64,000 nucleotides of DNA, from NCBI GenBank assembly GCA_002030045.1, contig LQBI01000013.1:1-64000 (forward strand), given 5' to 3'. The stretch is from Candidatus Aegiribacteria sp. MLS_C (GTDB lineage Bacteria; Fermentibacterota; Fermentibacteria; Fermentibacterales; JCC-6). Positions 1-64,000 of the stretch are shown here, piece after piece. Under the pieces are notes generated by a model, which was not told where the DNA came from, did not search any database, and was given only the letters and a program-made list of their open reading frames with translations. The position numbers were made by a program, and so were the translations under genes. Numbering within the stretch: the first letter of the stretch is position 1; each line of letters opens with the position of its first letter.

Positions 1-1000
1 TGAGGAGAAGGCCCCCTACCAGCACCAGTGCTCCCGCCGCCAGTGCCGCGTCCATTCGCCAGTCCATCACCAGGAACAGACCTTCGAAGGAGAGCACCAG
101 AACGGCCAGCAGTGCCAGCGTTGCCGTCTGGGTGGTTCCGGCGGCCATGGGGTTCACCAGCAGCACGAATACGAAGTCCGCCGCCAGAAGGATGGCCAGC
201 CTTGTCAGGAGCCTCCCGTTCTTCCTCCAAAGGGATACCGCACCCAGCAGGAATGGTACCAGCAGCACAGGCCAGAGCATCCGCCACAGGGATGCGGCGT
301 AGCGGGTGACGACGCCCATGGACAGGCTGCCCATGCTGGCACCGTATACTTCCCTGTACCCCCCGGCGGATACCTGCCGCAGGAAATGCGCCAGGTCCCC
401 GGTGCCTCCCCAGTCCACAATTGTCCCGGCGGCGGAGCCCAGCGGGAGGGCAAGGTAGAGGCTGAGCCCGAGGAAAGCTCCTGCCAGGAACCGGAGGGGA
501 GAGGCTCCCTTCCAGCGGCAGAGGACCGGCAGCAGGATGCCCTGGAGATGCAGGGAAAGGGCCAGCCCCGTCAGGTAGCCACCCTCGAGACCGAATTCAG
601 GTCTTCTGACCAGGGCGACGGCGAAGACCAGCAGCATAGGGCCGTATGCGTCCCAAATCAGGAGCCTGCCTGCGACTGCCGGGAGCAGCAGGACTCCGGC
701 GGAGAAAAGCAGACCTGGCACCGTTCTCCTTCGGTCGAGGAGCACCAGGAACGATGCGGCGATAAGCGCGAAGAGAACCCTCAGGCTCTCCCTGCCGAAG
801 AGGACCCAGGAGAGCCTGGCTGAAAGGCTGAGGAGAGGGAGCCCAGGAGGATGGTTGACTCCTCCCAGCCGGGCCACCGTCAGGAACTCGCCCCCGTCCT
901 CCACGGGTATGCCCGTCTGTCCCGTCAGGTATGCCACCACGAACAGCAGGACAATGCAGGAGAACAGGACAAGGGGAGCCGGAAGAGTGTCCCGTCTCAC
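1..1000 (-). CDS. DUF2723-family polytopic membrane protein (3' end beyond window)
   Basis: About 333 residues are visible and the gene runs off the left edge. The start is a GTG at 1000-998 that overlaps the pilR stop (GTGA), so translation is probably coupled to pilR. The product opens with a hydrophobic segment (LVLFSCIVLLFVVAYLTG), then carries the conserved loop DGGEFLTVARLGGVNHPPGL at about residues 35-54, and then many hydrophobic segments. That loop, with its acidic pair and the N-H-P-P-G signature, is typical of the DUF2723/TMEM260 family. The family resembles GT-C glycosyltransferases, and human TMEM260 is an O-mannosyltransferase. Its position directly after the pilus regulator suggests glycosylation of a surface or pilus protein, but that is inference. 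The family call is firmer than the function. Confidence 0.8.
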   Translation of the reverse strand, partial: MRRDTLPAPLVLFSCIVLLFVVAYLTGQTGIPVEDGGEFLTVARLGGVNHPPGLPLLSLSARLSWVLFGRESLRVLFALIAASFLVLLDRRRTVPGLLFSAGVLLLPAVAGRLLIWDAYGPMLLVFAVALVRRPEFGLEGGYLTGLALSLHLQGILLPVLCRWKGASPLRFLAGAFLGLSLYLALPLGSAAGTIVDWGGTGDLAHFLRQVSAGGYREVYGASMGSLSMGVVTRYAASLWRMLWPVLLVPFLLGAVSLWRKNGRLLTRLAILLAADFVFVLLVNPMAAGTTQTATLALLAVLVLSFEGLFLVMDWRMDAALAAGALVLVGGLLL

Positions 1001-2400
1001 TCTTCTTCCATCTGTTCCGAGTACTTCTCCAGCCTCCTGTAGAGGGTGCTCTCGTTGATGCCCAGGATCTTCGCGGCAAGCCTCTTCTGGCCCCTTGCCT
1101 GGTGCTCCAGCACGTACAGGGTGTACGCCTTCTCTATCTCGTCCAGCGTCGGGTTCCTGCCGGACATGTTCCCCGAAAGGAGCGGCTCGCGGGTTTCCCG
1201 GGACGCTTCTTCGGCTTCACCGTGCACAACGAAGTCCGGAAGGTCCGAAGCTTCGATGACGCTTCCCCCGGTCATCACGCAGAGGCGCTCCACCAGGTTT
1301 TCCAGTTCCCTGACGTTGCCGGGCCACCGGTACCGGCAGAGGATGTCCACTGCATCCTCGCTGAAGCTCTTGGGTTCATCTCCGGATTGCCCGGCGTAGT
1401 CCGCAAGGAACTTCTCGATGAGGAAGGGTATGTCCGAGACCCTCTCCCTCAGCGCGGGCACATGCAGGGGTATCACGTTGAGCCGGTAGTAGAGGTCCGA
1501 CCTGAAGTCCCCGCTGCGGACCCTCTCGGAGAGGTCGGTGTTGGTGGCTGCTATTATCCTGGCGTCGAAGGCCACCTGCCTGGTCCCTCCCACAGGGAGA
1601 ACCTGGCGTTCCTGGAGGGCCCTGAGGAGCTTGACCTGGAGTTCCCTGTCCAGCTCGCTCACCTCGTCCAGGAAGAAGGTGCCGCCGCCGGCAGCTACAA
1701 GGAGCCCGTCCTTGTCCCTGTGGGCTCCGGTGAAGGAGCCTCTCACATGTCCGAACAGTTCGCTTGCCAGCAGGTCCCGGGAGAAGCTGCCGCAGTTCAC
1801 CCCCAGGAATGGGCCGTCGCACCTTGGGCTGCTTCCGTGTATGGCCCTTGCTATGAGTTCCTTGCCGCTGCCGCTCTCGCCGGTTATCAGCACGGTGCTG
1901 TCCTTTTCGGCCACCATCCGGACCTTTTCCAGCAGTTCGACTATCGGCCTGGACTTGCCGATTATTCCATCGGTGGAGTACTTCGCCCTCACCCTGCTGC
2001 GGAGTTCTACGTTCTCCTTCCTCAGCTCCTTCTCTCCCACCGCCTTCTCGATGGCTATCAGGAGCTGGTCCACCTCGAAGGGTTTCACCAGGTAGTCGGA
2101 GGCACCTTTACGCATCGCCTTCACCGCCGAGTCCACGCTGGAGAAGGCCGTCATCATTATACCTATGAGCCCCGGGGACATCCTCTGCATCTCGGAGAGG
2201 ACCTCGAAGCCGCTCATCCCCGGCATCTTCACGTCCACCACCAGTATGTCGGGCATGTCCCTGGCTGCGGCCTTCAGCGCGTCCTCTCCATTGCTGTGGC
2301 AGGAGACCCGGTACCCGTGCTCCTCCAGGAGAATGGATAGCCATTCCAGCATGGGCTTCTCGTCGTCGACGACCATGACCGAGAACTGGCGGTCCTTCAT
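997..2400 (-). CDS. pilR: PilR-like NtrC-family sigma-54 response regulator
   Basis: The product has 467 residues and a complete three-domain NtrC layout. The receiver domain (about 5-120) has acidic residues D12/D13 and the phospho-acceptor D56 in DILVVDVKMPG. The sigma-54 AAA+ domain (about 145-375) has Walker A GESGSGKE at 174-181 and Walker B TFFLDEV at 241-247. The C-terminus has a Fis-type helix-turn-helix ending ILGINESTLYRRLEKY. The sigma-54 contact loop reads GSFTGA (221-226) rather than the usual GAFTGA. The gene lies directly downstream of a membrane histidine kinase and the pilBTC genes, which supports PilR over other NtrC paralogues. A likely target is the sigma-54 promoter at 56094-56109. 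An AGG-rich ribosome site (GGGAGGTGAAGC) precedes the ATG. Confidence 0.92.
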   Translation of the reverse strand: MKDRQFSVMVVDDEKPMLEWLSILLEEHGYRVSCHSNGEDALKAAARDMPDILVVDVKMPGMSGFEVLSEMQRMSPGLIGIMMTAFSSVDSAVKAMRKGASDYLVKPFEVDQLLIAIEKAVGEKELRKENVELRSRVRAKYSTDGIIGKSRPIVELLEKVRMVAEKDSTVLITGESGSGKELIARAIHGSSPRCDGPFLGVNCGSFSRDLLASELFGHVRGSFTGAHRDKDGLLVAAGGGTFFLDEVSELDRELQVKLLRALQERQVLPVGGTRQVAFDARIIAATNTDLSERVRSGDFRSDLYYRLNVIPLHVPALRERVSDIPFLIEKFLADYAGQSGDEPKSFSEDAVDILCRYRWPGNVRELENLVERLCVMTGGSVIEASDLPDFVVHGEAEEASRETREPLLSGNMSGRNPTLDEIEKAYTLYVLEHQARGQKRLAAKILGINESTLYRRLEKYSEQMEEE

Positions 2401-2451
2401 GCTTCACCTCCCATGCCGGATAATAAGAAGAATCATGGTTCACTCCCAGGG

Positions 2452-2473
2452 TCGGAAGAGCATTTTCTTCCGA
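2452..2473. repeat. Hairpin between pilS and pilR
   Basis: TCGGAAGA and TCTTCCGA form a perfect 8-bp stem with a 6-nt loop, starting immediately after the pilS stop codon. There is no following T-run on the minus strand, so it is more likely an mRNA stability or attenuation element within the pilS-pilR transcript than a full terminator. Confidence 0.5.
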
Positions 2474-4111
2474 TCATAGTCCATTCCCCGGATCGGAAGA
2501 AACAGAGTCAGGAGGCGCCACGGGAAGGCTCACGCGAACCGAGGTCCCCCTGCCCGGCTCGGATTCGATCTCCATCCTTCCCCTGTGGTCCATTGCAACC
2601 TTCCTGGCGACGAACAGCCCGATACCGGTGCCCTCCTTCTTCGTCGTGAAGAAGGGGTCGAAAATGTGAAGTCTGACCTCCTCCGGTATTCCCGGGCCGT
2701 TGTCCCTCACGCAGAGTTCGGCCATGCCCTCCAGGGGAGACCTGGAAAGGGACAGGGTTATCATTCCCTCGGGGTCCGTGCCCAGCACTTCCGCGCTGTT
2801 CCTCATCACGTTGGTCAGCATCTGGACCAGCCTGGCCTGGTTGCCGAAGACTATGTAGTTCCCTTCCACCCTCGTCTCTATGGTGGTGTGGGCTCCGAAG
2901 CCCTGGCGGGCCACCTCCGCTGCCTCCCTCACCACTGCCTCCAGCGATACCGGGTTGGAGTATGCCGTGGAACTGTTCCTGGAAAGCTCGAGGTAGCCCT
3001 CGATTATCTCGGATATCCGCCTGGCCTGGTGGCTTATGAGTTCCGTCATCCTGTCGGACTTGCGCCAGTCAAGCGTACCCATCTGGAGTATGTGCGCAGC
3101 CCCGCTCATGGAGGCCAGTGGGTTCCTTATCTCGTGGGCCAGGGTGCTGGAGAGCCTTCCGATGGCGGCAAGCTTCTCCTGCTCCTGCAGCCTCTTCTTG
3201 AGCTCGAAGGTCTCGGTGATGTCCGTCATGGCCACCAGGGCGCCGGCCTTCTCCCCGTCGTTGCCCAGGAAGGTCCCCATGCGGCACTCCACCACCCTGT
3301 CCTGAACGCTGACCTCCACCACCGGCTGCATGCTTGCAGTGAGCTGGAACTCCCTGAGCATGGTGTATATGTCGGTATCGTGAACCGCCTTCCGCCAGTC
3401 CTCCTCCAGCCCCAGCAGCCGCCTTCCCGCGTTGTTTACGCTGATGGGCTCGCCGGCGTTGTCTATCACCAGGATGCCGTCGGAGAGGCTCTCCAGTATC
3501 TCGCGGGACATGGTCCTGGCATCCCTCAGCTGCCTCAGTATCCCCTCCGCTCTTCCCTTCTCCAGAACCAGGTGCTGCGAAAGGTAGCCAGACACAAGCC
3601 CGGTGATGGTCAGGAAACCGGCGTAGATGGTTACGAAGAGCAGGGAATACTGGAACGACACCTGGGTGGGAAGGCTTCGCATCACCTTCTCGATGGAGGT
3701 GCCGGCATGGCTGGGTACGACGGTCCCGGAGAACGCCAGCCAGGCCATGACTGCCAGCATTACGGAATCCAGCACCGCTGCTGTGACGCCGCCCCTGATG
3801 CCGAGGTAGAAACCGGCCGTTACGGTGTGTATGAAGAAGATGGCGGTGAAGGGTCCGTCGAACCCCCCGGCCATGCTTATCAGCGCCGACAGGAGGACCG
3901 AGTCGAGAATGAACAGCGTCCAGAGCTGCCGGTCCCTCTCCCCTGTCATGTGTCTGGAGAGGGCGTCCAGCAGGACGGAGAGCCCCGCCGCCGAGGCCAC
4001 GGCGGTGTAGAGGGGACCGACCTTGCCCCAGCCCAGGAAAATGAGCCCGAAGACGGTGAAGAGGCCGAACACGATGACGCGCCCCACCTGGAGCCAGGCG
4101 CGGCGCGTCAT
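2474..4111 (-). CDS. pilS: PilS-like membrane sensor histidine kinase
   Basis: The product is a sensor kinase of about 545 residues. The N-terminal third is hydrophobic with about six membrane segments, followed by a short coiled stretch and a PAS domain (LESLSDGILVIDNAGEPISV). The HisKA phospho-acceptor motif is LAHEIRNPLASMSGAAHIL, and the HATPase region carries N-box RNSAEVL, G1 DNGPGIP and G2 GTGIGLFVARK. Multi-TM plus PAS plus HisKA/HATPase is the PilS arrangement, and pilR follows 73 nt downstream. I chose ATG at 4111 because AAGGACAGGGA lies just upstream. A GTG at 4135 would add eight residues. The input is unknown; in Pseudomonas, PilS senses membrane pilin levels. Confidence 0.88.
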   Translation of the reverse strand: MTRRAWLQVGRVIVFGLFTVFGLIFLGWGKVGPLYTAVASAAGLSVLLDALSRHMTGERDRQLWTLFILDSVLLSALISMAGGFDGPFTAIFFIHTVTAGFYLGIRGGVTAAVLDSVMLAVMAWLAFSGTVVPSHAGTSIEKVMRSLPTQVSFQYSLLFVTIYAGFLTITGLVSGYLSQHLVLEKGRAEGILRQLRDARTMSREILESLSDGILVIDNAGEPISVNNAGRRLLGLEEDWRKAVHDTDIYTMLREFQLTASMQPVVEVSVQDRVVECRMGTFLGNDGEKAGALVAMTDITETFELKKRLQEQEKLAAIGRLSSTLAHEIRNPLASMSGAAHILQMGTLDWRKSDRMTELISHQARRISEIIEGYLELSRNSSTAYSNPVSLEAVVREAAEVARQGFGAHTTIETRVEGNYIVFGNQARLVQMLTNVMRNSAEVLGTDPEGMITLSLSRSPLEGMAELCVRDNGPGIPEEVRLHIFDPFFTTKKEGTGIGLFVARKVAMDHRGRMEIESEPGRGTSVRVSLPVAPPDSVSSDPGNGL

Positions 4112-4177
4112 TCCCTGTCCTTTATTGCCCCGCACGGGAGGAGCTTCCTCCGCGAAGCCCTGTCGGAGTACCTACCG

Positions 4178-5386
<1,209 letters not shown>

Positions 5387-5401
5387 TGCCGCCTCCTATT
5401 G

Positions 5402-6472
5402 CTAGATAATGTCTCTTCCCGTTGCTATCATCTGTTCCAGCTCGCCTATGTCGGGAGACCTCTCCAGGGCCACCTCCCTGGTTATTACTTTTTTCCTGTA
5501 GAGGTTGAAGAGCGACTGGTTCATGGTCCTCATGCCGTACTTGGTGCCTGCCTGCATGATACCGTAGATCTGGTGCAGCTTGTCCTGGCGTATGGTGGCC
5601 CTGACGGCCGGGTTGCATACAAGCACCTCCACGGCAAGAGCCCTGCCGGTGCCCCTTGCCTTGGGGACCAGCTGCTGTGTCATGACACCGATGGTTACGA
5701 AGGAGAGCTGGCTCCTCACCTGCTCCTGCTGGGTCGAGGGGAAGGAGTCGATGATCCTGTTGATGGACTCGTAGGTGGAGTTGGTGTGAAGGGTCGCCAT
5801 GGTGAGGTGTCCGGTCTCGGCGATGTTCAGGGCGACCTGCATCGTCTCCATGTCCCTCATCTCGCCGATGAGGACCACGTCCGGGTCCTGCCTGAGCACG
5901 TACCGCAGGGAGTTGCCGAAGGACTTGGTGTCCGAGCCAACCTCTCTCTGGTTGATTATGCCCTTGTCGTGATGGTGCACGTACTCGATGGGGTCCTCTA
6001 TGGTCACTATGTGGCAGCGCCTGGTGGCATTGACCTTGCGGATGATGGAGGCCAGGGTGGTGGACTTGCCGCAGCCGGTGGGCCCGGTGACCAGTATCAG
6101 CCCCTGTCTCCTCTCGGCGAACTCGTTCACGGCCTTGGGCAGGCCAAGCTCCTCGAAGGACAGTATCTCGTGAGGAATGGCCCTTATGGCGCAGGCGACG
6201 CAGTTGCGCTGCAGGAAGACGTTGGCCCTGAACCTGGAGAGACCCTTGATGCCGAAGGCGAAGTCCAGCTCCTTCTCAAGCTCGAACCTTTTCTTCTGCT
6301 CGTCCTTCAGGAGACTGTATATGAGGTTCTGAGTGTCCTGGGGGGTCAGCGGGTCGTATTCCATCCTCTCCAGCTCACCGTCGATTCGAATAACCGGCGG
6401 GGTGCCGACGGTCAGGTGGAGGTCGGTGGCCCGCCGCTCCATCATCTCCTTCAACAGAGTCTTGATAATCAT
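5402..6472 (-). CDS. pilT: Type IV pilus retraction ATPase PilT
   Basis: The product has 356 residues, as expected for PilT. It begins directly with the short N-terminal domain (RRATDLHLTVGTPPVIRIDG). Walker A is GPTGCGKS at 130-137, the Asp box is IEDPIEYVHHH near 158-168, Walker B is VLIGEMRD around 200-207, and the His box is GHLTMATLHTNST at 221-233. The DLHL start and the absence of the zinc-binding cysteines seen in PilB distinguish it as PilT. PilT is a hexameric ring that depolymerises pili for twitching. Its start lies one nucleotide after the TAG stop of the upstream pilB-like gene. The canonical C-terminal AIRNLIRE element is not obvious. Confidence 0.93.
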   Translation of the reverse strand: MIIKTLLKEMMERRATDLHLTVGTPPVIRIDGELERMEYDPLTPQDTQNLIYSLLKDEQKKRFELEKELDFAFGIKGLSRFRANVFLQRNCVACAIRAIPHEILSFEELGLPKAVNEFAERRQGLILVTGPTGCGKSTTLASIIRKVNATRRCHIVTIEDPIEYVHHHDKGIINQREVGSDTKSFGNSLRYVLRQDPDVVLIGEMRDMETMQVALNIAETGHLTMATLHTNSTYESINRIIDSFPSTQQEQVRSQLSFVTIGVMTQQLVPKARGTGRALAVEVLVCNPAVRATIRQDKLHQIYGIMQAGTKYGMRTMNQSLFNLYRKKVITREVALERSPDIGELEQMIATGRDII

Positions 6473-6473
6473 G

Positions 6474-8288
6474 CTATGCCGAATGTCCTTCCCCGCTCTT
6501 CCGGCCGGCGGTCTCGCCCTTGAGTGCCTCCAGGGCCCTCTTGATGTCGAGATCGTCCTCCGCAGTGACCCTTGTTACCTCTTCCAGAGTGGTTACTCCG
6601 TTCTTCATCTTGTCCACGGCATCCATCCTGAGGGTCCTCATGCCGTTCCTGACGCCCATTACCCTTATCCTGCTGGCGGTGGCCTTCTCGATGATCGCCT
6701 GTTTTATATTCTTATCAATCGCCAGTACTTCGTAAAGACCGATCCTCCCCCTGTAACCCGAGCCGCCGCAGCTGGCGCAGCCGGCACCTTCATAGGTTGT
6801 ATATCCGGCCAACTCCGCCGGGTCAATACCGGCGGCCAGCAGCTCCTGGTCCGAGTATTGCCGTGGTCTTCTGCACTTCTTGCAGATCTTCCTGACGAGC
6901 CTCTGGGCCATGATGGTCCTTACGGCGGATGCCACCAGGAAGGGCTTTATGCCGATGTCCACCAGCCTGTTCACGGTACTGGGTGCGTCATTGGTGTGAA
7001 TGGTGGAGAAGACCAGGTGGCCGGTCAGGGCGGCCTTTATGGCAATGCTCGCCGTCTCCAGGTCCCTTATCTCGCCCACCATGATGATGTTGGGGTCCTG
7101 CCTGAGTATGGCCCTCAGGGCCGAGGCGAAATCGTAGCCCATGCTGAAGTCGATCTGCGTCTGCGTGAGTCCCTCTATGTTGTACTCCACCGGCTCCTCG
7201 GCGGTGTGGATGTTCCTGTTCTCGGTGTTCAGCGAGCTCAGGGCCGAGTAGAGGGTGGTGGTCTTGCCGCTGCCGGTGGGGCCGGTGACCAGGACGATGC
7301 CGTAGGGGGCGTTCACCCCCTGCATGAAAACCTTAAGAGCCCCCTCGGGAAAGCCCAGCTCCCTGAGGTCGAACTCCAGGCTGCCCCTGTCAAGGATACG
7401 GAGCACTATCTTCTCACCGTTCACCGTCGGGACGGCGCTGACCCGGAAGTCAATGGACCTGCCGTCTATAACGGCCTTTATCCTGCCGTCCTGGGTCTTG
7501 CGCTTCTCGGCTATGTTCATTCCCGCCATGATCTTCAGGCGGCTGAGTATCTGGGGCTGGACCTTCTTGGGGAGCTTCCTGACCACGAAGCACTTGCCGT
7601 CCCTCCTGTACCTTATGCGCAGGTACTTCTCGTAGGGCTCCACGTGTATGTCGCTGACCTCGCCGCGAACGGCCTTTCCTATGATCGAGTTCACGAACCC
7701 CACGATGGGGCCGGCGGAGAGTTCGGAATACTCATCTTCGAAATCGTCCTCGTACTCGTCCTCCTCCTGATCCTCACCCACCTCCAGGCTCTGTACCACC
7801 TCCAGGTCGTCCAGTTCCTCCTGGTATTCCTCCAGCTGGTCCTTGACGGATACCAGGGCGTCCTGCTTGCCGTAAAGGTCGTTCTGAGCCCTTCTGACCG
7901 CGGAAGGGGCAGAGGCGTAGACCACCACTTCCTTGCCCACTGCGAACTTGACCTCGTCGATGGCGTACAGGTCCCCGGGAGAACCCATGGCAACGTGGAA
8001 ATACATGGGTTCGGACTTGAAGGGGATCACCAGGTATTTCCTGGCGATGTCCTCGTCCAGCTCTTCCCTCAGTGCCTCACCGATATCGGTCTCGTTGAGG
8101 TAGACGGGTTTCACGGAGTATATCTCCGAAAGGAACTCGGTTATCAGGTCCTCCGGAACTATTCCGGTGGACACCAGCTGGTCGGCCATCTCGATCTCGC
8201 CCGGGCCGTATTCGCCCACTATCCGGTCGATGTCCTCCTGGGTCACCATTCCGGATTCCAGTAGCATCATTGCGAGCCTGCTGAGCAA
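6474..8288 (-). CDS. Second PilB/GspE-like assembly ATPase
   Basis: The product has 604 residues. An N-terminal GspE/PilB domain (about 1-150) is followed by an acidic linker near residues 155-190 (GEDQEEDEYEDDFEDEYSEL). The ATPase core has GPTGSGKTTTLYSAL, EEPVEYN, IIMVGEIRDLETA and HLVFSTIHTNDA. A Cys4 zinc site is CKKC plus CASC. The start is a TTG at 8288, preceded at good distance by GGAGG (ACGGAGGTCCAA). It is a paralogue of the gene immediately upstream. Two tandem PilB-type motors could form mixed rings or serve different filaments. The second filament candidate in this window is the pseudopilin cluster at 48-56 kb. Confidence 0.88.
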   Translation of the reverse strand: MLSRLAMMLLESGMVTQEDIDRIVGEYGPGEIEMADQLVSTGIVPEDLITEFLSEIYSVKPVYLNETDIGEALREELDEDIARKYLVIPFKSEPMYFHVAMGSPGDLYAIDEVKFAVGKEVVVYASAPSAVRRAQNDLYGKQDALVSVKDQLEEYQEELDDLEVVQSLEVGEDQEEDEYEDDFEDEYSELSAGPIVGFVNSIIGKAVRGEVSDIHVEPYEKYLRIRYRRDGKCFVVRKLPKKVQPQILSRLKIMAGMNIAEKRKTQDGRIKAVIDGRSIDFRVSAVPTVNGEKIVLRILDRGSLEFDLRELGFPEGALKVFMQGVNAPYGIVLVTGPTGSGKTTTLYSALSSLNTENRNIHTAEEPVEYNIEGLTQTQIDFSMGYDFASALRAILRQDPNIIMVGEIRDLETASIAIKAALTGHLVFSTIHTNDAPSTVNRLVDIGIKPFLVASAVRTIMAQRLVRKICKKCRRPRQYSDQELLAAGIDPAELAGYTTYEGAGCASCGGSGYRGRIGLYEVLAIDKNIKQAIIEKATASRIRVMGVRNGMRTLRMDAVDKMKNGVTTLEEVTRVTAEDDLDIKRALEALKGETAGRKSGEGHSA

Positions 8289-8299
8289 TTGGACCTCCG

Positions 8300-10090
8300 T
8301 TACTCGTTGGCTATTGTCTCTCTCAGGACCTCGTCGAAGGTGGTGAGACCCGCCTCCAGTTTCCTGAGAGCAGCCTCCCTGAGGTTCACCATTCCCTTGG
8401 CCAGGGCCGCCTTCTCTATGTCTATGCTGTTTGCGTCGCTCTCTATCAGCTGCCGGATGTCGTCGTCCACGGTCATGACCTCGAATATCCCTATCCTGCC
8501 CTTGTAACCGGTGTTGTTGCAGTGGGAGCAGCCTGTACCTGTGTACAGGGTGATCTTCCTGAACCTCTCAGGGTCCACTCCCGCATCGACGAAGGCGTCG
8601 TCGGGGATGCTGACAGGGGTCTTGCACTTGGTGCATACCTTTCGAATGAGCCTCTGGGACGCTATGCAGACCAGGGAAGTGCTGAGCATGAATGGCTCCG
8701 TGCCTATGTCTATGAGCCTGTTTATCGTGCTGGGTGCGTCGTTGGTATGGGTGGTGGAGAGCACCAGGTGGCCGGTGAGGGCGGCCCTTATGGCTATCTC
8801 GCTTGTCTCCTGGTCCCTTATCTCTCCCACCATGATGATGTCGGGGTCCTGCCTGAGATAGGCCCGGAGTGCATTGGCGAATGTCAGTCCCACCTCGTCG
8901 TTCATCTGTACCTGGTTGATGCCCTTGAGGTTGAACTCCACGGGGTTCTCGGCGGTCATGATGTTGACGCCGATGTCATTGAGTTCCGTCAGCGCCGAAT
9001 ACAGGGTCGTGGTCTTGCCGCATCCGGTCGGGCCCGTGACCAGGACTATTCCGAAGGGTCTCTTGATGCCCTTCCTGAATGCTTTCAGGGACTCCTCCTC
9101 GAAGCCAAGCTTCTCCAGGTCGAGTATGACGGCGGAACGGTCCAGCAGCCTCACTTCCACCTTCTCCCCGAACAGCGTCGGAAGAGTGGCAAGCCTCATG
9201 TCCACGAAACGGTCACCAACCATTATCTTCTGCCGGCCGTCCTGCGGAAGGTGGTGTTCGGCGATGTTCATTCCTCCCAGGATCTTCAGACGGCTCACCA
9301 TGGCCGCCCTGTACTTCCTGCTGGGTCTCATGACCTCGTGCAGCACGCCGTCTATACGGAACCTGACCCTGACGTACTTCTCGAAGGGTTCGAAGTGAAT
9401 GTCGCTGGCGCCCCTGCGGACGGCGTCGGCTATGAGGCTGTTGACCAGCTTGACGACCGGCGAATCGGCAACCTCGAAGTTGAGGTCCTCCTCCTCGACC
9501 TCTTCCTCGTCATCCTGCTGGATTATCATGGACTCGAAGACCTCGTCCCCCACCAGCATGTCATCCTTCTCCACATAATCCTCCTTCTCGATGTCGGCGA
9601 GGGAAGTGTGGGGCGAGGATTGGTTCTGCTTCTGGCTCTCCTCGACGGAGACAAGTGCCTCGGAATCGGCGTAGTACTTCGAAAGGGCGCGCTTCAGCAT
9701 GCTGGATGAACAGACCCGCGGCTCGATGTCCATTCCCAGGGAGAACCTCAGGTCGTCGATGGCGAAGAGGTTGTTCGGGTCGGTCATGGCTACGATGAGC
9801 TTCCTGCCCTCGCGCCTTATGGGAACCACCTCGTACCGTCTGGCGATCTCCCCCGTGATGAGGTGGATCACGTCCTCGTCCAGTTCGGATGAGTCTATGT
9901 TAACGCTCTCGACGCTCTGCTGGCGGGCGAGGAACTTGTTGAGATCCTCCTCGGATATCGCCTGCATGCTTACCAGGTGATAACCCAGCTTGTTCCCCTC
10001 CTGGCTCTGCTTCTCAAGCGCCTTGTCCAGCTGCCCGCTCGTGATGATCCCCGAATTCAGTAGAAGCTGACCCAGTTTTTTTGCGTTCAT
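8300..10090 (-). CDS. pilB: Type IV pilus assembly ATPase PilB
   Basis: The product has 596 residues from ATG 10090, which has GGGAGG just upstream. An upstream in-frame start at 10129 adds 13 unconvincing residues. The N-terminal domain (MNAKKLGQLLLNSGIITSGQ) matches GspE_N/PilB. The core contains SDIHFEPFEKYVRVRFRIDG, Walker A GPTGCGKTTT, ENPVEFN, IIMVGEIRDQETS, HLVLSTTHTNDA and Cys4 CTKC/CSHC. An acidic linker (QQDDEEEVEEEDL) separates the N domain from the ATPase. It powers pilus extension. It is the first gene of the pil cluster, with a candidate promoter at 10162-10189. Confidence 0.92.
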   Translation of the reverse strand: MNAKKLGQLLLNSGIITSGQLDKALEKQSQEGNKLGYHLVSMQAISEEDLNKFLARQQSVESVNIDSSELDEDVIHLITGEIARRYEVVPIRREGRKLIVAMTDPNNLFAIDDLRFSLGMDIEPRVCSSSMLKRALSKYYADSEALVSVEESQKQNQSSPHTSLADIEKEDYVEKDDMLVGDEVFESMIIQQDDEEEVEEEDLNFEVADSPVVKLVNSLIADAVRRGASDIHFEPFEKYVRVRFRIDGVLHEVMRPSRKYRAAMVSRLKILGGMNIAEHHLPQDGRQKIMVGDRFVDMRLATLPTLFGEKVEVRLLDRSAVILDLEKLGFEEESLKAFRKGIKRPFGIVLVTGPTGCGKTTTLYSALTELNDIGVNIMTAENPVEFNLKGINQVQMNDEVGLTFANALRAYLRQDPDIIMVGEIRDQETSEIAIRAALTGHLVLSTTHTNDAPSTINRLIDIGTEPFMLSTSLVCIASQRLIRKVCTKCKTPVSIPDDAFVDAGVDPERFRKITLYTGTGCSHCNNTGYKGRIGIFEVMTVDDDIRQLIESDANSIDIEKAALAKGMVNLREAALRKLEAGLTTFDEVLRETIANE

Positions 10091-10161
10091 CGGACCTCCC
10101 AGGACCTGCTGCTCTCCGGCCAGGACCATAGCCGGATTATTACTTGCTCCAGTATGCAGTG

Positions 10162-10189
10162 ACTATAAATCATTCCACGGATACGGCAA
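10162..10189 (-). promoter_or_regulatory. Candidate sigma-70 promoter for the pil cluster
   Basis: On the minus strand TTGCCG (10189-10184) and TATAGT (10167-10162) are separated by 16 nt, about 70 nt upstream of the chosen pilB start. It lies in the 216-bp gap between sprA and pilB, which otherwise shows no gene. Confidence 0.4.
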
Positions 10190-10306
10190 ACCCGCAGGTT
10201 CCGACAGAATCGGACCGGGAATCAGTCCTGACCATATACAGAAAACCCGGCTTCGACCAGCTTTGGCTCACCGCCGCTGAACGGGCCGAGGTTTTCCGAA
10301 GGGGTC

Positions 10307-13300
10307 CTAGAAGTTGATGGTCACCCAGATGTTCATGCCCACATCCCGCTGGTCGTACTGGGAGTTCACCCGGTCGGTCTTCCAGCCGTATATGCCGGTG
10401 AGACCTGCGGTGACGGTGCCGAAATCGTAGTTCAGGGCAGGTTCGATGCGCCATTCCTCCCTGTCTGACTGCAGCTGCTGGCCCACGGTGCTTCCAAACA
10501 GCTCGCTGACCGTGCGGGTCCTTGTGATGCTGAGACTGGTGGTGAGGTCGCTCTGGAAACTCACCCTCAGCCTGTCCAGGAGCGGAAGGGGTATTGCTAT
10601 TCCGCCGGGGGCGCTGAAGGCGTACTGTATCTTGAACTGGAAGCTGTTGCTGCGGTTCTCGGTCCTGGCCTGGGTGCCGGTGAAGCTCTGCATCCCGGTC
10701 TTGCTGAGGTTGTCGCTGATGGTTATCTGAACGTCGTTGTTCAGGGTCATGTTGAAGTTGAAGAGCGGGTTCCAGCTGGTCTTCCTGGTCTCGGTGGTGG
10801 CCGTGTAGACCTCGTCCTCGAACCTTCCGCTCTCGGTGGTCTCGAAGCTGTAGCCTGTACTGACGGTCCCCGCTCGCAGTATCTCGCTGAGGCCCGCCAG
10901 CCTGTTGAGCCCGGACCATGACAGGGACACCGACGGCCAGGTCCTGCTCTTCGTGCTGTTCCAGAAACTCGAGTAGAGGTTCCGGTTCTCGGAGGACCTG
11001 TACTCCAGTCTCACGGACATGGTGGATACAGGCCTGAAACCTCCTGAGACCTGGAAGTTCCATCCCTTGCTCCTTCCCCAGGGCTCGATCTCGTCGAGAG
11101 TGGGATCGAGTCCGAACCTGTAGCGCCAGTCGGGAAGGAAGGCCATGTCCCTGTACTCGCTGCCCTCGGTCTCGGTGTAGGAGATGTTGGGGTCGTTGAT
11201 CATGTTGGCCCCGCGCTCCAGCTGGATCAGGAGCCACCTGGGGCTTCCCGGCTCCGCCCCCTCGTCCAGCCTCTCGTCCCTGAGCCTTGCAAGGCTCCTG
11301 ATGGTGTGCACGAGCCCTACCCTCAGGTTGAGCCTCCTGTTGATGGAGACCGAATACCTGGGAAGCCCGAGGGAATCCGCTCCGGAACCTGTATGGGGCG
11401 CCAGCCTGGACTGGCTGTAGTGTGCGTCGAAGGAGACCCTGGGTACCAGGTAGTCGAAGAGGTTCACCTCCTGCGAAGCGCTGACGGTCTGGTTCCGGGA
11501 TATCTCGCGTCCTACGTTCACCCCCATGTCTCCCTCCCAGGGGTAAAGGAGGTCTCTTACCAGGCCAAGAGAACCGCTGGCGGTGAGCCCCTTCCAGGGG
11601 TTGAAGGCTATGGAACCGCTGGGGGCAAAGGTCCTGAGCACCGTGGCCCTGGTCTGCACGGTGTCTTCTCCCGCCACGCTCCACCTGGTGTCCCAGCTGT
11701 TCCGCCTGCCAAGCGACCATGAGAGGCTGGTGGGCCTGAGTCTGAGGTACTCTACTACCGGAAGCCTCAGCAGCCTCATCTGGCCCAGGTTGAGACTGTA
11801 GGAGAGGTTGCCGTCGGCGGTGCTGGTCGTGTCCCTGTAGACGGGGCTCCTGCCGTAGTTCCTCGAGTAGGTGTGGGTGAACCTGAACGGGTCCACGAAG
11901 TACCTGGCCGGCCAGGCGTCGGCGGCGCTGTTCTTCCTGAGCTGGAACCCGGTGCTCCATCCCATGGACTGGGTCCTCTGCTCCCAGGACTCATCCTCGT
12001 CCAGCCTGTAGTCCGATCCCGACTGGAAGACCGGTTTGGAGATGTTCAGGTTCCAGGCGTAGTTGGCGGGGGCGTAGAGACCCCATAGGGGAGGAGTGAA
12101 CCTGTTCAGGTACATTGTGGCCCCGGTGCTGTACTTGATGGAGGTGTAGCCCTGGCCCGTCCTGCTGCCGAGACCGTGGAAGTCAGAGTCTATCTCCCTG
12201 TAGTCTCCGCTTATGTCCAGCAGGTCTGCCACCTCCAGATCGGCGGAGACCCTGTGGGCGGTACCCTGGTTCCCCCGGGGCAGATGCAGAGTGATGTCGT
12301 TCACCCAGACCGTGGTGGTAAGGGGAATAACGGTGCCGTTCCTGAGTCCGAGGCTCATCTGCATCACCGCCGCCAAGTTGGGGCTCCCCCTCACCGCCAG
12401 GTCACCCTGCCTGATGTATTCCAGCTCCAGTTCGTCCTTCTGCGCCTTGAGGGAGACCAGGTCCTCCAGGTCCACCTTGACCTCCTGCCAGCCCTGCAGC
12501 AGGTCTGCGGATATCTCGTAGTAGTTGAGGCTGTCGGAACCCAGGCGGTACACCAGTTCGCCCTCGGCGTCCGCGTCCCCATGGACCAGGAACCTTATCT
12601 GCCTGTAACCTGTGTAATCCTCCCCCGTGTAGTAGCTCTGAGTGGCCAGGCCTATGTGGCCTCCGCCGATGCTCTCCGCCCGCAGGGATACGGACTGTTC
12701 CAGGCGCGGGTCGCCGTATTCGTCCTCCCCCGGATCGACCCCCGGCGGGGGGTCGTTTATGTACTCGGGGTTGTTCCTGTTGTCCACCGTGGAGACGTAG
12801 AACTGCTCGGAAGGGAGCACCGGCGGTCCCGGCGGCTCGACGAGCTGGACCCCTCTCTCCTCCCACCTGTTGCCCACAACTTCCAGGTCGTATATCTCAA
12901 CCGTGTCCGCCTGTGTGAAACCCGTCATCCATATCCTGGCGAAGCTCACCTTCTCCCAGGTTGGCGTTCCCTGAATGAACGCCGGCACGTCCACCAGGCT
13001 TGTGTCGTCCAGGGGGACTTCTATCAGCATCCAGCCGTGCTCGTTTGGACCGGTGACTATGTAGTCGGGGTCGTCTATGGGTATCCTTATCCTGAAGAAG
13101 GAGTTGGACCTGTCCAGGACCCCGTTCCGGTTGAGGTCCTCGGTGTCCAGGCGGTTGTTGTCCTGGGTTCCGTTGATGCTGTCGTACCTCACCGGAAGAG
13201 GGGCGTTCTCCTCGTACTCGTAGTTGTCCCTGTTGGGGTCCCCTCCCTCGGGCGGGTTCTCCTCGTCGTCGAAGAGCCTGTCGTAGCCCGTGTCCTCGTT

Positions 13301-15919
13301 CAGCTGGGCGCTCTTCTGCAGCTCGCCGTCGTTGTTGGTGTCCTCCGTGTCCAGAAGGCCGTTGGCCCTGCGGACCAGCTGTCCCGCCACCCTCTCCAGC
13401 CAGTAGGAATCCTCGTCCATCCGCTCGCCAAGGTCGAGGTAGACGTCCCCCGACTGGGCCGCTCCCGTGGCCCTCACGTAGAGCCGGATATGGGTCCTGT
13501 CGGTGAAGTCCAGCCCGTACTTGTCCATGCACCTCATCACACCGCCCCAGGAAAGGCTGCCTCCGATGCTGTCCGGTTCGAAGAAGAGGGTCAGGCTCTG
13601 ACTTACCCAGTCGTTGGATTCCTGCTCCGTGGCGTTGGGTATTATCTGACCCAGCTGCCACTTCCTGTACGGATTGAACCACTGGACCCTTCCGACCTCG
13701 GTTCCCGCCGGCGCCACAGGGTCAGGCAGGCTGGAGAAGTGCCAGGAACGGAAATCCTGCCCAAGCGGGAAGGTGGTCTCGGTGCCTTCCATGTCGTCTA
13801 TATAGGCCCTGCCCTCGGTGTTGGGGTTGGGAAAGCTCATGGCTATCTCGCCTGATATCGACGCTCTGCTCTCGGACTCGGTGGTGATGCCGGGTATCAG
13901 GTTGGCGAAGTCGGTCAGGAACTCGGGCTTCGCTTCCAGGTGGGCGTCCAGGTCGGCCACGAAGGTCCTGGTGTTCTCCTCCCCCACCCTGGGTCTGTCT
14001 CCCGGAATGCTGGCGCTCTCGAACATCGCTGTGGCCCCCACCCATGAGCCGGAGCCGATGCTGTAGACTGCCCTGGTGCCCACAAGGGTCTTTTTCTGCG
14101 CCGCGAAGAGCGGCAGGTACTCGAAGGTGACCCTGAGGGTGTTGCTGGGGTTCTGCGCCGCCTCGGCGGCCTCGCCAATGAGGGTCAGCAGGCCTATCTC
14201 ATAGATTATCGAGTAGTCCTGGTCCCTGACCAGCGTTGTGGTCTGGCCGGCAACGGTCAGCGTCACCTTCTCGCTGCCGGGTATTATTCCCATCCTGCCC
14301 AGTGAATAGGTGGTGGAGGCTGCGCGGTAGCTCACCGCCATGAAGTACCTGCTGTCCACGGGCTGCGGGTTGTTCTCGTTGTAGACCAGCGGGTTGGTGA
14401 CGTCCAGGACCGGATCGGTGAACGGCCTGGCCTGGGGGAAGACCAGGAAGCCGTTGTCCCAGTCCACCGCTTCCTCCTCGTCGGAGAGGTTCCCGTCGCC
14501 GTTGGTGTCAAGGCCAAGCAGCTCGATGAAGGGAATGCCCTCCTGCGTGGGTATCGGATCCTCGCCGGAGCGCTCGAGGTATATGTCGCAGTTGAAGCTC
14601 TCCTGTACTATATTGTTGGCTCCAAGGAAGTAACGGTTACGAAGCTCGTAGTACCATGTGGAGTAGTCCGGTAGGGGGTTGCTCTCCTTTATGAGCTTCA
14701 GTTCCCAGTCTCCCCCCCCCGGGGGTATGGACCCTATGGTGTCCCCCTGTACGGTAACCGCCCAGACGGCCAGCCGGTAGTTGTCATTGATCGGGCTGGT
14801 GAACCTGATGATCCTCGAGGAGTCCTCAAGGACGTAGTCCAGGTCCTGGCCCGGCTGCAGCTCGTCCCACCAGCCGTCGCCGGTCTCCCCGGTGCCTTCT
14901 ACGAACCACGCCGCCTCCACGGCTCCGGTCTCCTGGTTGTTGGTGCCGTCCAGGTCGTCCTGGAAGAGCCTGATCGAAGCGATCCGGGGCTGGACCACCG
15001 TGTCGGGGAAGAGACCGAAGAAGTAGTTGTCGGCGGGGCGGATGTCCAGGATGGTGTCCTCCACCATGGTGGCCTGTCCCACGAACTCCGCCGACTCGCT
15101 GGAGCCTGACTCACGGCTTGCGATGGTGGTTATCTCCACGGGACCCACCTGGGCCAGTAACTTGGCGCCGAAGAGGCCCTGGCTGGGAATGCTGTAGGAG
15201 ACGAACTCCGGTCCGGTGATGGAGAGGCTGACGTCCCCCATTTCGATGCTCTGGATTATCTCGTCGTCGTAACCCTCGTAGCGGAGGCTCAGAGTGCTCT
15301 GCGGCCCGATGCTGCGTTCGCTGTCGTGGTCAACGTTCACGTGGATCTTCTCGCCTATGGTCCCCTCCAGCTGTATCCTCAGCTCCTGCTCCATCTTCAG
15401 GTCGGGGAACATGGACTGGCTCTCCCCGGGGGCCTGCACCGCGTTGGGCCTGTAATGTGTTATACCCGATAGTGTTATCTTCTGGTGACCGCTGATGTCG
15501 AGCTGCCCTCCCTCGCCGATGGCGCCGGCCAGTATCGGAGGCATGTCCAGGGGCAGGTATATGGTGGGAACCAGGGAGGTCCTGTCCCTGGCGGTTCTCA
15601 GGCAGTTGCTGCGGTTCATGGTGAGCCACCTGTCGCTCAGGCTCCATTCGATGGAACGGGGGTACAGGAGTGAAACACCGGCGGCTCTCATCGTGGAGAC
15701 CGGGAACTCGCCCCTGAAGAGCCTCCAGCCCAGGATACCGCTGCCCGGGGTCTCCACCAGCCTCCAGGTGACGGGGGAAGACACCAGGAGTTCCTCGGTG
15801 TACTCCTCAGCCCACGGATACCAGGGCACCAGCACAGGTGCGGACACACCGGCAGCCTGTATGACAGGAGCGGCGGACAGGAACAGAAGGAGCTTCGCTG
15901 AAAGGCCGAGAATTCTCAT
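10307..15919 (-). CDS. sprA: SprA-family giant outer-membrane protein (T9SS translocon type)
   Basis: The product has 1870 residues with an N-terminal signal peptide (LLLFLSAAPVIQAAG) and ends in an aromatic residue (NIWVTINF), as outer-membrane barrels do. Family hallmarks are GRAYIDDMEGTET near residue 705 and EYRDMAFLPDWRYRFGLDPT in the C-terminal third. Long stretches alternate residues as beta strands do. In Bacteroidetes, SprA is the very large barrel through which type IX secretion cargo passes. This copy is shorter than the roughly 2,400 residues usual there. It contains several Asp/Asn-rich calcium-loop-like segments (LDTNGDGNLSDEEE, EDTNNDGELQ, EDLNRNGVLDRSN). No other T9SS component is in the window. 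No strong ribosome site precedes the ATG. Confidence 0.87.
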   Translation of the reverse strand: MRILGLSAKLLLFLSAAPVIQAAGVSAPVLVPWYPWAEEYTEELLVSSPVTWRLVETPGSGILGWRLFRGEFPVSTMRAAGVSLLYPRSIEWSLSDRWLTMNRSNCLRTARDRTSLVPTIYLPLDMPPILAGAIGEGGQLDISGHQKITLSGITHYRPNAVQAPGESQSMFPDLKMEQELRIQLEGTIGEKIHVNVDHDSERSIGPQSTLSLRYEGYDDEIIQSIEMGDVSLSITGPEFVSYSIPSQGLFGAKLLAQVGPVEITTIASRESGSSESAEFVGQATMVEDTILDIRPADNYFFGLFPDTVVQPRIASIRLFQDDLDGTNNQETGAVEAAWFVEGTGETGDGWWDELQPGQDLDYVLEDSSRIIRFTSPINDNYRLAVWAVTVQGDTIGSIPPGGGDWELKLIKESNPLPDYSTWYYELRNRYFLGANNIVQESFNCDIYLERSGEDPIPTQEGIPFIELLGLDTNGDGNLSDEEEAVDWDNGFLVFPQARPFTDPVLDVTNPLVYNENNPQPVDSRYFMAVSYRAASTTYSLGRMGIIPGSEKVTLTVAGQTTTLVRDQDYSIIYEIGLLTLIGEAAEAAQNPSNTLRVTFEYLPLFAAQKKTLVGTRAVYSIGSGSWVGATAMFESASIPGDRPRVGEENTRTFVADLDAHLEAKPEFLTDFANLIPGITTESESRASISGEIAMSFPNPNTEGRAYIDDMEGTETTFPLGQDFRSWHFSSLPDPVAPAGTEVGRVQWFNPYRKWQLGQIIPNATEQESNDWVSQSLTLFFEPDSIGGSLSWGGVMRCMDKYGLDFTDRTHIRLYVRATGAAQSGDVYLDLGERMDEDSYWLERVAGQLVRRANGLLDTEDTNNDGELQKSAQLNEDTGYDRLFDDEENPPEGGDPNRDNYEYEENAPLPVRYDSINGTQDNNRLDTEDLNRNGVLDRSNSFFRIRIPIDDPDYIVTGPNEHGWMLIEVPLDDTSLVDVPAFIQGTPTWEKVSFARIWMTGFTQADTVEIYDLEVVGNRWEERGVQLVEPPGPPVLPSEQFYVSTVDNRNNPEYINDPPPGVDPGEDEYGDPRLEQSVSLRAESIGGGHIGLATQSYYTGEDYTGYRQIRFLVHGDADAEGELVYRLGSDSLNYYEISADLLQGWQEVKVDLEDLVSLKAQKDELELEYIRQGDLAVRGSPNLAAVMQMSLGLRNGTVIPLTTTVWVNDITLHLPRGNQGTAHRVSADLEVADLLDISGDYREIDSDFHGLGSRTGQGYTSIKYSTGATMYLNRFTPPLWGLYAPANYAWNLNISKPVFQSGSDYRLDEDESWEQRTQSMGWSTGFQLRKNSAADAWPARYFVDPFRFTHTYSRNYGRSPVYRDTTSTADGNLSYSLNLGQMRLLRLPVVEYLRLRPTSLSWSLGRRNSWDTRWSVAGEDTVQTRATVLRTFAPSGSIAFNPWKGLTASGSLGLVRDLLYPWEGDMGVNVGREISRNQTVSASQEVNLFDYLVPRVSFDAHYSQSRLAPHTGSGADSLGLPRYSVSINRRLNLRVGLVHTIRSLARLRDERLDEGAEPGSPRWLLIQLERGANMINDPNISYTETEGSEYRDMAFLPDWRYRFGLDPTLDEIEPWGRSKGWNFQVSGGFRPVSTMSVRLEYRSSENRNLYSSFWNSTKSRTWPSVSLSWSGLNRLAGLSEILRAGTVSTGYSFETTESGRFEDEVYTATTETRKTSWNPLFNFNMTLNNDVQITISDNLSKTGMQSFTGTQARTENRSNSFQFKIQYAFSAPGGIAIPLPLLDRLRVSFQSDLTTSLSITRTRTVSELFGSTVGQQLQSDREEWRIEPALNYDFGTVTAGLTGIYGWKTDRVNSQYDQRDVGMNIWVTINF

Positions 15920-15986
15920 ATACGGGTTCTAGTCCGCCCAATCGCCGCGGTTCCCGACTGATGTGGAACGCCGGCTGTGTTCGGGG

Positions 15987-16030
15987 TATAATAAACGGGT
16001 CGCATGAACCCGGCGAGAGCCGAATATAAT
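15987..16030 (+). promoter_or_regulatory. Two TATAAT -10-like boxes upstream of lptF
   Basis: Perfect TATAAT hexamers occur at 15987-15992 and 16025-16030 in the sprA/lptF divergent gap. The second ends nine nucleotides before the chosen lptF ATG at 16040, which would give a nearly leaderless mRNA. No good -35 is visible for either. Confidence 0.35.
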
Positions 16031-16039
16031 TGGACTGTC

Positions 16040-17419
16040 ATGAAAAAACTTCAGGTCTACACCATAAAGGAGTTCTTCCCCCCCTTCCTGCTATCGGCGG
16101 GGATATTCACCTTCGTCATGCTCCTGGACAAGCTGCTGGACCTCCTGGACATGATAGTCAGCAAGGGCGTCCCGGTGCGCACGGTTGTGGAGGTATTCCT
16201 TCTGCTGCTGCCCTCCATGGTCGCCGTTGTGGTGCCCATGGGGGTCCTTGCCGGTGTTCTGATGGCGGTGGGCAGGATGGAGTCCGACCTGGAGGTCACC
16301 GCGATGAAGGCTTCCGGAATAAGCATCTTCATGATGGTAAAGCCTCTCATGGCGGCGGCCCTGTTACTGGCGGGGACGATGGTCCTGTTCAACAACTACG
16401 TGCTTCCCGACGCCAACCACATGGCCAAGAACCTCCTGCTGGACATCGGTTCGATGCACCCCGCCGCAAGGATAATACCCGGCATGTTCGTCGAGGACAT
16501 CGAGAACTACAGGATAATAGTGGAGGATAAGGACGACATAACCGGGGAACTCTACAACGTCGTCATACACGAGAGGGTGCCCGGCACACCTGGAAGGACG
16601 ATCACCGCCCGCAGGGGAAGGATGGAACCGATGTCGGCCAACAGGTTCCGCCTGGTGCTCATGGAAGGCCAGATGCACGAACTCTCCGCCGCAGGGGAGT
16701 ACAACAAGCTGGATTTCGAAACCTACACGGTGGAGATAATCAGGTCGGAGGAGCTGGTCAGGCAGGACAGGGAGAGCCGGGGCGACCGTGAACTCTCCGC
16801 CGGCCAGATGAGAGCGCTGGTGGATTCCCTGGAGAGCCAGGCCCGGGCCCTGGAGGATTCACTCCAACGCCTCGGCAGCCGGCCTCTGCTGGCCATTGCC
16901 GGTGATACTGCAGCCGCGGCCGGGCTGGACAGGTTCCCTCCCCCGGACAGTGTAGATGCAAGGACCTGGTTCAACATGTCCAGGAACTTCCTTGCGCAGC
17001 TGTCGGGCAACCTCGGCATACTGGCGGACAGGAAGGCCTCGCTCCTCAGGAGCATAAGCAGGTACAGTGTCGAGATACACAAGAAATACTCCATTCCATT
17101 CGCCTGCATAGTCTTCGTGCTGCTCGGCGTCCCCCTCGGCCTCTCCACCAGGAAGGGCAGCGCCGGAATAGCTCTGGGGGTCAGCCTCCTTGTGATACTT
17201 GTCTACTACCTTTTCCTGATCGCGGGGGAGCAGCTGGCCGACAGGAGAATGATGCCCCCCTTTTTCTCGATGTGGCTTCCGAACATCGTCCTCGGCGCCT
17301 TCGGTGTCGTGCTCACACTGAGGAGCCTGCACGAAGGGAATCCACTGCCCCTGGGCAGGGTCGCCGGGGTCCTCAGGTCCTTCGGCGACAGGCTGAGGGG
17401 CAGGACCGGCGGGGAATGA
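16040..17419 (+). CDS. lptF: LptF/LptG-family permease (YjgP/YjgQ), first copy
   Basis: The product has about 459 residues from ATG 16040 (MKKLQVYTIKEFFPPFLLS), the typical family N-terminus. An in-frame ATG at 16004 would add 12 atypical residues. There are three N-terminal membrane helices, then a periplasmic beta-jellyroll region (about 130-320), then three C-terminal helices (FACIVFVLLGVPLGLS; LVILVYYLFLIAGEQLA; NIVLGAFGVVLTLRS). LptF and LptG form the inner-membrane permease that, with LptB, extracts LPS for transport to the outer membrane. It overlaps the next permease gene by ATGA, so the pair is co-translated. Which of the two is LptF and which LptG cannot be decided here. Confidence 0.85.
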   Translation: MKKLQVYTIKEFFPPFLLSAGIFTFVMLLDKLLDLLDMIVSKGVPVRTVVEVFLLLLPSMVAVVVPMGVLAGVLMAVGRMESDLEVTAMKASGISIFMMVKPLMAAALLLAGTMVLFNNYVLPDANHMAKNLLLDIGSMHPAARIIPGMFVEDIENYRIIVEDKDDITGELYNVVIHERVPGTPGRTITARRGRMEPMSANRFRLVLMEGQMHELSAAGEYNKLDFETYTVEIIRSEELVRQDRESRGDRELSAGQMRALVDSLESQARALEDSLQRLGSRPLLAIAGDTAAAAGLDRFPPPDSVDARTWFNMSRNFLAQLSGNLGILADRKASLLRSISRYSVEIHKKYSIPFACIVFVLLGVPLGLSTRKGSAGIALGVSLLVILVYYLFLIAGEQLADRRMMPPFFSMWLPNIVLGAFGVVLTLRSLHEGNPLPLGRVAGVLRSFGDRLRGRTGGE

Positions 17420-18507
17420 TGATAAGGAAACTCGACCTCTACCTGGCAGCACAATTCATGAAGATGATAGTGGTGGCCGTCACATCCTTCGTGGTGATAT
17501 TCGTCAGCGTGGACGCATTCGATCATTTCACGCGATGGGTTGACAGGGACGTATCCGCCGGCACCTTCCTCAGGTACTACTTCTACGGCCTTCCCTACAT
17601 AATAGTGCTGGTGCTGCCGGTAGCGGTGCTTCTGAGTTCACTGTTCCTGGTAAGCTCCCTCTCCAGGAGGAACGAACTGGTGGCGATGAGGGCCGCCGGA
17701 ATCAGCATTCCCAGGGTCTTCCTCCCGCTGCTCATCGTGGGCGGTCTCACCTCGGTATTCGAGTTGGGCGTTGGCGACTTCGTGGTTTCCAATGCCACCT
17801 ATCTGCAGACCCAGGTCAGGAGGGTGGAAATAGACGGGCAGGAACCGATCAATTACGGCAGGAGGAGCAATTTCGCCCACCGCTCGCCTGACGGCGCCAT
17901 ATTGGACATAGGTTTCTTCAACGGGAAGACCTCCGTGATGACGGACCTTACCGTGGAATGGTTCGACGACAGCAGCAGGGTCACAAGGAGACTGGACCTC
18001 TCCAGGATGGAATGGCAGGATTCCCTCTGGACCGGGTTCGGGGCCGTCAACAGGGTTTTCGGGCCTTCCGGCGCCATAGCGTATTTTACGGCGGACACCC
18101 TTCTCCTGCCGGAGATAGGCGAGGCCCCGGAGGACTTCGGTTCCAGACAGAAGGCCCCTGAAGAGATGAACTTCCTGGAACTGGACCGGTACATCGACAG
18201 GGTCAACCGCGCCGGAGGCGACTCGAGAGGCCTCATGGTTGAGTTCTACCTGAAGTTCTTCTTCCCGCTCAGCAACCTGATAATGGTCCTGGTGGGCGCT
18301 CCTCTGGCGCTTCGCAACCCCCGCAGCGGTAAGGCCTCCAGCATCGGTCTGGCGATACTCCTGGCCTTCCTCTTCTTCTCGCTGCTCAGGTTCGGCCAGA
18401 CCCTGGGACACAAGGGAGCGCTTCCGCCGCTGCTGGCCGCGGGTCTCGCGGACATCGTCTTCATATTCCTGGGAACGGTGATGCTCGTCAGGTCCTCCAG
18501 GGGCTGA
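17416..18507 (+). CDS. lptG: LptF/LptG-family permease (YjgP/YjgQ), second copy
   Basis: The product has 363 residues from ATG 17416, which overlaps the preceding stop (ATGA). An immediately following second ATG at 17419 is equally possible. It starts MMIRKLDLYLAAQFMKM, has two to three N-terminal helices, a periplasmic central domain, and three C-terminal helices (NLIMVLVGAPLALRNPRSGK; AILLAFLFFSLLRFGQTLG; LADIVFIFLGTVMLV). The VGAPLALRN segment is a conserved LptG/LptF feature. It is probably the partner of the preceding gene in the LPS export permease. Confidence 0.85.
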   Translation: MMIRKLDLYLAAQFMKMIVVAVTSFVVIFVSVDAFDHFTRWVDRDVSAGTFLRYYFYGLPYIIVLVLPVAVLLSSLFLVSSLSRRNELVAMRAAGISIPRVFLPLLIVGGLTSVFELGVGDFVVSNATYLQTQVRRVEIDGQEPINYGRRSNFAHRSPDGAILDIGFFNGKTSVMTDLTVEWFDDSSRVTRRLDLSRMEWQDSLWTGFGAVNRVFGPSGAIAYFTADTLLLPEIGEAPEDFGSRQKAPEEMNFLELDRYIDRVNRAGGDSRGLMVEFYLKFFFPLSNLIMVLVGAPLALRNPRSGKASSIGLAILLAFLFFSLLRFGQTLGHKGALPPLLAAGLADIVFIFLGTVMLVRSSRG

Positions 18508-18531
18508 CCAGATCGGGACGAATCACCGCAC

Positions 18532-18561
18532 TTGATGAGGACCACCATCGGGAAGCATATT
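18532..18561 (+). promoter_or_regulatory. Weak candidate promoter for serC
   Basis: TTGATG (18532-18537) and CATATT (18556-18561) are separated by 18 nt in the 115-bp gap between lptG and serC. Both boxes match the sigma-70 consensus only partly. Confidence 0.25.
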
Positions 18562-18622
18562 CACAAGGTGTGCTCACTGGTCATTCACGGTCTATGAACG
18601 CGAACATGAACGGGGAGAAGAT

Positions 18623-19705
18623 ATGCCAGAGAGAGTGTACAACTTCTACGCCGGACCGGCCATCCTTCCGTACGAAGTGGTGAAGGAATCAGCAAAGGGT
18701 GCCGTGAACTTCAACGACCTCGGAATGTCCGTCATGGAGATATCCCACAGGTCAGCGGATTTCGACAGGGTTTTCTGCGATGCTCAGATGGACATGCTGC
18801 GTATCATGGGCCTCTCCGAGGACGAATACACGGTCCTCTTCCTGGGAGGCGGAGCCTCCACACAGTTCTGCATGGTCCCCTTCAACTTCCTGAAGGAGAG
18901 CATGACCGCCGACTACGTAGTCACCGGAGGATGGGCGAAGAAGGCGGTCAAAGAGGGCAAGTACTTCGGGAACGTCAATATAGCCGCAACCAGCGAGGAC
19001 CGGAACTTCTGCTACATCCCCGGGGATTACGACCTGACCCCCGGCGCCGCTTACGTTCACACCACGAGCAACAACACCCTGGTGGGAACACAGATGAGGG
19101 ATTTCCCCGAGACTGGGAATGTGCCCCATGTATGCGACATGTCCTCCGACTTCCTCTCCAGGAGGATGGACTACGGCAAGTTCTCGCTGATCTACGCCGG
19201 GGCTCAGAAGAACATAGGTCCCTCCGGAGTGACAGCTGTGGTGGTGAGGAAGTCCTGGGTCGACCAGGCCCGGGAGGACATACCCACGATGATGGCCTAC
19301 AGGACCCATCTGGACAAGAACTCCCTCTTCAACACTCCTCCCTGCTTCGCGGTCTACGTGGTCGGCCTGGTCCTGAAGTGGATACTCGAACAGGGCGGAC
19401 TCGAGGCCGTGGAGGCCGCCAACGAGAAGAAGGCGGCGCTGCTCTACGACTACATGGACGACAACTCCGACTTCTACATGGGTACGGCTGACAGGGACAG
19501 CAGATCGCTGATGAACGTCACCTTCAGGCTTCCCGACGAGGGGCTCGAGAAGAGCTTCATCGCGGAGAGCACAAAGAGGAACCTTATCGGCCTCAAGGGC
19601 CACAGGTCCGTTGGCGGCTGCCGCGCTTCCATCTACAACGCCATGCCCTACGAGGGTGTGGAGGCCCTGGTCCAGTTCATGAAGGATTTCAGGAAGAACG
19701 GCTGA
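18623..19705 (+). CDS. serC: Phosphoserine aminotransferase SerC
   Basis: The product has 360 residues, the standard family length. The start (MPERVYNFYAGPAILPYEV) matches the SerC signature NF.AGPA.LP. The PLP lysine is K196 in YAGAQKNIGPSG, and GGGASTQF (75-82) binds the cofactor phosphate. The C-terminus has GHRSVGGCRASIYNAM, the conserved substrate-binding segment. It converts 3-phosphohydroxypyruvate plus glutamate to phosphoserine in serine synthesis, and can also serve pyridoxal phosphate synthesis. The ribosome site GGGGAGAAG precedes the ATG. The SHMT-like gene at 45820 is the only other serine-related enzyme seen. Confidence 0.96.
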   Translation: MPERVYNFYAGPAILPYEVVKESAKGAVNFNDLGMSVMEISHRSADFDRVFCDAQMDMLRIMGLSEDEYTVLFLGGGASTQFCMVPFNFLKESMTADYVVTGGWAKKAVKEGKYFGNVNIAATSEDRNFCYIPGDYDLTPGAAYVHTTSNNTLVGTQMRDFPETGNVPHVCDMSSDFLSRRMDYGKFSLIYAGAQKNIGPSGVTAVVVRKSWVDQAREDIPTMMAYRTHLDKNSLFNTPPCFAVYVVGLVLKWILEQGGLEAVEAANEKKAALLYDYMDDNSDFYMGTADRDSRSLMNVTFRLPDEGLEKSFIAESTKRNLIGLKGHRSVGGCRASIYNAMPYEGVEALVQFMKDFRKNG

Positions 19706-19723
19706 ATTCCGAAGGAATTCAGC
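19701..19723. repeat. Perfect hairpin overlapping the serC stop codon
   Basis: GCTGAATTCC and GGAATTCAGC are perfect 10-bp arms around a GAA loop. The left arm contains the serC TGA. Confidence 0.7.
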
Positions 19724-19726
19724 TCA

Positions 19727-19745
19727 GGAGTTTCTGCGAAACTCC
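19727..19745. repeat. Second hairpin after serC
   Basis: GGAGTTTC and GAAACTCC pair perfectly over 8 bp with a TGC loop, three nucleotides after the previous hairpin. Confidence 0.65.
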
Positions 19746-19761
19746 AGATCGCCGGGACAAT

Positions 19762-19790
19762 GGGACGGAGGCGACCCCTCCGTCCCTTTT
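19762..19790 (+). terminator. Rho-independent terminator for serC
   Basis: GGGACGGAGG (19762-19771) pairs with CCTCCGTCCC (19777-19786) around a 5-nt loop, followed by TTTT. It lies between the convergent serC and ligA genes. The T-run makes it effective for plus-strand transcription. Confidence 0.8.
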
Positions 19791-19792
19791 GC

Positions 19793-23832
<4,040 letters not shown>

Positions 23833-23870
23833 CGTTTCCCTTCTTCGGCTGGAGCCGGGTCCGATTGACC

Positions 23871-26048
23871 CTAGCGTAACGGCTGAACGCGCCTGTAGAC
23901 CACGTCCGCCGGCAGCAGGCCCTGAGGATCGAGATCGATGGCCAGTATCCTCTCGGGGATCTCCGGTATTTCCGCAGTGTAATAGCCCTGTGTGTGACCC
24001 TGTAACGTCTCCAGGCGCCGTGTGCCGGATTCGGTGTGTATGGTCACGTAGTCGGTCGCCGATCCCAGGGGGAACTCCTGGCCAGGCTGCAGCTGTGTCA
24101 GCATCATCTCCAGGACTCCCGAGGAATCCGACCATTCGACCCTGAGCAGCGGAATCCCCGGCCCGTACATCCACCGGAAGTACATCTCGCCGTATCGGCT
24201 TCCCTCGAGAACACCCAAAGCGGAGAAGAGCCTTCCGAAGGGGTCGCCTGAATGTCTTAGGCTGCCGAGGGCCCTTGGTACCGCCCTCTCGAAGCTTGGT
24301 ATCTCCGCCGCCAGGAACTCCAGGACCGCCGGCGCCTTCCCGAGGACCACGGGATCGTAGAGGACCGAACCCTCGAGGAGAGGGTCTGCGATGGCATGTT
24401 CCGTAGCGGCAACTGTGTGGGTCGAGTACAGGTAGTATTTCCTAAGGGCTTCCAGCAGCACTTCCATGTCCTCCGGGCCCGCCGCCATGAACCTGCAGAC
24501 CGCCCAGGCCGAGAGAGCGTCCCGAAGACCCGTCGAGAGATGGGTGCTTCCAGAAAGGAATGCTCTGGCTGTCTCGAAGACCACTGCGGTCGAGGGAACA
24601 GGAGTGCCGTTCCGTATCGAGCCGGTCCAGCCGGAGTGGTCAAGCAACCCCTCCATCATGTCCCTGGAAATGAACACGCAACCGGGTCCCGTAACCAGTA
24701 CCGGGAAGTCCAGCACGCTTACCACTACGAAGTCCAGCCTGGCTCCCTCGTATCCGAACTGTCTCCACAGGAAAGAGGCCAGCTCTTCCGCAAGTCCCAC
24801 GAGGTCCGCATCTGTCGAGTCCGGATCGGAACAGACGAAGAGACTCCTGCCTGCAGCCAGCGGCTGAAGGACGAAACCGCCCGCCGCCCATGCCAGAGGT
24901 CCTGATACGCCACCTCCCGGGGACCGGTAGGATACGGTGAGCACTGAATCCCGGAGTGCCCTGCCCGTCTCATCCAGCGGAGCGTAGACTTCATACCCGA
25001 GCATCTCGGGCACTGATAATGAGAGGTCGTAGGAGGCCGGTATGCCGCAGCCGGGGTAGAACCACATCCCGCACTGGAAAGAAACGGTACGGTCTATCCT
25101 CATCCCCTCTCCCGTTATCGTCTCCGACGTGGAGGAGTGAAAGCCGTTCCAGTCGCCGGAGTAGACCCCCCTGAACAGCCTCGTGGAATCGGCCGTACAG
25201 ACCACGGAGTCAGCCCGGTTGGATACCGAGCCGGTGAGTGCCTGAAAACTCGTCCCTCCCTCGCAGCGGGGAACATATACCGCGAGCTGGCTGTCCGACT
25301 GAGTGCTCCCGAAATCCACCGTCAGGGTATCCAGGATGCCCATCTCCCTATCAGAGGGACGGAGGGAAATGATCATGCGGTGATGGATCTCCGGAGGAAG
25401 GTCCACATCGGCGTTCACTTCCTCCACTATCTCATCCCTCGTCCTGTCGGACAGGTATACTCCCCGGGTCAGCGTCTCCTCGGGCCCCCGGGTCTCCGCG
25501 GTGCTTAGAATGCCTGCGAGCGAAGTGAGTAGCATGTTGATGGACGCGCTCCTGGACCTTGCCTGAAGCACTGCGAGTTCACCGGCGCCCCTGTCCCATA
25601 CCCTCTCCACTACGCTGGAATCGCCCCTGACGTAGACCACGGCGGTGAAGGGGGAGACTTCGCCGGGAGGGTCCACCAGGCTCGTGTCCAGGTTCTTGAC
25701 CTCCGCCTCGGCAAGGTACAGCATCCTGTCCGCGGCGCTGGAACCGCACCCGGGAACCAGCATGGCCGACATGGAAGCGTTCAGACTCTCCGACCTGAGA
25801 AGCAGTTCCGCAGGCCTTCCGTCATGAAACCTGAGAGAATCGGCGAACTCTTCTGACGGTATCACGAACTGGATACTGACTTCCTTGCCGGCGTACAGCG
25901 AGACGGTCCCCTCCGAATCCTGAGACTCCGCGTCCCCTCCTCCGCAGGAGGTTGAAAGGGATATCAGGATAAGGGACAACAGGCTAAGAATGCGGAAAGC
26001 GGGAGCTGCTTCACCGGCCGGCGGAAACCGCAGCGATCGAGTACTCAA
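23871..26048 (-). CDS. Lipoprotein with a degenerate M1-peptidase-like fold
   Basis: The product has 725 residues. I place the start at TTG 26048 because AAGGGGG precedes it at normal distance. In-frame ATGs farther upstream (for example 26084) lack this. A hydrophobic segment (RILSLLSLILISLSTSC) ends in a lipobox-like C35, so it is probably a lipoprotein. The C-terminal half resembles gluzincin (M1) aminopeptidases: LVTGPGCVFISRDMM where GxMExPG is expected, and FETAR (491-495) where HExxH is expected, followed by a helix without the third zinc ligand. It is therefore probably non-catalytic. Family assignment is my own alignment by eye and is tentative. The C-terminal segment resembles an M1 beta domain (LQPGQEFPL...VTIHTESGTRRLE). 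Confidence 0.6.
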   Translation of the reverse strand: MSTRSLRFPPAGEAAPAFRILSLLSLILISLSTSCGGGDAESQDSEGTVSLYAGKEVSIQFVIPSEEFADSLRFHDGRPAELLLRSESLNASMSAMLVPGCGSSAADRMLYLAEAEVKNLDTSLVDPPGEVSPFTAVVYVRGDSSVVERVWDRGAGELAVLQARSRSASINMLLTSLAGILSTAETRGPEETLTRGVYLSDRTRDEIVEEVNADVDLPPEIHHRMIISLRPSDREMGILDTLTVDFGSTQSDSQLAVYVPRCEGGTSFQALTGSVSNRADSVVCTADSTRLFRGVYSGDWNGFHSSTSETITGEGMRIDRTVSFQCGMWFYPGCGIPASYDLSLSVPEMLGYEVYAPLDETGRALRDSVLTVSYRSPGGGVSGPLAWAAGGFVLQPLAAGRSLFVCSDPDSTDADLVGLAEELASFLWRQFGYEGARLDFVVVSVLDFPVLVTGPGCVFISRDMMEGLLDHSGWTGSIRNGTPVPSTAVVFETARAFLSGSTHLSTGLRDALSAWAVCRFMAAGPEDMEVLLEALRKYYLYSTHTVAATEHAIADPLLEGSVLYDPVVLGKAPAVLEFLAAEIPSFERAVPRALGSLRHSGDPFGRLFSALGVLEGSRYGEMYFRWMYGPGIPLLRVEWSDSSGVLEMMLTQLQPGQEFPLGSATDYVTIHTESGTRRLETLQGHTQGYYTAEIPEIPERILAIDLDPQGLLPADVVYRRVQPLR

Positions 26049-26169
26049 TGGAACCCCCTTCCGATGGCGTAATATATGAACCATAGGGACCCGGTGGTCA
26101 GAGCCCCGCGTTGACACCATCCCGGCTATTTCACACATTTGCCCGTACCGGACTGAAGGGACGACCCTC

Positions 26170-26859
26170 ATGAACCTGCTCTGCGGATGCCTTGCACAGG
26201 TGGAACACACATTGAGGGATTACGCAGTCACCGGTTTCTTCAGCATCGCTTCCTTCCTGTTCTTCATCTTCCTCCAGCTGCTCGGCTCCAGGCTGTTCGT
26301 GAAGATAAGGGAATCCGGGCACATAGGACCCAGGCTGTTCGTGGTCGTCCTCCTTGTCATCGGCCTCACCGGTGCTGTCTTCAGCTGCTTCGTACGCAAC
26401 GGGGAGGCTTCGCTCCTCCTGGGCTTCCTGTCCGGCTTCTTCATCTGGACGGCTCTGTTCGACATCCCCATGCAGATGGACTGGGTATCGCCCCTCACCA
26501 GGAAGGCCGTACTGGTCTTCCTTCCCCTGGCAGTTCTCTGGACCGCGGGCCTGTTCTTTCTGAAGCGGGTCCCGGACGCTGTCTTCGGCGCCACCGGTTA
26601 TCCCGTGGTGGTCTGGGGTATAGAACTGGCCAGGGGAAGGGTGATCGCAAGATGGGGTGCATCCTCCCTTGCAGCTACGATACTGATACTCCTCACCGCA
26701 GCGGTTGCCGGCGGTGCACTGGCTCTGGGAGTCGTCCACGGGACCATATTCTCGGGCATAATAGGCGGCGTAGTATTTGCCGTAGCAACATGGTCCGCGC
26801 TGGAGGTAATATGGGAAAGGGGCATGACCCAGAGACCCTGGAGGAGCAACCTGGACTGA
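26170..26859 (+). CDS. Small polytopic membrane protein of unknown function
   Basis: The product has 229 residues with about six to seven hydrophobic segments (GFFSIASFLFFIFLQLLGS; LFVVVLLVIGLTGAVFSCFV; LLLGFLSGFFIWTALF; AVLVFLPLAVLWTAGLFFL; LAATILILLTAAVAGGALAL; FSGIIGGVVFAVATWSALEV). No family is recognised. It is transcribed divergently from the lipoprotein gene and convergently to the gene at 26919. GAAGGGACG lies upstream of the ATG. The composition is that of a real gene, with strong third-position GC and a single long frame. Confidence 0.7.
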   Translation: MNLLCGCLAQVEHTLRDYAVTGFFSIASFLFFIFLQLLGSRLFVKIRESGHIGPRLFVVVLLVIGLTGAVFSCFVRNGEASLLLGFLSGFFIWTALFDIPMQMDWVSPLTRKAVLVFLPLAVLWTAGLFFLKRVPDAVFGATGYPVVVWGIELARGRVIARWGASSLAATILILLTAAVAGGALALGVVHGTIFSGIIGGVVFAVATWSALEVIWERGMTQRPWRSNLD

Positions 26860-26918
26860 TTCCCCCCATGTGAGCCTGTTCTGAGAATGGCTGGATTCCG
26901 CGGCCGTTCCGTCCGGGA

Positions 26919-28232
26919 TCAGAATATCAGGTACGTGATACCAAGGCGTGCCCCCACTGGACCCTGCTTCATGCTGGTGTAGAAGATCTCGTCGGGTTCG
27001 GCGTCCCTGACCTGTCCCGTGTACTCCTGGACCGTCCAGGATCCCGCACTGCTGCCCAGTATTCCGGAGACGCCCAGTTGGATCCCCAGATGGCTCGAGA
27101 ACAGGTACTCCAGCGATAAGTCGGCAAGCGCCGCCAGTGAGATCGCGGTGGCATTGGAGGAGAGTTCAACGGACCGCACGTCCTGCATGTGGAAGACTAT
27201 CTCGCCTCCCCCCATCATCCTGAGTCCCAGCTCGGGACTGCTGAGGGGGAGGCGTATGCCGGCAAGCAGGTCTACCCCTATCATCGAGGAGTGTTCCAGC
27301 CCCCCGGCGTTGATGCCGCCGCCGAAGGACAGTCCCCATCTGGCGGTCTCGACACCCAGTCTCACGCTGCTGCCCCACATGTCTTCGCCGGGACCAAGCC
27401 CGGTTCCCTTCTCGACATCCAGCAGCGTTCCGCTGTACTCCAGATAAAGAGCGGCAGGGGCGGACTGCTCGATGGCGGTTACGGTACCTCCTCCGACAAG
27501 CCGGCCGGACAGCAGGCGTGCCCTCGAACTGGATCCGCCGGCATCCATCACCTGAAGGAGCCCCCTGCTCCTGAGCCTCTCGTACTCGGCGGGGTCGTCG
27601 GGGATGCCTGAGGAAACAGCCAGTACGGCCATGACGGTGCCGTTGTCTATTCCGTTGGACTTTCCAAGCGGAATTGTGAAGACCTCTTCGCCTGAAGCGA
27701 TGAAAGTCACTTCCATCGGGAACATCTCGATGATGGACTCCTCTGCCAGGTACTCGGCCGCCAGTCTGGCCAGGAGTTCCTCGTCGGGACTGAAGGGAAC
27801 GCTCCCCTCCCTTGTGACGGCTTTCCTCATCGAACCTATCAGGGTGCCGGCAGAACTGTAGAACCTCGCCAGGACCTCCACCGAGACCTCTCTGACTGTC
27901 ACCAGGGAATCGTTCCTGAAGACCGTCCTGTCGCTGACTTCCGGGTAGAGGACTTCCAGTGCCATGAAAACATCGATGGTGTTCTCCGCAGCAAGAGTTC
28001 GCAGGGTTTGCAGGAAGGCTTCAGGCTCAGTGTCGATGAAGGCTTCGTAACCCAGGTCCACCACCTGGAACCGTCCGCTCCCCTCCATCTCTTCTACAAC
28101 GGTCCCTATCAGCAGGCTGTCCGGAGAGAAATCATCCGGGTCTATTGATATGACTGCCAGCTTCGGAAGTGCGGCCGGAAGAGAAACTGCGGAGAGGAGG
28201 AGCAGCAAGAGAATGATTCGGTGGGATCGCAT
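26919..28232 (-). CDS. Exported protein with probable C-terminal outer-membrane barrel
   Basis: The product has 437 residues. A clear signal peptide (MRSHRIILLLLLLSAVSLPAA) is followed by an alpha/beta region (about 25-180) resembling the domain of CsgG/TolB-like proteins (LAVISIDPDDFSPDSLLIGTVVEEM). Then come strand-rich repeats with alternating glycines and a C-terminus GPVGARLGITYLIF typical of beta-barrel proteins. No specific family is recognised. It is the last gene of the long minus-strand envelope run and follows the anti-sigma gene by 11 nt, so it may be co-expressed with the sigma factor or be one of its targets. Confidence 0.65.
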   Translation of the reverse strand: MRSHRIILLLLLLSAVSLPAALPKLAVISIDPDDFSPDSLLIGTVVEEMEGSGRFQVVDLGYEAFIDTEPEAFLQTLRTLAAENTIDVFMALEVLYPEVSDRTVFRNDSLVTVREVSVEVLARFYSSAGTLIGSMRKAVTREGSVPFSPDEELLARLAAEYLAEESIIEMFPMEVTFIASGEEVFTIPLGKSNGIDNGTVMAVLAVSSGIPDDPAEYERLRSRGLLQVMDAGGSSSRARLLSGRLVGGGTVTAIEQSAPAALYLEYSGTLLDVEKGTGLGPGEDMWGSSVRLGVETARWGLSFGGGINAGGLEHSSMIGVDLLAGIRLPLSSPELGLRMMGGGEIVFHMQDVRSVELSSNATAISLAALADLSLEYLFSSHLGIQLGVSGILGSSAGSWTVQEYTGQVRDAEPDEIFYTSMKQGPVGARLGITYLIF

Positions 28233-28243
28233 ACCAGTACTCC

Positions 28244-29395
28244 CTATTCGGTTGTTTCCGCCGGCACTCCTCCCCCGTACCGCAGTATCTCGTTAAGGTC
28301 GGCCAGGGGGACCACCATGACGGTATCCATGAATACCGGTTTAATATAATCCCTCCAGCCCGGTGAAAGCGAATCGAGGAGCACGGCCGTCAGGCTGTCG
28401 GGCATGCCCTCCCCGTCGAAGACAAGGGCGACGCAACCGTCGTCCGTACGGTTGAAGTACTCCGGCGGGCAGGACACGAGCTCTTCCTCGAAGCAGACCG
28501 TCTCATCCTGAGCCTCGACCTCCTCGAGTCCTTCTGACAGGTAACGGTCCGATTCCGAGGTCGTAACACCGGTCATATCGGGAACGACCTCTGCCGACCG
28601 GATCAGTGCGGTGTCGTCGGCAGCGGTTCCGGTCTCCCAGCGCTCTCCAGCCTCCTCCTGCGGTGTCTGGCCGATGAGACCGGCTGCCTCCTCCGCGAAG
28701 ACCGAGGAATCATGGGCACTCGGTATCTCGTCCTGTTCTACCTGGGCGCTGCCCCTGAGAACACCGCCTCCGTAGGCGAAACTGCCTGACGACTCCATGT
28801 CTTCCGTTACGTCGGATGCCACCTGCTGCCGCATCACGGAGGTCTCGTCCACAAGGCTCCTGGTGGCCGCATCCCCCGTTCCGTCATGATCGACGATCAT
28901 CTCCTCGACGAGTTCCTCATGCTCCTCCAACGGCTGCTCAGCGGTCTCCTCGGGACTCTCCGGTGCCGGTCCCGGCGCTTCGGGTCCGGAATGCTCTCCG
29001 GTCCTTCCTGGAACTCCCACCCGTGTGTCCTCCATGGTATAATCCTTCGTCCACTCCGCCGCCGTGGACGAGACGCGGTCAAGGGAGGGGTTTCCGGTAA
29101 GTATGAGCTTGACCCCCAGCAGCACCGCGATTATTCCGGCGGCCACCGGTATCATGGACCTCCATCCCCGCCGCCCGTGGACCCGTCCGAAGATCCTGTC
29201 CTCCATACGCCTGAACTCCGAGCCCTCGGGAAAACGGAAGTCGTTACGCCAGCTCTCCTCGAGCCTGGACTGGGTGGCAAGGATTCGCCTGCACTCCTCA
29301 CAGTCTTCCAGGTGCTCCCTCACTATCCGGAGATCCTCCTCATCCAGTTCTCCATCAAGGTAGAGCATCAGTTTCTCGAAATCCGGGCAGCTCAT
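28244..29395 (-). CDS. Zinc-finger anti-sigma factor with large periplasmic domain
   Basis: The product has 383 residues from ATG 29395, overlapping the sigma-factor stop (ATGA). The N-terminal 40 residues form a ZAS anti-sigma domain: C3, then HLEDCEEC with H28, C32 and C35. One transmembrane helix (IPVAAGIIAVLLGVKLIL, about 82-99) follows. The remaining roughly 280 residues are predicted periplasmic. They begin with an acidic, low-complexity stretch and end with a compact segment (CVALVFDGEGMPDSLTAVLL...MDTVMVVPLADLNEILRYG). It should hold the co-encoded ECF sigma factor inactive at the membrane until an envelope signal releases it. Confidence 0.85.
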   Translation of the reverse strand: MSCPDFEKLMLYLDGELDEEDLRIVREHLEDCEECRRILATQSRLEESWRNDFRFPEGSEFRRMEDRIFGRVHGRRGWRSMIPVAAGIIAVLLGVKLILTGNPSLDRVSSTAAEWTKDYTMEDTRVGVPGRTGEHSGPEAPGPAPESPEETAEQPLEEHEELVEEMIVDHDGTGDAATRSLVDETSVMRQQVASDVTEDMESSGSFAYGGGVLRGSAQVEQDEIPSAHDSSVFAEEAAGLIGQTPQEEAGERWETGTAADDTALIRSAEVVPDMTGVTTSESDRYLSEGLEEVEAQDETVCFEEELVSCPPEYFNRTDDGCVALVFDGEGMPDSLTAVLLDSLSPGWRDYIKPVFMDTVMVVPLADLNEILRYGGGVPAETTE

Positions 29396-29991
29396 TCGAA
29401 CTCCTCCAGCATGGAACCCAGTTCCTCGCGTATTCTGGCCCTGGCCCTGTTCAGCCTGGACATGACGGTGCCGATGGCTATGTCCAGGCTCTCTGCTATC
29501 TCCGAATAGCTCAGCTGCTGGTCCACCCTGAGGACGAACACAGCCCTCAGGGATGGCGAGAGCTTCTCCAGTGCCCTTCCCACAGCTTCGGTCAGCTGCT
29601 CCGTCGCCGCCCTGTCCGACAGCTGCGCCCGGGTCACCTGCTGACCTTCCGCGCTGTACGACTCCTCGAAATGGACCTCGCTCCTCCTCTTCCTCTTCCT
29701 GGCGTGGTTGATGGCGAGGTTTGCCGTGATCCTGTACATCCAGGTGAAGAACCTGTACCTGGGGTCGAACCTGTCCATGGCCTCCATGGCCCTGATGAAG
29801 GCGTCCTGAGTGATGTCCCAGGCTTCGTCGTCGCTGCCGCACATCCGTCTGGCCACCCTGAATACCCTCTTCTCGTACTTCCTGAACAGTTCCCCGAATG
29901 CATCCCTGTCTCCGTCCCTGGCTCTCTCCAGAAGATCGATGTCAGGATTGTCCTCTGCCATCGCCGTCATCAGTAATACACCGAGGAGCAT
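29392..29991 (-). CDS. ECF-family RNA polymerase sigma factor
   Basis: The product has 199 residues. Region 2 is complete (DITQDAFIRAMEAMDRFDPR, FFTWMYRITANLAINHARKR) and region 4 carries the helix-turn-helix (LSYSEIAESLDIAIGTVMSR). The start at 29991 has AGGGA upstream and lies 14 nt after the preceding stop. Starts at 29970 or 29961 would remove the atypical first residues. It is co-encoded with its anti-sigma factor and sits at the end of an operon for outer-membrane assembly and lipid A. That placement suggests an envelope-stress role like RpoE, which is inference. Confidence 0.92.
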   Translation of the reverse strand: MLLGVLLMTAMAEDNPDIDLLERARDGDRDAFGELFRKYEKRVFRVARRMCGSDDEAWDITQDAFIRAMEAMDRFDPRYRFFTWMYRITANLAINHARKRKRRSEVHFEESYSAEGQQVTRAQLSDRAATEQLTEAVGRALEKLSPSLRAVFVLRVDQQLSYSEIAESLDIAIGTVMSRLNRARARIREELGSMLEEFE

Positions 29992-30005
29992 GTCTTATTC
30001 CCTGT

Positions 30006-30500
30006 TCACAGATCGATGTAGAGAGCGGCGCCGATACAGGTCTCCCTCTCGAAGACCTCGTTCTCCGTGCTGAAGGAGTAGAGGTAGGCGTCAACGTAGG
30101 CATCAAGCATTCCGAACAGCCATGTCGCGGAAGTGTACCATATGAGGTCGAGCCTTCTCTGGCTGTGTAACTGGTACGCGGGATCATCGTTCTCGCGCCT
30201 TGCCTCCTCGGACGCGAGATGCTCCGCGATCAGCCAGCCAAGGAGGCCGAGCTCCAGCGAACCGAGGACGATGCCCTTCACGGGTCTGTCGTTGTAGAAC
30301 TGACCCCATCCGGGAAGGACGGCGCTCCTGAGAAGTGCGCCGGTGGGATCGCGCGTCACTATCACGGGAAGCTCCTCCGGCCCCCTGCCTGTGCTGTCGG
30401 CCCTGCCGGCTGTTCCCGCATCTGCGGTCTCATCCGGAATGATCCTGGGCGGAACCGTCAGCAGGACCAGTACCTGAAGCAGTACAGCTCCCCCGATCAG
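30006..30500 (-). CDS. DUF5683-like exported membrane protein with probable CTG start
   Basis: The product has 164 residues if translation begins at CTG 30500-30498, which overlaps the lpxA stop as CTGA. This frame has AGGGGGG seven nucleotides upstream and gives a hydrophobic leader (LIGGAVLLQVLVLLTVPP). The first conventional in-frame start is GTG 30365, which yields only 119 residues and loses the leader. The core RSAVLPGWGQFYNDRPVKG is the DUF5683 signature, followed by a membrane helix (IVLGSLELGLLGWLIAEHL) and a second hydrophobic part. The function of the family is unknown. Coupling to lpxA suggests an envelope role. Confidence 0.7.
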   Translation of the reverse strand: MIGGAVLLQVLVLLTVPPRIIPDETADAGTAGRADSTGRGPEELPVIVTRDPTGALLRSAVLPGWGQFYNDRPVKGIVLGSLELGLLGWLIAEHLASEEARRENDDPAYQLHSQRRLDLIWYTSATWLFGMLDAYVDAYLYSFSTENEVFERETCIGAALYIDL

Positions 30501-31258
30501 CTGATGACCCCCCTGTCGCTGGTGAGGATGAAATCCGCCAGGTGTACGCAGTCCTCCGAGGATGAACCCTGTTCCATGATTTCCTTTGCCTTGGTCGTGA
30601 GGGTGCCCTTCTCGCGGAAGAGGTACCTGAATGCGCGGCCGAGTTCGTCCAGCCTGTCGGAGGAAAACCCCTTGCGCTTCAGGCCGACCAGGTTGAGGGA
30701 CATCACCCTGAGGGGGCTTCCTCCGGCGAGGACGAATGGAGGGACGTCCTTGCTCACCCGGAAGCCGCCTCCTATCATGGAGTGCTTTCCGATCCTGACG
30801 AACTGGTGGATAGGGACCACACCGCCGATGTTCACGTCGTCCCCTATCTCAACGTGACCGGCAATGTTCACCGCGTTGGCCAGTATCACCCTGTCGCCGA
30901 CAACGCAGTCGTGAGCCACATGCACGTAGGCCATGATGAGGCAGTCGGCTCCGATCACGGTCCTTCCTGATTCTCCGGTGCCGCGGTTGATGTTGGCGAA
31001 CTCCCTGATGACCGTCCGGGGTCCTATGACCAGTTCCGTCCTTTCCCCCCTGTACTTCAGGTCCTGCGGGTCGGTGCCCACCACCGCCGACGGGCCTATG
31101 TAAACTCCGTCCCCTATCCTGCATGGACCGGTTACGAAAGCGTGGGGGCCTATGACTACTCCGCTTCCGAACTCCACTTCCGGACCGATCACAGCATAGG
31201 GGCCCACCTCGACGTCCCGGGGAAGCTCAGACCCCGACTGTACCGTCGGATGTATCAT
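30497..31258 (-). CDS. lpxA: UDP-N-acetylglucosamine acyltransferase LpxA
   Basis: The product has 253 residues. Left-handed beta-helix hexapeptide repeats run through the first 185 residues (IGPEVEFGSGVVIGPHAFV). The catalytic histidine is H116 in YVHVAHDCVVGDRV, equivalent to E. coli H125. The C-terminal helical domain has NLVGLKRKGFS. It adds the first acyl chain to UDP-GlcNAc in lipid A synthesis. The ATG overlaps the stop of lpxC-fabZ (ATGA), and its own stop overlaps the next start (CTGA). Confidence 0.96.
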   Translation of the reverse strand: MIHPTVQSGSELPRDVEVGPYAVIGPEVEFGSGVVIGPHAFVTGPCRIGDGVYIGPSAVVGTDPQDLKYRGERTELVIGPRTVIREFANINRGTGESGRTVIGADCLIMAYVHVAHDCVVGDRVILANAVNIAGHVEIGDDVNIGGVVPIHQFVRIGKHSMIGGGFRVSKDVPPFVLAGGSPLRVMSLNLVGLKRKGFSSDRLDELGRAFRYLFREKGTLTTKAKEIMEQGSSSEDCVHLADFILTSDRGVIS

Positions 31259-32571
31259 TCCTTCTCCACCAGCATGGCCATGAGCATCGCCTCAACGGCT
31301 ACTCTGCCGTCCACCTTGGCCACGCCCTGCATCCTGCACACGGGTCCTCTTTTCTGGATCATCTCCAGTTCGAAGACCACCTGGTCGCCAGGCTGGACCG
31401 GGTTCCTGAACCTGACCTTGTCCAGCCCCGTGAAGTAGACCAGCCAGTCGCTGGGTTCCTCGACGGAATTGAAAAGCATCAGGCCGCCCACCTGGCCCAT
31501 GGCCTCGATGACCAGGACACCGGGCATGATGGGTCTCCCCGGGAAGTGGCCCTGAAAGAAGGATTCGTTTATTGATACGTTCTTGAGACCCACTATCCTC
31601 TTGTCCGGTTCCACCTCGAGCACCCGGTCCACCAGGAGGAAAGGGTACCTGTGGGGAAGAAGCTCCATTATGTCGTTGATGTCCCATTTCTTGTCGGCCA
31701 GAGGGGCAGTCTCCCTGGTCTTCCTGTGAACCTCTCCTATCTTCTTGACGAACTTGACGTTTGACGCATGACCGGACTTAGCGGATATGATGTGGCCCTG
31801 AAGCCTGGCCCCGAGGAGGGATAGGTCGCCGATGAGGTCGAGTATCTTGTGGCGAACGAACTCGTCGGGGAACCTGAGAGGCTCCTTGTTCAGTATTCCG
31901 TCCTTGCCCACGACCAGGGCGTTCTCCAGCGTGCCCCCCTTGATCAGGTTCTTCTCCTGGAGGTGCCTGACGTCCTCGTAGAGGCAGAATGTCCTGGCGG
32001 GGGCTATCTCCCTCCTGAATGAATCGGGTGTGATGTCCAGGGACATGTACTGGGTGCCGAGGACAGGATGGTCGTAGTTGATGGTGAAGCTGATCTTGAG
32101 ACCGTTGTAGGGCACTGCGGTGAGGCTGGCGCCGAAGGCATCGACGCTTATGGGCTTCTCTATCCTTACTATTCTGCAGGGCTTGTCCTTTATCTGGGTT
32201 ATTCCCGCGCTTTCAAGCACTTCGAGGTAGCTCCTTATGGAACCGTCCACGGGTTCGGGAGGCTCGTCAGAATCCAGTTCTATGATGCAGTTGTCTATGC
32301 CTAGACCGTAGAGGGCCGACAGAACGTGTTCCACTGTATGGACCTCGTAGTAGTCGTAACCGAGCGTAGTTCTCCTGGACTGCTCCTCCACCTGCCTCAC
32401 GTTATCGAGGCATGCCCTGATCTCCGGCCTGGTGTTCACGTCCGTCCGAACGAATACTATTCCGGTGTCAGCCGGTGCAGGCTTGAAGGTTATGGAGGTC
32501 TCCTTGCCCAGGTGAAGACCTACGCCGCTGTACGTGACAGGGTTCTCCAATGTGGTCTGGAAATGGTTCAT
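31255..32571 (-). CDS. lpxC-fabZ: Bifunctional LpxC-FabZ (deacetylase fused to hydroxyacyl-ACP dehydratase)
   Basis: The product has 438 residues. Residues 1-285 are LpxC: zinc ligands H82 (in HTVEHVLSAL), H241 and D245 (in RHKILDLIGDL), with the catalytic base E81 and H268 in SGHAS. Residues about 297-438 are FabZ: LLPHRYPFLLVDRV and the active site H342 (GHFPGRPIMPG) with E356. The fusion joins the committed step of lipid A synthesis to a fatty-acid dehydratase and is known from Bacteroidetes and relatives. The linker is short (ETAPLADKKWD). It is coupled at both ends to lpxD and lpxA by ATGA overlaps. Confidence 0.96.
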   Translation of the reverse strand: MNHFQTTLENPVTYSGVGLHLGKETSITFKPAPADTGIVFVRTDVNTRPEIRACLDNVRQVEEQSRRTTLGYDYYEVHTVEHVLSALYGLGIDNCIIELDSDEPPEPVDGSIRSYLEVLESAGITQIKDKPCRIVRIEKPISVDAFGASLTAVPYNGLKISFTINYDHPVLGTQYMSLDITPDSFRREIAPARTFCLYEDVRHLQEKNLIKGGTLENALVVGKDGILNKEPLRFPDEFVRHKILDLIGDLSLLGARLQGHIISAKSGHASNVKFVKKIGEVHRKTRETAPLADKKWDINDIMELLPHRYPFLLVDRVLEVEPDKRIVGLKNVSINESFFQGHFPGRPIMPGVLVIEAMGQVGGLMLFNSVEEPSDWLVYFTGLDKVRFRNPVQPGDQVVFELEMIQKRGPVCRMQGVAKVDGRVAVEAMLMAMLVEKE

Positions 32572-33596
32572 CTACCGTCCTCTTCTTGCTTTCTGTACTC
32601 CCTCAGGAAATCCAGGACCCTCCTGCGGAACTCCGGCAGGTCTATTAGTGCCGCGTTCATCCTGAGCGCCTTTTCGTGGCTGCGGGCCGGGTAGCCGGAT
32701 ACTGTCACTCCAGGAGGGACATCCTTGGAAACCCCGGCCTGGGCGGCTATGACAGCCCTGTCACCTATACTGATATGGCCAGCGATACCGGCCTGGCCTC
32801 CGAAGGTCACACCTGAACCCACGGTGGTGCTTCCGGCAAAACCTGTCTGGGCCGCTACGAGGCAGCCCGGGCCTATGATCACATTATGGGCCACGTGTAC
32901 CAGATTGTCTAGCTTGGTGAAGCGTCCTATCCTTGTGTTCCCCACAACCGCCCTGTCGATGGTGCATCCCGCGCCTATCTCCACGTCGTCCTCTATTACC
33001 ACGCCACCGTTCTGGGGAACCTTCAGATGACCCCTTGGATCGGGTACGAAACCGAACCCGTCGGAACCTATCACGGCGCCTGAATGTACTATCACCCTGT
33101 TCCCGATCACGCAGTCGTGGTAGATGTTCACCCCGGAATAGACCATGCAGTCGCTGCCCACCGAGGTGCCGGGACCAACGTGGGACCCGGAGCCGATGAC
33201 AGTTCCGGAGCCTATGGAGGCGCCATAGTCCACCGACGATCCGGGACCGACGGTAACGTTGTCCGCCAGGACGGCCCCGCCGTGCACCACCGCAGCGGGA
33301 TGAATGCCGTCGAAACCCGAGGGAGTCTCCCGGCGGAAAATCAGCAGGGCTTCCCTGAATGCCTTGTAAGGGTGGGTCACCAGTATGGTGTTTGGAGAGG
33401 AGGTCTCCACCACCTCCCCGACGATGACGGCCAGGGCCCTGGTGGAGGCAAGAAGGTTCCTGTATACCCTGTTTCCGTAATAGCATACCTGATCCGGACC
33501 GGCGTCATGAAGGGTCGAGACGCCGGCCACTTCGGCATTCCGGTCCGGGCCGAGGAGCTTTCCGTCGAGTCTCTCGGCCAGGACGGACAGCTTCAT
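32568..33596 (-). CDS. lpxD: UDP-3-O-acylglucosamine N-acyltransferase LpxD
   Basis: The product has 342 residues, the usual length. The N-terminal uridine-binding domain (1-100) is followed by hexapeptide repeats (VGPGSSVDYGASIGSGTVIG). The catalytic histidine lies in LVHVAHNVIIGPGC, and a C-terminal helix (FRRRVLDFLREYRKQEEDG) closes the trimer. It transfers the second acyl chain in lipid A synthesis. It starts one nucleotide after the skp stop. Confidence 0.95.
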   Translation of the reverse strand: MKLSVLAERLDGKLLGPDRNAEVAGVSTLHDAGPDQVCYYGNRVYRNLLASTRALAVIVGEVVETSSPNTILVTHPYKAFREALLIFRRETPSGFDGIHPAAVVHGGAVLADNVTVGPGSSVDYGASIGSGTVIGSGSHVGPGTSVGSDCMVYSGVNIYHDCVIGNRVIVHSGAVIGSDGFGFVPDPRGHLKVPQNGGVVIEDDVEIGAGCTIDRAVVGNTRIGRFTKLDNLVHVAHNVIIGPGCLVAAQTGFAGSTTVGSGVTFGGQAGIAGHISIGDRAVIAAQAGVSKDVPPGVTVSGYPARSHEKALRMNAALIDLPEFRRRVLDFLREYRKQEEDGR

Positions 33597-33597
33597 C

Positions 33598-34104
33598 TCA
33601 GTCGTTTCCTCCGGTGGACAGTCTCTCCAGCACCATGTCGGTTATATCCAATGAATTGGATACATATACCACCAGACCGCCGGACGTGTCCAACACAAGG
33701 TCGAAATTCTCCTCGATGCTGATCTCCCGCACCGCTTCGTTTATGCCGGCCACGATAGGGGAGACCAGTTCCGTGTTGCGGGACTCCACAAGTCCTCCCG
33801 GGCCGAAGGTCTGGGTGAGGAAATCCTGGAGTTCAGCGGTCTTCTCCTCCAGGAGAGCTTCCCTCTCCCGGCGCCTCTCGGGGCTCATGACCATGGTGTA
33901 CTCCAGGTCGTTCCTTATGGCGTCGATCTCTTCCTGAAGCGAATCGGCATGGGCCTCCCATTCCTCGATCTCGCTCTCCAGAAGCTCCGTAGCGTCCGCC
34001 ACCTCTCCCAGTCCGTCGAAGATCCTTTCCGAGTCTATCACCGCGATCGTCTGCGCCCAGATCGCCGCGGCCGCTGTCAGTAAGAGCATAAGTGCAGTTC
34101 TCAT
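33598..34104 (-). CDS. skp: OmpH/Skp-family periplasmic chaperone
   Basis: The product has 168 residues. A signal peptide (MRTALMLLLTAAAAIWAQ) precedes the family opening TIAVIDSERIFDGLGE, and a long coiled coil (about 40-110, ELLESEIEEWEAHADSLQEE) follows. The conserved closing segment is NLVLDT-like (DLVLDTSGGLVVYVSNSLDITD). Skp holds unfolded outer-membrane proteins on the way to BamA, which is the gene just upstream. GGAGG precedes the ATG. Confidence 0.9.
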   Translation of the reverse strand: MRTALMLLLTAAAAIWAQTIAVIDSERIFDGLGEVADATELLESEIEEWEAHADSLQEEIDAIRNDLEYTMVMSPERRREREALLEEKTAELQDFLTQTFGPGGLVESRNTELVSPIVAGINEAVREISIEENFDLVLDTSGGLVVYVSNSLDITDMVLERLSTGGND

Positions 34105-34181
34105 ATCGGTGGTCCTCCATATGGTATGCGTCTACCCGGTATCGGGGGCTCAGGCGGGTCTGTAAAATGACGGGACATGCG

Positions 34182-36413
34182 TCAGAAAACGGTGCCGAAC
34201 TGGAAGTGGGGTTCCCAGCCGCCCTCTGGTTCGTCGAACCCGTAGGCGTAATCGAATCCTATGATTCCCAGCATCGGTACTTCTATTCGTATCCCCAGAC
34301 CAGCCCCCCTCTTCAGATCGGCGAAATCGCTGGACGACCATGAACTCCAGGTGTTCCCCGCGTCGGCGAACAGGGCCAGCTGGATCTGGTCGATCACCCT
34401 CCAGCGGTACTCCGCCGTGAGTATGAGCATCGACCGGCCGCCGACCTCGTCGTAGCCGTCCCTGGCCACGATCGCTTCCTGCGGATACCCTCTGAGCCCG
34501 TAGAAGCCCGTTCCGCCAAGTTCGAAGAGTTCGTAAGCAGGCGGTTCCCTGCCGTCGAGTGAACCCACCGTTCCCAGTCTTGCCCTGAGGAAGAAGATGA
34601 AGTTGCTCAGGGACGGGACGTGCCAGCTGCTGTCGAACAGGTACTTCTGGAAACCGGTGTTACCACCGAGGATACCTCCGGCGAACTCGCTGGTAACCCT
34701 GTTCAGAGAACCGGTGGAGGCGAACATCTGTCTGTCCCTGCTGTCCCTTGTGAAGGTGAGGGTGACGGAACTGGTCCACCTGGGCCAGTCCAGGTCCCTC
34801 AGGGAGTAGTAGTAGCTGGTGGAATCCTCGGTGATGTCGTAGACGTCCACCTTTTCCAGGTTGTACCTGACCGATGCCGAACCGTAGTCGATCCATGGCA
34901 GGGGCCTGCCCACAACCACGGCTCCTCCGGTCCTCTGGCGGTCGTAGTCCGACTCGTCGTACGTGGTATGGTACAGCTCCCCTCCCAGGGAGAGAGGGGT
35001 GTCGAAGAGCCAGGGTTCGGTGAACCCTATGTTGATATCGTTGCGGTCGCTTGAGAACTGGTAGTTGAAGGTCAGACTCTGACCTCTTCCGAAGAGATTG
35101 GTCTCGCCCAGCTCGATAAAGCCGCTCAGGCCGGTGCCTCCTCCGTAGGCGGCGCCGACCCCGGCCTTGCCGGTGGTCTTCTCGACCACATCGAAAACTA
35201 TGTCCACGTCGGGGGAATCCTCGATGTAGCGGAAGTCCACAGCCACATCGCTGAAATAGTTGAGATAGAAGATGTTCCTGTAGCTCCGCATCAGGGCGGA
35301 GCGCTGGAACCTGTCCCCGGGGTAAATGGTGAGCTCCCTTCGGATCACGTTCTCGTAGGTCCTGTTGTTGCCTGTGATCTCTATACGTCTTATGTGGGCC
35401 CTCTCGCCCTCTTCCACAAGATACGTTACGTCCAGCGTCCCCACCCCGGACCCTCCGGTGATCACCGGCTCCACGGAGGCGTAGAAGTACCCTTTCTCCT
35501 GGAACACCTCGTACATGGTCATCAGGGAGGACCTGACCTTTTCTGCGCTGTACTCGTCCCCGGGTTCCATGTCCATGACCGATACGAGGAAGGAGTCGGA
35601 GAAGGCTTCGGCTCCGGATACCGTCACATCTCCGAAACTGTAGTATCCGCCCTCTTCCACGGTTATCTCGAAACGCAGGTGCCGGCCGTCGTCCAGCATG
35701 GATTCCTCCACACCCGCAATTCTCATCTCCGGGTAGCCGTGGTTGTGGTAGTATGCCGTCACGGAATCCAGGCTGGCCTCGAACTCGCTCCTCCTGAACC
35801 TTCCGGAACGCCAGAAGGAATCCTGCCTCGTCTGCATCTGCCCCCTGAGCTTGCCGTCGTCGAAAGCCTCGTTGCCGAAGAAGTCGATCTCCCCCACCCT
35901 CACGTCCGGGCCTTCTTCGCACTGGAAGACAAGCACGCTCCGGCTGTCCGTGTCGGGGTCCAGCCATACGGGAGTGACCACCGCCCTGTGCCTGTGCTTC
36001 TCCGCGAAGAAATGGAGCACTATCCTTCTGGCCTCCTCCACCTGGGCAGGTGAGACGGTCTGCCCGGGGAAGAGGGAGAGGGAATCCAGCACGTCGTCCT
36101 CGTCCAGGTGGCCGGGATCGGTGAATTCGATGCGGCTCAGGAGACGGTTCTCAATGACCGATATCAGGATGTCAGCAGTTTCCCCGGTGGTGTCCGCCAG
36201 TATCTCGACGTCGCTGAAGTAGCCCAGATTGAACAGGTCCCGGGTGCCCCTGGATATCTCCGGGGAGATGAAGGGGTCGCCTGTGTCGAGACCGAAGACA
36301 CCCAGTATGAGGTCGGTGCTGACGTAGGTGTTCCCGGTAACCTCGACCGATCCGACCTCCAGTGCCAGCGATGCGCCCAGGGCGATTGCCAGTGCTGCGA
36401 AACTGTATCTCAA
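34182..36413 (-). CDS. bamA: Outer-membrane assembly factor BamA
   Basis: The product has 743 residues. A signal peptide is followed by five POTRA-like repeats (about 22-350, e.g. VEVTGNTYVSTDLILGVFG, IEITGNNRTYENVIRRELT) and a 16-strand Bac_surface_Ag barrel. The lid-loop motif reads GLRGYPQEA, corresponding to VRGF/Y. The C-terminus PHFQFGTVF ends in phenylalanine. It inserts beta-barrel proteins into the outer membrane. The start is a TTG at 36413 overlapping the clpC stop as TTGA, so expression is coupled to the chaperone gene. Confidence 0.95.
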   Translation of the reverse strand: MRYSFAALAIALGASLALEVGSVEVTGNTYVSTDLILGVFGLDTGDPFISPEISRGTRDLFNLGYFSDVEILADTTGETADILISVIENRLLSRIEFTDPGHLDEDDVLDSLSLFPGQTVSPAQVEEARRIVLHFFAEKHRHRAVVTPVWLDPDTDSRSVLVFQCEEGPDVRVGEIDFFGNEAFDDGKLRGQMQTRQDSFWRSGRFRRSEFEASLDSVTAYYHNHGYPEMRIAGVEESMLDDGRHLRFEITVEEGGYYSFGDVTVSGAEAFSDSFLVSVMDMEPGDEYSAEKVRSSLMTMYEVFQEKGYFYASVEPVITGGSGVGTLDVTYLVEEGERAHIRRIEITGNNRTYENVIRRELTIYPGDRFQRSALMRSYRNIFYLNYFSDVAVDFRYIEDSPDVDIVFDVVEKTTGKAGVGAAYGGGTGLSGFIELGETNLFGRGQSLTFNYQFSSDRNDINIGFTEPWLFDTPLSLGGELYHTTYDESDYDRQRTGGAVVVGRPLPWIDYGSASVRYNLEKVDVYDITEDSTSYYYSLRDLDWPRWTSSVTLTFTRDSRDRQMFASTGSLNRVTSEFAGGILGGNTGFQKYLFDSSWHVPSLSNFIFFLRARLGTVGSLDGREPPAYELFELGGTGFYGLRGYPQEAIVARDGYDEVGGRSMLILTAEYRWRVIDQIQLALFADAGNTWSSWSSSDFADLKRGAGLGIRIEVPMLGIIGFDYAYGFDEPEGGWEPHFQFGTVF

Positions 36414-38887
36414 TTGTCGACTCTTCCCTTGATGGTGTCGGAACTGACCTTGATACCGCCGTCCTCATCGGGGATCCTGAAGGCTATCCTGCTGCCGTCC
36501 CTCACTGCCAGCACCGTGTCCCCGGAGGAGAACTCGCCCCTCAGGATGGCATCGGTCAGGGGATCCTCCAGGAGCCTCCTGATGGTCCTCCTTATGTGGC
36601 GGGCACCCGCCTCGGGATCGTACCCCGCTTCGGCTATGAGCGTGATGGCCTCGGGGGACAGGGCCAGCGAGATACCTATCTCGGTGAGCCTCTCCTCCAC
36701 GTCGTCCATCTGGAGCGAGACGATCCTTTCCATGTCTGAGAATTCAAGCGGATTGAAGATGACTATCTCGTCCAGCCTGTTCAGGAACTCGGGGTTGAAC
36801 TGGTTCCTGACGGCTTCCATGACCATGCTGCCGATCCTCTCGGACTCCTCCTCCTTGTCGTCGCTGGAGAAGCCGAGCTTTCCTCCGGTCATCAGGTCCC
36901 TGGAAGCTATGTTGCTTGTCATTATCATTATGGAGTTGGTGAAATCGATCTCCCTGCCGTAGTTGTCCGTCATCCTGCCGTAGTCCATGACCTGGAGCAG
37001 CATGTTGTAGAGGTCGGTGTGGGCCTTCTCTATCTCGTCAAGCAGTACCACGGAATAGGGTCTCCGCCTTACCTTCTCGGTGAGCTGTCCTCCCTCGTCG
37101 TAACCTATGTAGCCGGGAGGCGCACCGATCAGCCTGGATCCGGCGAAGCTCTGCTGGAACTCGGACATGTCTATCCTGATGAGGGCCGACGGATCACCGA
37201 AGACCAGCTCCGCGAGTATTCGTGCCGTCTCGGTCTTGCCCACTCCCGAGGGACCCAGGAACAGGAAGGTCCCGGCAGGTTTGTTCACGTCCCGCAGACC
37301 GACGCGGCTGCGCCTTATGGCACTGGTGATGCTGGCAATGGCCTCCTTCTGGCCTACTATCCTGGCCTCCAGCCTGTCCTCGAGGTCCAGAAGCCTTGCG
37401 GTCTCGCTCTTGCCGACCCTGCTCACCGGTATGCCGGTCATGTCAGCCACCACCTCGGCCACCTGCTCCTCGGAGACAGGGGTTATGTGCACCCTTGAAA
37501 GCCATGCGGACCTTTCCCTCGAAAGCAGTTCCTCCTGCTCCTCTATCTCCTCCCTCAGGCCCAGCAGTCCCTCGAAGTCATCCTCCTGGGAAGCCTCCTT
37601 CCTGCTGCTCCTGAGTTCAGCCAGATGGGCCATCATCTCCCTGATGTGGTCGGGGAGGGAGCAGTGGGCCACCCTGTTCTTGGCACCTGCCTCGTCCATG
37701 ACATCGATGGCCTTGTCCGGGAGGAACCTTCCCGTGATGTAGCGGGCGGCCAGCTTTGCCGCCGCCTGGACCGCCTGATCGGTGTATGTGGTGCCGTGGT
37801 GCTCCTCGTACCTCTTTCGAAGGCCTTCAAGGATATCAATGGTCTCATCGACCCCCGGGGGATCCACGGGTACGGGCTGGAACCTCCGCTCCAGGGCGCC
37901 GTCCTTCTCGATCCTCTTCCTGTATTCGTCAAGTGTTGTCGCGCCTATGCACTGCAGCTCTCCCCTGGCCAGCGCCGGTTTGAGGAGGTTCGCCGCGTCC
38001 ATGGCGCCCTCCGCAGCTCCGGCGCCCACGAGGACGTGGGCCTCGTCGATGAAGAGAATGATGTCACCGGATTCGGCTATCTCTCCAAGCAGCTGCTTCA
38101 GACGCTGTTCGAACTGCCCCCTGTACTTCGTCCCTGCCACCACGGCAGCCATGTCCAGAGCCATTATGCGCTTTCCGGCCAGCAGGTTCGGAGTCTTGTC
38201 CTGGGCTATGAGGCTGGCCAGGCCCTCCACTATCGCGGTCTTACCGACCCCGGGTTCGCCTATCAGTATGGGGTTGGATTTCTTCCTCCTGCACAGCACC
38301 TGCATGACCCTGTTGATCTGCCTCTCCCTGCCTATCACCGGGTCCAGCTTGCCCTCCCGGGCCAGTCTGGTCAGGTCGCGGCAGAAGTACTCGATGCCGG
38401 GAACCTCCTGCGCCGTTTTCTGCTGTTCGGCAGCACCGCCCGACTCGATGTGGGGCGGCAGCTCCGCCGCCACCTCCTCCGCGGCCTTGAGGAAAACACC
38501 CTTCTCCCTGAGTATGCTGGAGGCCTGGCAGTTGCCAACGGAGAGCAGCCCCAGAAGAAGGTGATGCGTACCGGTCTCGGCCGCGCCGCTGCTGACGGCT
38601 CTCCTGATGGCTTCCCTTCTGACCAGACGGGCCTTTGTGGTCCATCCTATCTCCCGAAGGGTGATCTCGTTGGCCACGGGTCTCCGCATGAGGTTTTCCA
38701 GCCTCGTACGCAGGACTCCAATTCGGACTCCCAGCTCGTGCAGGATGATCAGCGCGGCCGATCCCTTCACGGATATGAGGCCGTAGAGGATGTGCTCGGA
38801 GGCAACCTTGCTCTGGCCGGACCTTTCAGCCTCGTTGACTGATATCTCCAGTGCGGCCCGCGCCTTCTCTGTGAGTTTCTCGGGCAA
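36410..38887 (-). CDS. clpC: ClpC-type AAA+ ATPase
   Basis: The product has 825 residues. The N-terminal Clp repeat domain (3-145) is followed by AAA module 1 (GEPGVGKTAIVEG; VLFIDEAH-type ILFIDEAHVLVGAG), a short middle region with acidic coiled-coil/UVR-like sequence (DFEGLLGLREEIEEQEELL), and AAA module 2 (GPSGVGKTETARIL). The short middle region marks ClpC rather than ClpB. ClpC unfolds proteins for ClpP or acts with adaptors. No clpP is in the window. Its position between lolD and bamA is a common FCB gene neighbourhood only in part, so a link to envelope quality control is inference. Confidence 0.9.
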   Translation of the reverse strand: MPEKLTEKARAALEISVNEAERSGQSKVASEHILYGLISVKGSAALIILHELGVRIGVLRTRLENLMRRPVANEITLREIGWTTKARLVRREAIRRAVSSGAAETGTHHLLLGLLSVGNCQASSILREKGVFLKAAEEVAAELPPHIESGGAAEQQKTAQEVPGIEYFCRDLTRLAREGKLDPVIGRERQINRVMQVLCRRKKSNPILIGEPGVGKTAIVEGLASLIAQDKTPNLLAGKRIMALDMAAVVAGTKYRGQFEQRLKQLLGEIAESGDIILFIDEAHVLVGAGAAEGAMDAANLLKPALARGELQCIGATTLDEYRKRIEKDGALERRFQPVPVDPPGVDETIDILEGLRKRYEEHHGTTYTDQAVQAAAKLAARYITGRFLPDKAIDVMDEAGAKNRVAHCSLPDHIREMMAHLAELRSSRKEASQEDDFEGLLGLREEIEEQEELLSRERSAWLSRVHITPVSEEQVAEVVADMTGIPVSRVGKSETARLLDLEDRLEARIVGQKEAIASITSAIRRSRVGLRDVNKPAGTFLFLGPSGVGKTETARILAELVFGDPSALIRIDMSEFQQSFAGSRLIGAPPGYIGYDEGGQLTEKVRRRPYSVVLLDEIEKAHTDLYNMLLQVMDYGRMTDNYGREIDFTNSIMIMTSNIASRDLMTGGKLGFSSDDKEEESERIGSMVMEAVRNQFNPEFLNRLDEIVIFNPLEFSDMERIVSLQMDDVEERLTEIGISLALSPEAITLIAEAGYDPEAGARHIRRTIRRLLEDPLTDAILRGEFSSGDTVLAVRDGSRIAFRIPDEDGGIKVSSDTIKGRVDN

Positions 38888-39004
38888 TTCGTCTCCCTCT
38901 GTCGGATTTCGTCTACGGGCTGTTCTACTCGAAACCCGTACCGTTTGTTCCTAAGATACGGCCGGACGGCCTGACACGCAATCTAAACCCCTGCAGCAGA
39001 GCTT

Positions 39005-39682
39005 TCAAGCTCGAAGGACACCGTCATCCAGCACCAGGCACCTGTGTGCCCTGGCTGCCAGCTCCATGCTGTGCGTGGCGATGACGAAGGCCTGTTTCCT
39101 CTTCTCGGCCAGACCCAGCATAAGGTCCTCCACCCTCCTGCTGCTGGTGGAATCCAGGTTCCCTGTCGGCTCGTCGGCAAGTACCACCGCAGGCGACAGC
39201 ATGAGGGCCCTGGCAACTGCGGCCCGCTGTCTCTCACCTCCTGAGGCTTCCGAGGGGAAGTGACCCTCCCTTCCGGAGAGATCCACCTCCTTCATGAGCC
39301 CGGAGGCGATCTCCATGGCACGGCTCCTTGATTCGCCGGCCAGCATCGAGGGCATGGCCACGTTCTCCAGGAGGGTGAATTCGTCAAGAAGATGATGGAA
39401 CTGGAATACGAACCCGAGGTCGCTGTTCCTGATGGCCGCCCTCCTGGTTTCACCCACGGACCACGCGTCGATGCCTCCTACGGTCACCGTGCCACTGTCG
39501 GGAGGGTCGAGGATACCGCAGACGTGAAGGAAGGTGCTCTTTCCTGAACCGCTGGGTCCTGCGATGGAGACCACCTCTCCCGCGGTGACCTCCAGGGTCG
39601 CCCCCCTCAGGATTGACAGCCTGTCGCTCCCGTTGCCGTAGGATTTCCAGATGTCCCTGGCCGAGAGAACATGATCACTCAT
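39005..39682 (-). CDS. lolD: LolD-type lipoprotein-release ABC ATPase
   Basis: The product has 225 residues. Walker A is GPSGSGKST, the Q loop FVFQFHHLLDEFTLLENV is typical of LolD/MacB ATPases, the signature is ASGGERQRAAVARAL, and Walker B is VVLADEPTGNLD. Together with the permease encoded just upstream it extracts outer-membrane lipoproteins from the inner membrane. It overlaps the lolC stop by 8 nt. Confidence 0.92.
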   Translation of the reverse strand: MSDHVLSARDIWKSYGNGSDRLSILRGATLEVTAGEVVSIAGPSGSGKSTFLHVCGILDPPDSGTVTVGGIDAWSVGETRRAAIRNSDLGFVFQFHHLLDEFTLLENVAMPSMLAGESRSRAMEIASGLMKEVDLSGREGHFPSEASGGERQRAAVARALMLSPAVVLADEPTGNLDSTSSRRVEDLMLGLAEKRKQAFVIATHSMELAARAHRCLVLDDGVLRA

Positions 39683-40925
39683 AACGCACCGCCTGGGAAG
39701 GGGATATGCGGACGGCTCTCAGGGCCGGGAATACCGCCGCCGCAAGGCAGGCAACGAGTGTTATACCGGTAATGGCCGCGATCAGAAGAGGCTGGAGCTC
39801 GCCGGGCAGGGTGTCCACCCAGTACACGCTGCTCTCGAGACGGATGGGAAAGAACCTGTTTATGACCAGGGTGGTACCCACCGCGAACACAGTACCCGTC
39901 AGCGCTCCACCTGCGCCTATGATGCCTCCCTGAAGGAGGGCCGTGGCTACTATCATGCCGGGAGTTGCTCCCATGGACCGAAGCACCCCGGTATCCCGGC
40001 GATGCTCGATTGCTATCATCGTGAGCGCGCTCAGCAGGTTCAGGAGCGCCACCACCCCTATGAGGGCCAGTACAATGGTCAAGCCCGCCTTCTCCAGTCC
40101 CAGAGCGGCGAACAGGTTCCTGTGCGACGAAATGAAGGCGTCGCAGACCATGTACTCCATTCCCCCGGTGATGTAGGTCTCGCGCATGACCTCGGTGACC
40201 GCGGCCGCAGTGGCGACCGGGTCGGAGTCCTCCGATATACCTACGCTGAGGGTGGTGGCCTCTACGGGATGTCCGAACATGCCGGAGGCGGTGCCAAGAT
40301 CGGTGAGCAGCATCGAGGAGTTGTACTCCTCTATTCCCAGGTCCACCACCGCCGCCACCGGCACCGTCAGGATGGTGTCGACGAGAAGTCTTCCCATGGA
40401 GGAGAACCGAGTGGCGTCAGTGCTGGCTAGCCTGACCTCATCTCCCTCGGATACGCCCAGTCTCTCGGCGAGTATGGGACCCAGGACCACGCCGGCGACG
40501 CTTGTCTCCAGGTTCGAAAGCCTTGTGCCCTGGACCAGGTCCGGCTCGGAATCCCAGTCTATGCCCCTCATCCTGACCCCCGCCACGTCCCCGCTGTTGC
40601 CTGCTATGACTATGGTCTTCTCCAGCACCCTGGAGTATCCTGTGATCCCGGGCCACCGGGACAGTATCTCAGCCGCCTGGGAGACTTCCAGGGTCCCGAA
40701 GGCCTGGCCTCCCGGTATCCTGACTTCCATGGGGGGGCTTATCGAGGAGAGGTTCCTCATTATAGTACCGGAAAAGCCGTCCATGAAGGAGTTCAGTACT
40801 ATCAGTGCAGCGACTCCGATGGCTATGCCGGCGATGGAAAGCAAGGATACCGTTCGCACGAAGCCGGAATTGGACCTGCTCAGGATCTGCCTCCATGCTA
40901 TCCTCGCCGCCAGGCCCGTTATCAC
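39675..40925 (-). CDS. lolC: LolC/LolE-family lipoprotein-release permease
   Basis: The product has 416 residues from GTG 40925, which overlaps the lysS stop (GTGA). A longer frame upstream adds unrelated sequence. It starts ITGLAARIAWRQILSRS, then has one N-terminal helix (LLSIAGIAIGVAALIVLNSF), a large periplasmic MacB-like domain (about 45-270), and three C-terminal helices of the FtsX domain (LTIVLALIGVVALLNLLSAL; LLQGGIIGAGGALTGTVFAV; LLIAAITGITLVACLAAAVF). A single permease suggests a LolF-like homodimer with LolD. The RRDTGVLRSMGAT segment is a conserved coupling motif. Confidence 0.92.
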   Translation of the reverse strand: MITGLAARIAWRQILSRSNSGFVRTVSLLSIAGIAIGVAALIVLNSFMDGFSGTIMRNLSSISPPMEVRIPGGQAFGTLEVSQAAEILSRWPGITGYSRVLEKTIVIAGNSGDVAGVRMRGIDWDSEPDLVQGTRLSNLETSVAGVVLGPILAERLGVSEGDEVRLASTDATRFSSMGRLLVDTILTVPVAAVVDLGIEEYNSSMLLTDLGTASGMFGHPVEATTLSVGISEDSDPVATAAAVTEVMRETYITGGMEYMVCDAFISSHRNLFAALGLEKAGLTIVLALIGVVALLNLLSALTMIAIEHRRDTGVLRSMGATPGMIVATALLQGGIIGAGGALTGTVFAVGTTLVINRFFPIRLESSVYWVDTLPGELQPLLIAAITGITLVACLAAAVFPALRAVRISPSQAVRYE

Positions 40926-42382
40926 TGATCGGTCCTCCTGAGATGGGGAAAGAGAATGGTGTCCCTTATGCGGCCGGTGTCCGTCAGGATCATCACCAGC
41001 CTGTCGATCCCTACCCCCATTCCGCCGGTGGGCGGCATGCCCACCTCGAGAGCGTACAGGAAATCCTCGTCCAGGGTGCCTTCCCTGTGAAGGCTTGCCG
41101 CGGCCTGCTCCTCCAGTATCCTTCTCTGAAGCAGAGGATCGTTCTGCTCGCTGAAGGCGTTGGCGAGTTCCAGCCCGGCCATGAAGGCCTCGAAGCGCTC
41201 GGTGAGCGCCGGGTCCTCCAGGCTCCTCTTGGCCAGGGGGGAGAGTTCCAGCGGGTAGTCCACAACGAATGTGGGCTGGACGATACGGTGGGCCACGTAA
41301 TGATCGAAGAGCTTGTCCAGCATCGTTATGCGATCCTCTGCATCCGAGGTAATACCCTGTCGTTCCAGAAGGCCCTTCAGGTCCTTCGGTTCCCATGAGA
41401 AGAGGTCCTCACCGCTGGCTCTCCTCAGGGAGTCCATGAAACCGATCCGCCGGAAGGGGGTTCTCAGGCTGATGGCGGCACCCTGGTACTCTATCTCTTC
41501 TTCGAGGCCTGCAGCGGTGGCTGCCCCTGCTACCATGTCCTCGAACCGGTCCATCATCCCCGTGTAGTCGGAATAGGCCTCGTACAGCTCCAGCTGTGTG
41601 AACTCTGGACTGTGGGTCCTGTCTATGCCCTCGTTGCGGAAATCCTTCCCTATCTCGTAGACCCTCTCCATGCCCCCGGCCACCAGCCTCTTCAGGTAGA
41701 GTTCGGTGGCGATCCTGAGGTAGAATTTCTGGTCCATGCTGCCGTACATGGTCTCGAAGGGTTGGGCCGCGGCGCCTCCGTAGATGGGCTGCAACACGGG
41801 GGTCTCCACCTCGAGGAAACCGTTGGCGTCGAGGTATCCCCGCAGGTATGAGACGATCCTTGTCCTCATTTCGAAGCGGGTCCTTGACTCCGGGTTCACC
41901 AGAAGGTCAACGCACCTGTGGCGGTAGAGAAGATCGCTGTCGGTCACCTCGTCGTGGTACACACCCTCGGCGTCAACCTTCACCACCGGCAGCTGGCGGA
42001 GGCTCTTGCAGAGGAGCCTGATCCCCGAACACCTTATTGTGAGTTCGCCGGTCCTGGTCGTGAAGACCGTTCCGGTCACCTGGATTATGTCCCCCAGGTC
42101 CAGGAGCCCGAGCAGCTCCCAGTCAGAATCGCTCAGGACGCTCCTGCCCAGATAGAGCTGAATCGTTCCGCCGGGGTCCCTCAGGTCCGCGAATATGGTC
42201 TTTCCGTGCTCCCGCTTCGCCGTCAGCCGCCCCGAGGCTACCAGTGTCTCCTCGGTTTCTCCGCCGGCCCTTATGTCGGCCACGGGCAGCGAAACCGCCG
42301 ATCTGGCTGGATAGGGGTCTATTCCCATCCCCAGCAGCCTGTCCAGCTTGTCTCTTCTGACTTCTCCCTGCTCCCCGGGCAT
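40922..42382 (-). CDS. lysS: Lysyl-tRNA synthetase (class II)
   Basis: The product has 486 residues, normal for LysS. An N-terminal OB fold (LVASGRLTAKREHGKTIFAD) binds the anticodon. The class II motifs are present: motif 2 FRNEGIDRTHSPEFTQLE and motif 3 GMGVGIDRLVMILTD. It charges tRNA-Lys. It is placed between prfB and lolC and coupled to lolC by GTGA, an arrangement found widely in diderms. Confidence 0.96.
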   Translation of the reverse strand: MPGEQGEVRRDKLDRLLGMGIDPYPARSAVSLPVADIRAGGETEETLVASGRLTAKREHGKTIFADLRDPGGTIQLYLGRSVLSDSDWELLGLLDLGDIIQVTGTVFTTRTGELTIRCSGIRLLCKSLRQLPVVKVDAEGVYHDEVTDSDLLYRHRCVDLLVNPESRTRFEMRTRIVSYLRGYLDANGFLEVETPVLQPIYGGAAAQPFETMYGSMDQKFYLRIATELYLKRLVAGGMERVYEIGKDFRNEGIDRTHSPEFTQLELYEAYSDYTGMMDRFEDMVAGAATAAGLEEEIEYQGAAISLRTPFRRIGFMDSLRRASGEDLFSWEPKDLKGLLERQGITSDAEDRITMLDKLFDHYVAHRIVQPTFVVDYPLELSPLAKRSLEDPALTERFEAFMAGLELANAFSEQNDPLLQRRILEEQAAASLHREGTLDEDFLYALEVGMPPTGGMGVGIDRLVMILTDTGRIRDTILFPHLRRTDQ

Positions 42383-42401
42383 CAGTTCACATCTCCCGAT
42401 G

Positions 42402-43509
42402 TCATTCCTTGCCTCTCGTCCTGAGGTACTCCTCTATGAACCCCTGTATGTCTCCCGCCAGGACATCATCGATACCCGATGTCTCCATGCCGGTCCTGTG
42501 GTCCTTGACCATCTGGTAGGGATGCATGACGTAGGACCTGATCTGGTTCCCCCAGGAGACGTCCTTCTTTGTCTTCTCCAGCCTGGCCTTCTCCTCCAGC
42601 CTTTTGTCCTCCTCCAGCTCGTAGATCCTGGCCTTCAGTATCCTCCTGGCCACCTCCCTGTTCCGGTGCTGTGACCTCTGGTTCTGACAGGTCACGGTTA
42701 TGCCGGTGGGCAGGTGTGTCATCCTCACCGCCGAGGAGGTCTTGTTCACGTGCTGGCCTCCGGCACCGCTTGCACGGAAGGTGTCGACCCTTATGTCGTC
42801 GTCGTTGAGTTCCACCTCGATGTCGTCCTCAATGTCAGGCAGCGGGAACACGGAGGCGAAGCTGGTATGGCGTCTGTGGTTCTGGTCGAATGGGGATTTC
42901 CTCACCAGCCTGTGTATACCTCCCTCGGCCCTGAGGTATCCGTATGCCCAGGGGCCCCTGATCCCCATGACCGCCTCCCGGATTCCGCCCTCGACGCCAC
43001 CCTCGCTGACGCTGAGTACCTCCACCTCGTACTCCTGCCTCTCGGCCCAGTGTATGTACATCTTCATCAGAATTTCGGCCCAGTCCTGGCTGTCCTGGCC
43101 GCCGGCCCCGGAACGGATGGTCAGTATGGCATCGTCCCTGTCGTGCTTCCCGGACAGCATTCGAATGAACTCGAGCCGGTCCATCCGCTTCTCTATGGAG
43201 ATTATGCCAGCCGAACTCTCGTCCAGGATGTCGCTGTCGGGACCGGTTTCCATCAGTTCCAGTGCAATGGCGATGTTGTCCAGCCTTGTTTTGATATCAT
43301 CCAGGGGTTCCAGCCAGGCCTTGATGGAATTGTTCTCGTCTATTACGCTCATGGCAGTCTCCCGGCTGTCCCAGAATCCGGGTTCGGCCATCTCCCTGTT
43401 GAGTTCCAGCTGTCTCTTCTTCAGACCTTCGAAGTCAAAGACCCTCCTTGAGTCTGGCCAGTCTTTCCGATAATCTCACGTAACCGCTGCGGATCTCTTC
43501 GAGGTTCAA
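42402..43509 (-). CDS. prfB: Peptide chain release factor 2, expressed by programmed +1 frameshift
   Basis: The full product is about 368 residues in two frames. A short first frame starts at TTG 43509 (NLEEIRSGYVRLSERLARL), reaches CTT-TGA at 43440-43435, and the ribosome slips +1 so that GAC at 43436 is read next. The second frame continues DFEGLKKRQLELNREMAEPG to 42402. The ATG at 43391 is internal to this second frame and is not the start. The peptide anticodon SPF lies in RKSPFDQNHRRH and the catalytic GGQ in SGAGGQHVNKTSSAVR. RF2 releases chains at UGA and UAA, and here its own UGA sets its level. Confidence 0.95.
43435..43448 (-). promoter_or_regulatory. prfB programmed frameshift site
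   Basis: The minus strand reads AGGAGGGTCTTTGAC. A Shine-Dalgarno-like AGGAGG (43448-43443) sits two nucleotides before CTT, and an in-frame TGA followed by C completes the site. This matches the canonical RF2 autoregulatory signal. Confidence 0.93.
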
Positions 43510-43632
43510 ATCTTCACACCTTTCCCTGTTCGAATGCAGTAAGCGAAAGAAAGAATATAAGACTTTCACTACCGTATCAGTAAGGTTGACCGGGAACCCT
43601 CCGGGAATTATTCTGCACCTCCGTAGATGTCA

Positions 43633-43663
43633 CCGGCGGCGGACCCTTCAAGTACGCCGCCGG
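43633..43663. repeat. GC-rich inverted repeat upstream of the antiporter gene
   Basis: CCGGCGGCG and CGCCGCCGG are perfect 9-bp arms around a 13-nt loop, about 30 nt before the GTG start of the antiporter. It could be a leader hairpin. No T-run follows. Confidence 0.45.
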
Positions 43664-43694
43664 AAGTCCATGGAAGCTACCGGGAGGTGACCTG

Positions 43695-44924
43695 GTGGGC
43701 GACCTGTCCTTATGGCTGCTGCAACTGAAGGATGAGATCAGCCGGCACCTGGTGTTCGGCGTGGGGATCCTGCTCATGGGCAGCTACTTCATGGGACGAC
43801 TGGCAGAGAGGGTCAACCTGCCGGCCATAACCGGTTTCATACTGGCAGGGCTGCTGCTGGGTCCCTACATGCTGGGCCTCGTCCATGCCGAACTCGATTC
43901 CACCCTGGCATACATCACGGAGATAGCTCTCGCTCTGATAGCCCTGGTGATAGGCAGCGAGTTCAGTCTCAGGAAGCTGAGGACCATAGGAAGACCGGTG
44001 GTGATAATAACCGTCTTCCAGCTATTCGCCGCATTCCTGCTGGTCACCGCGGCCCTGTTCCTGGCCGGTATGCCCCTGGAGCTTGCGGCGATACTCGGGA
44101 CGATATCCTCGGCCACCGCGCCTGCGGCCACCGTTGCCATCATCCGTGACCTGAAGGCCAGGGGTCCCTTCGTAGATCATCTCTACGGCGTTGTCGCGCT
44201 GGACGATGCAGGCTGCATACTGCTCTTCGCATCCGTCACCGCCGTGTCATCCAACTCCCTGGGTGCGGGGGCAGGCATACTTTCATCCATCGTGCATGCA
44301 ATGGTCGAGATAGCGGCATCCATAGTCCTGGGCGCGATAGCAGGATGGCTCCTCCACCTGCTCACCAGGTCGAGGAAACGGTCCAACGAGGTCATGATAG
44401 TCTCCCTGGCTATGATACTGGTGCTCTCCGCGGTATCCAACACCTTTCATCTCAGCGCCCTCCTGTCCAGCATGGCCGCCGGTACCGTGATGGCCAATCT
44501 CTCCAGGAGGACGCACAGTATAGTCACGATCCTGGACTCCTTCTCGCCGCCGCTCTACGCTGCCTTCTTCGCCATAGCAGGCACCGAGCTGCAGATCGGA
44601 GTGCTCATGTCGCCCTCCATACTGCTGCTCGGAGGGATCTTCGTACTGGCCAGGGGAATCGGCAAGGTCGCGGGAGTGAGGATCGGGGCCGCATACGCGG
44701 GTTCCGATCCCATGATAAGGAAATACCTGGGCTTCACCATGCTGCCCCAGGCCGGCGTGGCCATGGGCCTGGTCCTGTTCCTCGATACCATCCCCTACTT
44801 CGCCATGAACCAACAGGTGACCGCCACGCTGATCAACATAGTGCTCTTCTCCGTTCTCTTCAACGAGCTTGCCGGTCCTCCGCTGTCGAGATATGCTGTC
44901 ATAAGAGGAGCGAAACTGGAGTAG
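43695..44924 (+). CDS. CPA2-family cation:proton antiporter (KefB/NapA type)
   Basis: The product has 409 residues with about 11-12 hydrophobic segments. The opening ITGFILAGLLLGPYMLGLV is the family signature, and the core has ISSATAPAATVAIIRDLKARGP and VALDDAGCILLF, containing the conserved aspartates of the unwound ion-binding helices. There is no C-terminal TrkA domain, which regulates many relatives. The start is GTG 43695 with GGGAGGTGA immediately upstream. It exchanges Na+ or K+ for protons. The following gene, five nucleotides away, encodes an EIIA-PII fusion that may regulate it. Confidence 0.9.
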   Translation: MGDLSLWLLQLKDEISRHLVFGVGILLMGSYFMGRLAERVNLPAITGFILAGLLLGPYMLGLVHAELDSTLAYITEIALALIALVIGSEFSLRKLRTIGRPVVIITVFQLFAAFLLVTAALFLAGMPLELAAILGTISSATAPAATVAIIRDLKARGPFVDHLYGVVALDDAGCILLFASVTAVSSNSLGAGAGILSSIVHAMVEIAASIVLGAIAGWLLHLLTRSRKRSNEVMIVSLAMILVLSAVSNTFHLSALLSSMAAGTVMANLSRRTHSIVTILDSFSPPLYAAFFAIAGTELQIGVLMSPSILLLGGIFVLARGIGKVAGVRIGAAYAGSDPMIRKYLGFTMLPQAGVAMGLVLFLDTIPYFAMNQQVTATLINIVLFSVLFNELAGPPLSRYAVIRGAKLE

Positions 44925-44928
44925 AAAT

Positions 44929-45759
44929 ATGGACATATCCAATTACCTGTCGCCCGAGTCCTGCACTGTGCAGCTCGAAGGAAGGAGCAAAGCCGAGGTC
45001 CTGTCGTCCCTGGCGGATCTTATATGCCGGTCGCCGGACCTGAAGGACCCTGACCGTGAAGCCGTCCTGAAGGGTCTCCTGGAGAGGGAGACCATGGGCT
45101 CCACCGGTTTCGGGAAAGGTATCGCATTACCCCACTGCAAGGTCGAGGGCATGGAACGCTTCGCGCTGGCCCTGGGCATATCCTCGAAGGGAGTGTCCTT
45201 CGATGCGATGGACGGAAGGAGCGTTCACGTATTCTGCGCCATCGTGGGACCTCCCGAGGACCCCGAGATGCACCTCAGGCTCCTGGCGGCCGCAAGCAGG
45301 GTGCTGGGCACCGGCAACTCCCGCTACGAGATGCTGAGCAGTACCAGTGCATACGCGCTCAGGGAGGCATTCCTGTACCACGCCTCCCCGGCCACCGCCC
45401 TGGATACATGCGGGGACAGGTCCTGCAACAGGCTGATGATGGTGGTGGTGCAGGAGGAAGAGGTCTACAACGACATCATAGAGCTCTTCCTGGAAATGGG
45501 CCTTCCCGGGGCGGTAACCCACGAGGGAAACCTCATGAGCCAGGTGCTGTCCGGAGCACCTGTCTTCGCCGGGTTCCTGGACGTCCTCGGCAGCTCGAAA
45601 CCGGAGCCCCGTACAATAATGGCGCTGGTCCCCGCCGACACGCTTGACGACATGATATCCTCCATAGAGGAGATAACCGGGGACTTGGAAAATCACCGGG
45701 GCGCCTGCATTATAGTACTGTCGCCGGACCTTGTCCGGGGATCGCTGGAGACCATCTGA
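44929..45759 (+). CDS. PTS EIIA-like domain fused to a PII-like domain
   Basis: The product has 276 residues. Residues 1-150 match the EIIA of the fructose/nitrogen (PtsN) class, with phospho-acceptor H69 in GFGKGIALPHCKVEG. Residues about 165-276 have the length and pattern of PII-like ferredoxin folds (RLMMVVVQEEEVYNDIIELFLEMGLPGA..., HRGACIIVLSPDLVRG). It follows the antiporter by four nucleotides. It is therefore more likely a regulator of ion transport responsive to PTS phosphorylation or a small ligand than a sugar carrier component. No EI, HPr or EIIB/C genes are near. The PII assignment is by pattern and less certain than the EIIA part. Confidence 0.8.
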   Translation: MDISNYLSPESCTVQLEGRSKAEVLSSLADLICRSPDLKDPDREAVLKGLLERETMGSTGFGKGIALPHCKVEGMERFALALGISSKGVSFDAMDGRSVHVFCAIVGPPEDPEMHLRLLAAASRVLGTGNSRYEMLSSTSAYALREAFLYHASPATALDTCGDRSCNRLMMVVVQEEEVYNDIIELFLEMGLPGAVTHEGNLMSQVLSGAPVFAGFLDVLGSSKPEPRTIMALVPADTLDDMISSIEEITGDLENHRGACIIVLSPDLVRGSLETI

Positions 45760-45819
45760 GGTCCTTCCGGCATCCTTATTCCCGAACAGTATTCCAACGG
45801 AACGAGAAGGAGTTGCAGA

Positions 45820-47274
45820 ATGGCAGATCTCCATGACAGGATGAAGGAGCTCTTCGAGAGGATAGACGCCAACAACGCCTGGAGACAGAGGAAATGCGTG
45901 AACCTCATTCCCTCGGAGAACACTCCCAGCCCCCTGGTCAAGGTCTGCGAGATGTGCGATCCCGCAGGCAGGTACGCCGAGCACAGGAAGATGAAGGGCG
46001 ACGAGGTCTACTTCTACCACGGCACCGACTTCATCAGGAGGATAGAGGAGGAGGCGACAGAGGCCATCACGGAGTACTTCGGCTGCAGCCAGGCGGAACT
46101 GCGCCCCATAAGCGGCCAGATGGCCAACCAGGTCGTCTTCGAGGCGGTCACCAAGTACGTGAACCGCACCTCCCCGGAAGGCACCTTCAGGAAGCTCAGA
46201 TCGGTGATGAACAACGACCTCGGCAAGGGGGGGCACCTCTCCTCCCAGCCCTTCGGCGCCCTGTTCAACTTCGTGGAGATAGATCCCGATACCGGCAGGG
46301 AGAACTGCGTCAACTTCCCGGTGATGGAGGACAACCCCTACAGGATAGACGTACCGAGGATGCTGGAGATGGTGAGTGAAGTGCGTCCAGAACTGGTGAT
46401 CTTCGGCAAGAGCATGTTCATATATCCCGAACCTGTGAGGGAGATCGCCGACGAGGTAGCAGACTGGGGCGACGACAGACCGGTCATAATGTACGACATG
46501 GCCCATGTGCTGGGCATCTACGGGGCCTTCCAGGCTCCCCTCGCCGACGGCGCCGACGTGGTCACCGGGTCCACCCACAAGACGTTCTTCGGACCCCAGA
46601 GGGGCGTGGTGGTAAGCAACATGGACAAGGGCACCCCGCTCCGCAAGCTGTGGCTTGACATAGTAAGCAGGGCATTCCCGGGAAGCACCAGCAACCACCA
46701 CCTGGCTACACTGACCGGACTGCTGGTGGCCACACTTGAGATGAACGCCTTCAAGGACGAGTACCAGGAGAAGGTCCTCTCCAACGCCAGGGCCTTCGCC
46801 CGGCACCTGGTGGACAACGGCCTGAAGGTCGAGGGCGACCCGGAAGACGGATACACCCACACCCATCAGGTCCTTCTGAGGGTCGCTGACCACGGAGAGG
46901 GTTCGGAGGTGGCCGACCGCCTGCAGGAGAGCAACATCATAGTCAACTACCAGGCCCTCCCGGACGACGACACCTTCCTCTTCTCCAGCGGCATAAGGAC
47001 CGGCGTCTCGGAAATGACGAGGTACGGGATGGACGAGGAGGACTTCGGCACCCTGGCCGAGCTGATGGCCAGGGTCATCATAAAGAAGGAGAACGTGGCC
47101 GGCGAAGTGGAGGCGTTCAGGAGCAGGTTCACCGGGATGCGCTACACGCTGCCGCTTGAGGAGAGCATGAGGCTGGCCGCAGGAGCGCTGGAGACCGCCT
47201 TCCCCACCGGAGACTACGGGAAGCTCTTCGCCGACAACCTGCTGTCCCTTTCTGGTGCCGGGCCCGGAAAATGA
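45820..47274 (+). CDS. Serine hydroxymethyltransferase-like PLP enzyme
   Basis: The product has 484 residues, longer than the roughly 415 of bacterial GlyA. Features of the SHMT fold are NLIPSENTPSPLV (for LIASEN), Y56-type region RYAEHRKMKG, the PLP aspartate D226 and H229 in YDMAHVLGIYGAF, and the PLP lysine K254 in VTGSTHKTFFGPQRG. It is therefore probably glycine hydroxymethyltransferase or a sister aldolase/transaldolase. The divergence in the SEN region and the additional length leave room for another beta-hydroxy amino acid substrate. GAGAAGGAG precedes the ATG. A GC-rich hairpin follows the stop. Confidence 0.82.
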   Translation: MADLHDRMKELFERIDANNAWRQRKCVNLIPSENTPSPLVKVCEMCDPAGRYAEHRKMKGDEVYFYHGTDFIRRIEEEATEAITEYFGCSQAELRPISGQMANQVVFEAVTKYVNRTSPEGTFRKLRSVMNNDLGKGGHLSSQPFGALFNFVEIDPDTGRENCVNFPVMEDNPYRIDVPRMLEMVSEVRPELVIFGKSMFIYPEPVREIADEVADWGDDRPVIMYDMAHVLGIYGAFQAPLADGADVVTGSTHKTFFGPQRGVVVSNMDKGTPLRKLWLDIVSRAFPGSTSNHHLATLTGLLVATLEMNAFKDEYQEKVLSNARAFARHLVDNGLKVEGDPEDGYTHTHQVLLRVADHGEGSEVADRLQESNIIVNYQALPDDDTFLFSSGIRTGVSEMTRYGMDEEDFGTLAELMARVIIKKENVAGEVEAFRSRFTGMRYTLPLEESMRLAAGALETAFPTGDYGKLFADNLLSLSGAGPGK

Positions 47275-47307
47275 GACATTAGGGCATACCAATATCGACT
47301 CAGATCG

Positions 47308-47330
47308 GGGGCGGTCCCCGGGACCGCCCC
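47308..47330 (+). terminator. GC-rich hairpin after the SHMT-like gene
   Basis: GGGGCGGTCCC (47308-47318) pairs with GGGACCGCCCC (47320-47330) around one base, followed by TTCCTCATCTT. It may terminate the SHMT-like transcript. The T-run is weak, and a REP-like palindrome next to the transposase gene is an alternative reading. Confidence 0.55.
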
Positions 47331-47374
47331 TTCCTCATCTTGAAAACTCCCGGGATCCGGAATACAATCCAGGT

Positions 47375-48244
47375 ATGAGCAGGCAGATGAGGATCCAGTA
47401 CGAGGACGCTCTGTACCATGTCACAGCCAGAGGCAACAATAAACAGGATATCTACCTCGAGGACAGTGACAGGTACCGGTTCCTCGAGGAACTCTCAGAG
47501 ACAGTGGAGAAGTTCGATCTGATCTGCTACGCTTACTGCCTCATGAGCAATCACTACCATCTCATGGTCCAGACTCAACGGGCAAATCTGTCTGAAGCCA
47601 TTCACAGGCTGAATTCACAGTATGCCGGTTATTTCAACTGGAAGCACGAGAAAATCGGGCACCTGTTCCAGGGAAGGTTCCACGCAATACTGGTCCAGAG
47701 AGAAAGATATCTGACGGAGCTATGCAAGTATATCGTACTGAACCCGGTCAGGGCTCACATTGCCAGAAGCGCTGCGGATTACCGATGGAGCAGCTACAAC
47801 GAGACATGCAGTCTGTCGTCCGTTACGCTAGTCGACAGAGAAGTCCTTCTGGGCCATTTCGGAGAAGACCGGAAGACAGCAAGGAACAGGTACATGGAGT
47901 TCGTGGCCGAAGGCTGCGGTACAACTTCTCCATTACAGGGCGTCAAGGCAGACCTGGTCCTGGGAGATGAAGGTTTTGTGAAATCGCTGAGGAAGAGAAT
48001 GGTTGAATCTGTCCTCGATCATGAGATCCCGGCATCGCAGAGATCACTTCTCAGGAAACCACTCGGGAGTATCTTCGAAGACGGTACAGGCCTTATTATT
48101 GAATTCAGGAATAAAATGATATTAAGGGCCTGTCGGGACTTCGGTTACTCCCAGATCGAGGTTTCGGACTATCTCGGTATCAGTCGAAGAACTGTCAACA
48201 GGATCATGAAATCGATGAGAGCCGGTAATGAAAACGTCCCGTAA
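47375..48244 (+). CDS. REP-associated-type Y1 (IS200-like) transposase
   Basis: The product has 289 residues from ATG 47375; an upstream in-frame extension to 47255 overlaps the preceding gene. It opens ALYHVTARGNNKQDIYLED and carries the HUH pair in CLMSNHYHLMVQ, with the likely catalytic tyrosine in LTELCKYIVLNPVRAH. GHLFQGRFHAIL and the WSSY motif are typical of RAYT proteins. The C-terminal 100 residues add a helix-turn-helix (GYSQIEVSDYLGISRRTVNRI) like that of DnaA/Trp repressor regions. No flanking IS ends are recognised, so it may be a domesticated single-copy gene. Its codons look less GC-biased than those of its neighbours. Confidence 0.9.
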   Translation: MSRQMRIQYEDALYHVTARGNNKQDIYLEDSDRYRFLEELSETVEKFDLICYAYCLMSNHYHLMVQTQRANLSEAIHRLNSQYAGYFNWKHEKIGHLFQGRFHAILVQRERYLTELCKYIVLNPVRAHIARSAADYRWSSYNETCSLSSVTLVDREVLLGHFGEDRKTARNRYMEFVAEGCGTTSPLQGVKADLVLGDEGFVKSLRKRMVESVLDHEIPASQRSLLRKPLGSIFEDGTGLIIEFRNKMILRACRDFGYSQIEVSDYLGISRRTVNRIMKSMRAGNENVP

Positions 48245-48287
48245 TCCAGGCCCGGAACCCGCTTCAGGCCGGCACCAGAATGGGACA

Positions 48288-49718
48288 TCAGTACTGATCG
48301 GCCTCGATGGACATGCCGTCGTAGTCCGGGTCCTCCAGCCAGGACGTCATGACCCAGTTCTCCAGGATCGGGAAAAAGGGCGGCATGACGGAGTTCAGAC
48401 CTTCATCGTATTCTATCTCCAGCCTATAGCCGCTCATGGTCGTGCCCATGCTGCCCATCTGTTCCTGCATCAATCCTCCGTTAATGGTAAGGTATGATAG
48501 ATCTCCCGGATGGATGAGGCTCTCGTTCCTGAGTTTTCCCGACGGCGCTGCCAGGTAGGCCTGAACGCTAAGGTTCCCCTCGGTCTCTATGTCCCATGGA
48601 GGGGACCAATCGGTCTCTCCTGTATAGGAGGGATCGGTGGCGATAACGATATCGCCAAGTGATACGATCGCCAGGGGTCCCGCCCCGCCGGCGGGACCGC
48701 CCCTGATGCTGCCGCTGAGGTTGACGTTGCCCGTGGTGATGATGGTCAGCGGTATGGTCGTGGGCTGACCCGACTTGATATAGACAGGCATCGCCCCGTT
48801 CATGATCACGACGAGGTTCCTCTCGGGACCGAGCCCAATGCTGCTTATGGGTCCCTGGTTGGCCGCCTTCATCAGCAGGGTATTCCCGTCGAGTATCACC
48901 CTTTTCACGCCTGTGACCAGAGTGCCCATGTCGTTGGCCACTGTTTCCAGGTCCCGGAAGTGCTGCTCTATCCTTGCGAAATCGATCTCACTGGCGATAG
49001 GGGCCCAGTTCGGGGCTCCGGACAGGTGCCTCCTGTAGGGCTGTACCCATACGGAGCTGCCCTCCGGATGGGGCTCACTGGAGAATCCCACATCGGCGAA
49101 ACGGAATCCGCCCTCCGAGGTAGTGGACGCTTCCCTGGCGTAGGGATCCCCGGAGGAATCGGAGCTGACGCTGCTGAAGTCTATGATTCCGTTGCAGTGG
49201 ACCGGTCCGTCTACCACCCTGCCGTCCTCGAAGAAGCCTCTGGGTATTGCCCGGTCCACAAGGAGCGCATACCGGGATGGAGCATCCGGAGAGTAGTTGG
49301 TCTTGATGTCGGTAAGAGCACTCTGGAAAGCTCCTCTGCTGCGTATCTGGACACTCCTGATCGCAAATGGATTTGAAACGTTGTTCCTCGGATCGATGAC
49401 TACCAGTGCCCTTCCCTGAATGCCCTCCATCAATATCCAGCCGCTGCTGTCTTCGGGCATAAAGAAGGGCTCGGTCCCCTGTGGCATCCAGGTTTCCGTA
49501 GAGAGCATGTGGACGGCCATTCTGGCCCCAGATTCGGCAGTATAGCGGGCCCCGGTCCTGTCCCTGGCATACTCGAAGCTCTTGACGTTCCCCGAGAAGA
49601 GTATGTACAAAGCGGCCACGAGTATGCTCATGACGACAGTCACCAGGAAGACCACGGCGAGGGCCGCCCCGCGACGGCCCCCGCTTTTTCCACATAGAAA
49701 GGATGGGGTCAAGTGCAC
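48288..49718 (-). CDS. PilX/GspK-like membrane-anchored pilus accessory protein, copy 2
   Basis: The product has 476 residues. A basic N-terminus (GKSGGRRG) precedes one hydrophobic helix (AALAVVFLVTVVMSILVAAL), then YILFSGNVKSFEYARDRTGARYTAESGARMAVHML. This resembles the neighbouring paralogue and PilX-type proteins, which carry RAxxxAEAG after the helix. The rest is a large extracytoplasmic, strand-rich domain with no known catalytic motif. The start is GTG 49718, or TTG 49712 a few bases on, which has GAGGTG close upstream. It is the last gene of the six-gene minus-strand cluster. A role in assembling or capping a pilus is inference. Confidence 0.7.
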   Translation of the reverse strand: MHLTPSFLCGKSGGRRGAALAVVFLVTVVMSILVAALYILFSGNVKSFEYARDRTGARYTAESGARMAVHMLSTETWMPQGTEPFFMPEDSSGWILMEGIQGRALVVIDPRNNVSNPFAIRSVQIRSRGAFQSALTDIKTNYSPDAPSRYALLVDRAIPRGFFEDGRVVDGPVHCNGIIDFSSVSSDSSGDPYAREASTTSEGGFRFADVGFSSEPHPEGSSVWVQPYRRHLSGAPNWAPIASEIDFARIEQHFRDLETVANDMGTLVTGVKRVILDGNTLLMKAANQGPISSIGLGPERNLVVIMNGAMPVYIKSGQPTTIPLTIITTGNVNLSGSIRGGPAGGAGPLAIVSLGDIVIATDPSYTGETDWSPPWDIETEGNLSVQAYLAAPSGKLRNESLIHPGDLSYLTINGGLMQEQMGSMGTTMSGYRLEIEYDEGLNSVMPPFFPILENWVMTSWLEDPDYDGMSIEADQY

Positions 49719-49730
49719 CTCATCCGTCGG

Positions 49731-51296
49731 TCAGATCCTGTCATACCCGATCCAGTCTTTGTCCAGCGGGTCACCGCTGTCGTTCATTTCCGGCCGCTCA
49801 TCCCAGTAGGCGGTATCCCAGAGACCGGTCTGAGGGAAGAAGGGCGGATGCATGGTCATGAGCCTGGGATCGTATTTGCACAGGGTCATATAGCCCCATG
49901 TATCGCCTGACCAGGGATCGGCTATAGTGGTGTAGCCCTCCTCCTCGATGATGTATCCGCCGACTATCTCAAGGTCTATGGCGGGATTGGGAAGGTGCGA
50001 TTTCAGGAACACCTCACACTCGAGGAAGCCCTCCAGGACCATGATGACGCAATCCACCTCAACGCCATAGGGATAATCGTTGCTGCCGGTACTGATGTCC
50101 CATTTGTTGAACATCCCCGTATCCCATTCCCGAGTGGGATCCCACATATCAGGATCATCCGCGATGTAGAAGTCTCCTTCCACGACAACAAGACCGAGTA
50201 TACCTTTGTTGTCGTCGTCGGTGAGGTCGATGTTCTGGTAGAGTATGGGCCCTGACGCCGCAAGGTTGCCCATTACACCGATGGTGAGGGGGAAGTCGTC
50301 GGGGAGACCATGCAACCTAAAGTCGCTGTGCTCCTCTGTCTTCAGGTACACGGTGTTCCCTACCCCGTTGTCGATCCACACGACGTTGTTATCCAGACCT
50401 CCCAGGGGGAAGGTGTCGGGTATGGCATCCTCGTCGGTCATGACGAGCAGCGTGTCCCTCTGGAGGATCATCCGTGTGCCATCCGGGACGGAGGAGCCGC
50501 TGAGGTAGAGCCCGCCGCTCATTGCCGCGCTCCTGGTACCCTGCCAGTTCACCTGATCCGATCCGAAGGGAATCGTGTCGGCGTTCAACACGAAGTAGGG
50601 TTCTCCCATCTGCATCTTCTCGTATGGCTCGATGTAGAGGTTGGCATGCTGGGGCCCGTAAGCGGGCTGGATGGTTCCCGTCCCGGGGATGAGGTAGTTG
50701 TAGTGGTCCGCCGCCACAGAAAAGGAGTAGAACCAGATGTCGTTGTCCCTTCCTGCAGTGTTGCTGGAAAGTAGAACTACCTCGTTGGCGTGAAAGGGCC
50801 CGTCGAACCTGTAACCGTCACCGTAGTAGCCGGCTCCGGTCTTGTTGAGGAAGGTGGCGTATACCGCGAAGTTCCTCGGCAGGACCATGGATGCCACACC
50901 GTACATCCATTCCTGGTCCTCGGAGAGGACCTTGGCAAGGCACCTTACCTCGTAGGCGTTGGCGCTGGATATCTCGTCGTTCTTCTCGTGAGGGTCCACC
51001 CAGACCTGAACCCATCCGAGGTCGTCTCCCATATGCTGCCAGTCACCGGTCTCGGGAAGGAACTGTATGGGCTGGTCACCCTGGGGTACGTCTGCGCCTC
51101 CCATTATCATGTGGACCGCCATCCTCATTCCAGCTTCCGCGGTGAACCTGGCCTGTATCCTCTCCGTGGCCCAGGCCTGGCTCTGCACATTGGACTGGAA
51201 CAGCGTGTAGAGGGCCGCCACAAGTATGGAGAATACTACGGCGGAGACCATGACCAGGATGAGGGCTGATCCTCTGTTTCCTTTCTTCATCATCAT
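49731..51296 (-). CDS. PilX/GspK-like membrane-anchored pilus accessory protein, copy 1
   Basis: The product has 521 residues. After MMMKKGNRG comes a helix (SALILVMVSAVVFSILVAAL) and the segment YTLFQSNVQSQAWATERIQARFTAEAGMRMAVHM. The AEAG stretch is typical of PilX-like proteins and bacterial Tfp accessory proteins. The remainder (about 60-521) is rich in aromatic residues, Asp and Gly, like extracellular beta domains. AGGAGG precedes three consecutive ATGs. It is a paralogue of the downstream gene and probably the product of a tandem duplication. Confidence 0.72.
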   Translation of the reverse strand: MMMKKGNRGSALILVMVSAVVFSILVAALYTLFQSNVQSQAWATERIQARFTAEAGMRMAVHMIMGGADVPQGDQPIQFLPETGDWQHMGDDLGWVQVWVDPHEKNDEISSANAYEVRCLAKVLSEDQEWMYGVASMVLPRNFAVYATFLNKTGAGYYGDGYRFDGPFHANEVVLLSSNTAGRDNDIWFYSFSVAADHYNYLIPGTGTIQPAYGPQHANLYIEPYEKMQMGEPYFVLNADTIPFGSDQVNWQGTRSAAMSGGLYLSGSSVPDGTRMILQRDTLLVMTDEDAIPDTFPLGGLDNNVVWIDNGVGNTVYLKTEEHSDFRLHGLPDDFPLTIGVMGNLAASGPILYQNIDLTDDDNKGILGLVVVEGDFYIADDPDMWDPTREWDTGMFNKWDISTGSNDYPYGVEVDCVIMVLEGFLECEVFLKSHLPNPAIDLEIVGGYIIEEEGYTTIADPWSGDTWGYMTLCKYDPRLMTMHPPFFPQTGLWDTAYWDERPEMNDSGDPLDKDWIGYDRI

Positions 51297-51307
51297 ACTC
51301 CTCCCAG

Positions 51308-53872
51308 CTAGAAGCTGTTACCCCATACCTGTATGTTGTCAACGTTCCATCCGCCGTACTCACTGCCGTCAGGCCCCGAGAACAGGCTGAAATGCAGCCA
51401 GTAGTACTGGTAGGAGCTGTCTTCCAGTGCACTTTCGAAGGCTGTCGTGAGATCGATGGGCGGGTCCTCCTCGTAGGCCCACTCCGTATGGTCAGCCCAT
51501 ACATAGAGGTCTTCCGTGACGTTGAACCAGTTCATCAGGCTCAGGTCATCCGGATTCGGAGGAATGGTGTCCACCGAGAATCCAATGTGTATGAAGGCAT
51601 CGTCACCGTAGCACCTTATGCACCTGTAGATCCTGAGGAGTATGTTGTCGTAGGATTCCGTGTTAGCCACTTCCCACCTCTCCGACAGCAGGTACGAGGA
51701 CTCGAACGGGTTGTAGCGGCCATCGTCGTATGTCAGGTCGTTGCCGGCGTAGTGGGCCATGTTGTAGATGGTGGCGGCGGGGTCGGGATTCGGAGTGAAT
51801 TCCGGCACGACCGTAACTCCAATCTCCCAGGAGTCGTTGGTGCCGCCGTGGGTCCAGGGACCGATGTAACCCACCGCTCCCCAGGTGGTCCAGGCGTAGC
51901 CCTGGGCGTAGGGGTAGATCGGATCCACGTTGTAAAGGTGGTGGTAGTACCAGTCGTCGTTCCACATCGTGTCCATTTCGGCGTGGTACCAGAACCTGGG
52001 CTGCATTTCTAGGCTATCCGGGTACAGGTTCCAGGGATCCAGCACAATGGGATCCGCCGCAGTGGTATCCCGGTCCACAAGGAGAACCATGACGTCGTCC
52101 ACTATCCAGCCATCCTGGTTGTTGGAAGCCTTGTCCTCCACACCGAATACCCAGCGGAACCGGACATACTTGCCCCGGTAGTCCTCCAGGTCTGCCTCTT
52201 CGATATTCAGAAGGGGCGCCGTCGGGTTGTACCCCGGGCTCTTGTCTATATATGCATCCATTCCGGCTCCGCCAGGGAAACCGCTCTGGGTCTGCTGGTG
52301 GTAGTACCCCACCAGCAGGTCCTCGTCTGGTATCTGGCGCCACTCAGCAAGAGTAGTGTCGGCCCAGGTAGTGTCAATCTGAAGATATCCTCCGGCGTTC
52401 CTGTTCCTTGTCCAGTAGCAGTGGGAGAACCTGAGTATCGCATCGTAGTCAGCGTCTACGGTGTCTTTCGGAACGTATATCCACGGTGATTCGACGAAGC
52501 AGTAGGATTCCTCTCCGTAGCCGGGTTCCACGAAGCTGTAGTCATCCGGGTTCTCGAAGGTCTCCTCCTCTATCAGCGTACCGAACTGGTGGTTGAAGGT
52601 TCCCACGTTCCACTTGATGACGTTGTAGAACATCTGCCAGCCACCTTCTGGTGTGTACTCGCTGGCGTCCCAGCCGCTGTAGTGTACGACTCTCTTGTCC
52701 GAATCCTCGTCCCTTACGGATACTCCAGACATCCCCGCAATACTCCCGGGATACGTGAGGACCGTATCCCCTGGCGTCACGTAGTTCAGGCTGTCGAGGA
52801 TCGACTGGTAACCCATTGGGTTATCATAGAGCGGGAAAGTGTTGAAACCCAGAGGCAGATGGAAGTTGACCGGGTGCCAGTTATTGGCCGGGGTCATGTC
52901 CTGCATCTGGATCTCATGTACGGTGTAACCCATGTCGAAGATGGCGACGGCATCCATGGCGTTCAGAGTGACCACCGGGATGAAAAGCGTATCCTTGTTG
53001 CCGGTATACGCGTAGAAGAGATGGTCATGGGGAAAGACTTCCAGTCCTTCCCTGTGCCTGAGGACGATCAGGTCGACGTCTTTGTTCCTGAAATCGAAGA
53101 TACCCATCTCGTAATCTGTGAGCAGTATCATCGTGAGACCCCAGTCTATCATCATGTTGATCATCAGGTTCTCATCGATGGTCGGAGCTTCCATGGTGTC
53201 GGCTCCCGCAACATTGAAGACGACGGTTCCCTCAAGAGGGTCCGGCGGGGCGAAGGCAGGGTTGATGTTGTGGTTCACTCCCAGGTTACGCGGTGAAATG
53301 GTGGTGGAGACCTCAGTGGAATACTCGGTTCCACGATACTCGTCAGTGAGTTCGATGGTGATCTGGATGTGTCTGACCAGGTCTCGGTCAGTCTCCGAGA
53401 GAGGTTCCGGCAGAGGGTTGGACATCTCATCGAGGTAGTTGAAGTCGAGTTGCGTTATGTTGCTGCCAATCCTCTTACTCAGGTCATCGCGGTCGGTCAC
53501 CAGGAAACTTTCACTGAAAAGAGTTACGTTCCTGTAGTCGCTGTCCTCCAGCACACCAATGGTGCCCTCCTCGTAGTCGGCGTAGAATTCGAACTCGGTG
53601 CTGTCAGCGATCACCACAGGATGCCACTCGTCGTTGCCCCATTCGGGTTCAGGCATGTAACCTGCAAAGAGGATGATGTCGGTAATCTCCTCGAGGGCCA
53701 GTCTGCCCACAGTTATCAGTTCGTTCTGCCTTCTCGAGAAGTCGAATTCCTCGCTGCCTCTCGTGAAGAAAAGGAAGACCGCCGCGAAGACTATGAGAAG
53801 TACGGTGAGGACGATCATTATCTCAACCAGGGTCATTCCCCTCTTGAGAATGCCAGTTTCTTTCTTCATCAC
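51308..53872 (-). CDS. Giant PilW-like prepilin with two C-terminal jelly-roll-like domains
   Basis: The product has 854 residues, against about 200-350 for ordinary PilW-type minor pilins. A class III signal is clear: cleavage after G12 in KRGMTLVEIMIVLTVLL, with E17 as mature Glu5. Residues to about 190 look like a PilW head. A middle region (about 215-450) has alternating hydrophobic strands (GLTMILLTDYEMGIFDFRNKD). Two beta domains follow, each closing with a jelly-roll signature: GWIVDDVMVLL near residue 595 and GGWNVDNIQVWG at the C-terminus. Such domains occur in immune inhibitor A peptidases and bacterial lectins. A second ATG one codon downstream may be the start. It may act as a pilus-tip adhesin. 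Confidence 0.78.
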   Translation of the reverse strand: MMKKETGILKRGMTLVEIMIVLTVLLIVFAAVFLFFTRGSEEFDFSRRQNELITVGRLALEEITDIILFAGYMPEPEWGNDEWHPVVIADSTEFEFYADYEEGTIGVLEDSDYRNVTLFSESFLVTDRDDLSKRIGSNITQLDFNYLDEMSNPLPEPLSETDRDLVRHIQITIELTDEYRGTEYSTEVSTTISPRNLGVNHNINPAFAPPDPLEGTVVFNVAGADTMEAPTIDENLMINMMIDWGLTMILLTDYEMGIFDFRNKDVDLIVLRHREGLEVFPHDHLFYAYTGNKDTLFIPVVTLNAMDAVAIFDMGYTVHEIQMQDMTPANNWHPVNFHLPLGFNTFPLYDNPMGYQSILDSLNYVTPGDTVLTYPGSIAGMSGVSVRDEDSDKRVVHYSGWDASEYTPEGGWQMFYNVIKWNVGTFNHQFGTLIEEETFENPDDYSFVEPGYGEESYCFVESPWIYVPKDTVDADYDAILRFSHCYWTRNRNAGGYLQIDTTWADTTLAEWRQIPDEDLLVGYYHQQTQSGFPGGAGMDAYIDKSPGYNPTAPLLNIEEADLEDYRGKYVRFRWVFGVEDKASNNQDGWIVDDVMVLLVDRDTTAADPIVLDPWNLYPDSLEMQPRFWYHAEMDTMWNDDWYYHHLYNVDPIYPYAQGYAWTTWGAVGYIGPWTHGGTNDSWEIGVTVVPEFTPNPDPAATIYNMAHYAGNDLTYDDGRYNPFESSYLLSERWEVANTESYDNILLRIYRCIRCYGDDAFIHIGFSVDTIPPNPDDLSLMNWFNVTEDLYVWADHTEWAYEEDPPIDLTTAFESALEDSSYQYYWLHFSLFSGPDGSEYGGWNVDNIQVWGNSF

Positions 53873-53885
53873 TAGATCACCACCT

Positions 53886-54260
53886 TCAGAAAATTGAGCT
53901 GAAACTGAGCGTATCAGACCCCGATGCGTCAGTCCAGTAGACTATGCACTCGATGTGCCTTGCAGTCGGATAGAGGGAATCAACACCTGATACGATATAG
54001 TACCTGTGGAACTTCTCTATATCCTCCACGGAAGAATCCCCCATAGGCAGTGACATTATGTCCTGAGTGCGTATCTCCTCCAGACCCTGTCTCGCAAGCT
54101 CCATTGCCCTGGTCTGGTCGTCCACCACGTCGGACTGCTTGATTATGTTGGTGAAGAAGAGACCGACCCCGACCAGCAGAATGGCCATTAGCACCGAGGC
54201 TATCAGCACTTCGATGAGCGTAAACCCGCCCCGGTTCCCGTCCACCTGCAGTTTCTTCAT
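53886..54260 (-). CDS. PilV-like minor prepilin
   Basis: The product has 124 residues from ATG 54260, with GGAGG four nucleotides upstream. The type IV prepilin signal is MKKLQVDGNRGGFTLIEVLI, with predicted cleavage after G12 and mature Glu5 at E17. A conserved DDQTRAMELARQGLEEIRTQ follows the helix, as in PilV/GspI proteins. It is a minor pilin likely assembled with the giant PilW-like protein encoded just downstream. Confidence 0.88.
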   Translation of the reverse strand: MKKLQVDGNRGGFTLIEVLIASVLMAILLVGVGLFFTNIIKQSDVVDDQTRAMELARQGLEEIRTQDIMSLPMGDSSVEDIEKFHRYYIVSGVDSLYPTARHIECIVYWTDASGSDTLSFSSIF

Positions 54261-54279
54261 CTTTCCTCCGTTCATTGTG

Positions 54280-54630
54280 CTATAACCGCCTGAAGGAGCT
54301 GAACCTGCGCGCCAGCTCCACATCCCAGTCCCCATCCTCTCCGATGTACAGACGCATTTCCATCAGACCCGGTTCTATCTCATGCACCATCCTCCTGATG
54401 TCGAACCGGATACCTCCTACGACAGCTGTACTGTCAAAGACGCCTGTTCCCGGATAGTCCATCGAGTCCCAGTCGGATACGAGCTGACCGGCCAGCAGCA
54501 GGGAGTACTTCCTGCTCTCCAGCCTGGATATCTCACCGTTGTACATCACAAGAAGCACCGCCAGAACCAGGAACGCCACACCCAGGCCAGAGAATACCCG
54601 CACCAGCATCATGTTCAGACCGTTGCCCAT
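54280..54630 (-). CDS. Small prepilin-like single-helix protein
   Basis: The product has 116 residues with one N-terminal hydrophobic helix (MLVRVFSGLGVAFLVLAVLLVMY) and a soluble domain of about 85 residues. It has the size and layout of a minor pilin but lacks the G/FTxxE peptidase motif, so it may be an uncleaved accessory protein. Its ATG overlaps the stop of the upstream gene by one nucleotide (TGATG). No family is recognised. Confidence 0.65.
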   Translation of the reverse strand: MGNGLNMMLVRVFSGLGVAFLVLAVLLVMYNGEISRLESRKYSLLLAGQLVSDWDSMDYPGTGVFDSTAVVGGIRFDIRRMVHEIEPGLMEMRLYIGEDGDWDVELARRFSSFRRL

Positions 54631-56081
54631 CAGACTGCTCTCTCCGTTCGAACCCTCCTGCCGGAACCGGACCCGAACACCCTGAAACCCCAGCGGCTTA
54701 CCAGAAGCAGGTCCCGATCCCCGTCCATAGTCGACGATCGCAGCAGCAGCTGAAGCCCATTGCCTTCAAGAGGATCGAGTATCAGACCGAGCCGGTCCAT
54801 CCCATAATTGATGATATCGGGGCCATGGCCGTCGACGTTGCAGAACACTGATGTACCCGAGTCGAACAGAGGCGTAAGACTTCCGGAGTTCTCCGATGCG
54901 ATGAACACTGTATCGGAAATCGTTCCGATCATTGAGTTCCTGGAATAGAAGATCCTGCCCTGCCATTCGAAGGGAAGGAATTCCGGACCGGGAGAATCCA
55001 TGAAACCTCCATCAAGAAAGACACGCCACCTTTCCTGTCTTCCCTCGCAGACCCATCGGCAGGAGAGCAGTCCCTTCGATTCCGCAGTACCCCAGGCTGC
55101 AAGTTCGAATCCCGGCAAAGAGTCCCGCGTCAGTCTTCCGGATGCTCCATCCAGAAGGACTATGATGTCAGCACCGGCGAAGACTATATCGGCCATGCCG
55201 TCCCGGTTGTAATCACCCCGGACAACATCGCGGACAGCTGAGCCTCCGGTTTCATGAACAGTCTGCAGGGTATCTCCCAGGAGCCGGTTGGCACCGTGTA
55301 TCAGCGGAACGGTTCCCATGGGACTGAACACACGTGATGCCCGGCCGGTTTCGAGAGAAACTATCAAACCTTCCCTGAGACCAGAGTTGATGACCACGGA
55401 TCTTTCTCCATCGACAAGACCGGCGGTCATGAATGGGACTCCAACCATAGGACCGGTTTCCACCGGAGCCGACCAAAGGAGTGAATCCGATCCGAATACA
55501 ATCAGTTCACCGATCCCACCATCAATACCGGGCAGCAGAACCAGGAGCTGCCCATCGTAGTCAAGGGCGGACGCGGATCCCGTATCCAGGCTCGGATCGG
55601 CGATGGAGAACAGCAGTTCCGTGTTTCCTGACCCGTTCAGAGATGCCCTGATCATGTTCAGAGTATCTTCCTTGAGCGAGAGCAGGATCAGACCTCCATC
55701 ATCCTCGATGGGAACGACCTGTATTATGCCACAGGACGAGATGTCCCATTCGAGTTCCTCAGGAGGCGTCGAGTTCACCCCGATAAGCTGGAAACTGGTG
55801 CGCTGTCCGTTCACCTCGTAGGAAGGTATCCTGGAATAGTCCGATATGGAACCTCTGGTGAGATCCGCGGCAAGGAGATCCGCTGCGCTCTCCTCGGTGA
55901 GCAACGCCTGAAGCTGTTCCTCGAGTCCTTCCTGCCTCCGGAATATGCCGGTAACGTAGTTGAACAGCACATAGACGGACACAAGCACGACGGCTGACGA
56001 TATCATCAGTATAGCTACCGACGAAAGGGCGGGTCTGCCCCTTGATCCTTTCATGACTACGGAAGATGTGTCATCGTTCAT
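54630..56081 (-). CDS. Membrane-anchored protein with FG-GAP/VCBS-like repeats
   Basis: The product has 483 residues. A short N-terminal tail and one helix (ALSSVAILMISSAVVLVSVY) are followed by a coiled stretch and a large strand-rich domain. VRGDYNRDGMADIVFAGADI with LLDGASGRL looks like an FG-GAP/VCBS propeller repeat, with a Dx(N/R)xDGxxD calcium loop. The helix lacks a prepilin cleavage motif. It is the first gene of the cluster behind a sigma-54 promoter. ATG 56081 and the internal ATG 56054 both lack a good ribosome site. The predicted transcript start favours 56054. It could be a PilY1-like calcium-dependent tip protein, although no homology to PilY1 is visible. Confidence 0.62.
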   Translation of the reverse strand: MNDDTSSVVMKGSRGRPALSSVAILMISSAVVLVSVYVLFNYVTGIFRRQEGLEEQLQALLTEESAADLLAADLTRGSISDYSRIPSYEVNGQRTSFQLIGVNSTPPEELEWDISSCGIIQVVPIEDDGGLILLSLKEDTLNMIRASLNGSGNTELLFSIADPSLDTGSASALDYDGQLLVLLPGIDGGIGELIVFGSDSLLWSAPVETGPMVGVPFMTAGLVDGERSVVINSGLREGLIVSLETGRASRVFSPMGTVPLIHGANRLLGDTLQTVHETGGSAVRDVVRGDYNRDGMADIVFAGADIIVLLDGASGRLTRDSLPGFELAAWGTAESKGLLSCRWVCEGRQERWRVFLDGGFMDSPGPEFLPFEWQGRIFYSRNSMIGTISDTVFIASENSGSLTPLFDSGTSVFCNVDGHGPDIINYGMDRLGLILDPLEGNGLQLLLRSSTMDGDRDLLLVSRWGFRVFGSGSGRRVRTERAV

Positions 56082-56093
56082 GTGAATACATTA

Positions 56094-56109
56094 TGCAACA
56101 TGCTTGCCA
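56094..56109 (-). promoter_or_regulatory. Sigma-54 promoter of the pseudopilin cluster
   Basis: The minus strand reads TGGCAAGCATGTTGCA, matching the consensus TGGCACG-N4-TTGCA at all positions but one. The GG and GC elements have the required spacing. An AT-rich stretch (56105-56150) lies upstream, as is common for activator or bending-protein sites. The window encodes a sigma-54 activator (PilR). Confidence 0.85.
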
Positions 56110-56178
56110 TAAATGATGTATTATTTAATAACATATCTGATGCCTAGATCGCTAATATCGCACGGATCCCGAAGCCAT

Positions 56179-56217
56179 GTGTGCAGGAGCTTGCACATGG
56201 TGTGCAGGAGCTTTCAC
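56179..56217. repeat. Tandem 18-bp repeat at the hydE-like 3' end
   Basis: GTGTGCAGGAGCTT(G/T)CAC occurs at 56179-56196 and 56200-56217, one mismatch apart with a 21-nt period. The first copy has TGCA/GTGCA inverted arms, and the second overlaps the stop codon of the hydE-like gene. Confidence 0.7.
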
Positions 56218-57227
56218 TCTTTTCCGAGAAGTTCCGACTCGGTGGTCTCCTCCAGCCCGGCCCTCCTGATGGTCCGCCTTGCGTGTTCCAGGCCCACGTA
56301 GAACCGCTCCGAGTACAGCTCGTAGTCGTCCCTCAGCCTGGCAGGCGTCATGTTTACTGTGATCACGTTGGCGCCGGCATGGAAGCATTTCAGCTGGCCG
56401 TCCTCCCGTAGTCTCTCGAAGGTGCTGGTGGCCGGTATCAGGGTATCCCGCAGGAAAAGCCTCATGGCTGCAACGAACCGGAGCCCCAGGTCCACGTCCC
56501 CCACCGGATGGTCCTCCAGGGGAGTGCCCTCCGCCGGCAGGAAGACCGCAACGCTGGACATGTCCACTTCCAGCTCCTTCATCAGCAGGAGGTCGTCCAC
56601 CAGGGTGTCCACCGTCTGGCCCGGCAGGCCCAGGAGTGGCCCTGAACCGATGTGGTACCCGTGTGCCCTGAGCGTCCTGAGCCAGCGTATCCTCTCCTCC
56701 AGGGTGAATCCCGGCTTCATCTCGCTGAAGAGCTCGGCATCGGCGGTCTCGTGCTTGAGAATGAACTTCCTGGCCCCGGCCTCGTACCAGAGGTCAAGGT
56801 CGCTCTCCCGGTGTACTCCCACGCAGAGCAGGACCATCATCCCCTTGTCCGATATCCTTCTTATCACGTCCCCCAGCCAGTCGGCGCTGTACTCCTCGCT
56901 CTCCGCCGCCTGAAGGAAGAACGTCCTGATGCCGTTCTCCCTGGCCCTTCCGGCTATGTCCACTATCTCATCGGGTTCCAGGGTGAAACGGACTATCTTC
57001 TCGTTCTCCGCCCTCATTCCGCAGTAGAGGCAGCTGCATCGGCAGGTATTGGCGAACTCCACCACCGCCCTGATGAAGGCCTTCCTTCCGAAGATTCCGT
57101 CCCTGATCTCCCTGGCAGCCTCATATATGACCTCGGCTTCCCCGTCGTCGGAAAGCAGAAGCCTCCTGAGGTCATCCGGCTGGAAACCTATGCTCAGTCT
57201 TTCTCCTATCCAGTCCCTGTCTATCAT
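56214..57227 (-). CDS. HydE/BioB-like radical SAM enzyme
   Basis: The product has 337 residues. The radical SAM cluster motif is CRCSCLYC with C62, C66 and C69 (CxxxCxxC) preceded by VVEFANT. The downstream pattern (GIRTFFLQAAESEEYSADWL; FILKHETADAELF; GYHIGSGPLLGLPGQTVDTL; TPARLRDDYELY) matches HydE of [FeFe]-hydrogenase maturation and its PylB/BioB relatives. No hydF, hydG, pyl or bio genes are in the window. The start is three nucleotides after the aroE stop, so the genes are co-transcribed. I am confident of the HydE-PylB-BioB superfamily and less so of HydE itself. Confidence 0.85.
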   Translation of the reverse strand: MIDRDWIGERLSIGFQPDDLRRLLLSDDGEAEVIYEAAREIRDGIFGRKAFIRAVVEFANTCRCSCLYCGMRAENEKIVRFTLEPDEIVDIAGRARENGIRTFFLQAAESEEYSADWLGDVIRRISDKGMMVLLCVGVHRESDLDLWYEAGARKFILKHETADAELFSEMKPGFTLEERIRWLRTLRAHGYHIGSGPLLGLPGQTVDTLVDDLLLMKELEVDMSSVAVFLPAEGTPLEDHPVGDVDLGLRFVAAMRLFLRDTLIPATSTFERLREDGQLKCFHAGANVITVNMTPARLRDDYELYSERFYVGLEHARRTIRRAGLEETTESELLGKE

Positions 57228-57230
57228 CGT

Positions 57231-58034
57231 TCAGTCACCGTTCTTCCGGTTATGCAGCAACTCCTCCAGGGCACCTTCTATGTCAGGTTCGATACCGGTC
57301 CATATCCTGAAGGATTCGGCCGCCTGGGATACCAGCATCACTTCGCCGGTCACGGTCCTGGTCCCATTGCGTTCAAGGGTGTTCCTCCAGAACCACCCCC
57401 TGTTGTAGTTCAGGTCCGCGAATGTCATTCCGGACATGGCACCGGTCCCCACGGGGAAGACGTCGCCGTCCCTCCACCCAAGCGTGGTGGCGTTCACCAC
57501 GGTCCCGCCGGCCGTACAGTCCAGCAGATCCTCCAGTTCTTCCATCGGATGTGCAGGTGCGTGCCCGGCCCATTTCATGGGCATCCTGCAGAATACCCTG
57601 CAGTCCATGTCCCTCTCATGGAGAACGCCGTCCACCGCCATGGCGGCTCCCCCCGCCCCGGCGACGACGAAGGGTTCCTCCAGCCCGAACCTGTCCACCA
57701 TGGCGGCGAAGCCGGCTGTGTCGGTGTTATACCCTGATACTCCGCCTTCATGGCGGTGCAGAGTGTTCACCACGGGAATCGCGGTGGAGGAGAACACACG
57801 GTCGCAGACTCCGGCAGCGCTCGATTTATAGGGAAAGGTCACGTTGAGCCCGCATACGCCCCCGTCAAGGACATCCCTCAAATCCTCCTCGAACCGTGAG
57901 GGCTCCAGGGGATATGCCAGGTACTCGCCTTCAAGGCCGCTGGACCGGAGGAATCCCCCGTGAATTGAGGGAGACAGAGAGTGTCCCAGTGGCCAGCCCA
58001 CAATTCCCAGCCTGTAGAAACGCCCATCATTCAT
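57231..58034 (-). CDS. aroE: Shikimate dehydrogenase AroE
   Basis: The product has 267 residues from ATG 58034, overlapping the radical SAM gene by eight nucleotides. Conserved elements are GIVGWPLGHSLSPSIHGGF (substrate serines), NVTFPYK with catalytic K70 (usually NVTIPHK), YNTDTAGF with D105, the GAGGAA nucleotide loop, and VNATTLGW. It reduces 3-dehydroshikimate to shikimate with NADPH. The F and Y changes beside K70 are minor. A YdiB-type quinate dehydrogenase is a less likely alternative. Confidence 0.93.
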   Translation of the reverse strand: MNDGRFYRLGIVGWPLGHSLSPSIHGGFLRSSGLEGEYLAYPLEPSRFEEDLRDVLDGGVCGLNVTFPYKSSAAGVCDRVFSSTAIPVVNTLHRHEGGVSGYNTDTAGFAAMVDRFGLEEPFVVAGAGGAAMAVDGVLHERDMDCRVFCRMPMKWAGHAPAHPMEELEDLLDCTAGGTVVNATTLGWRDGDVFPVGTGAMSGMTFADLNYNRGWFWRNTLERNGTRTVTGEVMLVSQAAESFRIWTGIEPDIEGALEELLHNRKNGD

Positions 58035-59274
58035 GACGGAGCCTCCGGACCCTCTGGAAAACCCTGTAGAGCCAGTCCGAGGGTCCCCTTCCCCTGTGGA
58101 ACACAGGGTCGTAGAAATCGCAGTCAACGGGTAGCATGCCCGTTTCAACCATCTGCCGCGCAAGGGGAGAATGGGCGTAGACCCTTATGGTACCTATGTT
58201 GACGAATGTGTCCCGCCATCCCAGAAGGAGCCTCACCCTCAGCATGAAGGCGAGTTTCCGGAGGAATGCCGCCAGGCCTTCGCCGGGGTTACCGTTGAAG
58301 AAGTTTATTCCGACCTGGAGCCCCTCCTTCCTTGCAGCCCTGACGGCGGGAAGCAGGTCCCCCGACCGGCTCCTCTTCCGAAGCAGCCTCAGTCCCCTGT
58401 CGGTTATCGCGTCCGGCGAGAGATCCACTTTCACGGCGCCTGCACTCCTCATTCGCCGGAACTGCTCCGATGTCACGCTCTCGTCCAGCCAGGCACTCCA
58501 GCTCATGGATGTCCCCTCCTGCTCCAGGGCTTCCAGCAGTTCCAGGAAGTACTTCTCAGGAGCGTTGAACAGCGAATCCACGAACTGGAACCTCTTCACT
58601 CCCATTATCTCCAGCTGCCTGATGTCCTGTATGACATGCGACACTGGTCTCGTTCTGAACTCCCTTCCTCCGAGGTAGCCGTAGGTGCAGTAGGTGCAGC
58701 CGTAAGCGCAGCCCCTCCTGCTCTGGACCCCTATAGAATCGGGCACCGGGTAGTCCGAGACATCGAACACGGAGTAGTCGGGGAGTCCGATGCAGGCCAG
58801 GTCAGGCTTCCGCCAAGGGAGCAGCCTGCCTTCGTCCCAGCCCTCGGGCCCCGGACCGCCTTCCAGATAGGCGAGGAACTCCGGCAGTACCGACTCCCCC
58901 TCTCCCGGCAGCCCGTAGTCTATCCTTGGATGCCGCTCCATTACGATCCCCGGGTATATGGAGAAACCGGTCCCTCCCACCAGCACTGTGCCCTGCCAGT
59001 TCTCCAGCTCCTTCACCAGACTCGTGAAGGGCTCGACGTAGGAATGGGTCAAAGGGTATGAACTGTCGTCGATGTTCCTGAGTGATATGGCCACAAGGTC
59101 CGCTTCGAAGTCCTGCAGTTCCCTGGTCAGCGAAGCGGGGTCGAACCGGCCCAGGCTCATGTCCAGCCCCCTGAGTTCATGGCCTTTGAGCTGTCCGGCC
59201 AGGAAGGCGAGCCCCAGCGGATATATGGGAACTTCCACCCTTCCCGTAGGCGACTGGACAAGGAGTACCCTCAA
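58027..59274 (-). CDS. B12-binding-type radical SAM protein
   Basis: The product has 415 residues from TTG 59274, preceded by AGAGGTG. The first 135 residues form a Rossmann-like B12-binding-type domain (VLLVQSPTGRVEVPIYPLGL; LVAISLRNIDDS; VLVGGTGFSI), but the cobalamin histidine motif DxHxxG is replaced by DMSLG. The radical SAM cluster is RRGCAYGCTYCTYGY with C189, C193 and C196. It resembles B12-dependent methyltransferase/MiaB-like families of unknown substrate. It is first in an operon with aroE and the HydE-like gene. The CAP gene diverges at 59321. Confidence 0.85.
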   Translation of the reverse strand: MRVLLVQSPTGRVEVPIYPLGLAFLAGQLKGHELRGLDMSLGRFDPASLTRELQDFEADLVAISLRNIDDSSYPLTHSYVEPFTSLVKELENWQGTVLVGGTGFSIYPGIVMERHPRIDYGLPGEGESVLPEFLAYLEGGPGPEGWDEGRLLPWRKPDLACIGLPDYSVFDVSDYPVPDSIGVQSRRGCAYGCTYCTYGYLGGREFRTRPVSHVIQDIRQLEIMGVKRFQFVDSLFNAPEKYFLELLEALEQEGTSMSWSAWLDESVTSEQFRRMRSAGAVKVDLSPDAITDRGLRLLRKRSRSGDLLPAVRAARKEGLQVGINFFNGNPGEGLAAFLRKLAFMLRVRLLLGWRDTFVNIGTIRVYAHSPLARQMVETGMLPVDCDFYDPVFHRGRGPSDWLYRVFQRVRRLRHE

Positions 59275-59316
59275 AGAACACCTCTTTTCATCCTGCCGGC
59301 GGCGATTATTTTCAAG

Positions 59317-59322
59317 TATAAT
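59317..59322 (+). promoter_or_regulatory. TATAAT box at the start of the CAP gene
   Basis: A perfect TATAAT hexamer lies at 59317-59322 and overlaps the first candidate ATG. Transcription from it would begin near the second ATG at 59330. No clear -35 is visible, so a role is uncertain. Confidence 0.3.
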
Positions 59323-60355
59323 GAAATCCATGCATACCAGTCTCAGTTTCATAGTATGTCTTTCGGTCCTGTCCCCCTCCGAGGGGGCGGAGACGCCCGC
59401 TCCGGTTCGATCAGCACCCCTGGACAGTCTTGCTGCGGACATTTCCATGCTCGGCTTCATACCCTCCGGCGGAGAGTTCCTGGTCCTCGCGGCCTCCAAC
59501 GGCTGGTTCGGCCTGATCTCCGAGGTGAGGATAACACCGGTGGACGCTGCCGGTGATGATCCTTCCCTGGGGCTGCTCGATGGGGAAGATACCTATTACG
59601 GTACGGCGCCCTGGTCTCAGGAAGGCGATATCGTGCTGGTCACCGCGCCGGAACACTCCTGCTACCCCTCCGGAGTGCCCTGCAGTGTCATTCCAGGGAC
59701 CACTTTCTCATTCGTCATCATGGGATTCGGCCGGCTGGTGAAACCATCCGTGGCTCTGGGCTCCCCCGGGCTGAACGTGGTCGATATAAATCCTGACAGT
59801 TCCGGCACGCTTTCCCTCACGCTCGACGATCCAGGCGTATACTGGGTCGAGGTGATGCAGCATACGGACAGGGGACCGTCGATAGAGCTTCTGTTTCCGA
59901 TAGTCTCAGGCGGCAACGTGAACGACGTGTTCTCCGGCAGCGTCCCCGTCCCCCGGTCGGACGCATCATCTTCCGGCGAGGTTCTCGAGGAGATCAACGG
60001 TCTCAGGGAGTCCCTCTCTTTGCCGGAACTGCAGCGTGATCCGGTGCTGGACAGCCTGGCGTCCATAAGGGCCGGGAACCTGGCACTCTCGGGCACACTT
60101 GACCATATAGACACGGAGACCGGGAGTCTTGAGGAACTGCTTCCGGAAAGGACGGGCACGTATGGTGAGAACATCGGCAGGGGAAGGGGATACCAGGAGG
60201 CATGGTCCATGATAATGACCAGTCCGTTCCACCTCCAGACATGCATTTCCCCGGAATATGCCAGGGTTGGGATGGCAGGGGCGGTAGAGACCGACGATTA
60301 CCGGTGGCAGCTGGTCCTGGTCCAGGTATTCACCTATGAAGGGACCGGCAAGTGA
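59321..60355 (+). CDS. Secreted CAP/SCP-domain protein
   Basis: The product has 344 residues. A signal peptide (MKSMHTSLSFIVCLSVLSPSEG) is followed by a beta-rich region (about 25-210) with IPSGGEFLVLAASNGWFGLI. A C-terminal CAP domain (about 215-340) has EEINGLRESLSLPELQRDP, GTLDHIDTETGSLEELLPE, TYGENIGRGRGYQEAWSM and a closing strand LVLVQVFTYEG. CAP histidines and glutamates correspond to LDH and GEN here. CAP proteins of bacteria are secreted and often of unknown function. Its stop overlaps the next GTG (GTGA). ATG 59330 is an alternative start. Confidence 0.85.
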   Translation: MKSMHTSLSFIVCLSVLSPSEGAETPAPVRSAPLDSLAADISMLGFIPSGGEFLVLAASNGWFGLISEVRITPVDAAGDDPSLGLLDGEDTYYGTAPWSQEGDIVLVTAPEHSCYPSGVPCSVIPGTTFSFVIMGFGRLVKPSVALGSPGLNVVDINPDSSGTLSLTLDDPGVYWVEVMQHTDRGPSIELLFPIVSGGNVNDVFSGSVPVPRSDASSSGEVLEEINGLRESLSLPELQRDPVLDSLASIRAGNLALSGTLDHIDTETGSLEELLPERTGTYGENIGRGRGYQEAWSMIMTSPFHLQTCISPEYARVGMAGAVETDDYRWQLVLVQVFTYEGTGK

Positions 60356-61977
60356 CCGCAATGCTGGGTGACCTGCTGGCCGCGGGCACAGCCGCCTGGC
60401 TCCCGGACGGTTCCGACACTCTCTTTCTGATGGTGATGATGGCCCTCGGCGCGGCAGTGACAGGTGCCCTCCCCGTCTTTTCTTCGCCCATCTTCGAGTT
60501 CTCGCTGAACAGGGTCTTCCTTTTCGCGATGTTCTTCTTTTTCCCCGCTCTTCCGTCGTTTCTGTTCGCGGCGTCATCCTTCGCGGCCGGTGCTCTTCTG
60601 AGGATGGCGCTAAGGCAGGGGAACCTTCTCCGATATACAATATCGGGAGCAGCGATCGTCCTCGTCCTGGGCCTGGGCCCCGAACTCCTCGGTGAACTCA
60701 CGCAAGGGACCCAGAGGTCCGTCCTGCTGATCTACGCGATACCTCTCCTCCTTCTGCTGGAAACCACCCTCAACTGTCTTCTCTGTGGAGACAGGGGCGA
60801 AGCGGTAACCGTATCCGGCAGGATGCTGATACTTTACATCTCGACCCTCCCTTTGGCACTGATGCTTGTGATCCTGATCTACCAGTCAGGACGCCTGGGC
60901 ATGGCAGTGGGCCTTACGGGATTCCTCGGCTTCTCCTTCATCGGCAGGTCCATCAGCAGGAAGCATGACTGGAACACTCTCAGGATAAGCGAGATCAGCG
61001 ATCAGGACAGACTAGCCACCAGGCTGATGGAGTCATCCTCTTACGGCGCCTTCCTGGACGTACTGACCAGGTACCTGGTCGGAAAAGCTGACGGAGAAGC
61101 GCTGGCCCTGACAAGATCTTCCGCCGAGGACGGATGGGTGCTCATGAGCAGCCATGACAATCGCGTCCTCGAGAAGGACGAGGTTAGGGGCGGAATACCG
61201 GGCAGGGGGGAGTTCAACCCTGATCTCAGAGCCGGCAGCCATAGAGGAGTCGCCCTTGGTCTCTCCGATGACAGAGAACTGGTACTCCTTCTTACGGGTC
61301 CCGAAGGGAAGGCCCTGATGAAGAAACCTCCCGGCCTTCTCGAGAACATGGTTCTCCTCCTTGCCCATACCTGGGAAGCCGTGGGGCACTCGGTGAGGAG
61401 CGAGAGGTCATTCCTGGCCGCCGCGGTCATGCTCGCAAGACTCGCCGATTCCAAGGACGACTACACTCACGGTCATTCCCTTCGAGTGGCCAACCTCTCC
61501 TGCGCCCTGGGAAGACGCCTCGGGCTTTCGCCCGCCAGGATGCAGACCCTGAGAGTGGCGGCCATACTCCATGATATCGGCAAACTGGCCATTCCGGCAT
61601 CCATACTCACGAAGAGAGGCCTGCTCACCCGGAGGGAGAGAGAGATAGTCGAGGCCCATTCCATGGAGGGGGCGAAGATCGTCTCCGGTCTGTCAGGCTA
61701 CGAGGAGGTCGCAAGGATAATAATGAGCCATCATGAGAGGCTTGACGGAACAGGATACCCTGATGGTCTCTCGGGTGAGGACATCCCGTTCCTGGCCAGG
61801 ATAGTGGCCGTGGCGGATACCTTCGATGCCATAACCAGTGACAGGTCCTACCATTCCATCTCCGGCAGCGGAAAGGCTCTTGACTCGATAAAGGCGGAAT
61901 CCGGAGACAGATTCGACTGGAGGATCGTGGAGACCCTCGAGCAGGTGCTCATCGAGGACCGGGAAGTGATGGCATGA
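60352..61977 (+). CDS. Membrane-anchored HD-GYP phosphodiesterase
   Basis: The product has 541 residues from GTG 60352 (GTGA overlap). The N-terminal 220 residues contain about seven to eight hydrophobic segments. A GAF-like linker (about 230-345) follows. The HD-GYP domain (about 370-540) is complete: H375 in THGHSLRVANLS, HD at 407-408 in AAILHDIGKLAIP, HH in MSHHERLDGTGYPDGLSGEDIP and ARIVAVADTFDAITSDRSY. Such proteins usually hydrolyse cyclic di-GMP. The coupling to a degenerate paralogue suggests a pair acting together. Confidence 0.92.
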   Translation: MTAMLGDLLAAGTAAWLPDGSDTLFLMVMMALGAAVTGALPVFSSPIFEFSLNRVFLFAMFFFFPALPSFLFAASSFAAGALLRMALRQGNLLRYTISGAAIVLVLGLGPELLGELTQGTQRSVLLIYAIPLLLLLETTLNCLLCGDRGEAVTVSGRMLILYISTLPLALMLVILIYQSGRLGMAVGLTGFLGFSFIGRSISRKHDWNTLRISEISDQDRLATRLMESSSYGAFLDVLTRYLVGKADGEALALTRSSAEDGWVLMSSHDNRVLEKDEVRGGIPGRGEFNPDLRAGSHRGVALGLSDDRELVLLLTGPEGKALMKKPPGLLENMVLLLAHTWEAVGHSVRSERSFLAAAVMLARLADSKDDYTHGHSLRVANLSCALGRRLGLSPARMQTLRVAAILHDIGKLAIPASILTKRGLLTRREREIVEAHSMEGAKIVSGLSGYEEVARIIMSHHERLDGTGYPDGLSGEDIPFLARIVAVADTFDAITSDRSYHSISGSGKALDSIKAESGDRFDWRIVETLEQVLIEDREVMA

Positions 61978-63539
61978 GAGCCACCGCCGCCGGGTCCAGG
62001 ATGTCACTCTTCACCGGAGCCGCCGTGGTTGTTCTCATACTCTGGGTACCGGTAGTCTACCAGCAGCCTTCCGGAGTGAACGAGCACTTCATGCTCCTGG
62101 CCCTCTGGGTCGGTCTGATGTACACGCTCTCCATGCAGAGCTTCAGGACCATCGGATACCCGGTGACCCTCTTCCCCATTTTCCAGGGTTACATGGCCCT
62201 CACAGGCTACACGGTCCTTCAGGAGACGGGCTTCATACTGGCTGCCCTGCTGGGAATGGTGGTCTACACTGTGAGGATCGGTGAGAGCGCCAGGGAGATC
62301 ATCCCCTCAAGCACCAGGTTCATGCTGGTGACGCTCCTTTCCCTCAGGCTGACGGCTCTTGTCATCCAGGGTTTCAGGAGCGGTATCCTGGAGGATCAGT
62401 ACCTCACCGCCGCGGCACTGGCAGGATCGGTACTGCTGGCGGTCTTACTCAACCAGACCCTGCACGCTCTCATGGAATTCAGGGGATTCCACATGCTGCC
62501 CCAGGTATTCCGGAAATGCCTCAGGTCGACGGTCTACCCGGGGTTCTTCGTGCTGTTCCTGCTTCCGGCAGCGATTCAGAGCCGGGGATCAAGCTCAGGC
62601 GTCTGGGAATGGAACCTCGTAACCGGCGTCATCACCATCATCGTCATTCAGACCGGGCTCTCCCTGCTTCTTGACAGGGCCAGGTTCTCGCACTCGCGTA
62701 CAAGGTTCCTTGAGAACGAGCTGGGCAAGCACTCGGAGATACTCACCGACCTGGACACATCCCTGGAGGCGCTGAGGAAGCTGGCCAGGTTCTGGTATCA
62801 GGCGGCCGAGCCGGAGGCGGTAAGGGTTTCGTGGAAAAGCATATCGTTCACCTGTCCCACCGGCTTTGATCCCCCGGGAAGAGCCCCCCTGATGAGGGAA
62901 GGTGATGAGGGGCTATCACTGGAGATATGGCCGACTTCCAGGACCACCCTTGACAGGGAGAGGGTAGAGATATTCATCCTTCAGACGGAGACGGTGCTGA
63001 AAAACCTGGAGCTGCGTGAAAGTGTCTACAGGAGCGGATGGAAATGCCTGGAGGCGATGGTCTACTCCCTGGACAAGTCCGACAGCAGGCAGACCGGCTA
63101 CAGCCGGATAGTCGCGGACATAGCGAAGGAGATAGGTCTGAGGATGGAGATTTCACCCGGTGAGCTGGAGGACCTGGAGATGGCGGCCATGCTCCACCTG
63201 ACCGCCGAGATCCTGGAAAAGGCCGAGGAGGACTGGCAGGAGGTCTTCCCTTCCTGCCCGTCGCGCACGCAGTTCCAGCTGCCTCCCGATGTAGTACGGG
63301 GGATCAGGCACATGAGGGAGAACTACGACGGGACCGGAAGACCGGACGGGCTTTCAGGCGGCTCCATACCGCTCATATCCAGGATACTGGCCGTTGCCAG
63401 CAGTTTCGTGGCCAACTCGTCCAACCAGTCCATCGAGGGTTCGCTCCTCGATATAAGGAGACGCTCGGGTCTCATCTACGATCCGGAGGTCGTCAGGGTC
63501 CTGGAATCCTTCACGTCCGCAGAGGAGCTGCTCTCCTGA
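61974..63539 (+). CDS. Degenerate HD-GYP-like membrane protein (probably inactive)
   Basis: The product has 521 residues, coupled to the previous gene by ATGA and of the same layout: about seven membrane segments, a middle domain and a C-terminal HD-GYP-like domain. The catalytic pair is lost: AAMLHLTAEIL replaces AAILHDIGKLA, the first-helix histidine is gone (TGYSRIVADIA), HH is HM (RHMRENYDGTGRPDG), and the GYP tyrosine is arginine. The shared LDGTG/YDGTG..PDGLSG and RILAVASSF segments show common ancestry. It is likely a sensor or partner rather than a phosphodiesterase. Signs of simple decay (frameshift, stop) are absent. Confidence 0.85.
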   Translation: MRATAAGSRMSLFTGAAVVVLILWVPVVYQQPSGVNEHFMLLALWVGLMYTLSMQSFRTIGYPVTLFPIFQGYMALTGYTVLQETGFILAALLGMVVYTVRIGESAREIIPSSTRFMLVTLLSLRLTALVIQGFRSGILEDQYLTAAALAGSVLLAVLLNQTLHALMEFRGFHMLPQVFRKCLRSTVYPGFFVLFLLPAAIQSRGSSSGVWEWNLVTGVITIIVIQTGLSLLLDRARFSHSRTRFLENELGKHSEILTDLDTSLEALRKLARFWYQAAEPEAVRVSWKSISFTCPTGFDPPGRAPLMREGDEGLSLEIWPTSRTTLDRERVEIFILQTETVLKNLELRESVYRSGWKCLEAMVYSLDKSDSRQTGYSRIVADIAKEIGLRMEISPGELEDLEMAAMLHLTAEILEKAEEDWQEVFPSCPSRTQFQLPPDVVRGIRHMRENYDGTGRPDGLSGGSIPLISRILAVASSFVANSSNQSIEGSLLDIRRRSGLIYDPEVVRVLESFTSAEELLS

Positions 63540-63561
63540 AGTGCAAAACAACTCCTGTGCG

Positions 63562-63590
63562 AAAAACCGCCGGACCCCGGGGTCCGGCGG
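63562..63590 (-). terminator. Terminator for the minus-strand TPR gene
   Basis: CCGCCGGACCCC (63567-63578) and GGGGTCCGGCGG (63579-63590) form a perfect 24-nt palindrome. On the minus strand it is followed by TTTTT. It lies between the convergent HD-GYP-like and TPR genes. Confidence 0.85.
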
Positions 63591-63614
63591 TCATCCGTAC
63601 GGGTATCAGGCCTG

Positions 63615-64000
63615 CTACTGGCTGTACCTCTCCACCCGGTCTATCTTCTCCTCGCAGAGGGCGATGGAGTTGCTGGCGGCGTTGATCATGGTCTGGGCGC
63701 TGCCGGCCCTGGACCCCGTGACCAGGGAGAGGTAGGAGATGGCCGTATTGAGTTCGCTGATGGCGGTCTCCCACGCGGGAATGTTCTCCGTCACAAGCTC
63801 CGATATCCTGGCCTTGCTGGAACCGCTCTGGTAGTAGAAGGCACCCATCATGTAGTTGGCCAGGGGATCATTTGGATAGGCGCTGGACAGCCTGGAGAAC
63901 ACGTTCTGCATGGATCCCCTCTGACCGCTGTCGCGGTATATGGTAGCAAGCAGGATGTAGGCTTCCCTGCTGCCTGTGCTCGAGATCAGGGACTCCAGCC
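63615..64000 (-). CDS. C-terminal part of a TPR-type protein (5' end beyond window)
   Basis: About 128 C-terminal residues are visible; the frame stays open to the right edge. The segment EAYILLATIYRDSGQRGSMQ followed by FSRLSSAYPNDPLANYMMGA matches two tetratricopeptide helices with the usual A/Y/P spacing. The tail (AWETAISELNTAISYLSL, AASNSIALCEEKIDRVERY) is helical. The internal ATG at 63911 is not the start. TPR proteins act as scaffolds; the partner is unknown. Confidence 0.7.
   Translation of the reverse strand, partial: LESLISSTGSREAYILLATIYRDSGQRGSMQNVFSRLSSAYPNDPLANYMMGAFYYQSGSSKARISELVTENIPAWETAISELNTAISYLSLVTGSRAGSAQTMINAASNSIALCEEKIDRVERYSQ

Follow-up and report, generated by a model that had tools for sequence, protein, structure and literature searches.

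A divergent operon, probably of minor pilins, with a beta-propeller on a pilin stem in Candidatus Fermentibacterales

The filaments of type IVa pili are initiated at the tip by a complex that consists of H, I, J and K pilins, with PilY1 and a subunit lacking Glu5 as its cap (PMC10191384, PMC7541494), and modular pilins can assume this role (PMC8179133). The locus described here lies in a window of 64,000 nucleotides (the whole stretch of DNA that was analysed) from Candidatus Aegiribacteria sp. MLS_C, positions 1 to 64,000 of contig LQBI01000013.1, which is contig C13 of the 35-contig, 2.98 Mb assembly GCA_002030045.1. Its six genes, designated g1 to g6, are read with a probability of about 0.8 as the minor-pilin (tip/priming) operon of the type IVa pilus of Candidatus Fermentibacterales, with a propeller on a pilin stem replacing PilY1, and most likely as the only minor-pilin operon for this pilus in the order.

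The six open reading frames all lie on the minus strand and, judged from their spacing, form one transcription unit, with a 1-nt overlap between g1 and g2 followed by gaps of 19, 13, 11 and 12 bp, so that the tight packing described in the initial annotation was borne out. The first gene, g1 (54630-56081, 483 aa), encodes a K-type (PilX/GspK-like) pilin stem joined to a beta-propeller, and the glycine of the cleavage site is missing from it in the subclade of the window. It is followed by g2 (54280-54630, 116 aa), a derived I-type minor pilin whose prepilin motif is lost here and intact in most relatives, and by g3 (53886-54260 from the likely start, in a frame open to 54335), a PilV/GspI-type minor prepilin with the cleavage motif GG/FTLIEVLIASVLM. 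The 854-aa product of g4 (51308-53872) is a J-type modular pilin in the PilW/GspJ position. The last two genes are g5 (49731-51296), K-type and PilX/GspK-like with a large ectodomain, the motif G/SALILVMVSAVVF and no Glu5, and its paralogue g6 (48288-49718), a K-type PilX-like protein with a DUF4900-like ectodomain. Third-position GC is 0.61-0.76 in g1-g6; of eight other genes sampled in the window, six have values of 0.80-0.86, in agreement with the weaker bias noticed initially. The gene order was read as I-J-K, with the propeller pilin g1 at the front, g2 and g3 I-like, g4 J-like, and g5 and g6 K-like; these letters were given from position, size and weak profile matches. The operon thus holds a run of adjacent class III (prepilin) N-termini in I-J-K order, and Glu5, which the K subunit is expected to lack, is missing from g1, g5 and g6.

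The locus resembles the fimU-pilV-pilW-pilX-pilY1-pilE operon in its I-J-K order, its small I-type and larger J and K subunits, its K subunit without Glu5, its beta-propeller tip candidate, its sigma-54 and response-regulator setting and a single type IVa motor with PilT. It differs in having no PilY1, no clear H subunit (FimU/GspH) and no pilE, in carrying the propeller on a K-type stem whose gene comes first, and in its very large J subunit, its two K-type subunits with DUF4900-like ectodomains in addition to the third K-type stem under the propeller, and the extent of its additional modules. No GspH/FimT match above cut-off was found among the six genes, and exact equivalence to fimU-pilVWXY1E is therefore not claimed; the operon is filed, by position and machine, as a divergent type IVa minor-pilin operon. 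The absence of pilY1, fimT and pilE homologues from the locus had been recognized at the outset, and the one PilY1 cluster of the assembly lies elsewhere, on a contig that is probably foreign. Like the modular pilins PilB and PilC of Streptococcus sanguinis (PMC8179133), g1 carries a module on a pilin stem, with tip exposure presumed, but its stem is K-type without the N_methyl signature and its module is a propeller, so that a signature-built search of the kind used in that study would omit it. The position of g5 and g6 and their N-terminal similarity to GspK recall the GspH-I-J-K set of type II secretion systems, from which the locus differs in that no GspD-type secretin was found in the genome and the GspK match of g5 and g6 is limited to the N-terminus. 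The Verru_Chthon cassette (A-D) and the cyanobacterial Hps pseudopilins are likewise small pilin-like operons with large partners; unlike members of those systems, g3 gives trace matches only (12 bits versus a cut-off of 256 for TIGR02599, and 16-17 bits versus 150-200 for HpsB/HpsC).

The operon keeps the same order in other loci of Candidatus Fermentibacterales wherever the contig is long enough. The g6 profile matched strongly in 39 of 42 genomes of the order and gave partial, weak matches only in 47 of 343 genomes sampled outside it, while the g1 profile was found in 37 of the 42 and, outside the order, in five genomes as short partial matches with E values of 1.6e-4 or worse. The operon is therefore order-wide and the propeller gene restricted to the order at this sampling, which upholds the early description of the cluster as lineage-specific. 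Among named genomes, relatives of g5 occur in Candidatus Fermentibacteria and Aegiribacteria. Other families of the order have a seventh operon gene (L036 13238-16213, L040 3109-6090, L042 13134-16103, L037 14985-15584, L038 13908-14504 and L039 5380-5964) that is missing in the genus of the window; it encodes a J-like prepilin 194-993 aa in length, in some cases with a match of the InhA-like MAM or Reelin-like kind. In that spot, next to g6 and outside the operon, the window has a plus-strand Y1/IS200-type (RAYT-like) transposase gene (47255-48244; Y1_Tnp, 44.9 bits), which across much of the genus keeps this place between g6 and an SHMT-like gene and is possibly domesticated.

A sigma-54 promoter (-24/-12) is predicted on the minus strand at 56094-56109, with the sequence TGGCAAGCATGTTGCA (TGGCAAG CATG TTGCA), its end lying 12 bp upstream of the start codon of g1. 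This site has one mismatch, and by chance alone a window would be expected to contain 0.57 equally good matches, so the window alone gives no evidence for the promoter noted initially. Its conservation across relatives is decisive: in 16 of 17 loci a site scoring at least 10/12 lies within -60 to +20 of g1 (0.06 expected), loci that are not fully independent because several are close relatives, and none of 210 other ORFs of the same loci reaches the score, a control count that is perhaps somewhat too low because its starts were called mechanically. The -24/-12 element is typically found 9-15 bp before the g1 start codon within divergent flanking sequence, and such close spacing predicts either an almost leaderless transcript or a true start codon slightly further on. 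The same site precedes 10 of 19 major-pilin-type genes (0.12 expected), which ties the operon to the pilus. The candidate activator is a sigma-54-dependent response regulator of the PilR/NtrC class (997-2400, minus strand), next to which profile matches identify a histidine kinase in the PilS position (2474-4135, minus strand).

The pil block of the window, all on the minus strand, contains the extension ATPase pilB (8300-10129; TIGR02538, 681.9 bits, above cut-off), a second PilB-like ATPase (6474-8288; 639 bits, below the cut-off of 675.65), the retraction ATPase pilT (5402-6472; TIGR01420, 486.8 bits, above cut-off) and the platform protein pilC (4178-5386; T2SSF). Both PilB-type ATPases of the tandem at 6474-10129 have MshEN domains and one has an NCBIfam MshE-type c-di-GMP motif, suggesting that extension may be under c-di-GMP control. 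The operon does not adjoin pilB, as had been pointed out before, and PilB is the motor presumed for it. The genome has one secretin, which is PilQ, one clear PilM, one PilO and one prepilin peptidase, and with PilB, PilT and PilC these make up a type IVa pilus machine. A survey of 12 relatively complete genomes placed nearly all pilin-motif matches above cut-off either at major-pilin-like loci or within the operon; the exceptions are contig C19 of the window's assembly and a few copies that are unplaced or at contig edges. The window's assembly, which is fragmented, yielded no intact major pilin, probably owing to an assembly gap. A broken major-pilin gene with a stop codon is located on contig C9 of the assembly (24995-25120; about 9.9-10.25 kb of L105). 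Major-pilin head domains without a pilin helix occur in lipoprotein-type ORFs, as three tandem copies at L134 5293-6279 and 7209-8365 (these two ORFs lying at about 49.3-52.4 kb of contig C35 of the same assembly, the second apparently broken near 7421-7430) and as a single copy at L135 1537-1890.

Two other assignments of the operon were weighed against this inventory. As the tip of a type II secretion pseudopilus, it would serve secreted substrates leaving through a GspD secretin, and the best weak match of both g5 and g6 is indeed NCBIfam GspK (20-21 bits), H-I-J-K sets being common to type IV pili and type II secretion (PMC10191384). The only secretin, however, passes the PilQ cut-off (299 versus 284 bits) and falls far under that of GspD (207 versus 351), PilT and PilB are above their cut-offs, and the sigma-54 signal is held in common with major type IV pilins; on the identity of the secretin and the presence of PilT this reading was ruled out, its residual probability being very small, and the secretion-system option of the initial annotation finds no support. 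It is scarcely more probable that the operon serves as an accessory tip set, the main minor pilins and PilY1 being those of contig C19 (L055, 10.3 kb), which encodes a GspH-like pilin, two further prepilins, PilX and a 2483-aa PilY1 with Calx-beta and Golvesin domains. Against this, a search of 42 genomes (32 of the order and 10 others) found PilY1 in only one, namely the window's own assembly and there on C19 alone, and the composition of the contig is deviant, with a GC of 0.554 versus about 0.60 and a tetranucleotide correlation of 0.776 versus 0.93-0.98 for other stretches. Given this composition and its absence from relatives, C19 was treated as probably mis-binned, and its PilY1 cluster was set aside as a candidate for the native tip set, the contig being probably foreign. 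The reading as a minor-pilin or tip complex using the pil motor, already proposed in the initial annotation, is supported by the synteny, the single secretin, PilM and prepilin peptidase, and the sigma-54 site common to the operon and major pilins. The kind of system is not undescribed, as had been thought possible: its genes are arranged as in the known H-I-J-K minor-pilin operon, and K proteins of the same family occur in H-I-J-K operons of other phyla.

The only usable structure model, an AF2 model of g1 built from four sequences, has a mean pLDDT of 78.8 and consists of a helix at residues 21-76 followed by all-beta structure. The best Foldseek matches of this model are propellers, with E values down to 8e-9 and modest TM scores (mostly 0.35-0.53), and a BFVD search returned mostly generic propellers; the model thus gives good support to the propeller class and not to a blade number or a specific relative. 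No PilY1 (PF05567) domain match was found among 14 g1 proteins examined. In relatives g1 begins as a K-type pilin, GAALVIALAASAVVMLS, and positions 9-75 of the g1 profile match the N-terminus of g5 (its first ~75 residues) with E values of 2.6e-7 to 7e-4, in many cases in the same genomes. These matches are clearer evidence than the search with a K-type N-terminal profile, in which two g1 proteins scored E 1e-4 to 6e-4 and a decoy 0.008, a modest separation only. With a helix, a beta-propeller and an N-terminus akin to that of g5, g1 therefore probably stands in for PilY1. The initial description of a large, anchored, propeller-like protein holds for its helix and propeller, and is corrected in that the protein is a derived pilin.

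The two prepilin motifs seen initially are those of g3 and g4, whose N_methyl matches (32.1 and 22.0 bits) exceed the Pfam cut-off; g3 also matches PilV with 25.3 bits, below cut-off. The counterparts of g4 in other families of the order are 1145-1466 aa long and carry an InhA-like MAM module (16-34 bits, above cut-off in L040 only), and a pilin stem combined with a non-pilin module is thus seen in g1 and, through its relatives, in g4. That g5 and g6 are paralogues, as first supposed, is clear from 32 % identity across nearly their full length (E 1.7e-37), and their PilX-like character appears in weak matches only (GspK for g5; DUF4900, PilX_N and GspK for g6), all below curated cut-offs and, for GspK, confined to the N-terminus. 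Both begin with a K-type N-terminus of the form G/xAL without Glu5 and have large ectodomains. An AF2 model of g5 from ten sequences reached a pLDDT of 40.3, and no fold was assigned to the DUF4900-like ectodomain; the pilin fold of g3, g4 and g6 is predicted from sequence. In other phyla, proteins of the g5/g6 type occupy the K position of H-I-J-K operons (L088, L089 and L092, the last with a DUF4900 match of 95.9 bits), and because the same kind of protein follows H-I-J pilins there, the g5/g6 type is taken as the K subunit. In L085 a protein of this type lies within a pilB-pilC-pilA-pilM operon. A PDB sequence search with the g6 and g1 profiles gave nothing useful, and in the collection of papers searched nothing was found with the term DUF4900 or specifically on the pili of Fermentibacteria. 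The order also has secreted paralogues of the g5 ectodomain, encoded elsewhere than in the operon, with an apparently ordinary signal peptide and no pilin helix (L056 2-820, L058 5324-6607, L060 5293-6558, L061 1-1233 and L062 1296-2690).

The residue before the cut is glycine in all 20 readable g1 proteins outside the subclade of the window; the seven members of the subclade (the window, G006, G002, G015, G011, G001 and G004) have L, Y, A, I, I, V or Y there. The initial annotation saw g2 as a small single-helix protein; the single helix stands, and the protein is now seen to be a derived pilin, since its orthologues in most relatives are plain prepilins (for example GFTLVETMVAS and GMTLVEVLAAS). 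In the subclade g2 has lost the glycine, and Arg stands in place of Glu5 in the window, G006, G002, G015, G011 and G001, the G004 protein having been left out of this reading because its alignment there is not confident. In a second clade (G018, G017 and G007) Lys or Arg replaces Glu5 in g2, and g1 is intact; in the g4 tree this clade, supported by 100/100, lies outside the 13-row clade (100/99) that contains the first, so that at least two losses in g2 are likely. The dN/dS ratio is 0.08-0.16 for g2, as under purifying selection, and 0.20-0.28 for the faster g1, which is 41 % identical between the window and G006, versus 82 % for g5; dS values of >1 approach saturation, and the ratios for the window and G006 are rough. 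In G010 g4 falls inside the subclade of the window, whereas g1 is placed by its tree in the intact clade and g2 is of the intact type; g1 and g2 were therefore probably exchanged together and seem to travel as a unit.

From these losses it is conceivable, though rather less than an even chance is given to it, that g1 and g2 of the subclade jointly left the prepilin-peptidase pathway, with cleavage sites lost, Glu5 of g2 replaced by a basic residue and both genes retained. With the same tentativeness, g3-g6 alone might enter the filament, and g1 and g2 of the subclade might form a separate membrane-anchored propeller pair, for instance a periplasmic gatekeeper or assembly factor. The missing glycine of g2 and of all seven g1 proteins from the subclade, the Arg in place of Glu5 in most g2, the selection on g2 and the joint behaviour of the two genes in G010 all favour such a pair. 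The K-type motif is retained in g1 of the other sampled relatives, however, which makes the ancestral role of g1 that of a pilin, and a non-canonical cleavage is possible, so that the subclade proteins may either act unprocessed in the inner membrane or be cut in a non-canonical way. A membrane pair of this kind refines the minor-pilin explanation and is not exclusive of it.

Under the minor-pilin explanation, the operon would be switched on by an active two-component system, probably that of the pil block with its histidine kinase and sigma-54 response regulator, and sigma-54 RNA polymerase would transcribe it along with the major pilin. Prepilin peptidase would cut the I-, J- and K-type minor pilins g3, g4, g5 and g6, and in the inner membrane g3-g6 would come together to form the first filament layer, finally to be found at the pilus tip, with the K-type subunits lacking Glu5 as its cap. 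The large ectodomains, above all the g1 propeller, may then serve as an adhesive or recognition surface in place of a separate PilY1, on a fibre pushed by PilB and pulled by PilT. The gene content, the synteny, the common sigma-54 site, the single type IVa machine, the helix and propeller of g1 and the homology of the g1 and g5 N-termini are computational results, from which complex formation, tip location and adhesion of the operon products, and activation by this particular regulator, are inferred. Counting against the explanation, the family matches of g5 and g6 stay below curated cut-offs, the g5 model is of low confidence, the assembly has no intact major pilin, the sigma-54 signal is present at only about half of the major-pilin-type genes, g1 and g2 of the window have no cleavage site, and the operon is away from pilB.

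What a type IV pilus touches is determined by its minor pilins and PilY1, and a lineage that has no PilY1 and bears a propeller on a pilin stem would represent another way of arming the pilus tip, in which PilY1 is unnecessary. Surveys based on signatures would miss such tips, as their K-type stems are without the N_methyl motif. If g1 and g2 of the subclade have indeed left the peptidase pathway, they would mark an evolutionary step from filament subunit to a membrane-resident assembly or sensing factor. With a subclade in which two subunits lack the processing site, comparison of close relatives becomes a way to test which minor pilins have to enter the fibre.
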